From Tetraselmis striata (lineage: Eukaryota > Chlorophyta > Chlorodendrophyceae > Chlorodendrales > Chlorodendraceae), in assembly GCA_006384855.1 (NCBI GenBank), contig VCJN01002615.1:27797-91796 (forward strand): 64,000 bases of DNA. Reading direction: 5' to 3'. Shown in pieces: positions 1 to 64,000 of this stretch (position 1 is its first letter; each line of letters begins with the position of its first letter). The notes under the pieces were generated by a model that was not told the DNA's origin, ran no database searches, and worked only from the letters and a program-made list of their open reading frames with translations. Made by a program: the position numbers and the translations under genes.

Positions 1-2
1 TC

Positions 3-3000
3 AACACCAACTATGGCCACCACCCGCGCGACACCTACCGCCATCAGGCGCCGCCAGGCCAGCCTTTCTACAACGACAACCGCAACAATCAGGGCAGGCC
101 CCAGCGGCAGCAGCGTTGGACAAACCAGGGCAGCAACGACGGCATGCAGCGTCATCAGCAGCCGGTCGGCTTCGTCTCCCCGGCTGGACATCAGCACCCG
201 GGTCATCAGCAGGCCAGCGACACCTTCACCCAGCGGCCGACGGGACACCAGGAGGCCTACCCGTTCGTGGGAGTGTCCCCATCAGCACAACACCACAGCA
301 GCCTGCCTATCATGCTCACCTGCAACACTACCGCCCCAGGAGGGGCGGACACCGGAGCACAGGAGGGGGAGGGCGAGGACAGCGCGGAGGATGACTTACA
401 TGACCCCTGGCACGTCCCCTACTCCGACTCTTATGCCGACTTCGAGTCCCCGTTCTCACACTCATGGCATGTTCACCGCTCCCGCCCTCACCCCGACGCC
501 TTCCCGATCTTCGATGCCCCCGACACCCCCCCCCGCTGGAACGTTTACTCCCATCCCTACTCCCTCGACCCCCCCATCCACCTATTCGACATCAATTGGC
601 AACGTCCCCACCCCGTCCCCACCCCAGCCCAACCCCTATGCCTCACTTCACCCACATTTCCCGCCTCGGCGGCGTTGGCATCCCACATTCTTCATGCGGA
701 GCAAGGCGCCCTGCGTGGCGACCCGCCACCAACACTACCGCTCCTCACCGCTGCGCCGATCCTCCCGCTGCCAACCTCTCTGGTCATCGACCATCTCTTT
801 TCGCCCTGCCATGGCCCATCAGCATCTGAAGTAGAGGCTCTGGTAGAATACGGCTTCACCATCCACAAGATCACCGGCGCCGACCCGTCGCCCGAGGCTC
901 GTACTATGTGGACGCATCGCCTACATGTCATCAGCAACAAGTACCCGGACCGTCTGCCCCCTTCAGCATTTCAGGACTGTCATGCCAGGACCCCCATGGA
1001 CGTCAACAACATCACTATCGCGGAGCTGGAGACCCTGCGTCCGGTCACTCTCATCGTGTCAGGCCCACCGTGTCAACCATGGTCGCGCGCTGGCTCACGC
1101 CTTGGCTGGCAGGACCATCGCTCTCGGGCCTTTGCTTCCGTCATCAGTTTCATCCGTTTCTACCTGACTACACAGCCCACACCGGTGCGCTACATTGTGG
1201 AGAATGTTCCAGGCGCGCTGGACTTCCCTGAGATACTCTCCTCACTTGGCACCGGCAACATCATGCGTGCGACCGCCTGCGGCTCGGCGGCTCACCGCGA
1301 CACCCTCCTGTGGACCAATATCGCTTCGCAAACCGACGTTCAGGACTACATCAACAACATCAACGCCATCGAGCTCACCGACCCCGGCCCCTGCGCGTGG
1401 GACCTCTGTATATCCGAATTCCCCCACTTTACTCCTGTGGTGACAACTGACTACTTTCCGAAGTTCGTCGCCCGCCCCGGCTCATACGCTTTTCGCATGC
1501 AAACCAACGGTCAGCCGGGCGCTGGCATGGTCTACGAACATGATGGCCCCTGGTCCTGGGCAGACAACGGCAGATGGTGCGAGCCCCCTGCAGCTCTACG
1601 CGCTCGCGCCATGGGCTTCACCTTGGATGATCTGCCCACATCTCACCTTTCTGAGGCGACACTGCGCAAACTTCTCGGCGGGGTCATCGATCTCAACGTC
1701 ATGCGCAACTACATCAAGGCTGTCTCGGGCGCCGCCCCTTCCCCAGCCGTCATCACTGTCTGCCACACGTCATACGGCACCCTCATCACCAGCGATGGCG
1801 AAGCATGGGTACTCATCGACTCGGGAGCATCCTCTCACGTCAATGCCCACCGCACCGACTACATCTACTACATGGACATTCCTGCGGCAGAGCAATTTCT
1901 GGTGGGCGGTTTCGGGCAACCGGCAGTCGGCATCGGCACCACGCTGGCGCCAACACTAGACATCACAGGCAGGCCACATACCATTGTGGCACGAGACTGT
2001 TACCATACTCCTGACATCACCTCCAGTGTCGGTCTCACCAACATCAGCCGCCTCCTCAGCACCCATCAACTCAGCAAGCATGGCTACTCTTTCTACTTCA
2101 GCCGCCTCCTCAACAGCATGATCACCCCAGATGGCGCAGTCATCCACCTTCAGCCCTACCCCGGCACCACAGGCTTGTACGGCATCAAGCTCCTTCCCAT
2201 CCGCGATCCGTCTCATGGGGTCATGGCACTGCCATCTCCAACGGCCTCCTACTCCCTGTGGCATCTTCGACTTGGTCATCGCTGCGCGCGCCACATGGAG
2301 CTCACCCAACAACATGCCATCGGCATCCCGAAACTCGGATCTGCCCCGGAGGCCATATGCCCGGCGTGCATTCAGGCCAAATCCCACCAGCAGTCAGTCA
2401 ACCGTCAGCCCTCCCCACGCGCGGAGGCACCATACATGCTCGTGGTCATCGACGACTGGAAGGGACCTTGTCCGTCGGTCACTGGCGCGCAGCATGTTTT
2501 CGGCGCGGTGGATTCCTACACTGGAGTAAAGGTAGCAATCACCATGCGCACCAAGGACGAGGCCGTCCGCGCCGTCCATCAACTTCATGCGGCGGTTCTC
2601 GGCATGGGTCACACCGTTCAACGCATACGTGCCGATCGCAGCGCGGTTTATACCGGCTCTCCGTTTCGTCAAGCATGTGCAGACCTCAACATCGCGCTGG
2701 AGTTTACCGCATCCCACTCTCATCATCAGGCAGGCCTGGCGGAGCGCTCTTTCCGCACTATCGGTGAGTGTGCCCAAGCCATGCTTCTCCACGCCGGCCT
2801 CGACCGCACCTTCTGGGACTGGGCGTATCTTCACGCCGTCTATCTCTGCAACCGCCAGTGGAGCTCGTCCGTCAATGCCATACCTTACACGCTGATGACC
2901 GGTCGCAAGCCCGACCTCGCCAACCTGCATGTTTTCGGCTGTGTGGCCTGGGTCAACATACCTGTGACTATGCGGGCAGCCAAGGGAAAAATGACACCTA

Positions 3001-4829
3001 AATCCTGGCCGGGCATCTACGTTGGCCACCATGAGGACTCCGCCGGCTACCGCATATACAACCCGGCTACCAGGCGCGAAACGGTTACACGCGATGTCAT
3101 CTTTGATGAGGTGACACGACCCTTCTCCAGCACACCGGCACTCTCTATGCCAGTCTTCCAGCTCCCCGACGATGACCACCTGATGGATGAGCCGCAACCC
3201 TTGGACCAGCAGGAGGGGCCCCACGCGCCACCTCCCATGCTGCCACCCATGCCGCCGTCAGCGGCGCTTGCCTCCGCGCAGGAGGGGCCCCCACCTCCGC
3301 AGCCAGAAGGGACGTATCTTCCGCGTCATCAGGAGGGGGACGCCACAGCACTGCCAACTCCTCACTCCAGTGGATCAGCGCACATATCTTCTCCTTATGT
3401 CGACCTTAGCGACTACCACCCCAAGCTGGTAGCATCCGCCATCGCGGAGGTTGTGCGCCCCTACCCGGCGCAGATGGCCGCCCTCGCCCTGCCAGCACCC
3501 ACTGTCCGCGTGTCCAAGGCGCCGCGCAACTACAAGGAGGCCATCTCCAGCAATCACCCCGATGACTGGAAACAGTCCATGGACCGAGAGATCGCCTCTA
3601 TCACCAAGATGGAGACCTTTGTTTGGATCAGCATTCCTGACCTTCGCCGCGACAACCCATCAGCAATCATCATACAGACGGCGTGGGCCTTTGCGGAGAA
3701 ACAAGACAAGGATGGCAACCTCATCAAGCGCAAGGCCAGAGTGGTTGTCCGCGGCGATCAACTTACTGCCGGCGAGAACTATGATGACACTAAGACCTAT
3801 GCCCCGGTCGTCAGCTTCATCGCCTTGCGCACCACTATTGCTCTCGCAGTTCAACTTGACTGGGAGCTGTACCAGTTCGACGTCACCTGTGCTTTCCTCA
3901 ACGCTAACCTCGATGAAGATGTCTACGTCTACCCCCCCCCCGGCTACGGCCGCAAGGATCAGGCTTGGAAACTCGTTAAGGCACTCTATGGCCTGCCGCA
4001 GGCACCCAAGGCGTGGTTTCTGCGCTTTTCTTCTTTTCTCCGTGACTTCGGCTTCGTCAGCTCCGAGTGCGATCCAGGCGTATGGACGCTGCTCGCAGTC
4101 GATAAATCGCTGCTGGCCATCCTATGCGTCTACGTCGATGACATCATGCTGGCTGCCTCCCCGTCGTCCGACATCCGGGAGCGTTTTCAGACTTCTCTCT
4201 TCTCTACGTTTGATGCAACTACTGACGGCCTATGCACCTGGCTTCTTGGCATGGCCATTGATCGCAAGCCGGGAGGCGTGCTCCACCTCCATCAGGAGAA
4301 GTACATCAACGACATCTTGACTACCTTCAACATGGCGGCGTGCGCGCCTCGCCGCCTACCCTGCACACCGGATACCGATTTTCATGACCCTACAGTCGCC
4401 TACCGCGCGCAAGTTCAGAAGAGTGTGGCCCTGTCTACTGCCGAGGCGGAGTTCGTGGCGCTCTGCATGGCATGCAAATGTCTGGCATTTATTCGCGTTC
4501 TTCTGCGCCAGCTCCACCACCCCACCACTGACCCAGTGCGGGTATGCGAGGACAATCAAGCATGCATCGTTCAGGTGAAACATGGTATGATTACAAGCGC
4601 GCAACGCCACATTGACCTCAAGTTTCAGTATGCAGCCCAACTCTGCCAAGACGGCGTCATCGACATGCACTACACGCCTACCGCAGACCAACTCGCCGAT
4701 TTCTTCACTAAAGCGCTGCCGCTGACTACCTTTCTTCGTTTCCGCGCTTTCCTGATGGGGTCATCCGAGGAGCCCCGTGTTGCGCCTCTGCCGCCATCAG
4801 TCTTGCGCCCGCGGGATTCCACAGGATGA
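3..4829 (+). CDS. Copia-type Gag-Pol polyprotein with an inserted cytosine-5 DNA methyltransferase-like domain (5' partial)
   Basis: The frame is open from base 3, so the protein begins upstream; the first internal Met is at base 144. Counting from base 3, residues 1-250 are low-complexity, rich in Gln, Asn and Pro, consistent with a gag C terminus. Residues about 260-580 resemble a C5 cytosine methyltransferase (GPPCQPWS and VENVPG motifs). Aspartic protease (LIDSGASSHV) lies near 600-616. The GAG-pre-integrase zinc-binding segment (HLRLGH...CPAC) is near 750-800, and the integrase core near 810-935. Reverse transcriptase (YVDD) is near 1165-1430 and RNase H (STAEAEF, DNQACI) near 1470-1570. 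Order PR-IN-RT-RH identifies Ty1/Copia. The polyprotein would be cleaved by its own protease and would act in a virus-like particle and at the integration site. Confidence 0.9.
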   Translation, partial: NTNYGHHPRDTYRHQAPPGQPFYNDNRNNQGRPQRQQRWTNQGSNDGMQRHQQPVGFVSPAGHQHPGHQQASDTFTQRPTGHQEAYPFVGVSPSAQHHSSLPIMLTCNTTAPGGADTGAQEGEGEDSAEDDLHDPWHVPYSDSYADFESPFSHSWHVHRSRPHPDAFPIFDAPDTPPRWNVYSHPYSLDPPIHLFDINWQRPHPVPTPAQPLCLTSPTFPASAALASHILHAEQGALRGDPPPTLPLLTAAPILPLPTSLVIDHLFSPCHGPSASEVEALVEYGFTIHKITGADPSPEARTMWTHRLHVISNKYPDRLPPSAFQDCHARTPMDVNNITIAELETLRPVTLIVSGPPCQPWSRAGSRLGWQDHRSRAFASVISFIRFYLTTQPTPVRYIVENVPGALDFPEILSSLGTGNIMRATACGSAAHRDTLLWTNIASQTDVQDYINNINAIELTDPGPCAWDLCISEFPHFTPVVTTDYFPKFVARPGSYAFRMQTNGQPGAGMVYEHDGPWSWADNGRWCEPPAALRARAMGFTLDDLPTSHLSEATLRKLLGGVIDLNVMRNYIKAVSGAAPSPAVITVCHTSYGTLITSDGEAWVLIDSGASSHVNAHRTDYIYYMDIPAAEQFLVGGFGQPAVGIGTTLAPTLDITGRPHTIVARDCYHTPDITSSVGLTNISRLLSTHQLSKHGYSFYFSRLLNSMITPDGAVIHLQPYPGTTGLYGIKLLPIRDPSHGVMALPSPTASYSLWHLRLGHRCARHMELTQQHAIGIPKLGSAPEAICPACIQAKSHQQSVNRQPSPRAEAPYMLVVIDDWKGPCPSVTGAQHVFGAVDSYTGVKVAITMRTKDEAVRAVHQLHAAVLGMGHTVQRIRADRSAVYTGSPFRQACADLNIALEFTASHSHHQAGLAERSFRTIGECAQAMLLHAGLDRTFWDWAYLHAVYLCNRQWSSSVNAIPYTLMTGRKPDLANLHVFGCVAWVNIPVTMRAAKGKMTPKSWPGIYVGHHEDSAGYRIYNPATRRETVTRDVIFDEVTRPFSSTPALSMPVFQLPDDDHLMDEPQPLDQQEGPHAPPPMLPPMPPSAALASAQEGPPPPQPEGTYLPRHQEGDATALPTPHSSGSAHISSPYVDLSDYHPKLVASAIAEVVRPYPAQMAALALPAPTVRVSKAPRNYKEAISSNHPDDWKQSMDREIASITKMETFVWISIPDLRRDNPSAIIIQTAWAFAEKQDKDGNLIKRKARVVVRGDQLTAGENYDDTKTYAPVVSFIALRTTIALAVQLDWELYQFDVTCAFLNANLDEDVYVYPPPGYGRKDQAWKLVKALYGLPQAPKAWFLRFSSFLRDFGFVSSECDPGVWTLLAVDKSLLAILCVYVDDIMLAASPSSDIRERFQTSLFSTFDATTDGLCTWLLGMAIDRKPGGVLHLHQEKYINDILTTFNMAACAPRRLPCTPDTDFHDPTVAYRAQVQKSVALSTAEAEFVALCMACKCLAFIRVLLRQLHHPTTDPVRVCEDNQACIVQVKHGMITSAQRHIDLKFQYAAQLCQDGVIDMHYTPTADQLADFFTKALPLTTFLRFRAFLMGSSEEPRVAPLPPSVLRPRDSTG
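780..1740 (+). other. Cytosine-5 DNA methyltransferase-like domain inside the Copia polyprotein
   Basis: In frame with gag and protease, this segment has the hallmark GPPCQPWS (the Pro-Cys catalytic motif IV of C5 methyltransferases, at about 1058-1081). About 40 residues later comes VENVPG, like the ENV motif VI, and then a region with ACGSAAHRDTLLW resembling the following arginine-rich motif. A C-terminal stretch with RARAMGF resembles the late motifs that return to the methyltransferase fold. An N-terminal S-adenosylmethionine-binding motif I is not clearly recognisable. Family assignment rests on motif spacing; activity is not established. Confidence 0.8.
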
Positions 4830-4836
4830 GGAGGGG
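4823..4836 (+). other. Polypurine tract of the Copia element
   Basis: A 14-base run consisting of purines apart from one T lies directly before a TGTTGG start, the expected place for the plus-strand primer of an LTR element. It overlaps the end of the polyprotein frame. Confidence 0.65.
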
Positions 4837-5335
4837 TGTTGGACCCAGGGTACCCCGGTACCCTGAATCCGCTTTTTCTCTCTGTGAAATCCGCATTTTC
4901 TGGCTGCCGTACCTGTGCCTAATTTGGACCTTATGGCAGCAGTACGGCACCAAAGCATGGCACCTAGGCATCTTTGCCAGTTGGCCTTCTTAGACGGAGA
5001 GGTGTCCGTTCTAAGTGACACCTAGTCGGCTGGTATAAATTGCCAGCCTCGGCTCCTTGTAATTCAGTCAACTGCTTTTCCAGAAATATTCCGACTCACC
5101 CTTTCTCTCTCGTGACAGTGCCACTCAGCCATCACCACGGCGACAGCGACTACCTATCGTCCATCGCCCACGGCTCATAGCAGCCCTTTGCCTTTCCAGC
5201 TCGCACCTTGCTTGCTGGCACTCGACGTGATTCGACGCGTGCACGCCGACTCTCGCCGACTCTCCCCCCATCAGTGACAGTGCCACTCAGCCATCACTTC
5301 GACAATCCCCTCCGACAAGTAGTACACGAGTCACT
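4837..5335 (+). repeat. 3' LTR of the Copia element (right edge approximate)
   Basis: The LTR starts with TGTTGG after the polypurine tract. It contains a TATA-like box and, further on, two exact 24-bp direct copies of a sequence beginning GTGACAGTGCCACTCAGCC at 5112-5135 and 5274-5297. The end is placed near 5335 because later sequence aligns loosely with the two-gene transposon described at 50.5-57.8 kb. The exact terminal CA cannot be fixed without the 5' LTR. Confidence 0.6.
5034..5040 (+). promoter_or_regulatory. TATA-like box in the Copia LTR
   Basis: TATAAAT lies about 200 bp into the LTR, in a plausible position to drive transcription from the R region. Confidence 0.5.
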
Positions 5336-5698
5336 GTACTTTACGGGAATCGCCGCCCTTCATATCTGCTATTAGGCGCGCGCCTCCTCACGAGTACGCG
5401 CGGAAGATACCCGTGTGATGACGAGTGATGATGACGAGCAGGCGGCTCAATACGGTACTGGTCGATACACAACAAAGGCTGCAAAAATGCATTACACGGT
5501 AGTCACGGTTGGCTTTGTGATTTAACAAAGGTGAGGTGCCAGGCTGGATAAGCGGCCCATGAGCGTCGAGCTTCGGGATGTGGTTAAGCGGACATGGGCG
5601 CGCCTACTCCTAGCTGGCAAATTTAACGTCAAGGCACCGGACATTTTCGGATTTATGGCGGAGGGGTCGGCAACTGCATAAAGTATTAGGGAAATACT

Positions 5699-6637
5699 AG
5701 AAATTTAATTACAATGGGTCTACTACCGCCCCCGGCCCGTGCCCGCCCCCCCTGGCCTGCGGCCGGCTGGCTACGCTGCCGCCGGCCTCTTCCTGGCGCC
5801 GGCACGTGGTGTTATGCCCGCTGTCGGCTCGGGTGCTGACTGCCCCTTGTTGCCCGCAGATACTTCTGCGGGCATGCTATTCATGGCAGCTGATGCCATC
5901 TGCTGCGCCCCGCGGCTAGGGAGCTTGTTTGACGGGGCTGGCATGATGCCGCCGCGCGCTCCCGTTGCGCTTGCTTCCTCTGGCGTCCAGCCTGCATCCT
6001 CGCAGCAGCGTCCTGAAGCGCCGGGGATCTAGCCGCACGGGGAACATGAGCTCGTCGAGCGAGCGGGGGAGGGGGGCTGTAGCCGGTAGCCAGGTCTTGC
6101 GCCGGAGCGCCGTTCTGGTCGATTCCGGACTGCGGTAGTGATGAAAGAAAAAACACTAAGTCGCCGACACTCGGGCAGCGACAACATCAGCAGCTAGCTA
6201 CACGATGAGCAGGTAAACCGGCCGGCAAGCGCACCTTTGCACTGGGGATGCAAAGAACCCTTGCTGCATGCGTCGGCTTCATCGATTTAAGCAAGGCAGC
6301 TTGCTCCTCCTCCACGGTCAATTAGGGTGGGCAGACGGGCCGTTCAGCTTGACCAGTCAAAAACGCTCGACGTGTCATCGGCGCTGACTGTCGTGAGGTA
6401 GTAGCGCAGGGGCGGGCCGCGCGGGACAGGCGGGGGCTCGCGTGCTCCTCTCGGCAGCATGATATCTTCCCACGACGCGTCATCCGTCCCGGCAGCGGCA
6501 TGGAAGGTGCTGACGGAGGCCATGGTGGCACGGGGGGCGAGCACGGCGATCTGCTCTTCATGCGAAGCGGTCAGCATAAATAGGCGAAGAGGAAGTGCCG
6601 AAGAGTGAAAGTGCGCGCGCGGCTGGTGGCTCATCAC
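5699..6637 (-). pseudogene. Gene A remnant of the two-gene TIR transposon
   Basis: Two blocks on the minus strand match the gene at 51.2-52.96 kb. The N-terminal block (6637-6344) ends with a PPLRYYLTTVSADD segment corresponding to PPLLYNVTCVRLSS in the other copy. The C-terminal block (about 6156-5880) contains ARMQAGRQRKQA, nearly identical to ARMQAGRQQKQA. The roughly 200-residue middle part with the conserved KRFKEL region is absent here, so the gene is internally deleted. No known domain was recognised; the residues flanking the conserved blocks are Pro-, Ala- and Gln-rich. Similarity at protein level with poor DNA similarity between blocks suggests that the parent gene was once under selection. 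Confidence 0.55.
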
Positions 6638-7189
6638 GTACTTTATATCATTGCATCAGTCTCGAGTAGCAATGGTACCTCGGTACCCGGGGCGTCACAA
6701 TAACATTATCAATGACACTGCGATGCATCTGCTGTTGTATGTAATGCACAACGTGTTTCACATTAATCTTATTGCTGAACAGATTACATGCAGATCAACA
6801 TACATACCACAAATAACATGAAATTCACAAAGTACAGATGTGTATAACGGCAAAGACAAATGCAAACTTTTGTGTCAACATCGGTTTACAATACTTATTG
6901 CTCGCGACGATACTGCAGTACACCGCGGCATCCATGCGTAACATTGACCCATGTTGTCAGTATCAGAAAAAATATGTTGTGAGTGCGTCAGGAAAATTAG
7001 TGAAGCAGGCATGTGCAAGCATAATGCAGATTGGCCATGTTTCGTAAGATAGTATTGCTTAACATTACATTTGGAAACCCCAGACCCAACCGACGCCTAT
7101 ATGTATCATGCGCCTGCCATACTACGCAACTGCTCCCGCAACATATGGATATGCTCAATTCACACACGCCACGGTTGCTGCGTATATGC

Positions 7190-7760
7190 TACTACTGCAT
7201 GGCATCAACACCGCCATCATCCTCATCGAGGGCGGCGATGTCGTAGGCATGGGAGTGCTTCAAGTAGGAGCACCACCCGTGCCGGGCTGCACTATCAGCA
7301 TCATCGCAAAGTGCAGGAAAGCAACAACTACATGTAAGATGCTTCAGCAATAATATATAACACAGGTGGCCCATCACCTGATCATCTGCCTCGGCACAGC
7401 GTCACCAGCGGTCCTTTGCCGCCGCCCCCTGCCAGCAGTGCTGATGGCCTCTGTCCATGTATATGTGACAAGTCTGCCATGCACAATCCTGGGCGGGAAG
7501 ACAAAGTCCTGCTGGAAGACAGTGTTGATCGGGCCCTCCCACAGTCCAGTGCTCATAGGCGTTGATAGCACGCATCTCCAACTGCAAACACAACGGGAGG
7601 CGAAGTCATCGCGCTGTTTTTAAGGTGGCGCTCAGCGACAACGAAATAAGTTACCTTGACCTACAAGCTACGGGCAGCTACGGAGGTATTCTTCGCAGCC
7701 TTCATGGACATCGCGGCAGCAAAGGACATCACTCCGTGCATGAAGTTGCATGACGGCAGT
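7190..7760 (-). pseudogene. Gene B remnant (3' exons) of the two-gene TIR transposon
   Basis: On the minus strand an exon starting near 7581, after a TTTGCAG acceptor, encodes GLWEGPINTVFQQDFVFPPR and continues IVHGRLVTYTWTEAIS. The other copy has GIWEGAVNAVFRPDFVFPLS followed by IVQGRLVTCTWTEAVS, after an acceptor at the same place (54053). The next exon, near 7290-7210, encodes a GWCSYLKHSHAYD segment matching GWAFYVKHSHAKD at 53.7 kb. The upstream exon of this copy has stops in all frames near 7650-7750, so the gene is broken. Function unknown. Confidence 0.6.
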
Positions 7761-8083
7761 TTCCCGATGGATAGAACTGCATGGCAACCTTGACGCACTG
7801 AGTGCTCAGTGCATGGAGCACTGCAAACATGGAGATCAAGGAGGGCTTCCGCAACGGCAGCAACCAACAGCCCCAGCACCTGCTCAAGTCCGGCAAGGTG
7901 ATGCTGTCCAGGTACGGCCAAGTCACGACGCGCAGCACCTTGATCGCGCACCACCGTGACATGCATAGACCAGCCCATCGTGCACAGCCCCACCTGCCCA
8001 AGGCAAAGGCGTGTGCCGTGAAGGCAGAGATGGCAGCGAAAGCGGCGACGAAGCGAATGAAGATGTGAATGCATTAATTACAT

Positions 8084-9055
8084 CTAGTGAGCGTGTCCCT
8101 TCCCCTTCTCGCCCTTACTGGATTTGCCATAGACAACCATGTCACATGAGCGGCAGGTGCTCGGCTCACCGCTGCCCCCAGCCCCCCTCACCGATGTTGA
8201 ACGCCTCGCCTCCCGCCTCCATCGTTGCTTCGCGCCCCGCCCTCCTCTGCATGAAGTACTTCTTTCATATGGCCCGCACTTTACCGCATCCCAGCTGTCA
8301 ATGCTGTCGTAGCTTTCAGTAGAACTGCGCCGATGTGCGGGGCGCTGAATAGTCGCCTTCGCTGGTGTTATCTGAGATACCCGCTCACTCTCGCTCCATG
8401 CGCTCCTGCCACTCCGTAGCGCGCAGCTTCCGAGCGCGCTCACCCAACTCACGCGCACGCTCTGAGCGCACAGTTCGGAGCGCCTACTGTTCCAGCTTGT
8501 CTGCCTCGCTCTTGCCTTGCAGCGCCTCCCACCGGAATACATAGCCACCCGTCTCTATGGGAAGCGGTGGCGGGATTGGTGCGCTGAATCCCAGCCCATC
8601 ACATCGCGCAGAGCATCGCTATCGTCCATCGGGTGCATAAAATGCGCCTCGCACAGCGCATGCAGCTCGCGCATTGCGTATACTTTGGGATCATCGAAGG
8701 CAGTGAGGAAGGGCCATACCTTTGGATCACTTGGGCCCACTGAGTAGCCAGTTGGCATCTCCATGTGGTGGCCGTGGCCGTTCACGCGGTCGTACATCGC
8801 CTGGGTCACCGCCGAGACCAACGCCTCCTCGCCTACCACTGGTAGGCCGTCTACTGTGGTGGACTTGCCACACTTCCGGCAGAATTCGGAGGCGGCGGGC
8901 CGGTGGCCGAAACGGCCAGAACGCACCGAGCGCAGTTCTCGCGTCGCGCCATATCGTTGGGGCGCTGCGTCGGGGCGAAGGGTTTTCAGCCTCCAACCCG
9001 CCGTAGCTTCAACGGACGATGCGAGAGAACAACGGACGAACTCAAAATCCGCCAC
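8084..9055 (-). pseudogene. Degenerate coding stretch of unknown family
   Basis: The 5' part (9055-8555) is an intact 166-codon minus-strand frame starting with Met. It includes FCRKCGKS, which could be part of a zinc-binding site, and acidic, aromatic segments such as DPKVWPFLTAFDDPK. Just downstream, another minus-strand frame encodes a charged helix-like stretch (RWEALQGKSEADKLEQ, then ALRTVRSERARELGERA) interrupted by stop codons. I read this as one decayed gene, probably of a transposon because of its position between a transposon remnant and an L1 element. It has no detected match elsewhere in the window. Product unknown. Confidence 0.4.
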
Positions 9056-10429
9056 GGCAACGACCTCAGCTTCCCCTCCCTCTAGCGATATCGGGTGCGT
9101 GTCGGGTGGGATCGGTGCGTTCTAGCCACGCGGCCACGCGAAACCCGGCTTCCTCTAGCTGTGACAAATCGCAGTTGCACACGTACGCCGCTCACGCCGC
9201 TGCGATACGTGTGCAGCTGCGGTTTGCCCACCGGCTCACATGGGGAACCGTTTCGGGATCGCATGCGCGAAGAGTTGGCGTGGCTTCATACGACTTATCC
9301 GAGGGATATGATCGTGATGGTGAGTGGGGGGGGGGGGGGGGGGGTTGGAACATGGATGAAAGGGAGTTGGCGGCTCTACTCAAGCGTTGGCGGTGCCTTC
9401 CCAGCGGTAAGCCCATGTGGCCGCGGGATGTATCGGCGCGCAAACGCGGCACCTGCCGGAGGGGCACCTGCCTCGTTCTCGATCACTTCATCGCATGGCC
9501 CATCACCATGGGCCCTTATTCCCCCCCTCTCTCGCCCTCGACATGGGTGGACTACTCTTGAAACACCTCCGATAACTTCCATGTCCTGTCTTCTTCCCAT
9601 GTGGGCGCCTTCCGTGAGGATACCCGTCCACCTCCCGTACATGAACGCATATCTGCAAGGTCAGCTCCCAAACCGGCCCACAGTGACTCTCCCTCTGAAT
9701 GGCCGAAGCCGTTCCATGATTTCGTCACCGCTAATCCGTTCGCGGTGCTCGCTCCTCTAGATGCCCCACATGTAGACGGCGGGCCCTCGGGAGGGGGGAA
9801 AATCCTATAGACACCGACGCCGACCAATTTATACAGGCAATACGGTCGGGGGCGCGCGGGGTAGGTATGGTTATTACCGCCAAGCCCACACGTCGTGGCC
9901 TAGGGCCCCCGTTGCAACGGTCTATCATATAATAGGTGCGATTAATCGTCGGCGCATGGCCTTTATGGCGTGCCGGGGGACTAGGGGCCCTCGGGATGCC
10001 GCTCTATCGTCGACACATTATGCTGCTGCACGGGATAAGGTTCGGACACTAGTACGTAATAACCGCCGAGAGGGAGCGGGCCGTGCAAAAAGTGGTTCTG
10101 GATTTTAAGAAGGGTGGTGGGAGACGGGAGTTCCGGAAGTGGGTGCGCTCTCTCCGTAAAGGGCAGGGTTCAATTGAGGGCACGAACGACCAGCCAATAC
10201 GCGATCCGGTATCGGGGGTGCGATCCGAGCCGGGCGAAATCAATGCTTGCCGGGCGCGGCACTATCGGGAGCTGCTGCCTTACCCCCACCCGCCCTAGCA
10301 CAACGGGCTGCGATAATTATACCGTGCGGCGTGGGAACACCGGCACGGTACATCGCCACCCATTGCCCCCGCCCTAAACAGGATCAATGGGCATATAGCA
10401 TGGGAGGAACTAGTCAAGGCCATTAGGCG

Positions 10430-11735
10430 TTTTAAAAATAGTAAGGCCTATGGCAGGATGGGATTACTGCGGAGGCTTTAAGATTAGCGATACACTACGC
10501 CCGAATAGCCATTTTGGCAAGGCGTTGCTGGCCTTAATTAACGGGATATGGACTAAGAACTATATCCCCCAGCAATGGCGTAGCTCGGCCATAGTATCGG
10601 TGCCCCAAAAAGGCGATTCGACCCTTATGGACAATTATAGGGGAATTTCGATATTATGGGTGCCGTCATTACCTAACGCTTGTAAGACGTCTGCCAAGCG
10701 AAAGGGATAATCCGCCGTTCGCAGGCGGGTTTTATGCGGAATGAGGAGGGCCCCATGCAAGTCACCAGCTTGTTCGATACATCGCGGCTCGTCGCCAAGC
10801 GGCGGGTCTACCCACGCACGCGGGATTTATTGACTTCAGGAAGGCATATGACACCGTACCTCGTGAGCTTTTATTCCTAAAAATGCAAGCCATAGGAGTC
10901 ACGGGTAATATGCTTACCTGCATTAAAACTTTATGCATGGATAGTATGGTACGGGTTAAGACAAGGGTGGCCCCGGGAACACTATCAGACCCCATAACAA
11001 TATATAGCGTGGCCTCCGACAGGGGTGCCCCGCTTCCCCCGTGCGTCCCAATTAACATATTTATTAACGATATATTCCATGGGGTAGATCATCTAGGTTG
11101 TGATGTGCCGGGGCGCACCGACACATTATTAGTGGCAAGGCAACCACTAAGGGTGCCATGCCAGTTAAATACGCGGACGACGATGTTGGTATCACATGCT
11201 CGTTCGATTAACCTGCATGCCATGTTCACCCACTTCTCGCAATGGGCGGAGACCATTTTATTGGGTTTAGGGTACTCAAGTGTCGGGTGATGGCAGTAGG
11301 CCAACATTCCGACGAGACCGCGTTGAGACCCCGATGGGAGCTTGGTGGGGGGCGGGGGGGGGGGGGGGGGGGGGGGGGGGCGGATACCGGTTGTAAATGA
11401 ATATAGGTGCTTGGGTACGCTCACTAATTCGGATTTAGGTATGCGGCACGTAGTAGATGACCGGGTTAAGAAGGGTTCGGTATTAGTCCAGATACGGTAC
11501 TAGTCGGTGGACTTGCCATAATTACTATTAATATGCGTATGTCTGTGTTTAAAACCTGTGTACTATCGGGTATAACTTACGGGTGTGAAGTATGCGGTAT
11601 GGATAGAACTAGTGGCGCAAATAACTTACAGACCGTACTCAATCGGTCGTGCTCGCGGTGCCTTAACATTATAGCGGAGGGAGTAAAAACTCCCGTGGGG
11701 TGGCCACTGCACAGGTGATGCGGGAATTGGATATT
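10430..11735 (+). pseudogene. L1-clade reverse transcriptase remnant
   Basis: Successive frames encode recognisable L1-type reverse-transcriptase blocks: a segment ending SKAYG.DGITAEALR, then IPQQWRSSAIVSVPQKGD followed by NYRGISI, then FIDFRKAYDTVPRELLFLK, a weak GAPL block and KYADDDVGITC. The YADD motif corresponds to the polymerase active site. Frame changes between blocks and stop codons show that it is dead. A 27-base poly-G run at 11354-11380 interrupts the region after the YADD block. The sequence continues to 11735, where the 879-bp TIR element begins. Confidence 0.75.
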
Positions 11736-12614
11736 AGACCACACTCGGCATAGATTCCAAAACGCGATATCCAAAAGGCGGTTGCCTGATTAGGATACCA
11801 AAGCGGTACGTTTTGGAGATTTGAGCCCTCCGACCCCGACTCGGCATAACCTCCAGAATCCAAAATGGCCGAAATTTTGGGGATTTCGTTTTGGAGAGCG
11901 GCGCCACCTCCATAATCGGGCGCAGCTCTCCAAAACGCGCGTGCGGTGTGCCCGCGCCTTCCGGGCTTCTGGCCCCGTACCGCCGGGGCCCATCCGCACA
12001 GGTCCGCACCCACCCGCGGCGGCCCGTGCCAGATCCCGCCACTCGTGCTCGACCTAGGGCCCTGTAGACTGCCTCACGGGCAGTCAACGGCCTGGACGGG
12101 CTGCGACCGCGCGTGAGTGGTAGGGCGGTGCCGCCATGGGGAAGTTTGGCGACTGCCACCGCGCCCGCATGGAACGAGTCGCACCTACCTTTCGCCTTCA
12201 CCCACAGCACGGCACCTTTTCCGCGACGAGTGCACGACCAACGTGGCCGCTGCCACGGCAACAGTGCAGCCCGCAGCCCATAAAGAGCCCCCCGAGGCTG
12301 TGGGTAGCTTCGACTGCGTGCCCATCCCACCGATCAGTAGCGAGCGAGTAGGGGTGCTACGGTGGTTTGCTACGCTATGGATGCTGTAGCGGCAATGCGG
12401 CGGCCCGGGCCGCGGCCCGGCTGTTGCGGCATTGCGGCGGCCCGGGCCGCGGCCCGGCATTTTGGAGAGTAAATTTTGGAATCTATGCCGAGTCGCTCTT
12501 GCGGAGATGCCCAGTATCTCTCCAAAAGGGCCGAAATTATGGAGTTACGGGTTCGCGGCAGTACCCGTACAGATTATGGGGATTACGTTTTGGAATCTAT
12601 GCCGAGTGTGGTCT
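11736..12614. mobile_element. Short TIR DNA transposon (MITE-like), 879 bp, TSD TATT
   Basis: The two ends are perfect inverted copies over about 29 bp, starting AGACCACACTCGGCATAG. TATT flanks both sides (11732-11735 and 12615-12618), a clean 4-bp target duplication. Variants of the terminal motif (TTTTGGAATCTATGCCGAGT) also occur inside the ends, giving subterminal inverted repeats. It carries no convincing gene, so it is non-autonomous. Its insertion split the L1 element. Confidence 0.85.
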
Positions 12615-12735
12615 TATTGCTAACAGATGCTACCCTGTACGGCCGCTGCGGCACGTGTTAGGGTTACCACCATAACCCTACCTGCATACTCCTACCTATA
12701 CCCGTACTACCCACCTACTCGTTATACTCGTACAC

Positions 12736-12749
12736 CACCAGTACATGTT
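12736..12749. repeat. Left target-site duplication of the 4.6-kb LINE
   Basis: CACCAGTACATGTT is repeated exactly at 17351-17364, bracketing the element. Confidence 0.85.
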
Positions 12750-12825
12750 GGTGGTGGCCCCACCAGAGGCCCCACCCACCAGCGGCCCCGGAGGCGCTGC
12801 GGGGCCGTGCGTCGCCATGCCTCAC

Positions 12826-13679
12826 CCGCCGCCCAGATCGCGTAGCTGCCCTCAACCCCCTCCCACGCGACGTCACCGTTATGCCCGGGCTGTGGCGGGT
12901 CGCTTGTATCCGGCGGGGCGCCGCGCGATGTCTGCGCCTTCCGCCGATGGTGCGGCAGAACGCGCCGTTGACCCCGGGTCGCCGCCGCGCCCCAGTACAT
13001 CGTGCAGTATATCAGGCAGCCCCGGCGCATCGCGTGCGGCGGGAGCGTCGCCCGCGGCAACACCGTCCAGCGGCAGTGCACCGGACGCCACCCAGCCAAG
13101 GCCGAGCCCGCCCGCGGCTGCCGCTCCGCCGGCTCCCACGTACGCCCAGGCGGTGAGCCGGTCGTCGAGTCCCGAGTCCGCGACGGGCGCGGCAGGTACG
13201 ACCGGCGCGCGCGCTGCCTCGCCTGTGTCGTCGCCTCGCCGCAGTACTTTCAGCAGTATTTCGGGGCCCGGCGCGTCGCAGCGCGATCACGATGGCGCTC
13301 CGACCGGCCAGGAAGTCTCCGAGCGGCCCCAGCCGCGGCCGGCGGCAACCGCGGCCTAGCGCTCACCAGCCTCGATGCTCTCGCCCGCCTGCATTCCAGA
13401 CTACACGACAGCGGGCCGGCGCGACGGGGCGTAGCGCCGGCAGCGGCTTGGACAGTCGCCGACGCGCTTTCAGTCGCTGGCGTCGCCGCGGGCGCCGCGT
13501 GGGCGCCGAGGATTGACGCCGCAGCCAGGTCGCTCCAGCCCGCCCGCGTCAGGCACCACCCGGGCGACGTGTTGGCTTTCACCGAGGTCGCCGCCGCGTG
13601 GCTAGCCAAGGCGCGCGCCGTGCTGGCCGAGCGGCACCGCCGTCGGGGGTCGCGCCGCGCCGGTGGAGCTGGACAATAG
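12826..13679 (+). pseudogene. N-terminal region of the restriction-like-endonuclease LINE
   Basis: Two overlapping plus-strand frames make up this part. The first (to 13359) is Ser-, Pro- and Ala-rich, with MSAPSADGAAERAVD as its first clear Met-led segment. The second (to 13679) continues with a more ordered Ala-rich stretch (LARLHSRLHDSGPARRG). The switch from one frame to the other near 13340 suggests a frameshift. The antisense copy at 58-59.5 kb encodes the same order of segments, which supports this as real coding sequence. No zinc finger is visible. Confidence 0.55.
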
Positions 13680-15924
13680 TCAGTGCTGCCGTCGCCCGCA
13701 CTGCCGTCCGTCGCTGCGTTCCGGGGCGTCGCAGCGCCCCCGGTTGTTGCCCCCACGCCGCCAGAGGTGGGTGCACCGGCCGGCCACCCCGGTAGCCAGG
13801 CCTCACGGGCTCGGTATCCGCCCCCCCCCTACTCGCCCATCTCCAGCCGGCGACGGGGTGGGGTGGGGTGCGGTGGACCACCTCTCCGACGTGGACATGG
13901 TGCACATGCCGGCGGAGATGTCCATGGAGACGGCGGTGCCTATTGACTTACATGAAGCGTGGGCGGAGGCACAACGCTGCGTGAATGAGCGGGTGGTGGC
14001 GGCGATGGAGGCCGATGACCCCATGGTGTTGGATAGGGCGCTTAAGTGGAAGTACCTGCTGCCGCAATTGTTGCTTAGGGCCCCGAGCCGAGGCGGACGG
14101 CGGCGGCTACAAGCCTTGGCGTGGCGCTTCCGCGCCTTCGCGGAGAGGCGCATGACCGAACTCGTGCGCTCATGGGACGACGCGCGCACTGAGGCGTTCT
14201 ACGCCGGACATGCCCGCCAGCGTCGGACGGACGCCGATCTCTTTGCGGCGCTGCTTGTGGGCACCGCAGACACCGTTGTGGCGTTGGTGGAGGACGGAGA
14301 GCTCTCCCGAGCGGCGGGCCGACTATCTTCTAAGGGTATGGGCGACTTGTCCGATCCTGCTATCCTCGCCCAGCTGCGCGACAAGCACCCGTCCCGTAAC
14401 CACCCGATCCCAGACGCCGCGTATGACATTCCGGTGGACGAGGCCGCCCTGACGGTGGACATGCGCGTGCCGTACCAGCAACTCAAGCAGCACGTGGCGG
14501 CGGGGCCCTCAGGCATGCGCAACGAGTATCTCCGCTGCTTGGTGGGCGAATACGCCCCGGCGTCCGGGCCCGCGGCAGTCCGCGCCATGTCGGAGGTTGC
14601 CTCCATGTACCTCCAAGGTCGCCTGCCCGGGTGGTTCAACCGGCTCTTCGCGTCTGCTAGGCTCGTGGCACCGGTCAAGAAGCTAGGCGAGGGGAGGGCC
14701 CCGGACGTGCGGCCTGTGGCAATCGGGGAGGCGGAGCGGCGCGCAGCGGAGCGGGCAGTGGTGGAAAACATGAAGGAGGCATACGTGTCAGTGCTCGCTC
14801 CATCTCAGCTTGGCGTTGGCATTCCCGCGGGCGACTCTGTGCTCATCCACGGCGTCCGGCTCATCGCCGAGAAGCTTGGCCCACGTGCCGTCATCTTCCA
14901 CACAGACCTTCGCAACGCTTACAACGAGGCATGGCGCCGCACCATCATCCAACGCCACATCGACTGCTCTCCACTACACCCTGTCATCCCTGCGCTCCTA
15001 GCCTCCCTCTCCACGGATTCATATCTGGTCGTGGACGACCGGTCCGCCCCTCTGCGGTCGGAGGACGGCGTGCAACAGGGCGCACCTTTAGCCACGACTT
15101 CCTTTTGCGTCGCGATTCACCCCGAGGTGCAGCAGTGTGATACCACGTTGGAGGTCAATGACGGGGCGGCGCGCTTCAACGCCGACGATGGATTTCTGGT
15201 GGGCCTTCCGGAGCACGTTTGGCCGGCTCTTCACGCCTTCCGCACGTCCATCAAGGCGTCCGTGGGGCTTGAGGTGCGCTTCGACAAGATGCAGGCGTAC
15301 AGCGCTGACATGGAGGCCGCGCGGCGTGAGGCTCCGGCCGACATCGAGTGGCCCGAGCTAGATGGCCATCACGGCATCGCGGTCCTGAACGTGCCGCTCG
15401 GATCGCCAGAGTATGTGCAGGCGTACATGCGCGGCAAGGCGGAGGAGCTACGAGAGGAGGTGGACGCTAGCCTGAGCAAGCTTCTATCTGCCAAGCCCAG
15501 CCGTCGGTACACCCACGCCTTGCATCACCATGCATGGGCCCTGCTCAAGCACTGCATGCAACACAAGGCGGGGTATTGGCTCCGCAATTGTCTTCCGTCC
15601 GAGGAGGAGGCCTTTGCGGAGGCAGTGGATGCCACCATCCTTGCGGCGGTCGAACGGGTGCTAGGGGTCTCTTTTGATCCCTCCACGTACGGCACCGACA
15701 CCAATCCGGTGGTCACCGATATCTTGGCGGAGCTTTTGCACGACCCCGACCCCATGGCAGCGGAGGTGGCTACCTTGAGCGAGGATGCAGTGCTGGCTAG
15801 GGCGTGCAGCAGGCTTCACCTCCCCACTCGATTGAAGGGAGCTGGCATCCGCCGCATGGCTACCGTTCGTGATGCCGCCTTCGTCGGCTGCATGAATGCC
15901 ATCCTCCCAAGGTTCCGTTCCTGA
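13663..15924 (+). CDS. Reverse transcriptase of the restriction-like-endonuclease LINE
   Basis: A 753-codon frame, probably continuing from the preceding one by frameshift, since it has a GTG and no ATG at its start; the first internal ATG is near 13898. Reverse-transcriptase blocks are visible: AGPSGMRNEYLRCL (block like GPDGI), APVKKLGEGRAPDVRPVAIG, then FHTDLRNAYNEAWRR (catalytic Asp, with the N-A-Y/F-N signature common in CRE-like elements). GVQQGAPLA and ARFNADDGFLVG (catalytic Asp pair) follow. The product copies its own RNA at a nicked target. The frame stops at 15924, where homology continues in another frame. Confidence 0.85.
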   Translation: MELDNSQCCRRPHCRPSLRSGASQRPRLLPPRRQRWVHRPATPVARPHGLGIRPPPTRPSPAGDGVGWGAVDHLSDVDMVHMPAEMSMETAVPIDLHEAWAEAQRCVNERVVAAMEADDPMVLDRALKWKYLLPQLLLRAPSRGGRRRLQALAWRFRAFAERRMTELVRSWDDARTEAFYAGHARQRRTDADLFAALLVGTADTVVALVEDGELSRAAGRLSSKGMGDLSDPAILAQLRDKHPSRNHPIPDAAYDIPVDEAALTVDMRVPYQQLKQHVAAGPSGMRNEYLRCLVGEYAPASGPAAVRAMSEVASMYLQGRLPGWFNRLFASARLVAPVKKLGEGRAPDVRPVAIGEAERRAAERAVVENMKEAYVSVLAPSQLGVGIPAGDSVLIHGVRLIAEKLGPRAVIFHTDLRNAYNEAWRRTIIQRHIDCSPLHPVIPALLASLSTDSYLVVDDRSAPLRSEDGVQQGAPLATTSFCVAIHPEVQQCDTTLEVNDGAARFNADDGFLVGLPEHVWPALHAFRTSIKASVGLEVRFDKMQAYSADMEAARREAPADIEWPELDGHHGIAVLNVPLGSPEYVQAYMRGKAEELREEVDASLSKLLSAKPSRRYTHALHHHAWALLKHCMQHKAGYWLRNCLPSEEEAFAEAVDATILAAVERVLGVSFDPSTYGTDTNPVVTDILAELLHDPDPMAAEVATLSEDAVLARACSRLHLPTRLKGAGIRRMATVRDAAFVGCMNAILPRFRS

Positions 15925-17296
15925 CTAGGAACTCCGGCACCAACACCCCCACCCCTGGTTTCTTCGACCCACAGCTCGGGTCCGTACTTGGCCGAGGCAG
16001 CTTCAACGCAAATTCTTCCGCCCGCCAGTATGACCACTTCCTCAACGATGCTCATGGGTCGGACAGCTACGCCGCGGAGATGCGCGAGGCGTGGGGCCGC
16101 CTCCAAGTGGCTACTGCTGGCCATCTCGGCGACGCAGATGCACGCCAGATGGAGCGGGAAGTGGAGGCTGCGTCGGGTCGCAAAAGGAGCTGACGGCATT
16201 TCTAGACCAGGGCAACAACTCTCGGCTTCGAAATGAGGTGTGCGCTCTCCCCGCCACATGTAGGGAACGGATCTTGTTCAACCAGCTCGACGCGGCGTCA
16301 GGCATGTGGACAGTGGCCATCCCCACCGCGCGGACAGCCATGACTCCGCATGAGCTGCGGGAGGTCGCTGCCGGGTACTTCTTTCTGCCTAGCCCGTGCT
16401 TGGCCCCGGTGGTTGGGTGCCAGATCATTCTGCCCTCGACAGAGCACAGCCCTGTCATTGTTGATCTATACGGCGACGCGCTCATGAACCTCCCGGCGCC
16501 TGGAGACGCTCACTGGCGTATACAGCACGACGCTATCGCAGATGCCTTCTGCGATCACTGTGTTCACGACCTAGGTATCGCATTACGGCGGGAGATGGAT
16601 GACTTGTTCCAGCAGGCAGTGCCTCTCGGCAACACCGTACCCAGGGATGAGCTCAAGGACCTAGTGCCGGACGCAGAGCTCTCCCTTCCGGCGTTCAACG
16701 TCGTGACCGGGAGCTATGATCCCCGGAGCTTGAAGTCCACGCTGTTGGAGTTCAAGACTATGCGGTACGGGGTCAAGTACACTTCAGTGCCCCGGGCCAC
16801 GGCTGTGGATCGGTTTGAGCGCTCCCTGTTGGGCGACATACAACGGGGGTTGGCTGCGCGGGATGCGGCGTGGCACAACACGGAGCCCGGGCAGAAGGGT
16901 CCTCTTCGAGACATCCTGGATATGTCGGAGTACACGGGCATGGTCTTCGGCACAGTGGGTGAGGTGAGCAAGGGGGTGCACCGCACAGTGCGTGGTGTCG
17001 CATGCTTGGCTGCGGATCGGGGTGCCCTCTCATCGCGGGGCACTCGGTGCATCACCCGGGCTCACCAGGAGGCCTTGCTCGCAAGAGATTTCCTCGGGGT
17101 CCTGAGCTTGGTGGCCGCTCGAGAGCGCGCTCGCTGCCTCATCAGACGGCGCAGATTCGTCTGCCATCCCGTTGCTGAAGCTGCACAGCACGTCCGAGGA
17201 TCACCCACACACACACGTGCTCGCGTGGCCCGGACTCTGAACCGTGCGAGCATCACTCATCCATCCCGCCTCATGCGGGATGCGGGCCGCTTTTAG
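15917..17296 (+). pseudogene. C-terminal Cys/His segment and restriction-like endonuclease of the LINE
   Basis: Coding continues in a shifted frame from about 15917 (NSGTNTPTPGFFDPQLGSVLG) to about 16190, then shifts again into a frame that runs to 17296. So this part is separated from the reverse transcriptase by two frameshifts. The last frame holds HDAIADAFCDHCVHDLG, a Cys/His cluster, followed by DLVPDAELSLP and, about 20 residues on, LLEFKT. PD-x(n)-E-x-K is the signature of PD-(D/E)XK nucleases used by R2/CRE-type LINEs to nick the target. The end is rich in Arg. The nuclease call is an inference from motif order. Confidence 0.65.
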
Positions 17297-17350
17297 GCGG
17301 CTTGCTGTGTTCATTTTCTAATTCTGGGGAACTGTCCTTTTTGTAATTCA

Positions 17351-17364
17351 CACCAGTACATGTT
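17351..17364. repeat. Right target-site duplication of the 4.6-kb LINE
   Basis: Exact copy of 12736-12749. Confidence 0.85.
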
Positions 17365-17470
17365 ACACGATAGCCCGTACATATCATCCCAAGCCGCATC
17401 AGTACTGCCGCAGTAGCGACTAGTAAAGCAATGCCGCAGCAATACCGTAGAAATATTGCAGCAATGACCG

Positions 17471-18450
17471 ATGACCCAAGACCAGATTGCACTTCCAAAG
17501 CTTAGCACCTGCGCGCAACCGACTATCAAGCCGGTAGCCAATCTGCATGAAGCCGTGTACGCCCCGGTACACCGTATCAATTCCTTTGCTGCAAACCTTT
17601 TCCTTGCCTACGCTAAAGCATCTCGCCTAAAGCTTACATCACGGGCTCGGGCGTTCCTTGAAGCATCCGACTTGAATACATGTATCATACATTTAGTAGA
17701 TCAACCAAGTCGGGCGCGCCCTATCTAACACGTGGACGTCGGGGACTGTGCGGTGGTTACATTGACTACCTAGGGCAAACTATGAGTGGAGGCTCCGGCA
17801 AGGTCACTAGCCCCGCACGATGCCGCTAAACTAGTAAAGGCATCGGTGTGGGCGCGGTACAAATCGTCGGCATTGTTGGCACACACTAAAACTTGTAGTA
17901 GTATATATGTCTAGGCGTCTTGTGCGTCAAACCCGCTGCCACAGTATGGTGTGGGTGTCCCCGCGGGGGTTGTGGTCGGGCTATACATTATGATACAATT
18001 ACGCACCCGAGTATTTCCCACTGCCCGCCGATTGGCTCGGATTCATGCCATGCCTGAGCGGTTCCTTGAACACTGCCATGCAAGTGGTGGAGGTGAATTG
18101 GAGATTATCGAACATATGTTGGTGGAGTGCTTGCGGTGGGGGTGTTTCTGTCATAATTTGGGGTTGTCATTTACGGAGTTCATGGATTTTATTGGTAGTC
18201 ACGTTATTGCGTCGACACCCGAGGACTTAAATGCTTTTATTTTGGGCGCCCCCATTCACGGCACCCTGGATTTTACTAGGAATGGGAATTATTTCCAGCT
18301 ATGGCGTCAGGCCCTCCCTCACATTGCCTTTTTTGTATGTATCGCATTCCCGAGATGCTTTGCTCCGCGGGATGGGTCTTGCTCCAACTCGAATTAATGT
18401 ACTCGAATGGGCCGACGCCCAAACGGGTAGATAGGGCGGACCTTTCGTGG
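17471..18450 (+). pseudogene. C-terminal part of the split L1-like LINE
   Basis: A frame at 17471-17728 (ARAFLEASDLNTCIIHLVDQ) looks like the region after the reverse transcriptase of algal L1 elements. It is followed after stops by a 148-codon frame at 17951-18397 with ELEIIEHMLVEC and downstream Cys residues, like the C-terminal Cys/His motif of L1 proteins. The region from about 18240 is found again in the minus-strand fragment at 26.03-26.48 kb (APPFTAPWILLGMGIISSYG versus PPFTAPWILLGMGKFSSYG in a shifted frame). Stops and frame changes show that it is dead. Confidence 0.65.
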
Positions 18451-18693
18451 TGAGTGCGGGGTATTCTTATGTCAATGTTTTAGACGTACGGTGATCCAAC
18501 AGTGTTGGAAATTCTGTAATTGGTCTTCAATTAGTCGTGCAGAATGCTTCGGCAATTTGCTTGTTGACTAAAACGGAACGTCGCCCACCCAGGACTTTCC
18601 GTAACTGGATCACTGCATAAACGGCCGTCGTAGAGACGCTGCAAGGGTTTAGGGTCACCGGTGCCAGTCCTGTCCCCGGGGGGGGGGGGGGGG
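18451..18693 (+). repeat. L1 3' UTR ending in a 16-base poly-G run
   Basis: The sequence matches the reverse complement of 26034-26260, including the segment around GTGATCCAACAGTGTTGGAA and the end CAGTCCTGTCCC. Here the end is followed by G16 at 18678-18693; in the other copy it is followed by GGGGGCGGG and then the target duplication. Confidence 0.75.
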
Positions 18694-18725
18694 CGAAACG
18701 AGAAAATGAGTACAGGTAGTCGCTA

Positions 18726-19202
18726 CTACCCGTATGAATATTGATTCTGATAAAAGACTGTGGTTATTAGAGGGTTCCCGCTAAATATATAGCTCGCATT
18801 AGATAGCTCTCGACATCGCGCCACGTCGCCCGCATAACCGCGGTTAATGTAATTTACCGCCGCTGTGCTACTCCGCAGTTGCTTTACCTCCGCCGCGTCT
18901 GCGATCGCGTCCTCGTCGGGCGCCCGAGGGTCCCCCTCCTCGTCCTCCCACTCCACGTCCACCCAACCCGTCAGCTTCAACCAGTTCCGCAGGTCATCCC
19001 ACTCCTTGAACCCGGCCTCGCCCTTTTTCAGCACGACCGTGGGATCGCGCTGTTGGTCATTGACCGCCGACCACTGACTGTCGTTCATGTCGGCCTTCCG
19101 CTCGCTACCCGCCCGCCACACCGCCACCATGGCCTTCACCTTCTCCGACAGGTTTTCCCCCACCGGCAGCTCAATGTCCGTTTCAGGAACCACCTCCAGC
19201 AT
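18726..19202 (-). CDS. Hypothetical acidic protein fragment inside the TIR element
   Basis: A 158-codon frame from ATG at 19202. It is acidic, with Trp-rich segments such as WDDLRNWLKLTGWVDVEWED and a following EDEDAIADAAE-type acidic stretch, unlike the random Arg/Pro-rich shadow frames around it. The last 20 codons run through the left TIR of the element and beyond, so the original C terminus is probably lost. The frame may extend upstream of the Met. No family was recognised. It looks like a piece of a real gene carried by a non-autonomous transposon, either host sequence or part of the autonomous partner. Confidence 0.4.
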   Translation of the reverse strand: MLEVVPETDIELPVGENLSEKVKAMVAVWRAGSERKADMNDSQWSAVNDQQRDPTVVLKKGEAGFKEWDDLRNWLKLTGWVDVEWEDEEGDPRAPDEDAIADAAEVKQLRSSTAAVNYINRGYAGDVARCRELSNASYIFSGNPLITTVFYQNQYSYG

Positions 19203-19699
19203 ATCCTCGCGCAGCTTAGACTCCAGCTATGCCTAATCCCCCCACTACTTCGACCGCCAGTACGCGGGGACGCCTGCGCTGTCGGCGGCGCGCCGCAGCG
19301 CCAAGAACCACGCGAGTTCGCTGTCCCACCGCTGTGACCAAGCGTACCCAGACGAGTGGTTGCTGGTCTTCTCGGCTGCGCGGGACATACTGGACAACAG
19401 GGCGCGGGTCACTGGGTGTTGAGTGGGTGCAAGCGGTGGCGGCGGACGTGGGTTGCTGGAAGATGCAGAGTGGAGCTCGCGCGGGTGGACCTCCCCAGCG
19501 GTCCCACGGGCCGCGGAATTTAAGAGCTATCCAATTCATTTTACCGGTCATAACAGAGGCTATCCAAATCGCGGCGAGCTATCTATTTGCGAGCAATTAG
19601 ATAGCTCGGAGAGCTATCTAATTGCTCGTACGCGGGCGTTACGCGCTGACGTGTCAATAAAGTGCTATCTAATTAGAGCTATATATTTTGCGGGAACCC
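18772..19699. mobile_element. 928-bp TIR element with a captured-looking ORF
   Basis: The ends are inverted copies of about 37 bp with few mismatches, starting GGGTTCCCGC and containing AAATATATAGCTC and ATTAGATAGC. The motif AGCTATCTAATT recurs several times near the right end, as in subterminal repeats. The internal part is GC-rich and carries the minus-strand ORF ending at 18726, while the ends are AT-rich. No target duplication is clear; ATTCTGATAAA occurs on both outer sides but not directly at the left end. Non-autonomous. Confidence 0.65.
19590..19628. other. Perfect hairpin, 18-bp arms, 3-base loop
   Basis: CGAGCAATTAGATAGCTC at 19590-19607 is followed by GGA and its exact reverse complement at 19611-19628. 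It is built from the same subterminal motif as the ends of the enclosing TIR element. Confidence 0.85.
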
Positions 19700-19739
19700 G
19701 CTATTCTGATAAAGTAAAATGCGGCGACTCTTGCTTGTA

Positions 19740-20611
19740 CCCGGCCGCAGCCGAAAATATTCGTACTGGTACCGGTACGAAATTTATGATGCGTTGCTGT
19801 GCGACTACGAGCCGTAGTCGCTAAACACCGTACTATCAACCGAATCGTAACCGTAAATCGCCGATATTTGCGGCTGAAGAATTGCGGCCGGCCGCGCTAG
19901 CCGCAAATATAGCCAGCATATTTGCGGCTGACGAAAATCGGGGTCAGCCAGACGTAAATCGAAATAGTATTTAGCGCTTTACATATATATTCTGCCAATG
20001 CACACACCGACCGCAAATCTCCACTAAGCGGACGACACACGCCGCCCGCCTCCCCCCCCCCCCCCTCGCCCGGCGGGGACCCCGACGAGCGCGCATGATG
20101 GCGCGCTAATGGCACCATGCCGGGTCAAAGAGTTTGAACTTTTAAACTATGAAGACCGTGTACCTTCGTTGGCGAGGCATTCAAATTTCGTTTCTAGCTC
20201 GTGCCATTATTGTCGCTCTCCTCCCACGATCCTCTTCACACGGGTGCATCGCCCACACACATCGCTCGTCGCCATGGCCGCCGACTCGCCCCAGGACACG
20301 ACTCCCCACCTCGAGGCCGGGCAGGCCAACGAGTCCCCTGAGGAGTTGGAGGAGGAGGAACTCGTCGAATAGGAGTATGGCAACGGTGGTAGCGACGCTG
20401 GGCGAGGCGACAAAGGGGATGGCGACGAGGATCTTGACGATGGCGATCATGGGGACGCCCATGAGCGACGTGTTAACGGTTGCTCCGTGGTTCCAGACCG
20501 CTTGCCTCGCGGCCGTATGTATGCAGCCGTAAACAACCGAAATTTGCGATTCGTACGGATTTCCCGTACCCGTATACATATTTATGGCTACGGGCCCCGG
20601 CTGCGGTCGGG
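19740..20611. mobile_element. TIR element, family with the copy at 27210-28288 (copy 1)
   Basis: Ends are inverted copies beginning CCCGRCCGCAGCCG. The element aligns with 27210-28288 along both arms and most of the middle, including a poly-C run and the region around a short ORF. TA precedes the left end; the right side reads TC. Inner arms contain GTACGAAATT-type inverted sequence. Too small to encode a transposase, hence non-autonomous. Confidence 0.8.
20274..20372 (+). CDS. Short ORF of the TIR family (possible transposase N terminus)
   Basis: A 32-codon frame starting in a good context (GCCATGGCC) with MAADSPQDT, then an acidic Glu-rich end. The other copy at 27864 starts MAADS at the same place and then drifts into another frame. 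The conserved start suggests that both elements derive from a coding parent and kept the beginning of its gene. Confidence 0.3.
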   Translation: MAADSPQDTTPHLEAGQANESPEELEEEELVE

Positions 20612-22142
20612 TCCAAGAAAAGGCCTTAGTACTACAGCAGGGACAAAGCGGCTGCATATATGAGAAGTGAGAAGTGGGAAGACACTACCCGTAGTACCTG
20701 GTACAACGGGATGAATAAAAGTATTCGAATATCTTGAATGTTCCGTCGACTCGTCACTGCCGCCATATGCTTTTCCCTAGTAGTCGCTACGGGCATTTGA
20801 TTTTTTACATCAGTGCTTTATGTATGATGAAAATGGTCGCTATGCGCTCTATCTACACACAGAACGCTAGCAGTACGGGTCGTATATTTACATCAGGGCT
20901 TTCACAAAAGCGCACTACAGTACGCTGGCAGTACGGGTAGTAGCGGGATGGGATTTACCCCTGCGTTTGTAGTAGGCCCTGGTTGGTGACTCCGTGACTG
21001 TAATGGCTTCGTCAGACAGCGAGTACCTGTATTAAGGATTAGTTGCTACTCGTTGATAAATTTCCAATATTGTACTACTGCAGGACCGTACCGGTAAGTA
21101 CCTGGAGCAGTGTCATGTTCTTATCATCGGTCATTCGGATGTAATAAATCTTAGTGGCATCAGATATAATTAATTATTTATGGCATCTCCTGGTAGTACT
21201 ACCATGTAAGGATATAATTACATGAGCAGCAGAGTGCGATACCAGGGAATCACCAAAAAAAAAAAGGACAATCAGAAGGTGTACCATGTAAGGATCAATC
21301 CTAAATTGAGGGCAAAGCAGTGACTGCAATTCATAGTAGACAGTGAAACAGTACTTGTAGCCGTTACGAGTACATGACAGCAGTGTTGGGTGATCCATAA
21401 TCCCTATGCCTGATTGCCCGTACAGGTACGGGTGCCGATGCACTTGGAAGATTAACGCATTTTCTGCTAAGAACGTGCCATGCCGTTAATGTCTCGAGTT
21501 TCTCGAAGTGATAACGGATATATGACGAAGATTAGGACCCTTTGCCAGCATCACTTCCATTTCTACATCAAATTTTCGCGTTCTTCAAATTGAGTCGGCA
21601 CCGCTGGTAGCAATATTCGCTTCTATCTGCTGACTGGTACGTCCTCTCCTGCTTTCACTTCTTTCATCAGAAAGCGGTAGGTTTGTTACTGGCATTTCGT
21701 AATTCATCACCAGTAGCCGCTACCCGACTAGTCACACAGTATCGGGACGACATCTACTTAGGATTAGCGACTATCGTTGGCGTCGACAAGTTGTTCCCTT
21801 GTTGCGCGGTCAATTCGATCACAACTGCTCGCACCCGCTCACTACGCAGCTGAGAGTGACTAGCAGTCCCCTCGCTCGAGAACCTCTCACTAGAAACCAC
21901 AAACGAACAGGCTCGGGTTCGCAAGCCGGTACTGGCCGTTCATTAGCCTCGGCGTATTGGGTAGTTTTTTACCGCCCCCCGCGCCACCCGGTAAATAGCG
22001 CCTATCAAGGCAGCTTCACCTTGGCGCTCGTCGGTCCCAAGACCGCCGAGGCACGTCTTGACACCGCGCTATGCAGGCCTGGTCAGCCACGCCCTCGGCG
22101 GAAGTCAGTCTACACAGACCTGGACCCCAGCTTGGATTGCAC
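20612..22142. other. No gene recognised; probable upstream region of the zinc-finger gene
   Basis: AT-richer sequence without a convincing ORF. It contains an 11-base poly-A run near 21255 and a direct repeat ACCATGTAAGGAT at 21201-21213 and 21283-21295. The last few hundred bases presumably hold the promoter and 5' UTR of the gene that follows; no core element is certain. Confidence 0.4.
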
Positions 22143-25100
22143 ATGGCAGCGTCAACTGCACCGGTCACAGAGTCCTCGCCGCTGTTGCCGGCATCCCGCG
22201 TTGCAGGAGACTGCTGCATGAGGAAGCAGTGCCCGCCGTATTCTGGGGGCGGCCGTACGGCTGCTTGGTACGGGGTTGCCCCGTCTCCTGTTCCAGCAGG
22301 AGTACAGCAGCAACGCAGCACTCTCGGCGACTTAGAGTCCGGGATATTGGATGCAGTGGTGCGGGATGACAGTGCAGTGATAACAGCTGCCGTTCAGTTG
22401 GGAGTGTCGCCCGAGACGACGCTGCTTTGGAACCCGTGGCGCAGGAGTGACGGAGGAAATCTCGAACAGCCGGCGACCTCTGGTGATCAGCTCGTCCCCA
22501 CCTCCCAACTCTCATCGCCTCGTCCTAGAAAGTACATCGATTAGTCGATCAGGGTTCGTGATCCTTCCATTTCACCAAGTCTGCACACTGCACACGTTAG
22601 TCCAACACCGTGCCTTGTCATCGCCAATATAAGCTGCCTCAAAACGCTATTTGCCGCTGATAACCAACAGCCGAAGATCACAACGCCACCATTCATCGGT
22701 AGTAATCGCGGTTGCTTTGGTCTGACCAACTATTTCGCCCTCGGCCGGTTCACAGGACATCCCCTCGTTCCGAGAACTGGCGTGAGGCGCAGCCTGTTGT
22801 GCCTGGCCGCATTCCACGGTTCGGTAGCTGTGGCGCGCTGCCTGCTTGGTCTCGGTGCAAACCCCCTCTTGGCCTCCCCCGACGATGGCTACACCGCTCT
22901 CCACGCGGCCGCCGAAGCTGGTCACGAGAACACTATCAAGCTGCTGCTGGAGCACGGTGCCGACCACGAGGCGGTCGATTGCCGTGGGCTGCGGCCACTG
23001 GAGCTGCAGCTGCTTGCCGCTCAGAGAAAGCACAATGAAAAGCTCCAGCAGCAACAGGAGCAGCAGCGGCGCGCACAGGCGCAGCACGAGCCGTGTCAAC
23101 TGTCACAGGAATTTCTCCTGTCGTTGAGAATGCGTGATATGACCACCGTTGTGACGGATCCTTCGTACGACGACTTCGAGGTGGCAGTGGTGCGTGTCAA
23201 CCAGTGTATTTTGCTCTGTCTCAGTCTATTTTGCTCTGTCTGCTCTGATCGAGTCTTACACCCGCCCCCCGTGCTCCGGCTCCTTGTTGTTTTCTTGTTT
23301 TTTTAATACTCAGTACTCCCCGCGCGGCAGAAGGCAATAACATTGTTGTCGTCGACGTTTCCATGACATGATATTGACGTGATATACTACTAGTAATATC
23401 TGTGTGACGCCTCGCTTCAAGTATTGTTGTCGTCGGAGTATTCGATGCAACACATGTTGCAGTGTGTGGCTTCGTCGTTGCAAAAGAAAATAAAGCCATG
23501 CCCCTTCAGTCATTGCAGGAACATGGCCCCCGGGGGCGCCCCGGGGGGGGGGCGGGGGGTAGATTTCCAACTCGCAGCTTCTAGACTGTATGAACTAGCG
23601 AGAGTCATTCAGTTTCATAAGGTCGCAGCCTGACAGAGCATCTCGGCTGTCGTCATTGCAGGGCCCACACGTCCCAGATCCAACCGGTGGCGCCAATTCA
23701 GACATCAGTAAGCCTGAGTTCTCTACCGACCACTTTCGCATCAACTGCTTCAAGGTGCTCAAGTGCACAAAGACACACGCCCATGATTGGACCGAGTGCC
23801 CCTTCGTGCACCCTGGAGAGAAGGCGCGCCGTAGGAGCCCGAGCGAGTTTCCGTACACCAGCGCCGCATGCCCAGACTTCAGAAAGGTACCTGCGAATAA
23901 ATCCCTTGACACCCTGCTTGCTTGGCATGCGTTCAAGTACAATAGTTAGTCTCATATCTATCTCCCCTTTATTGTGACCACTCTGAACCACAGATTCTGC
24001 TCTGTTGTATGGCAGGGCGTCTGCCGCCGCGGAGACCTCTGTAACTTTTCCCATGGAGTGTTTGAGTGCTGGCTGCACCCCTCGCGCTACCGTACACAGA
24101 TGTGCAAGGACGCACCGCATTGCACACGCCGTGTGTGCTTCTTCGCGCATTCCCACAGCGAGCTTCGCAACCCATCCTCTGAAACTCACTTCACCCCGCC
24201 GTCTTCAGTCTCCAATGCACCATCGCCAGCTCGTTCGCCCCTTTCATGCGCACCAAGTTCCAAGGTTAGTCTTTCACCCGAGGTGAGCCGCTTGTAAATC
24301 CAGGCAACACAGATGGCAACCTGATCCTCCATTACATGACTGATTTGTGAGAATCTCACGTGCCCTGCCGCCGCAGAAAGGAAATTCCTTGTCCAACATG
24401 GCCGGCATTGCCAATGAGGCCAATGCCCTGATGAGCCTTCTACCAGCAGGCACCGCGCAGGCTGATCATCCAATCCCTCAGACGCGCCAACAGTCTGATG
24501 ACGCTGTGACCTCCCGGGGGTCATTCCCACAACATCAATTGCCCGCGGGCAGCGTGAACCATGGCTTGCATCGCGCCTCCAACGGAGGCTATTCCCCATC
24601 ATTTGGGAGCCCCTCGTGGCGGACTCAGAGTTCTGCGAACCTCAGCCCACAGTCTCTGGCCTGGCCCCATCAAAGCTCGCCGCAAGCAAGCTACTACCCC
24701 AACATGTATCTTGGAAGTGAACACGAAGATGCAAATGACAAGGGCGCCATCATCAAACCCATGGCAAGCGCATGGTTACCCTGTGAACCTTCAGCAGACA
24801 TGGTGCCTTGCAGCCGCCGCAGCAGCGAAGAAGGCAAGAAACTTCCAAAACCTGACGGTGCCAAGTACTCCCCACCTGGCTACGGAGGCACCCTGGAGAC
24901 AGCTGAGACCTGTTGCCATGGCACTTTCGCATCCAGCAGTATCGGCCCCAGACCAGTGTTGAAGCGCTGCTACACAGACAACGCCAAGTACGACCTGCCG
25001 GGCTCAGGTGCTCAAAGAGTCCAGGAGCCTCAGGTGGAGCGCAGCGCCAACTCGGTCCCATCTCAGACGACCTACAATCCCGCCACGATCCAGAGCCAGC

Positions 25101-25285
25101 AATATGGGTCTGGCTTGTTGTTGCAGCCACGGTCCAGCTGCAAGCCGCTTCCTTTACAGCGTCAGCCGCATCGACCCGTGCATGTGAACACTCAGGAGGA
25201 TGAGCTCAATCGAGTCACTTCCCGCGACTTGCTGGATGTTTCGTGGGTCGAGAGCCTGACATGCCAGGACAATCCAGGCGTCTGA
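22143..25285 (+). CDS. Ankyrin and arginine-rich tandem CCCH zinc-finger (RR-TZF) protein, host gene, about five exons
   Basis: Exons by eye: 22143 to about 22460; 22756 to about 23180 or 23189; 23662-23886; 24016-24264; 24377-25285. The last two introns have clear GT-AG borders and keep phase. The first Met in a good position is 22143; earlier starts are possible. Exon 2 encodes an ankyrin pair ([20 protein letters not shown], then [10 protein letters not shown]). Exons 3-4 encode [18 protein letters not shown] followed by C-x7-C-x5-C-x3-H, exactly 16 residues, then C-x5-C-x4-C-x3-H, which is the plant RR-TZF signature. The C-terminal exon is Ser/Pro/Gln-rich and contains [16 protein letters not shown]. 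Plant relatives bind RNA, shuttle between nucleus and cytoplasmic granules, and affect mRNA turnover and stress responses; that role is inferred here. It is the clearest host gene in the window and lacks inserted repeats in its exons. Confidence 0.9.
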
Positions 25286-26019
25286 CCGGCCTCCTGCGCG
25301 TGCAGCCAACCGTCATTTGCGTTGTCTACATCTACATTCATGCACACCAGTAAATCAGTAAAATGTACATACATAGATTGCCCAGCCAGAAGACACTCGG
25401 CAGCGCAACCTCAATTGAGATGATTCAGGCCTGCTGGGAAAACTTTGGACCCTGGCAATGAAGGCTACCTGAAGATGCAAGTGTATCAAAATGACGCCAC
25501 AGTCTTAGCATGTGATTGAGCATGCGATCGTTAAAATCATCGTTTCGTCGATTGACATACAGGGTAGACAGGTCTGATAGTCGACCTGGTACACCCGTTT
25601 TTGGGGGCAGGCGTATGATCCTGTGTGTCAGTGTGCCAACCCTCATTCATGAAACATATTGGGGATTTTCATTTAGCTAGGCACACACTGTGTTGAGATG
25701 AAGTAAATTAGTAGTATAGCAGGATTTGTGTTGATAGCTGTAATAATATGATGACATCATCATAGCCCTCGCCAAACCAGCATAACGCAGATGACATCAG
25801 TGTGATACACTTCTATAATCGCTAGCAAAACGCACTAACACCATATACACATATATCATCAGGCATAATATCATCAGATATACAGCAGCTATCTGGAGCA
25901 CTTATGTAATTGTACAAAAATACTGCTGCATGCAAATGGTCATGCTGTTCATTTCGGCCACGTTCCGTCATTGTTGTTCATGCTGATGGGCCATATTATG
26001 GTTGGAATAGCTCGTGTAT
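25286..26019. other. 3' flank of the zinc-finger gene, no gene seen
   Basis: AT-rich sequence after the stop codon. It probably contains the 3' UTR; the green-algal polyadenylation signal TGTAA is not obvious near 25.3 kb. No ORF of interest and no repeat shared with the rest of the window was noticed. Confidence 0.4.
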
Positions 26020-26033
26020 AATAGTGTACCATT

Positions 26034-26477
26034 TTTCCCGCCCCCGGGACAGGACTGGGCCCAGTGAAACCCTTGCAGCGTCTCTACGACGGCCGCTTAA
26101 GCAGCGATCCAGCTACGGAAAGCCCTGGGTAGGCGACGCTCCGTAAAAGTCAATAAGCAAATTGCCGAAGCATTCTGCAAGACTAATTGAAGGCCAGTGA
26201 CAGATTTTCCAACACTGTTGGATCACCGTCTAAAACCCTGCCATCAAAATACCCAGCACTGACCACGAAAGGTCCATGGGCGTCGGCCCATTCGAGTAAT
26301 GCCAGTCCGGGCAAGCCCCAACCCGCGGAGCAAAGCCCTTCTTCGGGAGTGAGATGCATAGCGACTATGCAACCTACAAACAGGCAATGTGGGGGAGGCC
26401 CTGACGCCATAGCTGGAAAATTTTCCCATTCCCAGTAAAATCCAGGGCGCCGTGAAGGGAGGGGGGACCCGGCGCAA
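26034..26477 (-). mobile_element. 5'-truncated L1-like LINE insertion (3' end only, 444 bp)
   Basis: The minus strand matches the L1 C terminus and 3' UTR at 18.24-18.68 kb. The insertion is bracketed by direct repeats AATAGTGTACCATT (26020-26033) and AATAGTTTACCATT (26478-26491), 13 of 14 identical, so both ends are defined. It was dead on arrival by 5' truncation, the usual fate of L1 copies. Confidence 0.85.
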
Positions 26478-26522
26478 AATAGTTTACCATTATTGCCCAT
26501 GTGCTGGTGCGAAATGGCATTT

Positions 26523-27092
26523 TCACGCGGGTGCAATTCGTATGACCTGAGAAGTCGCTATCATCGTGTTTATAATTTCAGCGTAGTACACTAAGGCCAG
26601 CCAGAACTGATTATCGGTTTTACGCGACACCCCCCCCGCCCCCCCCCCCCCCCGGGTAATTGTCTTGCTGGGCCACATACTGCGTGAAGTACTGTCATCC
26701 AGACAAACAGTGGGAAAACTGCAATAACGCCTATTGTGAGCTACAGCAATGTGAAAGTGCAACATCAATGCGCATGTGTCGATGTCTTGGCCACTTACTT
26801 CAACAGTTCGTTGTGGTCCCGCAATAACCACACTTCTTGCAGGTAGTAACGCGGGCTTGCCACCGAACAGCCTTCCGTCCCCTGTGACGCCCGTCTTCAC
26901 GTGTGTTCCTTCATCATGCCGGCTGTGGTTTAGCAGCCAACGGTGGGCTGCTTCCATGTGCGCTGTGCAATGATAGTGCTGGTCCGCTAGCGCAGTGCCG
27001 TCGGCGGCTGCTACTGCTCGGGCCGCTGCGCAACGCATGTCGACGCGGCGCATGTATAGGTAGCTCAGTTCGTGAGGTGGAAGGACTGCCAA
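26523..27092 (-). CDS. Unassigned minus-strand ORF, 189 codons
   Basis: The frame has a balanced residue composition (for example ADQHYHCTAHMEAAHRWLLN and VVIAGPQRTVEVSGQDIDT). This differs from the Arg/Pro-rich shadow frames and suggests real coding. A GTAAGT donor at about 26800 and a TATTGCAG acceptor at about 26722 (minus strand) could remove an intron in the middle, so the ORF may merge exon and intron. The 3' part runs into poly-G/C sequence. No family recognised; its location among transposons suggests a transposon gene fragment. Confidence 0.35.
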   Translation of the reverse strand: MAVLPPHELSYLYMRRVDMRCAAARAVAAADGTALADQHYHCTAHMEAAHRWLLNHSRHDEGTHVKTGVTGDGRLFGGKPALLPARSVVIAGPQRTVEVSGQDIDTCALMLHFHIAVAHNRRYCSFPTVCLDDSTSRSMWPSKTITRGGGGAGGVSRKTDNQFWLALVYYAEIINTMIATSQVIRIAPA

Positions 27093-27209
27093 AGTACTAG
27101 CAACAACATATCAGCCAAAAAAAAAAATACCCCCCCTACCGCCACCGTCCCCCCCCCCCCCCCCTCTCGGAATTGGCTCGGATTTGGGACCCTAGGGCCG
27201 ATTATTGTA

Positions 27210-28288
27210 CCCGGCCGCGCCCGTAAATAATCTTATGCGTACCGGTACGAAGTTTATGATTCGTTGCGACTAAGAGCCGTAGTCGTGGAACTACACCTTT
27301 ATATCAAACCGAATCGTAACCATAAATCGCCGATATCTGCGGCTTAAGATTTGCGGCCGGCCGCGCCAGCCGCAATTATGGCCATATTTGCGGCTAGCGA
27401 AAATCGGGGTCCGCCAGACGTAAATCAAAATAGTACTTAGCGCTTAGCATATATGTCCTGCACAATGTGAACACCAACTGCAAATCTCTTGCGGCACGCC
27501 CCCCCGCTCCCCTTGCCCGGCCCCCTATCGTAGTATTTAGCGCTTTACATATATGTTATGCACGATGTACACACCAACCGCAAATCTCCACTAGGCAGAC
27601 GACACCCACCGCCCGCCCGTGGCACGCCCCCCCCCCCCCCCCCTCCCCACCCCCCCGCCCGGCGGGCACCCCGACGAGCGCGCACGATGGCACGCTGATG
27701 GCACCATATGCTAGCTCAAAGAGTTTGAACTTTTGAACAATGAAGACCGTGTGCCTTCGTCGGCAAGGCAGTCAAACTCGTCTCCTGCTCGCGCCATTCC
27801 TGACGCCCTCCCTCCACGATCCTCTTCACACGGGCGCATCGCCCACACACATCGCCCGTCGCCATGGCCGCCGACTCGCGCAGAATGCGCATCCCCATCT
27901 TGAGGCCGGGCAGGCAGGTGAGTCTACCAAGAGGCTGGAGGAGAAGGAGGAGGAGGAGGAGGAGGAGGTCATGGGCAGGTTGGACAGCCTCACGGATAGT
28001 GGTAGTTGGGAACCGGTGGGGACGACGTGATTCGCCGCTGCGGCGGCGGAGATTGAAGAGATGTGCAGACCTGCATTGCCACCGATCAGCTTTCAACATG
28101 ACGCATCTGCGTCGCCGCCGCGGGTTGCAAATAGACAGCTGGCATATGTTCACGGTTGCTCACATGTTCCAAAATGCATTTGGGTCGCGGCCGTCCGCGG
28201 CCGAAAACATCCGAAATTTGCAATTCGTACGGGTTTCCCGTACCAGTACCCGTAAACATATTTACGACCATGCACGGCTGCGGTCGGG
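27210..28288. mobile_element. TIR element, same family as 19740-20611 (copy 2)
   Basis: Terminal inverted repeats match those of copy 1 (left arm CCCGGCCGCGCCCG, right arm the reverse of CCCGACCGCAGCCG). TA is present on both outer sides (27208-27209 and 28289-28290), consistent with a TA target or with TA as part of the ends. This copy carries an extra internal duplication: the TTAGCGC.TTACATATAT segment occurs twice (about 27438 and 27538). It also has a GAG/GAGGAG run near 27945-27965. Confidence 0.8.
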
Positions 28289-28503
28289 TATGATCTAAAT
28301 GTGTTTATGGGGTTTCCTAACGGATTAAAGCTGTCCTAGTGCGACCCGTACGGTCTGTAGTGGTTTCAAGCCGCTACCATCGGGCGGTTTTGGTACGGGC
28401 TGCCCCATCGCCCGCGAGCCCTGCGCTCCCGGCCGGGGAGCTACTTAGGACAGCCACCACCAGCTCGTCTGCCATCTTCCAGCTCGCTGCCTTCGGCAGC
28501 GCC
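28289..28503 (-). repeat. About 215-bp sequence repeated at 30388-30602
   Basis: The two copies differ at only a few positions and both start TGATCTAAA after unrelated flanks. Because the second copy has its own target duplication, they are better explained as two members of a minus-oriented retroposon family sharing a 3' end than as a pair of LTRs. The minus-strand frame in this copy encodes WKMADELVVAVLSSSPAG near its end, but the family is unknown. Confidence 0.6.
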
Positions 28504-28880
28504 TTCGCGTACTTGTGCGCGCGAGGCTCACTGAGGCTGAACAAGTCTACACAGAGGTTCATCCACCCGGTAGACAGTCGTCGTGCCGCGCACATGCGTT
28601 ACAACATCAGGCAGCGACAGACAGCCCCTCGGTAGTGTGGTTTTCCCTACTCGTGCGCCCGAGGTCGTTTTCCGATTTTTGCCCTGGCTTTGCAGCTGGG
28701 ACGTTTTTCGGCTAGCGATGCGCACGGCAAGGAATTGGAGCCGGGGGGTCCCCGTTGGGGGGGTTTAAACCTCAACACCCGAAGTCGAGTCGCAGTACAG
28801 GCCTTCGGGGCTCTCGCAGTGGAGCGCCCTCTCGCAGTAGTCAACTCTTGAGGTTTAGGTGAGGTGGCGCGCTCGGCACC

Positions 28881-29552
28881 ATGGCCGCTGCTCGTCAAGG
28901 TTGTCAACGACGACAACTACGCCCACCGCAACAAATCGGCGCAGACGGAGGAGGACGTCCGTGTCGTCGGGGCGGCCACTTGTTGTCCCGCAAGACACTG
29001 CAACCCGGTCCGCGTGTCCTCGCAGCAGGGCGTCGTGGCATCAACGGTCGTTACATGCTGTGGTTTTCCGGAACTACTCGCGTAATTGGTCTGTTACGGG
29101 GGTGGCGCCGCTCATGCGCCGGTGTTTTGAGAGGGCTCGTTGCCCTCGACCTAATCATGCTTCAGCAACGTTTGCTGTCGTCGCAGTGGGAGGCGTTTGT
29201 GCGGCTCGTGCCGATGCGTCTCCGACGCCTCCTACTGCAACGTCGTCGTCACAAGGACCACGACAACCTGCAGCTGCCCGCCGGGGGGCAGCGCTACCAC
29301 CTGGCGTGCCTGGCGCCTCGTGGTGTACGTAACTACCCCTGGCCAACGCTGGGTTTATTTGGGACTTCGGCGGCCGTCGCTGGTGCAGCAGCAGCGGCCG
29401 CCTCGTCGTCACCCTCGCCCCGACATTATTGGCATCGTTACGGGCCGGCATGGGCTACAAGGGCCTCTACGCCGGCCAACCCGCCTCCTACGTCACGGCA
29501 ACGCATCTGTGACAACACGAGCTGCCCGCCGGGGGACAGCTCCGCCATCTAA
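28881..29552 (+). CDS. Doubtful ORF in a GC-rich, internally repeated region
   Basis: A 223-codon frame starts at an ATG in a good context (GCACCATGGCC). Its product is Arg- and Ala-rich without a recognisable domain, and other frames in the same stretch are also open. An alternative frame starting at 28864 has a more natural N terminus (KVVNDDNYAHRNKSAQTEED). Two diverged tandem copies of a roughly 250-bp unit (from 29262 and 29511, sharing GAGCTGCCCGCCGGGGG-like and CCGTCGCTGGTGCAGCAG) cover its end. I cannot tell whether it is expressed. Confidence 0.2.
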   Translation: MAAARQGCQRRQLRPPQQIGADGGGRPCRRGGHLLSRKTLQPGPRVLAAGRRGINGRYMLWFSGTTRVIGLLRGWRRSCAGVLRGLVALDLIMLQQRLLSSQWEAFVRLVPMRLRRLLLQRRRHKDHDNLQLPAGGQRYHLACLAPRGVRNYPWPTLGLFGTSAAVAGAAAAAASSSPSPRHYWHRYGPAWATRASTPANPPPTSRQRICDNTSCPPGDSSAI

Positions 29553-30387
29553 CGCGACTTGTGCGTTTCGTGGCATCATCCTAAGCCGGCGCTTTGTGGG
29601 GTGGTCAGCAGCCGTCGCTGGTGCAGCAGCGGCGGCCGGCTCACCGCTCTCCGCGAAGATAGACCCACAGCTTACCGAGTCGGCGGGTCTTCTGCGACGT
29701 CGCCGACAACCTACCCCGACACACCTAAGAGCCGGTACGACACGACCACACAGGGTCCCACGTTCCCGCGCCCCTCAGCGTTGTGCGTTTCCCCTGCCGC
29801 TCTTCGCGCAAGGGGGCGAAGCAACCACCGCTGGTGATGACAGCAGCATTACATCGCTGTCATCGCGCGTTGTTGCGTGTCCACCCCTCGTAACGTGCAT
29901 CGCCAGTACAGGTACGGAGTTACCATCGCATCGCTCGGGTACAGCGCACCAATACTTCACTTGGCTATACACGGCGCGCTCGCGCGCTCGTGCGCGCAGC
30001 TGTACTCGTCCTACTGGTGCCTGTGCCGCTGCTTTGCTGGGCGCTCGTCGCCAACTTGGCCGCTTCTACCCCTGCTTCTACTGGCCTGCAGTTCCGGCTC
30101 GTGCCGCACGCCACCACGGCGCGCGGCCAATACTATGGGGCGCCGTCGGGAGACGGCGCCCTAATTCCGCGACACGTCCGGCCTATGTCGTGCCGGCGTC
30201 AACATCTCCCGTCCGCGTCTGATGCGCATGCGCCTCGATCGAGGAGCTCTTGGCGCGAGACCCCTTCTACAACTCAAGACATCTTCCGCCTTCGTCTGGT
30301 CGGCACGCCTGCCGACTGCCTACGCTCGCAATCGTAAACGAACCGCGTGTTAACTGGCAAAACCAGACTCGAATGCATGATTGAAAT

Positions 30388-30623
30388 GATCTAAACGTGT
30401 TTATGGGGTTTCCTAACGGATTAAAGCTGTCCTAGTGCGACCCGTACGGTCTGTAGTGGTTTCAAGCCGTTACCATCGGGCGGTTTTGGTACGGGCTGCC
30501 CCATCGCCCGTGAGCCCTGCGCTCCCGGCCGGGGAGCTACTTAGGACAGCCACCAGCAGCTCGTCTGCCATCTTCCAGCTCGCTGCCTTCGGCAGCGCCC
30601 TCCCGTTTTCCGCCTCCGCCCTG
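30388..30623 (-). mobile_element. Short retroposon-like insertion with 14-bp target duplication
   Basis: TGCATGATTGAAAT lies on both sides (30374-30387 and 30624-30637). About 215 bp of the 236-bp insert matches 28289-28503; the last 20 bp (CTCCCGTTTTCCGCCTCC...) do not. A long, exact target duplication and a shared end with a variable other end fit a SINE or truncated LINE in minus orientation. Confidence 0.7.
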
Positions 30624-30662
30624 CATGATTGAAATCCAAGAAAAAGGCCTATTAATATGATA

Positions 30663-33600
30663 CACCCCTCCACATAAGTCCGGGTTTTGCATTTTCGATC
30701 GCAAAGCGCATGCATGGGCGAGGATAACGCCGGCTGCGTGTGCATACATGCCAACTACAGTGGGAATAGTTCGGGCAAACGCCTATTGTGCGCTTTATAC
30801 CCACCCGCGCGACAACACGACCATTTGTGGGCGCCCTTGAAAAAACGCGAAATCATTGCATGATGCGTTGGCGCTAGAAAATTGTGGGTTGCGCCAACCG
30901 TCCAAACCTATGGAAATAGCGGCACTCGTCGCACCAAACTCGGTGAATACGGCCCTTGGCATAAGTTGCACACACCGTGCGTGTAGGCCACTGAAAGCAT
31001 GTCGCTATAGGCACGACGTGACACCCCAACGACAAGTTGGCCACTGTGGGGGGCAGTTTTGGGGTGAAAATGCTGCTGTTCCGGTGGCGAACGCACGTAG
31101 GAGAGGCGTTCGATGGCCCCCTTGGCGTAGGGCAATGCTCTACTATGGGGGCGCGTGGTGGAATGCCAGTTGCACCGTTTCGTGGGCGGGGTGGCGCGGT
31201 AGGGGCGTGGACTTTAATTAATATGAAATTCCTTGAAAAATGCTGTGGAAAATGGCATTTTGGCTGGTAGGTTTGTGTATCGCTAGGAGGCGGCACATGC
31301 CAAGTGTTGGTGGTCCGTGGTCATCCACACACATAACGCTCTCGCGCAACCGAGTATGGGGCTTAGACACGCACTTGGCGCAAAGCCACGCGCCCGACAT
31401 GGGTGGGCACATGAGGCAGTGAGGGGCAACTTGGATGATCATCTTTGGGGATTTTTTCCGGGGACAAAAAAAACGATTTTTGATATTGGAAGACTGATTG
31501 TGACGCAGATTTGAACGAGCAATTGCGTGGTATTTTTAAAAAGTTTTTCTGAGCAAACCCTGAGAAGTTATAGCGTTTTAAAGCCGAGGGGGTGTTGCTG
31601 AGCGTGGCCAACACTGATGCCATGTCAGTATCGCAACGCGACATGTACTAGCAGCCACCCACACGGCTGCAGCCCAACCAAATGCACCCGAGCCCCTCAC
31701 CAATGTGTTTCCTCACGCGTTCATGGCCATCCCGCCGTGTGGTTGTCTATTCACGCGCGTCGGCGTGTGCGCGATACCGACCCTGGTTTTGGTGCAGTTG
31801 CAGGCGACGCCCATCCACGCACCAAGTGCAGCGTGACACCCTAGTCAAAGGTCTTTAAGCTTCGGTTTGAGTCACTCGTTATGCAGGTCTTATAAAACCC
31901 TCTGAGATTCCAGGGTTTCATCTAATATAACCTACGTTCAGGTACCCTAGACTTCTGAAGTCTTGAGACTGCCGAAAAGGGACCCCAAACTTATGTGGAG
32001 GGGTGTGCTGGCCATATGTCATTCGGCCATATACGGCCGACGCGGCATGTTTGAATCATCCCAATGTTCCTACTGGCTGCATATGCCTATGGCGCATCCG
32101 CATGCGAGCCACGGGCTCGAAAGGGCTCACTGTCCCAGGACGCCTTCTTGCGACCTCGTCGAGCGCGCTTGGTGCGGCGCATAGTGCTGGCCATATGTCA
32201 TTCGGCCATATACGGCCGACGCGGCATGTTTGAATCATCCCAATGTTCCTACTGGCTGCATATGCCTATGGCGCATCCGCATGCGAGCCACGGGCTCGAA
32301 AGGGCTCACTGTCCCAGGACGCCTTCTTGCGACCTCGTCGAGCGCGCTTGGTGCGGCGCACAGTGCTGGCCATATGTCATTCGGCCATATACGGCCGACG
32401 CGGCATGTTTGAATCATCCCAATGTTCCTACTGGCTGCATATGCCTATGGCGCATCCGCATGCGAGCCACGGGCTCGAAAGGGCTCACTGTCCCAGGACG
32501 CCTTCTTGCGACCTCGTCGAGCGCGCTTGGTGCGGCGCACTGTGCTGGCCATATGTCATTCGGCCATATACGGCCGACGCGGCATGTTTGAATCATCCCA
32601 ATGTTCCTACTGGCTGCATATGCCTATGGCGCATCCGCATGCGAGCCACGGGCTCGAAAGGGCTCACTGTCCCAGGACGCCTTCTTGCGACCTCGTCGAG
32701 CGCGCTTGGTGCGGCGCACACCCCTCCACATAAGTCCGGGTTTTGCATTTTCGATCGCAAAGCGCATGCATGGGCGAGGATAACGCCGGCTGCGTGTGCA
32801 TACATGCCAACTACAGTGGGAATAGTTCGGGCAAACGCCTATTGTGCGCTTTATACCCACCCGCGCGACAACACGACCATTTGTGGGCGCCCTTGAAAAA
32901 ACGCGAAATCATTGCATGATGCGTTGGCGCTAGAAAATTGTGGGTTGCGCCAACCGTCCAAACCTATGGAAATAGCGGCACTCGTCGCACCAAACTCGGT
33001 GAATACGGCCCTTGGCATAAGTTGCACACACCGTGCGTGTAGGCCACTGAAAGCATGTCGCTATAGGCACGACGTGACACCCCAACGACAAGTTGGCCAC
33101 TGTGGGGGGCAGTTTTGGGGTGAAAATGCTGCTGTTCCGGTGGCGAACGCACGTAGGAGAGGCGTTCGATGGCCCCCTTGGCGTAGGGCAATGCTCTACT
33201 ATGGGGGCGCGTGGTGGAATGCCAGTTGCACCGTTTCGTGGGCGGGGTGGCGCGGTAGGGGCGTGGACTTTAATTAATATGAAATTCCTTGAAAAATGCT
33301 GTGGAAAATGGCATTTTGGCTGGTAGGTTTGTGTATCGCTAGGAGGCGGCACATGCCAAGTGTTGGTGGTCCGTGGTCATCCACACACATAACGCTCTCG
33401 CGCAACCGAGTATGGGGCTTAGACACGCACTTGGCGCAAAGCCACGCGCCCGACATGGGTGGGCACATGAGGCAGTGAGGGGCAACTTGGATGATCATCT
33501 TTGGGGATTTTTTCCGGGGACAAAAAAAACGATTTTTGATATTGGAAGACTGATTTTGACGCAGATTTGAACGAGCAATTGCGTGGTATTTTTAAAAAGT

Positions 33601-36116
33601 TTTTCTGAGCAAACCCTGAGAAGTTATAGCGTTTTAAAGCCGAGGGGGTGTTGCTGAGCGTGGCCAACACTGATGCCATGTCAGTATCGCAACGCGACAT
33701 GTACTAGCAGCCACCCACACGGCTGCAGCCCAACCAAATGCACCCGAGCCCCTCACCAATGTGTTTCCTCACGCGTTCATGGCCATCCCGCCGTGTGGTT
33801 GTCTATTCACGCGCGTCGGCGTGTGCGCGATACCGACCCTGGTTTTGGTGCAGTTGCAGGCGACGCCCATCCACGCACCAAGTGCAGCGTGACACCCTAG
33901 TCAAAGGTCTTTAAGCTTCGGTTTGAGTCACTCGTTATGCAGGTCTTATAAAACCCTCTGAGATTCCAGGGTTTCATCTAATATAACCTACGTTCAGGTA
34001 CCCTAGACTTCTGAAGTCTTGAGACTGCCGAAAAGGGACCCCAAACTTATGTGGAGGGGTGTGCTGGCCATATGTCATTCGGCCATATACGGCCGACGCG
34101 GCATGTTTGAATCATCCCAATGTTCCTACTGGCTGCATATGCCTATGGCGCATCCGCATGCGAGCCACGGGCTCGAAAGGGCTCACTGTCCCAGGACGCC
34201 TTCTTGCGACCTCGTCGAGCGCGCTTGGTGCGGCGCATAGTGCTGGCCATATGTCATTCGGCCATATACGGCCGACGCGGCATGTTTGAATCATCCCAAT
34301 GTTCCTACTGGCTGCATATGCCTATGGCGCATCCGCATGCGAGCCACGGGCTCGAAAGGGCTCACTGTCCCAGGACGCCTTCTTGCGACCTCGTCGAGCG
34401 CGCTTGGTGCGGCGCACAGTGCTGGCCATATGTCATTCGGCCATATACGGCCGACGCGGCATGTTTGAATCATCCCAATGTTCCTACTGGCTGCATATGC
34501 CTATGGCGCATCCGCATGCGAGCCACGGGCTCGAAAGGGCTCACTGTCCCAGGACGCCTTCTTGCGACCTCGTCGAGCGCGCTTGGTGCGGCGCACTGTG
34601 CTGGCCATATGTCATTCGGCCATATACGGCCGACGCGGCATGTTTGAATCATCCCAATGTTCCTACTGGCTGCATATGCCTATGGCGCATCCGCATGCGA
34701 GCCACGGGCTCGAAAGGGCTCACTGTCCCAGGACGCCTTCTTGCGACCTCGTCGAGCGCGCTTGGTGCGGCGCACACCCCTCCACATAAGTCCGGGTTTT
34801 GCATTTTCGATCGCAAAGCGCATGCATGGGCGAGGATAACGCCGGCTGCGTGTGCATACATGCCAACTACAGTGGGAATAGTTCGGGCAAACGCCTATTG
34901 TGCGCTTTATACCCACCCGCGCGACAACACGACCATTTGTGGGCGCCCTTGAAAAAACGCGAAATCATTGCATGATGCGTTGGCGCTAGAAAATTGTGGG
35001 TTGCGCCAACCGTCCAAACCTATGGAAATAGCGGCACTCGTCGCACCAAACTCGGTGAATACGGCCCTTGGCATAAGTTGCACACACCGTGCGTGTAGGC
35101 CACTGAAAGCATGTCGCTATAGGCACGACGTGACACCCCAACGACAAGTTGGCCACTGTGGGGGGCAGTTTTGGGGTGAAAATGCTGCTGTTCCGGTGGC
35201 GAACGCACGTAGGAGAGGCGTTCGATGGCCCCCTTGGCGTAGGGCAATGCTCTACTATGGGGGCGCGTGGTGGAATGCCAGTTGCACCGTTTCGTGGGCG
35301 GGGTGGCGCGGTAGGGGCGTGGACTTTAATTAATATGAAATTCCTTGAAAAATGCTGTGGAAAATGGCATTTTGGCTGGTAGGTTTGTGTATCGCTAGGA
35401 GGCGGCACATGCCAAGTGTTGGTGGTCCGTGGTCATCCACACACATAACGCTCTCGCGCAACCGAGTATGGGGCTTAGACACGCACTTGGCGCAAAGCCA
35501 CGCGCCCGACATGGGTGGGCACATGAGGCAGTGAGGGGCAACTTGGATGATCATCTTTGGGGATTTTTTCCGGGGACAAAAAAACGATTTTTGATATTGG
35601 AAGACTGATTTTGACGCAGATTTGAACGAGCAATTGCGTGGTATTTTTAAAAAGTTTTTCTGAGCAAACCCTGAGAAGTTATAGCGTTTTAAAGCCGAGG
35701 GGGTGTTGCTGAGCGTGGCCAACACTGATGCCATGTCAGTATCGCAACGCGACATGTACTAGCAGCCACCCACACGGCTGCAGCCCAACCAAATGCACCC
35801 GAGCCCCTCACCAATGTGTTTCCTCACGCGTTCATGGCCATCCCGCCGTGTGGTTGTCTATTCACGCGCGTCGGCGTGTGCGCGATACCGACCCTGGTTT
35901 TGGTGCAGTTGCAGGCGACGCCCATCCACGCACCAAGTGCAGCGTGACACCCTAGTCAAAGGTCTTTAAGCTTCGGTTTGAGTCACTCGTTATGCAGGTC
36001 TTATAAAACCCTCTGAGATTCCAGGGTTTCATCTAATATAACCTACGTTCAGGTACCCTAGACTTCTGAAGTCTTGAGACTGCCGAAAAGGGACCCCAAA
36101 CTTATGTGGAGGGGTG
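30663..36116 (+). mobile_element. Array elements 1-3 (type A) with their multi-copy spacers
   Basis: Three nearly identical 1.34-kb elements share diagnostic variants: TTTTCGATC near the start, GTTCCGGTGGCG in the middle, and CCCTCTGAGATT near the end. Element 1 differs from 2 and 3 at single sites such as GATTGTGACG near 31498. Each contains a 121-codon plus-strand frame (30856-31221 in element 1) ending at a TGA-separated boundary. An overlapping 140-codon minus-strand frame (31296-30874) also contains a WCDECRYFH cluster. Neither resembles a known protein. A TATA-like CTTATAAAACCC occurs about 125 bp before the right end. Confidence 0.9.
32006..32718. repeat. Spacer block 1: four 176-bp units joined by 3-bp linkers
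   Basis: Unit starts TGCTGGCCATATG and ends GCGGCGCA. The three joints read TAG, CAG and CTG. The same three joints, in the same order, recur in the second spacer block (34062-34774). Each unit has a near-palindrome CGGCCATATACGGCCG near its start. Confidence 0.9.
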
Positions 36117-37186
36117 TGCTGGCCATATGTCATTCGGCCATATACGGCCGACGCGGCATGTTTGAATCATCCCAATGTTCCTACTGGCTGCATATGCCTA
36201 TGGCGCATCCGCATGCGAGCCACGGGCTCGAAAGGGCTCACTGTCCCAGGACGCCTTCTTGCGACCTCGTCGAGCGCGCTTGGTGCGGCGCATAGTGCTG
36301 GCCATATGTCATTCGGCCATATACGGCCGACGCGGCATGTTTGAATCATCCCAATGTTCCTACTGGCTGCATATGCCTATGGCGCATCCGCATGCGAGCC
36401 ACGGGCTCGAAAGGGCTCACTGTCCCAGGACGCCTTCTTGCGACCTCGTCGAGCGCGCTTGGTGCGGCGCATAGTGCTGGCCATATGTCATTCGGCCATA
36501 TACGGCCGACGCGGCATGTTTGAATCATCCCAATGTTCCTACTGGCTGCATATGCCTATGGCGCATCCGCATGCGAGCCACGGGCTCGAAAGGGCTCACT
36601 GTCCCAGGACGCCTTCTTGCGACCTCGTCGAGCGCGCTTGGTGCGGCGCATAGTGCTGGCCATATGTCATTCGGCCATATACGGCCGACGCGGCATGTTT
36701 GAATCATCCCAATGTTCCTACTGGCTGCATATGCCTATGGCGCATCCGCATGCGAGCCACGGGCTCGAAAGGGCTCACTGTCCCAGGACGCCTTCTTGCG
36801 ACCTCGTCGAGCGCGCTTGGTGCGGCGCACAGTGCTGGCCATATGTCATTCGGCCATATACGGCCGACGCGGCATGTTGAATCATCCCAATGTTCCTACT
36901 GGCTGCATATGCCTATGGCGCATCCGCATGCGAGCCACGGGCTCGAAAGGGCTCACTGTCCCAGGACGCCTTCTTGCGACCTCGTCGAGCGCGCTTGGTG
37001 CGGCGCACTGTGCTGGCCATATGTCATTCGGCCATATACGGCCGACGCGGCATGTTTGAATCATCCCAATGTTCCTACTGGCTGCATATGCCTATGGCGC
37101 ATCCGCATGCGAGCCACGGGCTCGAAAGGGCTCACTGTCCCAGGACGCCTTCTTGCGACCTCGTCGAGCGCGCTTGGTGCGGCGCA
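36117..37186. repeat. Spacer block 3: six 176-bp units
   Basis: Joints read TAG, TAG, TAG, CAG and CTG, so compared with the four-copy blocks only the TAG-joined unit has expanded. The fifth unit lacks one T (GCATGTTGAATC at about 36871). Confidence 0.9.
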
Positions 37187-38531
37187 CACCCCTCCACATA
37201 AGTCCGGGGTTTTGCATTTTCGATCGCAAAGCGCATGCATGGGCGAGGATAACGCCGGCTGCATGTGCATACATGCCAACTACAGTGGGAATAGTTCGGG
37301 CAAACGCCTATTGTGCGCTTTATACCCACCCGCGCGACAACACGACCATTTGTGGGCGCCCTTGAAAAAACGCGAAATCATTGCATGATGCGTTGGCGCT
37401 AGAAAATTGTGGGTTGCGCCAACCGTCCAAACCTATGGAAATAGCGGCACTCGTCGCACCAAACTCGGTGAATACGGCCCTTGGCATAAGTTGCACACAC
37501 CGTGCGTGTAGGCCACTGAAAGCATGTCGCTATAGGCACGACGTGACACCCCAACGACAAGTTGGCCACTGTGGGGGGCAGTTTTGGGGTGAAAATGCTG
37601 CTGTTTCTGTGGCGAACGCACGTAGGAGAGGCGTTCGATGGCCCCCTTGGCGTAGGGCAATGCTCTACTATGGGGGCGCGTGGTGGAATGCCAGTTGCAC
37701 CGTTTCGTGGGCGGGGTGGCGCGGTAGGGGCGTGGACTTTAATTAATATGAAATTCCTTGAAAAATGCTGTGGAAAATGGCATTTTGGCTGGTAGGTGTG
37801 TGTATCGCTAGGAGGCGGCACATGCCAAGTGTTGGTGGTCCGTGGTCATCCACACACATAACGCTCTCGCGCAACCGAGTATGGGGCTTAGACACGCACT
37901 TGGCGCAAAGCCACGCGCCCGACATGGGTGGGCACATGAGGCAGTGAGGGGCAACTTGGATGATCATCTTTGGGGATTTTTCCCGGGGACCCAAAAAATC
38001 GATTTTTGATATTGGAAGACTGATTTTGACGCAGATTTGAACGAGGAATTGCGTGGTATTTTTAAAAAGTTTTTCTGAGCAAACCCTGAGAAGTTATAGC
38101 GTTTTAAAGCCGAGGGGGTGTTGCTGAGCGTGGCCAACACTGATGCCATGTCAGTATCGCAACGCGACATGTACTAGCAGCCACCCACACGGCTGCACCC
38201 CAACCAAATGCACCCGAGCCCCTCACCAATGTGTTTCCTCACGCGTTCATGGCCATCCCGCCGTGTGGTTGTCTATTCACGCGCGTCGGCGTGTGCGCGA
38301 TACCGACCCTGGTTTTGGTGCAGTTGCAGGCGACGCCCATCCACGCACCAAGTGCAGCGTGACACCCTAGTCAAAGGTCTTTAAGCTTCGGTTTGAGCCA
38401 CTCGTTATGCAGGTCTTATAAAACCCTATGAGATTCCAGGGTTTCATCTCATATAACCTACGTTCAGGTACCCTAGACTTCTGAAGTCTTGAGACTGCCG
38501 AAAAGGGACCCCAAACTTATGTGGAGGGGTG
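37187..38531 (+). mobile_element. Array element 4 (A/B hybrid)
   Basis: Its left part has type A variants (TTTTCGATC, CCAGTTGCACC), while its right part has type B variants (CCCTATGAGATT, CATCTCATAT). The change lies between about 37.8 and 38.4 kb. This is consistent with unequal crossing-over or conversion between the two types. Confidence 0.85.
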
Positions 38532-38741
38532 TGCTGGCCATATGTCATTCGGCCATATACGGCCGTGCTGGCCATATGTCATTCGGCCATATACGGCCGA
38601 CGCGGCGTGTTTGAATCATCCCAATGTTCCTACTGGCTGCATATGCCTATGGCGCATCCGCATGCGAGCCACGGGCTCGAAAGGGCTCACTGTCCCAGGA
38701 CGCCTTCTTGCGACCTCGTCGAGCGCGCTTGGTGCGGCGCA
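38532..38741. repeat. Spacer block 4: one unit plus a 34-bp partial duplicate
   Basis: The first 34 bases of the unit (from TGCTGGCCATATG to ACGGCCG) occur twice in a row. It marks the border between the multi-copy and single-copy halves of the array. Confidence 0.9.
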
Positions 38742-41700
38742 CACCCCTCCACATAAGTCGGGGTTTTGCATTTTAGATCGCAAAGCGCATGCACGGGCGA
38801 GGATAACGCCGGCTGCATGTGCATACATGCCAACTACAGTGGGAATAGTTCGGGCAAACGCCTATTGTGCGCTTTATACCCACCCGCGCGACAACACGAC
38901 CATTTGTGGGCGCCCTTTAAAAAACGCGAAATCATTGCATGATGCGTTGGCGCTAGAAAATTGCGGGTTGCGCCAACCGTCCAAACCTATGGAAATAGCG
39001 GCACTCGTCGCACCAAACTCGGTGAATACGGCCCTTGGCATAAGTTGCACACACCGTGCGTGTAGGCCACTGAAAGCATGTCGCTATAGGCACGACGTGA
39101 CACCCCAACGACAAGTTGGCCACTGTGGGGGGCAGTTTTGGGGTGAAAATGCTGCTGTTTCTGTGGCAAACGCACGTAGGAGAGGCGTTCGATGGCCCCC
39201 TTGGCGTAGGGCAATGCTCTACTATGGGGGCGCGTGGTGGAATGCCAGCTGCACCGTTTCGTGGGCGGGGTGGCGCGGTAGGGGCGTGGACTTTAATTAA
39301 TATGAAATTCCTTGAAAAATGCTGTGGAAAATGGCATTTTGGCTGGTAGGTGTGTGTATCGCTAGGAGGCGGCACATGCCAAGTGTTGGTGGTCCGTGGT
39401 CATCCACACACATAACGCTCTCGCGCAACCGAGTATGGGGCTTAGACACGCACTTGGCGCAAAGCCACGCGCCCGACATGGGTGGGCACATGAGGCAGTG
39501 AGGGGCAACTTGGATGATCATCTTTGGGGATTTTTCCCGGGGCCCCAAAAATCGATTTTTGATATTGGAAGACTGATTTTGACGCAGATTTGAACGAGGA
39601 ATTGCGTGGTATTTTTAAAAAGTTTTTCTGAGCAAACCCTGAGAAGTTATAGCGTTTTGAAGCCGAGGGGGTGTTGCTGAGCGTGGCCAACACTGATGCC
39701 ATGTCAGTATCGCAACGCGACATGTACTAGCAGCCACCCACACGGCTGCACCCCAACCAAATGCACCCGAGCCCCTCACCAATGTGTTTCCTCACGCGTT
39801 CATGGCCATCCCGCCGTGTGGTTGTCTATTCACGCGCGTCGGCGTGTGCGCGATACCGACCCTGGTTTTGGTGCAGTTGCAGGCGACGCCCATCCACGCA
39901 CCAAGTGCAGCGTGACACCCTAGTCAAAGGTCTTTAAGCTTCGGTTTGAGCCACTCGTTATGCAGGTCTTATAAAACCCTATGAGATTCCAGGGTTTCAT
40001 CTCATATAACCTACGTTCAGGTACCCTAGACTTCTGAAGTCTTGAGACTGCCGAAAAGGGACCCCAAACTTATGTGGAGGGGTGTGCTGGCCATATGTCA
40101 TTCGGCCATATACGGCCGACGCGGCGTGTTTGAATCATCCCAATGTTCCTACTGGCTGCATATGCCTATGGCGCATCCGCATGCGAGCCACGGGCTCGAA
40201 AGGGCTCACTGTCCCAGGACGCCTTCTTGCGACCTCGTCGAGCGCGCTTGGTGCGGCGCACACCCCTCCACATAAGTCGGGGTTTTGCATTTTAGATCGC
40301 AAAGCGCATGCACGGGCGAGGATAACGCCGGCTGCATGTGCATACATGCCAACTACAGTGGGAATAGTTCGGGCAAACGCCTATTGTGCGCTTTATACCC
40401 ACCCGCGCGACAACACGACCATTTGTGGGCGCCCTTTAAAAAACGCGAAATCATTGCATGATGCGTTGGCGCTAGAAAATTGCGGGTTGCGCCAACCGTC
40501 CAAACCTATGGAAATAGCGGCACTCGTCGCACCAAACTCGGTGAATACGGCCCTTGGCATAAGTTGCACACACCGTGCGTGTAGGCCACTGAAAGCATGT
40601 CGCTATAGGCACGACGTGACACCCCAACGACAAGTTGGCCACTGTGGGGGGCAGTTTTGGGGTGAAAATGCTGCTGTTTCTGTGGCAAACGCACGTAGGA
40701 GAGGCGTTCGATGGCCCCCTTGGCGTAGGGCAATGCTCTACTATGGGGGCGCGTGGTGGAATGCCAGCTGCACCGTTTCGTGGGCGGGGTGGCGCGGTAG
40801 GGGCGTGGACTTTAATTAATATGAAATTCCTTGAAAAATGCTGTGGAAAATGGCATTTTGGCTGGTAGGTGTGTGTATCGCTAGGAGGCGGCACATGCCA
40901 AGTGTTGGTGGTCCGTGGTCATCCACACACATAACGCTCTCGCGCAACCGAGTATGGGGCTTAGACACGCACTTGGCGCAAAGCCACGCGCCCGACATGG
41001 GTGGGCACATGAGGCAGTGAGGGGCAACTTGGATGATCATCTTTGGGGATTTTTCCCGGGGCCCCAAAAATCGATTTTTGATGTTGGAAGACTGATTTTG
41101 ACGCAGATTTGAACGAGGAATTGCGTGGTATTTTTAAAAAGTTTTTCTGAGCAAACCCTGAGAAGTTATAGCGTTTTGAAGCCGAGGGGGTGTTGCTGAG
41201 CGTGGCCAACACTGATGCCATGTCAGTATCGCAACGCGACATGTACTAGCAGCCACCCACACGGCTGCACCCCAACCAAATGCACCCGAGCCCCTCACCA
41301 ATGTGTTTCCTCACGCGTTCATGGCCATCCCGCCGTGTGGTTGTCTATTCACGCGCGTCGGCGTGTGCGCGATACCGACCCTGGTTTTGGTGCAGTTGCA
41401 GGCGACGCCCATCCACGCACCAAGTGCAGCGTGACACCCTAGTCAAAGGTCTTTAAGCTTCGGTTTGAGCCACTCGTTATGCAGGTCTTATAAAACCCTA
41501 TGAGATTCCAGGGTTTCATCTCATATAACCTACGTTCAGGTACCCTAGACTTCTGAAGTCTTGAGACTGCCGAAAAGGGACCCCAAACTTATGTGGAGGG
41601 GTGTGCTGGCCATATGTCATTCGGCCATATACGGCCGACGCGGCGTGTTTGAATCATCCCAATGTTCCTACTGGCTGCATATGCCTATGGCGCATCCGCA

Positions 41701-44700
41701 TGCGAGCCACGGGCTCGAAAGGGCTCACTGTCCCAGGACGCCTTCTTGCGACCTCGTCGAGCGCGCTTGGTGCGGCGCACACCCCTCCACATAAGTCGGG
41801 GTTTTGCATTTTAGATCGCAAAGCGCATGCACGGGCGAGGATAACGCCGGCTGCATGTGCATACATGCCAACTACAGTGGGAATAGTTCGGGCAAACGCC
41901 TATTGTGCGCTTTATACCCACCCGCGCGACAACACGACCATTTGTGGGCGCCCTTTAAAAAACGCGAAATCATTGCATGATGCGTTGGCGCTAGAAAATT
42001 GCGGGTTGCGCCAACCGTCCAAACCTATGGAAATAGCGGCACTCGTCGCACCAAACTCGGTGAATACGGCCCTTGGCATAAGTTGCACACACCGTGCGTG
42101 TAGGCCACTGAAAGCATGTCGCTATAGGCACGACGTGACACCCCAACGACAAGTTGGCCACTGTGGGGGGCAGTTTTGGGGTGAAAATGCTGCTGTTTCT
42201 GTGGCAAACGCACGTAGGAGAGGCGTTCGATGGCCCCCTTGGCGTAGGGCAATGCTCTACTATGGGGGCGCGTGGTGGAATGCCAGCTGCACCGTTTCGT
42301 GGGCGGGGTGGCGCGGTAGGGGCGTGGACTTTAATTAATATGAAATTCCTTGAAAAATGCTGTGGAAAATGGCATTTTGGCTGGTAGGTGTGTGTATCGC
42401 TAGGAGGCGGCACATGCCAAGTGTTGGTGGTCCGTGGTCATCCACACACATAACGCTCTCGCGCAACCGAGTATGGGGCTTAGACACGCACTTGGCGCAA
42501 AGCCACGCGCCCGACATGGGTGGGCACATGAGGCAGTGAGGGGCAACTTGGATGATCATCTTTGGGGATTTTTCCCGGGGCCCCAAAAATCGATTTTTGA
42601 TGTTGGAAGACTGATTTTGACGCAGATTTGAACGAGGAATTGCGTGGTATTTTTAAAAAGTTTTTCTGAGCAAACCCTGAGAAGTTATAGCGTTTTGAAG
42701 CCGAGGGGGTGTTGCTGAGCGTGGCCAACACTGATGCCATGTCAGTATCGCAACGCGACATGTACTAGCAGCCACCCACACGGCTGCACCCCAACCAAAT
42801 GCACCCGAGCCCCTCACCAATGTGTTTCCTCACGCGTTCATGGCCATCCCGCCGTGTGGTTGTCTATTCACGCGCGTCGGCGTGTGCGCGATACCGACCC
42901 TGGTTTTGGTGCAGTTGCAGGCGACGCCCATCCACGCACCAAGTGCAGCGTGACACCCTAGTCAAAGGTCTTTAAGCTTCGGTTTGAGCCACTCGTTATG
43001 CAGGTCTTATAAAACCCTATGAGATTCCAGGGTTTCATCTCATATAACCTACGTTCAGGTACCCTAGACTTCTGAAGTCTTGAGACTGCCGAAAAGGGAC
43101 CCCAAACTTATGTGGAGGGGTGTGCTGGCCATATGTCATTCGGCCATATACGGCCGACGCGGCGTGTTTGAATCATCCCAATGTTCCTACTGGCTGCATA
43201 TGCCTATGGCGCATCCGCATGCGAGCCACGGGCTCGAAAGGGCTCACTGTCCCAGGACGCCTTCTTGCGACCTCGTCGAGCGCGCTTGGTGCGGCGCACA
43301 CCCCTCCACATAAGTCGGGGTTTTGCATTTTAGATCGCAAAGCGCATGCACGGGCGAGGATAACGCCGGCTGCATGTGCATACATGCCAACTACAGTGGG
43401 AATAGTTCGGGCAAACGCCTATTGTGCGCTTTATACCCACCCGCGCGACAACACGACCATTTGTGGGCGCCCTTTAAAAAACGCGAAATCATTGCATGAT
43501 GCGTTGGCGCTAGAAAATTGCGGGTTGCGCCAACCGTCCAAACCTATGGAAATAGCGGCACTCGTCGCACCAAACTCGGTGAATACGGCCCTTGGCATAA
43601 GTTGCACACACCGTGCGTGTAGGCCACTGAAAGCATGTCGCTATAGGCACGACGTGACACCCCAACGACAAGTTGGCCACTGTGGGGGGCAGTTTTGGGG
43701 TGAAAATGCTGCTGTTTCTGTGGCAAACGCACGTAGGAGAGGCGTTCGATGGCCCCCTTGGCGTAGGGCAATGCTCTACTATGGGGGCGCGTGGTGGAAT
43801 GCCAGCTGCACCGTTTCGTGGGCGGGGTGGCGCGGTAGGGGCGTGGACTTTAATTAATATGAAATTCCTTGAAAAATGCTGTGGAAAATGGCATTTTGGC
43901 TGGTAGGTGTGTGTATCGCTAGGAGGCGGCACATGCCAAGTGTTGGTGGTCCGTGGTCATCCACACACATAACGCTCTCGCGCAACCGAGTATGGGGCTT
44001 AGACACGCACTTGGCGCAAAGCCACGCGCCCGACATGGGTGGGCACATGAGGCAGTGAGGGGCAACTTGGATGATCATCTTTGGGGATTTTTCCCGGGGC
44101 CCCAAAAATCGATTTTTGATGTTGGAAGACTGATTTTGACGCAGATTTGAACGAGGAATTGCGTGGTATTTTTAAAAAGTTTTTCTGAGCAAACCCTGAG
44201 AAGTTATAGCGTTTTGAAGCCGAGGGGGTGTTGCTGAGCGTGGCCAACACTGATGCCATGTCAGTATCGCAACGCGACATGTACTAGCAGCCACCCACAC
44301 GGCTGCACCCCAACCAAATGCACCCGAGCCCCTCACCAATGTGTTTCCTCACGCGTTCATGGCCATCCCGCCGTGTGGTTGTCTATTCACGCGCGTCGGC
44401 GTGTGCGCGATACCGACCCTGGTTTTGGTGCAGTTGCAGGCGACGCCCATCCACGCACCAAGTGCAGCGTGACACCCTAGTCAAAGGTCTTTAAGCTTCG
44501 GTTTGAGCCACTCGTTATGCAGGTCTTATAAAACCCTATGAGATTCCAGGGTTTCATCTCATATAACCTACGTTCAGGTACCCTAGACTTCTGAAGTCTT
44601 GAGACTGCCGAAAAGGGACCCCAAACTTATGTGGAGGGGTGTGCTGGCCATATGTCATTCGGCCATATACGGCCGACGCGGCGTGTTTGAATCATCCCAA

Positions 44701-46160
44701 TGTTCCTACTGGCTGCATATGCCTATGGCGCATCCGCATGCGAGCCACGGGCTCGAAAGGGCTCACTGTCCCAGGACGCCTTCTTGCGACCTCGTCGAGC
44801 GCGCTTGGTGCGGCGCACACCCCTCCACATAAGTCGGGGTTTTGCATTTTAGATCGCAAAGCGCATGCACGGGCGAGGATAACGCCGGCTGCATGTGCAT
44901 ACATGCCAACTACAGTGGGAATAGTTCGGGCAAACGCCTATTGTGCGCTTTATACCCACCCGCGCGACAACACGACCATTTGTGGGCGCCCTTTAAAAAA
45001 CGCGAAATCATTGCATGATGCGTTGGCGCTAGAAAATTGCGGGTTGCGCCAACCGTCCAAACCTATGGAAATAGCGGCACTCGTCGCACCAAACTCGGTG
45101 AATACGGCCCTTGGCATAAGTTGCACACACCGTGCGTGTAGGCCACTGAAAGCATGTCGCTATAGGCACGACGTGACACCCCAACGACAAGTTGGCCACT
45201 GTGGGGGGCAGTTTTGGGGTGAAAATGCTGCTGTTTCTGTGGCAAACGCACGTAGGAGAGGCGTTCGATGGCCCCCTTGGCGTAGGGCAATGCTCTACTA
45301 TGGGGGCGCGTGGTGGAATGCCAGCTGCACCGTTTCGTGGGCGGGGTGGCGCGGTAGGGGCGTGGACTTTAATTAATATGAAATTCCTTGAAAAATGCTG
45401 TGGAAAATGGCATTTTGGCTGGTAGGTGTGTGTATCGCTAGGAGGCGGCACATGCCAAGTGTTGGTGGTCCGTGGTCATCCACACACATAACGCTCTCGC
45501 GCAACCGAGTATGGGGCTTAGACACGCACTTGGCGCAAAGCCACGCGCCCGACATGGGTGGGCACATGAGGCAGTGAGGGGCAACTTGGATGATCATCTT
45601 TGGGGATTTTTCCCGGGGCCCCAAAAATCGATTTTTGATGTTGGAAGACTGATTTTGACGCAGATTTGAACGAGGAATTGCGTGGTATTTTTAAAAAGTT
45701 TTTCTGAGCAAACCCTGAGAAGTTATAGCGTTTTGAAGCCGAGGGGGTGTTGCTGAGCGTGGCCAACACTGATGCCATGTCAGTATCGCAACGCGACATG
45801 TACTAGCAGCCACCCACACGGCTGCACCCCAACCAAATGCACCCGAGCCCCTCACCAATGTGTTTCCTCACGCGTTCATGGCCATCCCGCCGTGTGGTTG
45901 TCTATTCACGCGCGTCGGCGTGTGCGCGATACCGACCCTGGTTTTGGTGCAGTTGCAGGCGACGCCCATCCACGCACCAAGTGCAGCGTGACACCCTAGT
46001 CAAAGGTCTTTAAGCTTCGGTTTGAGCCACTCGTTATGCAGGTCTTATAAAACCCTATGAGATTCCAGGGTTTCATCTCATATAACCTACGTTCAGGTAC
46101 CCTAGACTTCTGAAGTCTTGAGACTGCCGAAAAGGGACCCCAAACTTATGTGGAGGGGTG
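38742..46160 (+). mobile_element. Array elements 5-9 (type B), each followed by a single spacer
   Basis: Five 1343-bp elements repeat with a 1519-bp period. Elements 6-9 look identical; element 5 differs at GATATTGG versus GATGTTGG. Type B variants are TTTTAGATC, TTTCTGTGGCAAACG and CCAGCTGCACC. A TGA-to-TTA change (CCCTTTAAAAAACG) joins two frames into a 245-codon ORF that starts in the spacer (for example 40082-40819). The high identity argues for recent homogenisation. No protein family is recognisable. Confidence 0.9.
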
Positions 46161-46336
46161 TGCTGGCCATATGTCATTCGGCCATATACGGCCGACGCGG
46201 CGTGTTTGAATCATCCCAATGTTCCTACTGGCTGCATATGCCTATGGCGCATCCGCATGCGAGCCACGGGCTCGAAAGGGCTCACTGTCCCAGGACGCCT
46301 TCTTGCGACCTCGTCGAGCGCGCTTGGTGCGGCGCA

Positions 46337-47679
46337 CACCCCTCCACATAAGTCGGGGTTTTGCATTTTAGATCGCAAAGCGCATGCACGGGCGAGGATA
46401 ACGCCGGCTGCATGTGCATACATGCCAACTACAGTGGGAATAGTTCGGGCAAACGCCTATTGTGCGCTTTATACCCACCCGCGCGACAACACGACCATTT
46501 GTGGGCGCCCTTTAAAAAACGCGAAATCATTGCATGATGCGTTGGCGCTAGAAAATTGCGGGTTGCGCCAACCGTCCAAACCTATGGAAATAGCGGCACT
46601 CGTCGCACCAAACTCGGTGAATACGGCCCTTGGCATAAGTTGCACACACCGTGCGTGTAGGCCACTGAAAGCATGTCGCTATAGGCACGACGTGACACCC
46701 CAACGACAAGTTGGCCACTGTGGGGGGCAGTTTTGGGGTGAAAATGCTGCTGTTTCTGTGGCAAACGCACGTAGGAGAGGCGTTCGATGGCCCCCTTGGC
46801 GTAGGGCAATGCTCTACTATGGGGGCGCGTGGTGGAATGCCAGCTGCACCGTTTCGTGGGCGGGGTGGCGCGGTAGGGGCGTGGACTTTAATTAATATGA
46901 AATTCCTTGAAAAATGCTGTGGAAAATGGCATTTTGGCTGGTAGGTGTGTGTATCGCTAGGAGGCGGCACATGCCAAGTGTTGGTGGTCCGTGGTCATCC
47001 ACACACATAACGCTCTCGCGCAACCGAGTATGGGGCTTAGACACGCACTTGGCGCAAAGCCACGCGCCCGACATGGGTGGGCACATGAGGCAGTGAGGGG
47101 CAACTTGGATGATCATCTTTGGGGATTTTTCCCGGGGCCCCAAAAATCGATTTTTGATATTGGAAGACTGATTTTGACGCAGATTTGAACGAGGAATTGC
47201 GTGGTATTTTTAAAAAGTTTTTCTGAGCAAACCCTGAGAAGTTATAGCGTTTTAAAGCCGAGGGGGTGTTGCTGAGCGTGGCCAACACTGATGCCATGTC
47301 AGTATCGCAACGCGACATGTACTAGCAGCCACCCACACGGCTGCACCCCAACCAAATGCACCCGAGCCCCTCACCAATGTGTTTCCTCACGCGTTCATGG
47401 CCATCCCGCCGTGTGGTTGTCTATTCACGCGCGTCGGCGTGTGCGCGATACCGACCCTGGTTTTGGTGCAGTTGCAGGCGACGCCCATCCACGCACCAAG
47501 TGCAGCGTGACACCCTAGTCAAAGGTCTTTAAGCTTCGGTTTGAGCCACTCGTTATGCAGGTCTTATAAAACCCTCTGAGATTCCAGGGTTTCATCTAAT
47601 ATAACCTACGTTCAGGTACCCTAGACTTCTGAAGTCTTGAGACTGCCGAAAAGGGACCCCAAACTTATGTGGAGGGGTG
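46337..47679 (+). mobile_element. Array element 10 (type B body, type A right end)
   Basis: It is type B through GTTTGAGCCACTCG (about 47.55 kb) but has the type A CCCTCTGAGATT and CATCTAATAT in its last 110 bases, and TTTTAAAGCC at 47.25 kb. The rightmost end of the array therefore matches the leftmost elements. Its right TIR is followed by TA. Confidence 0.9.
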
Positions 47680-47681
47680 TA

Positions 47682-48729
47682 GAATAGCTGCAAAAGTGCC
47701 CCATTTTTAGCAGTGTAAGTGGGTTTGGAGCATATGAAAACCGGTTTTTGGCAAGTATGCATAGGTGCGATTTTTTTCCCAAATTTGCCGACATAATTGT
47801 GTCATGCGATCACTCCATGCTTTTTATTGAACAAAAATGAGTATCTAGGCGACGGGATACATGAATATGAGTGCCGCCATTGTTGGAAAAAAGGATGCGA
47901 TTACAGTTTTGGGAGATGTGCCGAGACGCACGACTTAGTAAAACGGTGCATGTTTGCGCTCAGATGAATTGCCATTTGCTAATGTTGAAGGGGTATGTAT
48001 GCGAGCCCAAAAACATATTTTCAAATTTTGGAGCCCAATGTCATAGGCCCCGTAACGGGCACCTATAGGTACAACCCATAGTGCCTCAGACTACTCGAGC
48101 CCACTATAGGTCTCAAGTAAACAAACAACTCTTAAATATATAACGCTTCCCCAAATTAGCACATGTTTTTGCTCGCATTTTTTTTGTGATTGCGCAGTTT
48201 TCGGTGATTTGGCACAAAGCATATCTTTCCTCCCACACCTCCCGCGCGCTGCGTCGTGGCCATAGTGCATTGGAAGGACTTTTTGTATGGGCAGGGCTAT
48301 CCACATTGTGAGGCTTGGGCCTTATAGCGCGTCGCGTATCATGCTACCAAGCAATGGACTGCAGTTTTAGGCCCAAGCGAATTCGAGCACTCACAAAACT
48401 AAAAAGGTAGTGGCGCGTGCACGGCTTCGATGCCACGTCATCACCCAAATGGCACGACGACACGCGACAATTTATTCGTTATTTACTAACATATTATCCG
48501 TGCGTAAGAACTGGGGGGTATGCGCACCCCCATGAAGCTGAAACGCGTGCATTTGCATTATGGAATTTTTTGTAGAAAGCTGCATTTTCCGTGACTGAGC
48601 GGAAAGAGAGCAATACAGAAAATGATGCATCATTCAGCCCGACGTTTCAGAGGGTGCGCTGCAACCAAGGTCATGGAAGTTAAGCTTCGGTATAAGTAAT
48701 AAAAGACTATACGTGGTTTTGGCTATATG
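47682..48729. other. Right flank of the array, no gene recognised
   Basis: AT-richer DNA with short ORFs only. TTAAGCTTCGGT near 48680 resembles TTTAAGCTTCGGTTTGAG inside the array elements, but wider similarity is not convincing by eye. It may belong to the same old transposon as the transposase remnant that follows. Confidence 0.3.
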
Positions 48730-49920
48730 CTAGTACGCAGCGATGCGCCCACATGCAAATTCGTGTAGGGCTAAACTTTTCTGGGAGAGTGTGTAATGGA
48801 AATTACATGGGCTAGGGGCGCAGTAATTACATCGCAAAACATGGCCTAGTAATTCGTTGGCCCGCCATTGTTGGCGATGCACTCCTTCAACCTTCCAGAG
48901 ATCAAATTGAAAACAAACCAATGCACAGAACAGGGGATGTTTTCCCATTCCTGCTCTATAATTTCTTCGAAATTGGCACATGTCAACACGTGTCGCCGTT
49001 TTTGCAATTTGCTGGACACAATGGCCCACATGTCCTCGATCCAACTCAAGTTTGGGCTTTTTGAAGGTCATTTCATCGCGGTGAAACCGTCTTGTCATGC
49101 CAACCACATGTCATGTTCAACAGTAGGTTTACTCATTTGCACCACGCATTTCATTTTGCATCATAGAGTTTATTATACCCTAGTTCCGGGGTTGCTATTA
49201 GTACTCAAGGTTCATGTGTGTTGTAGCTTGGGTTTGTAGAACTAGGTTGTAGGGCGGCATTCATGAGCGTGCACACCAACGGCGACGCATATCCAATGAT
49301 GAATTTGATGAATTTCGGATCAGACATTTTGTCCAAAGTTGGACAAAATGGAGGCATATCAATAACTGTGATGATTAAATCTATCGCCTAGCGACAAGAT
49401 GTTGCTAATAGTTTACTCGTTGAGCATCCCCAACTCAAGCAAGTCCTTCTTTGTGGCGGCGCTAAACCTGGCAACGCCGCCGGGTTTGCGTTGCGATGGG
49501 GTGGTTAACGGGATGATGGGACACAGTTGTTTCATGGCTAACTGATTTGCCATCCAGTTTGCGCGTATGTCTTCACAACCAGGACGCTTGTACGTGCCAC
49601 TTCTTTCTGATCATGGTGCCGCCCGCGTTGAACACCTTGCGACTTCGCGGCGCGTCGTGGATGGCCTTCGCGTACGACATAGGGACGGCTTCAACAAGCT
49701 TAGAAAGAAGTGTCAAGCACTTCTCCGACCTTTTGTCAACCTGCTTCTTCCCTATTTGTGTCTGCGCGTAGAGCCGGGATGAGATGTTTGCCCTTTGCAT
49801 CGGCAAGGAAGCACGGCGCACCCGCACGGTGTTTATAATCGACGATATAGCGAGCGTACGGTGCTTCCTGTACTCGTACAAGGACCACCCCCATCTCACC
49901 CCGGAATCGGCCACTAGCAT
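48730..49920 (-). pseudogene. Tc1/mariner-type transposase remnant
   Basis: The minus-strand frame at 49049-48846 reads SWIEDMWAIVSSKL, then EEIIEQEWENIP, then RLKECIANNGGPTNY. This is the C-terminal signature of Tc1/mariner transposases: the last catalytic acid in the region corresponding to NPIE.W, followed by the WENIP and GG.TKY-like end. Just upstream, DGFTAMK.PSKSPNL precedes it in an interrupted frame. Further upstream, frames to 49920 may hold the rest, but stop codons and frame changes make domain order unreadable. Clearly broken. It is the only transposase of this superfamily seen near the TA-flanked array. Confidence 0.6.
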
Positions 49921-49929
49921 TGCACACGA

Positions 49930-50545
49930 TGTGAACGAGAGCCTCTAGACCACCACCCATGGGCCCTTATGGGCTAGGGGTGGGATATGGGCCGAGTTGT
50001 TGGGATTTGGTGAGGCACGGGTGAAGAATCGTGCGATTCATGCCGTGTCTCACCTTCTCCCGAAAACCGTATTTTCGCTATTGTTAAAGATTATCATAGC
50101 TACTCGTCGCCCCATCGGCTTCCGGTGCACCTAAAAGCAGACAAATCGACCCATATCGGTCTCTATCACTAGAATATGGGTATAGTGGCCTTCGGCAAGC
50201 GTAGGTAGATGGGTGGCGCGTCGATCACTCATCTATCTACGGGTGGTGGCGGTTGTCCGGCCCCCCATTCAGCCCGTTATCTGATCTCGGCTCAAAAATA
50301 TGGGGGGAGATGGGGCACTGCGCACCGACCACCTCATGGGGCACTCATGGGCTCTACCGCACCCCTAGAAGCTAGACCATGGGACGGTACATGTGCGGCG
50401 GTCTAAATAGTTAGCTGAAGATGGCAGGCGATGCCTATGCGGGAGGGGGTCGAGAGCGCGGAAAATCCGTGTCGGTCGGGCCCACCGGGCCGGCATCGAC
50501 TGAGATTGACCGCAAACTGACCGCCAGCGGACGTCACCCTTGCGT
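49930..50545. other. No gene seen; small imperfect hairpin
   Basis: Contains an inverted repeat, GTAGGTAGATGGGTG (50201-50215) against CACTCATCTATCTAC (50226-50240), 13 of 15 paired. No ORF resembles a known protein. It separates the mariner remnant from the large TIR transposon. Confidence 0.4.
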
Positions 50546-50582
50546 ATCACGCGTCGAAACGTGGTCCGCTTAACCGCGCTTA
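50546..50582. repeat. Left terminal inverted repeat of the 7.2-kb transposon
   Basis: Contains TCGAAACG and GTCCGCTTAACCGCGCTTA, the exact reverse of the right end apart from about four mismatches. GTAAGCG and GCTTAAC motifs recur inward as subterminal repeats. Confidence 0.8.
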
Positions 50583-51209
50583 CCAGATAGTAAGCTCGAG
50601 TAAGCGCATGTATGTAGCAAGCTTAACCTCCGCTCAACGTTAACCGCCACAGTACTTTATTTCAAGCTGGAGGCATGTGTACGGCAGCGATGTCTTGCAC
50701 GGAGTACTGGAGAATAGTGTGCCGAGTAGCGCCACGAGTAGTCGCGAGTCATCACCATAGGGCACCAGTAGTCGCGAGTCGTCAATGTAAGGTACGGCGG
50801 GAGTGGCACGAGTGCGGCATTACTTTGCGATACTCTAGAAAATAGCACAAAGCGCGGCAGTAAGCGGGACTACTCCGCGACTACTCGCGAGTAGTCGCGG
50901 GGGTTCAAACGTAAAGGGCGGGAGCTGCTTTACTGTTCGACACATACCGACAACGTGACAAAGATATCATCGGAAATGAATTCCACGCGGGCGGCGGATG
51001 GTTTGAGGTTTTACTAGAGCAGAAGCGCCATGATGGATGTTGCCAACCCAACAGCCAATGAGAGTGGAGCTTCTAACTGTAGTTAAGCGCATTTAAGCAC
51101 GTTTAATCCTATGTGGCAGATTTGGCAGGTGGGTATCGGTCACATTCAGTTTTATGCAGGTGGGGTCGGATATTGTGCGAAAGTACTGAGAAACAAACCA
51201 GAAATGTAA

Positions 51210-52955
51210 TTACATGGGACCTCCAGTACCCGCGGCCGGCCTGCTACTGCTGCCCGGGGGCTGCGCTGCGGCGGGCCTCTTCTGCCCGGTCTGCCTCGCC
51301 CCTGCGGCTACGGCTTGTGGGGTGTCGTTGTCCATCACCATGCCTACCATCCGTTGCCCACGGCTAAGGTGCTGGCTACTGCTCGCGGGTTGCTTGGCTG
51401 TTGCTGCCGCTCGCAGATGCGCTTGCTTTTGTTGACGCCCAGCTTGCATCCTCGCCGAATCAACGAAGTTGGAGGTCACACGCACACGCCCAGTTGAAGC
51501 CGTTTGCATGTTGGTCGTATCATGAAGCAAGGGGGCTCGAGAAGCACGGGGGGCCGGAGCTGGACGACTGAACGGGGGAGGGGGCTGCTGGAGCCAATAG
51601 ATTGCTTTTGCAATGGGTTGCCGTTCATGTCGATGCCATATCTAAGTTGTAATTACAAAAGACAAATAGACAAATATTTCAGTCGTTGTGACGTCGTCAC
51701 CACGTGCACAAGGCAGCACGCGCGCAAGCAGCCAGCACCAATTGCACTGAAATCTCGGACTCGCCTTTCCACTGCGGGGGTTTTGGTAGGGTTGGCATCG
51801 CCTTTCTCCACCGGGGAGAGAGCACTGCTGATCAAAACGGCAGCCTCCTCGGCCTCGGTCAAGTAGGGGGCTGCTGGGTTGTCGATATTCCCGTTTCGCA
51901 CCGACTCTGCGAAATACTTGCCCCACCACGACGAGTTCCATAGCTGGATGCCCTCAACGTCCAGCCTTTTTCTCCGCCCACTTCTTTGAGTGCGGCCAGT
52001 TCTACTTGCGCGGCTGCGAGCCGCCTTCTGAATCTGCTGGCGCAGGGTGGCGTCGGTGGGCTGGCCACCGATACGGTCATACGAACAGCGGGCGCAAGCC
52101 ACCGCGAGCTCCTTGAACCGCTTGATTATGTGGCCCATAGTGTACTCATAGATCTCGTTGTCCAACTTCGGCAAGCCGGAAACACCATCGATGGGCAGAA
52201 CGACGCGATGGCTTGTCGAACGGTTGTTTCAGTAGCGCTGCTTGAGGGGAGGGGGGGGGGGGTCGTCGACTTTGATGAATTTATCAAAACATAAGACCAT
52301 GTACTAGTTGGTCTGCAGGCACGGGCCGGACGAAAGGAGAGGTACCAAGGATAGCACGTGGAGCCCGCTACCTGCCCGTGCCGTTCGGTGCCGTTATGCC
52401 GGCAGTGAAAGCTTTCACGGCGCTGCCGTGTCCGGGCGCCGAAGCCGATGACAGACGCCATACCGCGGTCGGGCGCGTGTATAGCTGGAACCTATTGCCG
52501 GCAGCTAAGCGAAATCCAGTTCCCATTACCGGCTCCTTACCCCACCGGCACACGAAACTTGCTTCGTAGCCCTCGTCCGTCGAGTCTTCAGCGTCCTCTT
52601 GGCACGTGTAAACGTTCACCCCTTGCACTTCTTCGCGTTCGGTGTTGTTGAGAACGCATAGGCGTGCAGGAGTCAACGGCCCGCCTACCTTGACACCCTC
52701 CTTGACCTACTCAGCATCCTCGGCTGACGACAACCTGACGCACGTCACATTGTAGAGGAGGGGCGGCTCCTGCGGTAGGGGAAGATCCTGAGGCGGTTCA
52801 TACTCCGGGGGGAGGCTGTCGCCGCCGGCGGAGAGAAACGATGTTCCTGCAAACGTCGTCATGGTGGCCGGGGGGGGAGGGGGGGTCGCGATGGTGGTGA
52901 AGTGATGGCTGACTCCAACAGGTTGTGCGATGACTACTAGCGGTAAGGTGGTCAA
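51210..52955 (-). CDS. Gene A of the 7.2-kb transposon, unknown function, at least three exons
   Basis: First exon(s), 52955 to about 52376: a Pro-rich start (MTTFAGTSFLSAGGDSLPPE from 52863), then PPLLYNVTCVRLSSAEDAE, a stop or undetected splice near 52705, and TPARLCVLNNTEREEVQGVN. A GTAGCG donor is likely near 52374. Second exon, about 52220-51750: VVLPIDGVSGLPKLDNEIYE, IIKRFKELAVACARCSYDR and WNSSWWGKYFAESVRNG. Last exon, about 51600-51210: Pro/Gln-rich with ARMQAGRQQKQA, ending PAAGTGGPM. The N- and C-terminal segments are conserved in the remnant at 5.7-6.6 kb. No known domain; it could be an accessory or DNA-binding protein of the transposon. Exon limits are estimates. Confidence 0.5.
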
Positions 52956-53599
52956 TATATACTGATGGAGCTGCTGTCATCATCACCTAGCGACTAAGTG
53001 ATATGGAACCCGGCAAGAAGTGTATACTGTAGTATCACTCTATATCAATACCTTGTAATTACGGTACCTGGCACCTAGGTACCCATCAGTCATGCATGCA
53101 TACTACTGGCGCACAATACCGCAACCCTTAAACAATGCTGTGAACTACTAGCAATATGCAAATGCATCAAAACGCAATTAAAAATCACGGCATGACAGGA
53201 AATGACCAATACTGCATAGTACTTGCACAGATATCCTTGTTTGGTTACAACGGTCAATGGGGTATGATATAACACAATATTGCGGCACCCGTAATGGTGT
53301 CGACGCACATTGCGCGGCATGACGTCTCATGTGTGACATGCCTAAAAAATCATTGATGAAGCAGATATGAATGAATGCAATAGGCAGACAAGGGTTTTGG
53401 AAGGAAATATGTCTTTCCGTTACAGTTGGAAAACCCAGACCCACCCGGTGCATATATTTATATTTCTTGCGCCAGCCATGTTATTTTAGGTTAACATACT
53501 GCGCAGCAACTTGATGTACTAACACCCAGGACATCAGCCTACCCTGCGTTGCCTTGCCCCCAGAGACATTTGAAGCGCGAATCATGCATGCTCATGAGC

Positions 53600-56500
53600 T
53601 GCAATGCACACTAAATAAACACGCTGATGTAGTTACGGGTGCTTTGCAGCGCCACCGTCGCTAGCGTCCAGATCATCGCGGCAGGCGGCGGTGTCCTTGG
53701 CATGAGAGTGCTTCACATAGAAAGCCCACCCGGTGAAAGCAAAATCAGCAATATCATGTCATTGTCCAAATAAAACATGAGGTAATGGGGAAAGGGCAGC
53801 TGGGGGGCGGTGCTGACATACCTCATCATCATCGTGGGCGCAGCATCAGCAACGGCCATCTCGCGCCGCCCGCCGACCCATGCCAGCAGTGTTGGCGGAA
53901 ACCGCCTCTGTCCAGGTGCATGTGACCAGCCTGCCTTGCACGATGCTGAGTGGGAAGACGAAGTCCGGCCGGAAGACTGCATTCACAGCGCCTTCCCAGA
54001 TCCCGGTGTTGATTGGGGTGATGGAAGCCGACTCCCACGGTAGGCGTCTCCAACTGCGAAGACAACCGGAGGCGAAGCCAGGGAGTTGTCTAGGGCGTAG
54101 CACTCTGCCACAACGAAATAGCTTACCTCAACCTGGAAGATCTTTTGATACCTGTCATGGCTCTCTCCGTCTGCAGCCCCAGTTGGACAAAGTCCACATT
54201 GGCTCTCTGTTGCGTAGTCTGCGGGATGTAGTAGTCCAAGGGCACAAGGGCTGCACCCCAGTTCTCCCACCGCCGGGCTGTGTATACCCATGGATTACCC
54301 TTCGGTAAGCGGTTGTACGCGCGCGACTAGTACACAGTGTAGGATTCCCGGCCCGGCTTCATCGCTATCATCCGGCCATAGTACGTCAGCATGTAGCAGT
54401 CCGGCGGATGATCGATGTTAGTGTGCTTTCAGTGTCGATGTACTATCACACAAGGCATACATGCATGCTGGCAGGAATCTAAAGCACTTACTTGATGTTC
54501 ACCGTATCAGCCCTCAGGTGCTGCATCTGCATCCCATCGGGGGCATACTCATCAACGTACTGCTTGAAGAGAGCGGCATTGTGGCCATGCACATTGACGC
54601 CGTCCTCGCAGAAAGCTTCCTCCACCACCTTCGCGCCCACTGCGCGACCCATTGCATCCTGATGTGCGTGGCGATTCTTCACCGCTGCAGATCCCCCCCA
54701 CACTGCCCCGATCCCGCCGCATGCTGACGATCAAGTCATTGAAGAGGAGCTCAAAGTCCTCCACTCGCATCTGTCCGCGCCAACAGCCAGGAGGGGGGGA
54801 TAGCATATGATGCAATTACGAACGACTAGTGGGCCAATGCACACAGGAAAGGGGGGGGGGTACCTGCTTCACGACCTCGACAGCAAAGCCCTGTCCGGAT
54901 CCTTGCTGCACTTGCAGACGATGATCTTCCGGAAATAGCTAAGCTACACACAGACAAATAGAAGGATTATATGAGATGCTGGATGGATACATAACATGCC
55001 TCGTTTGAAGCACATGGTGTGTGGAAGGGGGAGGGGGGGGGGGGGGGGCACCCCCTCTCGATAAACATCTCCACCTCGCGCGTTGTGCAGCCACGAGCCT
55101 TCTCCCGAGCTGCCAACCTGCAAACCAGCACGTGTAGATTGCTACACATTAGGCGGGTATCATCGCACATATGCTCACATATCTTGGCGAAGCGCTTCAG
55201 GTTGGCGACGCCATCGCCCCGCGAGTTGTCGATAGCCCTAGTGGTCTCCGTTATCCGCCCCAGGCGAGAAGCTTTAGACTCGCCAAGCTTGGCATACACA
55301 GCAAGATCAGCCTTCAAATAGTGACGGCATACAGCAGCGAGACACATGAACGCCGTGCGCCAGTGCTCCGGCAGCTTCTTTAGCAGGTCACTGCATAGAG
55401 CACAAAATCCATGATACTGAGTTACTTAGTAGTGACGTGACAACAGTATGGGGACACAAACATTATAGTAGGACATGTAGAACAGTGAGCATTCATATAT
55501 AGGTAAATGGCATGCACTGCATATATAATATAGGTTACTGATGTACATATACATGTATGTACACAAATATACATATATATGACTTGCTTCTGAGACTGTG
55601 CACATCATGTGAAATGAGGAAGGTAGAAAAGGGGGGGGGGTGGCGCGCTCCATTCCCACATGGGCGTAAGTAAACATGAAGCCTTGGAAGCTATCCGTAC
55701 ATCGTAGACGTTCCACATATGATGATGGGCGGGCGTCCGAAGTCACTGGTGACCTCGATGTTCTTCACTCGTTTGTCACATTCCTATGCTGAGCAGCATT
55801 CATGTATCATTTGCAGGTCAGCGTTGCAATTGCAAGCGACACGCAGGCAGCCATGCATGCATGCAAGCACAACACACCTGAAGATATTCTTGAAATTGAC
55901 CTTGTTGCTACGTGGATCAGCTGGGTGCACCGACACCTCCCCCATCCTCATGAGGAAGGTCTTCACTATATGTAGAAGAATAGCATGAGGAAATGATAGA
56001 GCATGGGAGTTGGCTATGCTGAAAGTCGCACCCAGAATGTCACACGCGGAGTGTACATGGGCGCAACCACTTAGTGACTGGAGTAGCTTTCTGCAGGCAG
56101 AGGCGCGCTGAAGCGCCTCAAGCTCGGTGTCCGTCAGCACGATGCCGTCATCTCCAGCGAAGCATGCATGCACACACTGTTGGTATGGGGCACGCAGAAT
56201 ATCTCGGATGCACTGCGCTTCCGCCACTTCTCGCGCCATGGTAGCTCTCACTCCCTCGCCTCCGGGGATCACTGGGTGGAGCGCATGGTGCCATAGCCGT
56301 TGAGTAGCCGCTGCAAAGTACCCCATGAAGCGCACAGCTCTATCAAAGTGGATGCCTTGGAAAAGGCACCACAAACACGCAAAGAAAGCGGCGTGACAAC
56401 CCCTTCTCGTCGACTTGTACCTGGCAGGGTAGTCATTGTGAAGAGCCCCCAAGAAGATCTTGGTTTTGCTAGTGGTAGGAGCAATAGCAGCTTCATATGT

Positions 56501-57350
56501 ATGAGCAACGCATGATATTAGCCATCACGAAAAAAGAAGCTGGCAAGGTGTAATAGCAATATGTATGTAACTGCTATATGTGGCAAGACATGAGAGAAGG
56601 GGGGCGCACCATCAGCAGGTGAACCGACATCAACAGGTGAACTAACAGATGCCGATGATGCATCTGCCGCCGGTACACAGAGCCTGCCAAATGGCAATGG
56701 GGTGTCGTGCGACTGTTGAATGACATCGAAAGTTTCCTTCATGCATGCGTGTATGGAATACAGTCCAGTGAGAAAGCAGTCGGGCAATACCTGCCGTCGT
56801 GATGTCGCACCCTAACCTTGTTGCCAAGGATATCGAGCATGGTTGTGACGACAACCTCGGAGTGATGAGACGACAAGAACCGCACACCGACCCATTGTCC
56901 CACACTACTTCGTTGGCCGGGAGCGTTCCGCTGTTCTTTGCGCGTGCGGGGTCGACGCGAACGTCGGGTAGCTGGTGCGGCGGGTGGTTAGGGGGTGGCA
57001 GTCGGTTCGGGCGAAGACGGGGCAGGCACTACATGTTGCGATGCTGCGGTAATGGTCTTCAACTGAAGTGAGGGGGGGGGGGGGGGGGGTTATGGCGAGC
57101 TTTGGTTAGGATTGCCATGGCACGCTGGAATCCACACACTCGCAGGCGCACTCACCGACAATAAGCGGGCTTGCTCCACCGAGCATGCGCCGTTGGTTGG
57201 GTGTGTGACGTGTTGTACCTTGAAGTGGCGGCTATTCCCGGCGAGACGACTTTTGCAAACACGACACTTGACCTTAAGGTGGCCGCTCGGACCATCGCAT
57301 ACATCGAAGACGCTCTTCTTGCCGCATGATCTCGCTTTGCCGCGAGGCAT
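53600..57350 (-). CDS. Gene B of the 7.2-kb transposon, BED zinc-finger protein, multi-exon, probable transposase
   Basis: Exon 1 (57350 to about 57156) starts MPRGKARSCGKKSVFDVCDG and has C-x2-C (KCRVC) followed by HFKVQH, the spacing of a BED zinc finger; it ends at a clear GTGAGT donor. Later exons by eye are about 56790-56609, about 56515-55878 (FMGYFAAATQRLWHHALHPV, KVNFKNIF before a GTGTGT donor), about 55347-55070 (SRGDGVANLKRFAKICEHM), parts of 54815-54490 (VEDFELLFNDLIV, KVVEEAFCEDGVNV), about 54310-54131, 54053 to about 53830 (GIWEGAVNAVFRPDFVFPLS) and a last exon near 53740-53600 (GWAFYVKHSHAKD). The last two are conserved in the 7-kb remnant with the same acceptor. A transposase role is inferred from the BED finger and its position in a TIR element; catalytic acids were not identified. 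Confidence 0.55.
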
Positions 57351-57732
57351 CGCGACGAGCTTGCGCTAAGCGGGCGGCTGTGGGATAGCGAGTGTTTAGA
57401 TTGTGGGCGAGAGCGGCGGATGATTAGCATGTGAGACGAGGGATGATAAGGTAGTCGCTCCGCCGCCGCGTAGTGCGCGTCAGCTACGTCAGTCCCGCGG
57501 CCCGCGGCCATGGCGAAGTACGCGTGCGTGGGCCGGCGGAAGGTGCATCACGTACCGTTTCACGTTACATGTACTGTTGTGGCGTCGAGACCTCGGCGCA
57601 GACACTGGTGTCAAAACAGATATGCGCGGATAAGCGCGGGTAAGCTCACGTTAAGCGGAAGTAGTCGTCAGGGTATACGAAATACGGTACTAGTACAGTA
57701 AAAATGAGTACGAATATAGTAGAAGTACCGTA

Positions 57733-57770
57733 TTAAGCGCGGTTAAGCGGACGCCGTTTCGATGAGTGAT
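57733..57770. repeat. Right terminal inverted repeat of the 7.2-kb transposon
   Basis: TTAAGCGCGGTTAAGCGGAC followed by CGTTTCGA and GTGAT mirrors the left end at 50546-50582. Confidence 0.8.
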
Positions 57771-58009
57771 GGGCCTCTACTAGTGCTCATACGATCGATA
57801 AGCAGAGAGCTACCTCAGCCGCCCCCACGGGAGGGGTTGAAGCCGGGGGTGTATTTCCGAAAACACGGGTTCCAAGATCGGCCGGCTTCTATTATTGCGG
57901 GCACATGGGGCAACGTCCCTCTAACCCCCGACCTCTAGCTCACTTTGTCTATGGCATCCCTATGAGATAGGCTATGGACCTATCCTATTTCCAGGGCAGG
58001 TGGTGCCCG

Positions 58010-59475
58010 TTTGGCTCGGCTGAGACGGCGCAAGCACGGACACATATGCATCCTTCATGTTGTCCACCACCGCACGCTCCGCTGCGCGCCGCTCCGCCTC
58101 ATTGTTTAGTTCGAGTTTCACAACGAGGTCTCATCGGCGAATGCGCGGAAGCGCCACTCCAAGGCTTGCTACTGCCGCCCCCCGCCTCGGCCCGGCCCTT
58201 GGGCAACAACTGCGGCCGCATGTACTTCCACTTAAAACTCCCTATCCAACACCACGGGGTCATCGGCCTCCATCACCGCCACCACCCGCTCATTCACGCA
58301 GCGTTGTGCCTCCGCCCACGCTCCTTGGAAGTCGATAGGGACCGCCGTCTCAATAGACATCTCCGCCGGCAATTGCACCATGTCCACGTCGGAGAGATGG
58401 TCCACCGCACCCCATCTCACCCCGTCGCCGGCCGGAGATGGGCGAGCAGGGGGAGGCGGATACCGAGCCCGTTAGGCTTGGCTACCGGGACGGCCGGCCG
58501 GTTCACCCACCTCTGGCGGAGCGGGATCAACAACCGGGGGCGCTACGACGAACCGGAACGTAACGACGGACGGCATTGCGGGCGACGACAGCACGACGAT
58601 TGTCCCGCTCCACCGGCGCGGCGCGCGCCTTGGCAAGCCACGCAGCGGCGACCTCAGCAAATGCCACCACGACAGCCGGGATGTTCCTGACGCGAGCGGG
58701 CTGGAGCAACCTGGCTGCGGAGTCCATCCTTGGCGCCCACGCGGCGCCCGCGGCGACGCCAGCGACTGAAAGCGCGTCGGCGACTGTCCAAGCCGCCACC
58801 AGCGCTCTGCCCCGCCGCGCCGGCCCGCTCCCGTGTAGCCTGGAGTGCAGGTGGGCGAGATCATCGAGGCCGGTGAGCACCAGGCCGCGGTTGCCACCGC
58901 GAGACCGCGGTTGGTGCCGCTCGGAGACCTCCTGGCCGGTCGGAACGCCGTCGTCCTGGTCGCTCGGCGCCGGGACGCGCCGAGCCCCGAAATACTGCTG
59001 AAAGTACTGCGGCAAGGCGACGACGCAGGAGAGGCAGCGCGCGCGCCGGTCGTACAGGCCACCCCCGTCGCGTACTCGGGACTCGACGACCGGCTCGCCG
59101 CCTGGGCTTACGTGGGAGCCGGCGGGGCAGCAGGCGAGGGCGGCGCGGGCAGGCTCGGCCTTGGCTGGGCGGCGCCGGGCGCACTGCCGCTGGGACGACG
59201 ATGCCGCGGGCTACGCTCCCGCCGCCCTGATGCGCTGGGGCTGCCTGATGTACTGGACGATGTACTGGGGGGCGGCAGGGACCGGGGTCAACGGCGCGTT
59301 CTGCCGCAACATCGGCGGAAGGCGCAGACATCGCGCGGCGCCCCGCCGGATACAAGCGACCCCCCAAAGCCCGGACATCACGGTACCGTTGCATAAGAGG
59401 GGGGGTGAGGGCAGCTACGCGGTCTGGGCGGCGGGTGAGGCATGGCGACGCACGGGCCCTGGGCGCCTCCGAAGT
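58010..59475 (-). mobile_element. Second, deleted copy of the restriction-like-endonuclease LINE (5' part)
   Basis: The minus strand matches 12.78-14.14 kb of the copy at 12750-17350. After a deletion of roughly 590 bp it then matches about 14728-14810 in the reverse-transcriptase region, so the 3' part is missing. Its N-terminal protein segments (PSGTNRGLAVATAA in one frame, SVAGVAAGAAWAPRMDSAAR in another) parallel those of the first copy. LINEs are usually truncated at the 5' end, so the missing 3' part here points to later deletion or rearrangement. No target duplication was found. Confidence 0.75.
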
Positions 59476-60592
59476 TCCACGACACCATACTGCTGGCGGG
59501 ATAGCGTCTTGTTCTATTAAGATGTAGCGACTATTGTTACAGCAGGGGCGAACTTTACTTTTACTGATACAGCAGACACAAGGTTTTGTATGCGCGCGCA
59601 AAAAACGTATATTCTGACAGAATTTAGTCGCTGTTATCATGCATTGTCGTACCGACTACGACTGTCGACTACCCTATCGCGTGTATATACCGGGCGGTCG
59701 ACTACTATATAATCAGCACGGGAAGAAACGACGACCGCCTGCGCGACCGTAAACAACGACCCTACGACACAACAGGTCAGGGCCGTGTGGAACCGCAGGC
59801 GCCATAACACAAAACATCATCACAAATCCCCATCGTTGCTGGGGGTGGGAAGCGTCGTCAACGGTAAGAGCACGACTTATTGATGCATGCCAATATGTCG
59901 TCCATACATATTAACCAGTTCCATGCTACCTGTGCGGCCCGCTCTGGGATCGCTACTGGTGCCAGTCTTATGCCGCTATGATATCGCGATCTTCGACGGC
60001 GTTAGCAGCTGATGATGAATGCACACTCCGTGTGCCTAATTGCCGCATCCCAGCGAGCGTCTAGACAGGCTTTGTGCTTGCCAGTCTCCGGCGGCACGTC
60101 GATAAGCCGTCAGGTCGAAACATGACGACGATGGCCCGATACCGTAGGGCTGGACTCTTATATAGCAGTGCGAGTGTGCGACAGCTGCGAACATATATTC
60201 GGAGCTGGCTCAATTGGATGACACCGCACAGCGCCGGGTCGGCTAGGTTTGACTCCTTCCCTTACACTGTTCCGGCACCGCTCAAATCTTGCAGCATATT
60301 AGCTTGTTACGAATGGTAGACAGCGGCAGAGGAAGCTGCAGCGAAGACTGTATAACTCGATTACAAATCGTCCGTATGACGATGACAGTTGAATAAGCAG
60401 TAGCCCCCCGGCGGCCCCCGGCCCCTTGTATGTCGCGAATTGAAATCAGCAGCTCGGTATATCATATATTATTGTTGAAATGGGGTATGTACAACTAAGA
60501 CCACGGCGACGATATGCGCTACGAGTTTTCCTTAAAATATGAGTTTGTATGCCGTATCATTACACACCAGTAGCATCTGTTGTTGGCTTACT

Positions 60593-60634
<42 letters not shown>

Positions 60635-60717
60635 ACCACCAGAACCAGCACCCACGCTCGCACACACAAAGCGTAGCGACTAATAGGGTCGCAATACGCT
60701 TCGACACGTGTCAGTCG
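59476..60717. other. No gene recognised; contains a 40-base poly-C tract
   Basis: Short ORFs only. It holds C40 at 60595-60634, and no similarity to other parts of the window was noticed. The stretch may separate the transposon block on the left from the candidate host region on the right. Confidence 0.4.
60595..60634. repeat. Poly-C tract, 40 bases
   Basis: An uninterrupted run of 40 C, the longest homopolymer in the window. Length may be imprecise because such runs are hard to sequence. Confidence 0.9.
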
Positions 60718-61428
60718 TCACATAACTGGTTTCAATGAGAACGCAACCGTCTCGTCGGGAAGGGCCATGATGACAGACTGGGCACCGGCAACAGCGGGCA
60801 GCAAGCACGTAGGAACGTATGGAATTTTGACGATATCCATCACAGCAGGCTCGCCTTTTATCCGCCTGTCGACGGCACCTGTCGATGCAGCCATCGATAG
60901 TCGATGCCGAAATTCCCATTCGGCAATGGTATAAAATCGACCAACGGGATACCATTTCAAATTATTATTGATGGCGGCCTGCCGTGCAATTGAAGGTGCC
61001 ATCCAGCAGCCGATGTAGGGTGAGGGGAGAGTTAATGATCTCGCTTTGTGAACATCTGAGCTCACAGGAGTTATATGGCACGCTCATTGGATTCGGTGCA
61101 GAGCAGCGCTAGCAAATAAACTGCCACTGGCAACAGCGTTTCTTTTGTATCATATCATCGGCCCATTGTAGTGCACTCATAACTACAAAGAATGTGCAGC
61201 CTGGCTGACAATAACAGTTCAGGAAATACACTGCAAGTCGTGAGAAATACAAGGCTTCTGTAGTTGCACGTACTTCGGAACAAGATGCATGTGAAAACAC
61301 CCAGCGAAAGCAGTACTCAAGAGCAGACGCACCTCTTTCTCAGATGGGGGCCCATGGCTGATGAGCTGTACGCTACTTTGATCTGTCACACTGCCGTCCA
61401 GCTTCATTTCTTTTTCTGAAACTGACAA
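60718..61428 (-). CDS. Candidate minus-strand host gene, two exons, product unknown
   Basis: Exon candidate 1 (61428 to about 61270) encodes SVTDQSSVQLISHGPPSEKE and LLSTAFAGCFHMHLVPK, with a GTACGT donor just after. Exon candidate 2 (about 61060-60718) encodes SPYIGCWMAPSIARQAAINN, GRFYTIAEWEFRHRL and VKIPYVPTCLLPAVAGAQS, then stops. Residue composition is natural and unlike the surrounding shadow frames. The joining phase is not certain and a start codon upstream of exon 1 has not been settled. No family recognised. Confidence 0.35.
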
Positions 61429-61466
61429 ACAATTTAATCACAGCCAGGCCCTGCTGTCATGCTGCT

Positions 61467-62161
61467 GTGCAGGATCGTTTTTCGGTTACACCTATGATGG
61501 AGCCTGCAAATATCAACGAGCCTAGCCCCACCGTTTCGGCGAATCCGCCATATCCCAAGCTGGAGATCACTCCCCTCCTTCGGCGGCAGCAGAGAGGCCA
61601 GGCGGATCAGCACGACAGAACATCATGCAGCCATCAGAAGATATCGCAGTCTCATACTCTCCCCTACATGTGTGCATGCCCCTCTAATGGCGAGGTGGCA
61701 CTTCACCAAGCAAACATGAAGCCTTCAAGCAGCTCGAGAGCAGCCAAGGTCCCAGTGCATGAGAGATTGACCGACAACTTGTCTTGCGCCACTTCTGCAA
61801 GACTGGAAGGAAGACAGCAGCCCATCAGCCCAATTGCCATACCCTCATCAGCGACGGTGCTGGCATGACAGTCTCGCACTGCGAAGGCGTGGAGCATTGT
61901 GACTCTGGTGCTGCTATCTCACCAGATCTGTCTCTGTCCAACTGCTCCAACGACTGCCTTCCACCGGATATGCCTGAAACCGTTCCTCGTTTCTTCAGAG
62001 ATGGATTGCCAAAAAGTTCAGAGCTGAGGGTGTCCGCGCCAACAAAGTACTTGTTACTGACTCAAAATATCAGCAGCTTCTATCCATCGCGCCTCTCCAG
62101 GAGCCATTGTCTGACAGCACAGGGGACTCGGTCCCCAGGAACAGAGTTCGGTCCTCGGTGA
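61467..62161 (+). CDS. Candidate plus-strand exons, product unknown
   Basis: Two overlapping open frames: 61467-61868 (Ser/Pro/Gln-rich; MMEPANINEPSPTVSANPPY) and 61784-62161 (SLSNCSNDCLPPDMPETVPR, FFRDGLPKSSELRVSAPTKY). The composition suggests real, disordered coding sequence with an intron or frame change near 61.8 kb. A link to the following integrase-like exons is possible because strand and spacing agree, but it is not shown. No domain recognised. Confidence 0.3.
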
Positions 62162-62368
62162 TTGGCCAGCCCCAGAAGCCCCCACCCTCTGCATGTCCCT
62201 GGGCTGAGGAAGGGAACACGCGACCAGCAGTACTTCAGGCAAGGCGCGATTGCATGCTATGAGACCAGTATACATGAAATTATATTGAACGGGGCAAAAT
62301 TGCTTTAATGCTGAAGGAGCACATTTGTATAGTTTTGTCTAGGCTTGATTTTCTCGCATGTTATCGCA

Positions 62369-62401
62369 CGTGTGTGCGTGTGAGCATGTGTGTGTGTGCA
62401 A
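62369..62401. repeat. GT-rich microsatellite
   Basis: A short imperfect GT repeat (GTGTGTGCGTGTGAGC then TGTGTGTGTG). It lies between candidate exons. Confidence 0.7.
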
Positions 62402-62686
62402 GCAGCAAGTGCAGCATGATGTGCCATGATTGAGATCTCGTTTCCCTGCAGACAGTACTCTCAATGGGAAGGATACAGTGAAGGTCACAAGCTCTGTTGA
62501 GCCTATTATTATTACTACGCTGTGCTGAGCATGAACATCATTTAAGATGCGTGACTCGCTTAACACAGTTGAAATAGCTCCCTGTGCAACCGACAATACA
62601 CGAGTATTATGGCATGTACATTTGCTTTGCACCAGTGCTATGTATACATGTAATCATGGATATAGTAGCATGTGTTCTGACATGTT

Positions 62687-63328
62687 ATGCTTTGCCGACT
62701 ATCCATGTTGTGCATCAGAGAATGGGCTACTAAAGGTCTACGCGTTTACCAAATGCTGGAAAGGCGGCAAGTTGCCCATAATAGTGATGGCCAGGGAGGC
62801 AACCCGTCACCTTCAACGGGTCACTGGGTGCTCTATGTCGACAATCAGAGACAAGCCCGGCAGAAAAAGCTGCCAGGGAGCAAGCAGATCTCCCGGGTGA
62901 TCGCTCCCAGTGACTAGGCCACCACCCATGCATTGTTATTAATATGTATGTTCTGCTCTCGAGTGCAAAGGTGAAAGACAGCAGCATGGCACCTGCAAGC
63001 AGTTTTCTTCAACCCATTGTCCAGAAAACAAATGACCGCTACCACTGATGTTGTCTGGTCAGTCTACTGACAATTATTGATTGTTTACATGGTGCAGGTG
63101 ATGCAGCGCCACGAGAGGCTGCAGGTTGTGCCTATCATCCAGATTGTGGGCCTGGTTGAGGAAGTCCATGTAGGCAACGGCCATTGCGGCGTGAACAGGG
63201 CGCATGCCATCATCGCGAAGCAATATTACGGAGTCAGCCGCCGCATGATTGAGGCAATCATTGGGCACTGCACCCATCAGGCATGTGCCAAGCGAATGGG
63301 AAAGGGCCGTGCGCTTTGCGAGCCGTGA
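62687..63328 (+). CDS. Gene fragment with an integrase-type zinc-binding (HHCC) domain
   Basis: The exon at about 63098-63328, after a GGTGCAG acceptor, encodes EEVHVGNGHCGVNRAHAIIA, then KQYYGVSRRMIEAIIGHC and a second Cys. The H-x4-H, YYG(I/V)SR and C...C pattern matches the zinc-binding domain before integrase cores (as in Ty3-like elements and KRBA2-like domesticated genes). An upstream open stretch (62687-62917: RVYQMLERRQVAHNSD, STGHWVLYVDNQRQ) resembles the N-terminal part of such proteins. No catalytic core follows within the window in frame. It could be a fossil of an integrase-bearing element or an exon of a domesticated gene. Confidence 0.45.
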
Positions 63329-63469
63329 AAATTGCAGAATGATGGCAGCACGAATAAAACCAGGTGAGCGTGATGCATCTGCATACTTGCTAGCAGTGCT
63401 TTAATACATGCCTGTATTATTTCTTCAGATGGCGGCGTCCTGAATCAGTACAACTTCGACATCGTCATT

Positions 63470-63896
63470 ATGGTTTCACCAGATGACCCAACGGCCTCCG
63501 TTCCTTGTGCCTCTCACAGAGTTATCAACAACAGCTGCAAAAAGACAAGCGGTCAGCATATGGCAGCGAGTACTGCGGGTAACCACATCACCTCTAAACC
63601 TGCGACAGGATGCTGCCTTTCTACGCGGTCAGGAGAAAGCATCCGCATACAATCATTGGCAGACGGATGCCTTCAAGACATTGAGGCACGCTCAGCTAAA
63701 CGGGAGCATCTACACCTTCACCCCAGGCAGGTCTAGAGCTGCAGTCCTATCAGAACCTATCATCAGAAAGCATAAATGTGTGCATAAAACACAAGCAATG
63801 ATGCCCTATTGCTCTCCACTTCATAAGACTTCCCCATTCTTGCTGCCTACTATGATAGATGTGCAGGCGGATAATCATGATCATGATATTTATTGA
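63470..63896 (+). CDS. Uncertain ORF near the window end
   Basis: Overlapping open frames from 63470 and 63483. The second reads MTQRPPFLVPLTELSTTAAK and later AYNHWQTDAFKTLRHAQLNG, a plausible protein sequence, and begins just after a possible acceptor (TTCTTCAG at about 63429). It may be a further exon of the preceding gene or a separate one. No family recognised. Confidence 0.25.
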
Positions 63897-64000
63897 ATCG
63901 TTAGTACAATGCAAATGTATAGCATGCGATTGCTCTGCCAGAGCATTCTGTCGCCCGTCCTGCTAGCATCATGACTGAAATCCTGCATACTTTCCGGCAC

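Follow-up and report, generated by a model that had tools for sequence, protein, structure and literature searches.

The window analysed here, a stretch of 64,000 nucleotides from the green alga Tetraselmis striata (assembly GCA_006384855.1, contig VCJN01002615.1, positions 27,797 to 91,796 of the forward strand), raises the question of how a long tandem array of transposon-like elements and spacers can begin and stop exactly at element ends, with TA on both outer sides and at none of the internal junctions. Ten copies of an element, here termed E (1342-1345 bp each), lie head to tail over 30663..47679, and each of them ends in perfect 17-bp terminal inverted repeats (TIRs; CACCCCTCCACATAAGT), as the initial annotation had described. 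TA is found directly outside both array ends (30661-30662 and 47680-47681). E itself starts with CA and finishes with TG, and at the internal junctions of the window array every E is followed by TG and preceded by CA belonging to the spacer, with no TA; the exact outer ends and the CA and TG at inner junctions had likewise been read correctly from the start. The nine spacers are less regular than the uniform 176 bp first claimed, a length that holds for five of them, the rest measuring 713, 713, 1070 and 210 bp. The long spacers consist of four, four and six copies of the 176-bp unit, here S, repeated with a period of 179, and the 210-bp spacer is a single S with a 34-bp duplication. The features of the array are as follows.

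30661..30662, no strand: outer left TA, target-site duplication
30663..32005, plus strand: E1, 1343 bp, with TATAA at 31891, 115 bp from the right end
32006..32718, plus strand: spacer 1, four S units
32182..32184, plus strand: S-S linker TAG in spacer 1, footprint-like
32361..32363, plus strand: S-S linker CAG in spacer 1, footprint-like
32540..32542, plus strand: S-S linker CTG in spacer 1, footprint-like
32719..34061, plus strand: E2
34062..34774, plus strand: spacer 2, four S units with linkers TAG, CAG and CTG
34775..36116, plus strand: E3, 1342 bp
36117..37186, plus strand: spacer 3, six S units with linkers TAG, TAG, TAG, CAG and CTG
37187..38531, plus strand: E4, 1345 bp, placed in the tree outside both array lineages
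38532..38741, plus strand: spacer 4, one S unit plus the 34-bp duplication
38742..40084, plus strand: E5
40085..40260, plus strand: spacer 5, one S, 176 bp
40261..41603, plus strand: E6
41604..41779, plus strand: spacer 6, one S
41780..43122, plus strand: E7
43123..43298, plus strand: spacer 7, one S
43299..44641, plus strand: E8
44642..44817, plus strand: spacer 8, one S
44818..46160, plus strand: E9
46161..46336, plus strand: spacer 9, one S
46337..47679, plus strand: E10
47680..47681, no strand: outer right TA, target-site duplication

Neither E nor S contains a recognisable gene, and the single window frame that was scanned, 245 aa long and spanning E and S, has no Pfam match. Highly similar repeats of this kind are hard to assemble, and the array might be ascribed to repeats collapsed or falsely joined in the assembly. 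This explanation is highly improbable and was rejected on the differences among copies and spacers, since spacer sizes and linkers are not uniform, 24 sites are variable among the ten E copies, and loci with other flanking sequences show this architecture as well.

The initial annotation had proposed a genome-wide search as a check, and this search recovered single E copies, E-S-E units, longer multimers and TA sites devoid of the array. In the genome (224 Mb, 2903 contigs), the 19-mer formed by TA and the TIR occurs 832 times versus 0 for the reversed control, so the element ends are not chance occurrences. The 38 E loci fetched from the first E search comprise 31 single-E loci and seven arrays (L009-L015), the latter with two E (four loci), three E, five E, or at least two E where the contig end cuts the array. 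All 13 outer ends present at these arrays are E ends with TA, the fourteenth lying past the contig end; hence, the boundary described for the window array recurs elsewhere. TA flanks both true ends in 30 of the 31 single-E loci, the exception being L043, where one E end has TG in place of the expected TA. Finding the element elsewhere without TA had been named beforehand as a result that would speak against the transposon reading, and this occurs on one side of L043, with TA on both sides of the other singles. At L033 and L043, one E end (in L043, the end opposite to that TG) reads CG instead of CA/TG before TA. The fetched loci L040 and L041 represent a single region present in two almost identical copies. 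Exact E-S junctions number 52 genome-wide, on 17 contigs, and further arrays contain an older subfamily, whose E and S are 93-95% and 94-95% identical, respectively, to the window versions. Among the first 100 TA+TIR ends listed, 15 sets were paired by hand; 12 of the spans fall within 62 bp of the length nE+(n-1)S, while C121 deviates by 158 and C221 and C40, which belong to the sister family E' described below, do not fit.

The position of the E-S junction is identical across array loci, and no TA is found there. This bears on the proposal that the 179-bp satellite came first and that E inserted into it repeatedly, as the tandem S units of several arrays could suggest. Such repeated insertion is quite improbable, and it was rejected on the fixed junction position and the missing internal TA, which insertion makes. 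In addition, S in the fetched E loci always adjoins E or another S, aside from three stray matches to a short S end motif, and the transposase region of the sister family, which is no satellite, likewise forms tandems joined by CAG. One stray S start motif was also seen, and it is the 34-bp duplication of spacer 4.

This sister family suggests the enzymatic background of the array. On contig C221 (locus L047), a pair of ends 4027 bp apart delimits two copies of a 1347-bp repeat, E', with a 1333-bp internal region, I, between them. The two E' are identical over 1347 bp, with TA outside and TG...CA inside, and this arrangement of a transposase gene between two E' within one TA duplication is the parent form of the plan. 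The internal region encodes one 411-aa transposase frame that fills 1233 bp, scores above the Pfam cut-offs for HTH_Tnp_Tc3_2 and DDE_3 and matches the Sleeping Beauty catalytic domain (E=1.2e-18). In an alignment of 23 sequences chosen from 48 proteins, D209, D313 and E349 are invariant in 23/23, with 35 residues between D313 and E349 (DD35E). The enzyme is a DD35E transposase of the Tc1/mariner type, with an open frame and a complete catalytic triad. Its matches in the same genome number 107, fragments included, and tandem arrays of open transposase frames with a period of about 2680 are found on C1257 (10 full copies), C211 (8) and C1788 (5); E'-I units, which measure 2680 bp, thus form multimers too. 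On C704, the I region is itself repeated with a period of 1336.

E and E' have the 17-bp TIR in common and are 56% identical over 1334 positions, compared with 40-44% in 12 shuffles, and the presumed kinship of the window's E with E' rests on the common TIR and this identity. For the E subfamily of the window itself, no autonomous copy was found in the genome. The window spacer S occupies the place held by the transposase gene in the E' family. A derivation of S by deletion from the transposase region was considered but is not claimed: the collinear alignment looked suggestive, but it is not significant, as 21/300 and 18/300 shuffles score equally, and a reverse-complement control of I outscores the real alignment. 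The longest stop-free frames in E' have 104 and 68 codons, and frames of these two sizes, together with one of 77 codons, have no Pfam match at E<=1. Both E and E' have the word TATAA 115 bp from the right end, a candidate promoter; counted from the same end, further occurrences of the word are found at 80 bp in E and at 146 and 438 bp in E'.

These features also bear on whether the array is a TRIM-like LTR retroelement, with E as the LTR, S as the internal region and single E copies as solo LTRs. Direct repeats that are almost identical, solo copies and tandem arrays would all suit an LTR element. However, LTR retrotransposons have TG...CA ends and a 4-6-bp target duplication, whereas the ends here are CA...TG with TIRs of 17-22 bp, TA is the duplicated target, and what the sister family encodes between its repeats is a Tc1/mariner transposase. 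On these three grounds the LTR explanation was rejected, and it is hardly credible.

Relatives of the transposase were sought more widely. Two EukProt proteins labelled jgi/Tetstr1, in keeping with a Tetraselmis host, contain pieces of it; one aligns over 20% of its length at 91% identity, the other over 25% at 77%. Among the 45 protein relatives with a listed longest contig, 12 have a metagenome contig of 2650-2800 bp, with 2 and 1 in the neighbouring 150-bp bins, and the proteins behind these 12 contigs are 30-100% identical to the transposase; judged by size alone, such contigs would fit a closed loop of repeat plus gene (E' + I = 2680 bp). Scans of viral contigs with the transposase and with alignment A1 confirmed no match. 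A scan of genome contigs gave one weak bacterial match (31%). At L055 (28% transposase), no direct repeat between the two sides was detected at E<=1e-5, one 36-bp match standing at 0.032. At L054 (40% transposase), where the gene is decayed, a 1358-bp repeat lies on one side and an internally deleted copy of it on the other; the repeat is 43% identical to E, which is the shuffle level, its similarity is limited to the TIR core, and no TA occurs at the definable ends. L054 counts as supporting evidence at most.

The linkers between adjacent spacer units may record how the inner E copies were lost. All 13 S-S junctions found in the fetched loci consist of exactly three bases (TAG 5, CAG 5, CTG 3), and TAG accounts for 5 of the 11 S-S linkers in the window. 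A genome-wide pattern allowing 0-9 bases detected 167 S-S junctions, and a hand count of the first 100 gave CAG 68, CG 17, CTG 13, CATG 1 and CAGG 1. In turn, the I-I linkers found on two contigs are CAG in 6/6 cases. In the literature, Tc1/mariner excision is described as leaving overhangs of 2-3 bases, with C(A/T)GTA as the Sleeping Beauty footprint (PMC3878927), and a CAG excision footprint is reported (PMC8151067). As E ends in CA...TG, the S-S and I-I linkers are such as would be left by excising E from S-E-S or E' from I-E'-I. The CAG, CTG, CG and CATG linkers thereby agree with the excision footprint of Tc1/mariner, as indirect evidence of past excision, while TAG linkers need a base change under the same reading. 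The linkers have multiplied along with the arrays and, thus, independent excisions must have been few, far below 167. From these data we infer that the satellite arose by excision scars and unequal exchange. The initial suggestion that a transposon seeded a satellite is in part borne out, in that the S-S tandems resemble E excision scars, and the footprints suggest that inner E copies remain able to leave. Since the excision footprint is matched by the scars that separate the satellite units, the route from transposon to satellite can be read here.

Counterparts of the arrays were found at several loci. The three-E array L010 has an exact single-TA counterpart without the array on C1667, the two-E array L014 has one on C803 (26 bases exact, one occurrence), and the two-E array L012 has a single-TA counterpart roughly 1 kb away on its own contig, where the target is present in a second copy of 95.6% identity. 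Contiguous empty matches exist for L013 and the single-E L016 on C1178 and C1531. A dispersed repeat harbours the C221 element; 37 of the best 40 matches are contiguous, empty copies of this repeat (87-88%), and the empty junction of the element was not found within 3 mismatches. Of 12 joined-flank sites queried, those of the window array, L009, C40, L017, L019 and L024 gave no contiguous empty match among the best 40 matches, which were largely dispersed repeats. The right flank of the window array recurs in C1316 from the same TA on, preceded there by the end of another dispersed repeat. Moreover, the stretches of L011 (E-S-E) and L020 (single E) that align, in the flanks as well as in E, are 98.4-98.8% identical, and between L020 and the first E of L011 a single site in 1343 is different; the two loci show E-S-E and a single E at one site on different contigs. 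The empty counterparts establish that insertion into TA occurred; it does not follow that the arrays arrived as ready multimers. The idea that a compound E-S-E unit entered one TA and then expanded, which had been offered for the window array, is well supported by E-S-E, three-E and five-E arrays at other TA sites, and further by the three single-TA counterparts and the E'-transposase-E' units of the same design.

The question, thus, is whether multimers move as such or whether only the single E transposes, all multimers having grown later in place as a resident E recombined with an E-S circle outside the chromosome or with an E-S-E array at another locus. Growth in place would account for the perfect outer TA ends, as the resident insertion is left unchanged, and the coexistence of E and E-S-E at the L011/L020 site is in its favour. 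A comparison of the E copies, together with a tree of 58 of the 59 that leaves out the truncated L015 copy, offers evidence in both directions. The nearest relative of 25 of the 28 array copies lies within the same array, the exceptions being W4 (of the window copies W1-W10), L009_1 and L011_1, the last of which is nearest to L020 at the same site, and single and array copies are intermixed in the tree, all of which is compatible with growth in place. The same pattern fits homogenisation and movement from uniform arrays as well. Yet W1-W3 group with L009_1 (support 100/98) and apart from W5-W10, which form their own group (100/97), W4 standing apart, as if multi-lineage pieces had been swapped between loci. 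The window copies, therefore, belong to at least two lineages, and this lack of uniformity makes it probable that parts of arrays were swapped between loci or moved from one to another. Moreover, neither the E'-I-E' unit, with its identical 1347-bp repeats at one TA, nor the three multimers with exact single-TA counterparts need a single-E intermediate, although they do not exclude one. Exclusive growth in place is a serious but lesser possibility, about one chance in three by our reckoning, and it is likely that multimers inserted as multimers.

The architecture, the insertion at TA, the empty counterparts, the single and multimer forms of one site, the footprint-type linkers and the transposase with its open frame and full triad are direct observations. 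With these in hand, the window array is very probably a multimer of the form (E-S)n-E. It would belong, as a non-autonomous member, to a Tc1/mariner family that is composite-like and carries long terminal direct repeats. The cycle would start from the parent form, TA-E'-transposase gene-E'-TA, in which E' is non-coding, about 1.35 kb long and has TIRs of its own at either end. The transposase would pair any left TIR with any right TIR and could, thus, move a whole E-(S-E)n into a TA, or one E alone; mobilisation of the window's E would depend on the enzyme of the sister family. Homologous recombination between repeats may reduce E-S-E to a single E or add units, and the single E would stay mobile because both TIRs and the TA flanks are retained. 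Multimers would, therefore, insert at TA or grow via recombination between repeats, and the order of these events in the window array can be proposed only along the lines of this scheme. When an internal E is excised, the flanking spacers would be joined by a footprint of 2-4 nt (S-CAG-S or I-CAG-I), and unequal exchange would amplify the footprint-joined S units into the 179-bp satellite. In autonomous copies, the candidate promoter in the upstream repeat may drive the transposase in an LTR-like manner.

With regard to known systems, the algal family resembles Tc1/mariner elements such as Sleeping Beauty in its TA duplication, TIRs, HTH_Tnp_Tc3_2 and DDE_3 domains, catalytic-domain match and C(A/T)G footprints. 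The TA is seen at 13/13 array outer ends, 30/31 singles and the single-TA counterparts of L010, L014 and L012, and the transposase is found in the sister family E'-I-E' only. Tc1/mariner elements normally contain the transposase gene inside one TIR pair, whereas in the algal family it lies between two complete TIR-bounded repeats. As in satellites derived from transposable elements, for which McGurk and Barbash reportedly proposed a double-insertion model, tandem arrays were seeded by DNA transposons; unlike in those cases, the spacer that separates the repeats forms the algal satellite unit, and footprint-type linkers join one unit to the next. Tetris of Drosophila virilis is reported as an example of a satellite arising from a transposable element (PMC4079207). 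Bacterial composite transposons, as outlined in PMC9587614, also carry a central segment between two transposon-like repeats and are movable as one, but their flanking insertion sequences encode the transposase, whereas the algal repeats are non-coding and the transposase is central. Coe1 of sugar beet, with a Tnp2 transposase within putative LTRs according to PMC2426827, is a separate case. In the titles and abstracts of the literature searched, with Repbase and most subscription journals outside coverage, no description of a Tc1/mariner element with long terminal direct repeats was found.

The initial annotation knew of no described family with such a structure; the architecture has a precedent in KolobokP, an animal transposon of the Kolobok superfamily with an LTDR-INT-LTDR plan (Kojima and Bao 2022, Mob DNA 13:24, PMC9587614). 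There, as at L047, the internal transposase gene is enclosed by long direct repeats that each carry short TIRs of their own, and solo repeats, multimers of the form (LTDR-INT)n-LTDR, INT-INT junctions attributed to repeat excision and non-autonomous versions are all reported. The same paper (PMC9587614) gives target duplications of 3-5 bp (TTAA for the superfamily), repeats of about 450 or 660 bp and an INT that also encodes a His-Me finger homing endonuclease, proposed to induce unequal crossover, and the authors regard these elements as unlike any other DNA transposons. In contrast, the algal element has a Tc1/mariner transposase (Tc3_2/DDE_3), TA, repeats of about 1.35 kb, C(A/T)G-type footprints and a green algal host. 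By superfamily and target site, the algal family is not a member of KolobokP, and the element yielded no endonuclease: a scan of 7 among the 46 other frames listed for L047 gave no Pfam match at E<=1 and no second gene, although a nuclease might possibly be supplied in trans. What was known is, therefore, a repeat-bracketed plan from one unrelated animal transposon group, and what is new is its Tc1/mariner version in a green alga. Since the plan is now found in one of the major cut-and-paste superfamilies, and in a green alga, this LTR-like design of DNA transposons probably arose at least twice, and it matters in that it gives rise to arrays, to single repeats that are mobile and to a satellite. 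A further reading, which we advance tentatively and rate a little below an even chance, is that Tc1/mariner arrived independently at the life cycle of KolobokP, with no endonuclease involved. The gene for the transposase would then lie outside any single TIR pair, the inner TG/CA might protect the inner ends and favour the outer ones so that the composite holds together, multimers, with their many intact transposase genes, would act as master loci, and repeats would be shed as mobile solo units. If such a cycle is true, multimer formation needs no homing endonuclease, against the role proposed in KolobokP. The algal family, whose multimers occur without an endonuclease in the element, thus offers a natural comparison for the endonuclease-driven multimers proposed in KolobokP.

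The right flank of the array of ten TIR-bounded elements (E) recurs at another locus of the same genome, L057 (C1316:32200-32900), beginning at the very same TA. To the left of this TA, L057 has one end of a dispersed repeat, which is found in 39 other places among the matches listed (81–89%), and a single TA may be the meeting point of two different elements. Moreover, two E loci on contig C2471 (L040 and L041), with about 22 kb between them, have flanks that are 99.5–99.9% identical over the 1.5 kb compared on each side, a near-identity that points to either a segmental duplication or an assembly duplication.

Further features were located in the window:

144-4829, + strand: 1561-aa frame with copia-type retrotransposon domains (domain matches)
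11347-11380: run of about 34 G
13663-15924, + strand: frame of 753 aa whose weak RVT_1 match falls short of that domain's own cut-off
60595-60634: run of about 40 C

The 1561-aa frame contains RVT_2 (copia-type), integrase, and GAG-pre-integrase domains and, upstream, a match to the C-5 cytosine DNA methylase family. It is a retrotransposon, possibly with a piece of a DNA methyltransferase aboard.

At L054 lies a decayed relative, its transposase at about 40%, flanked on both sides by a direct repeat:

L054 470-1827: 1358-bp repeat, one side
L054 3136-3454: internally deleted copy, other side

The TIR core CACATAAGT is common to L054 and E.
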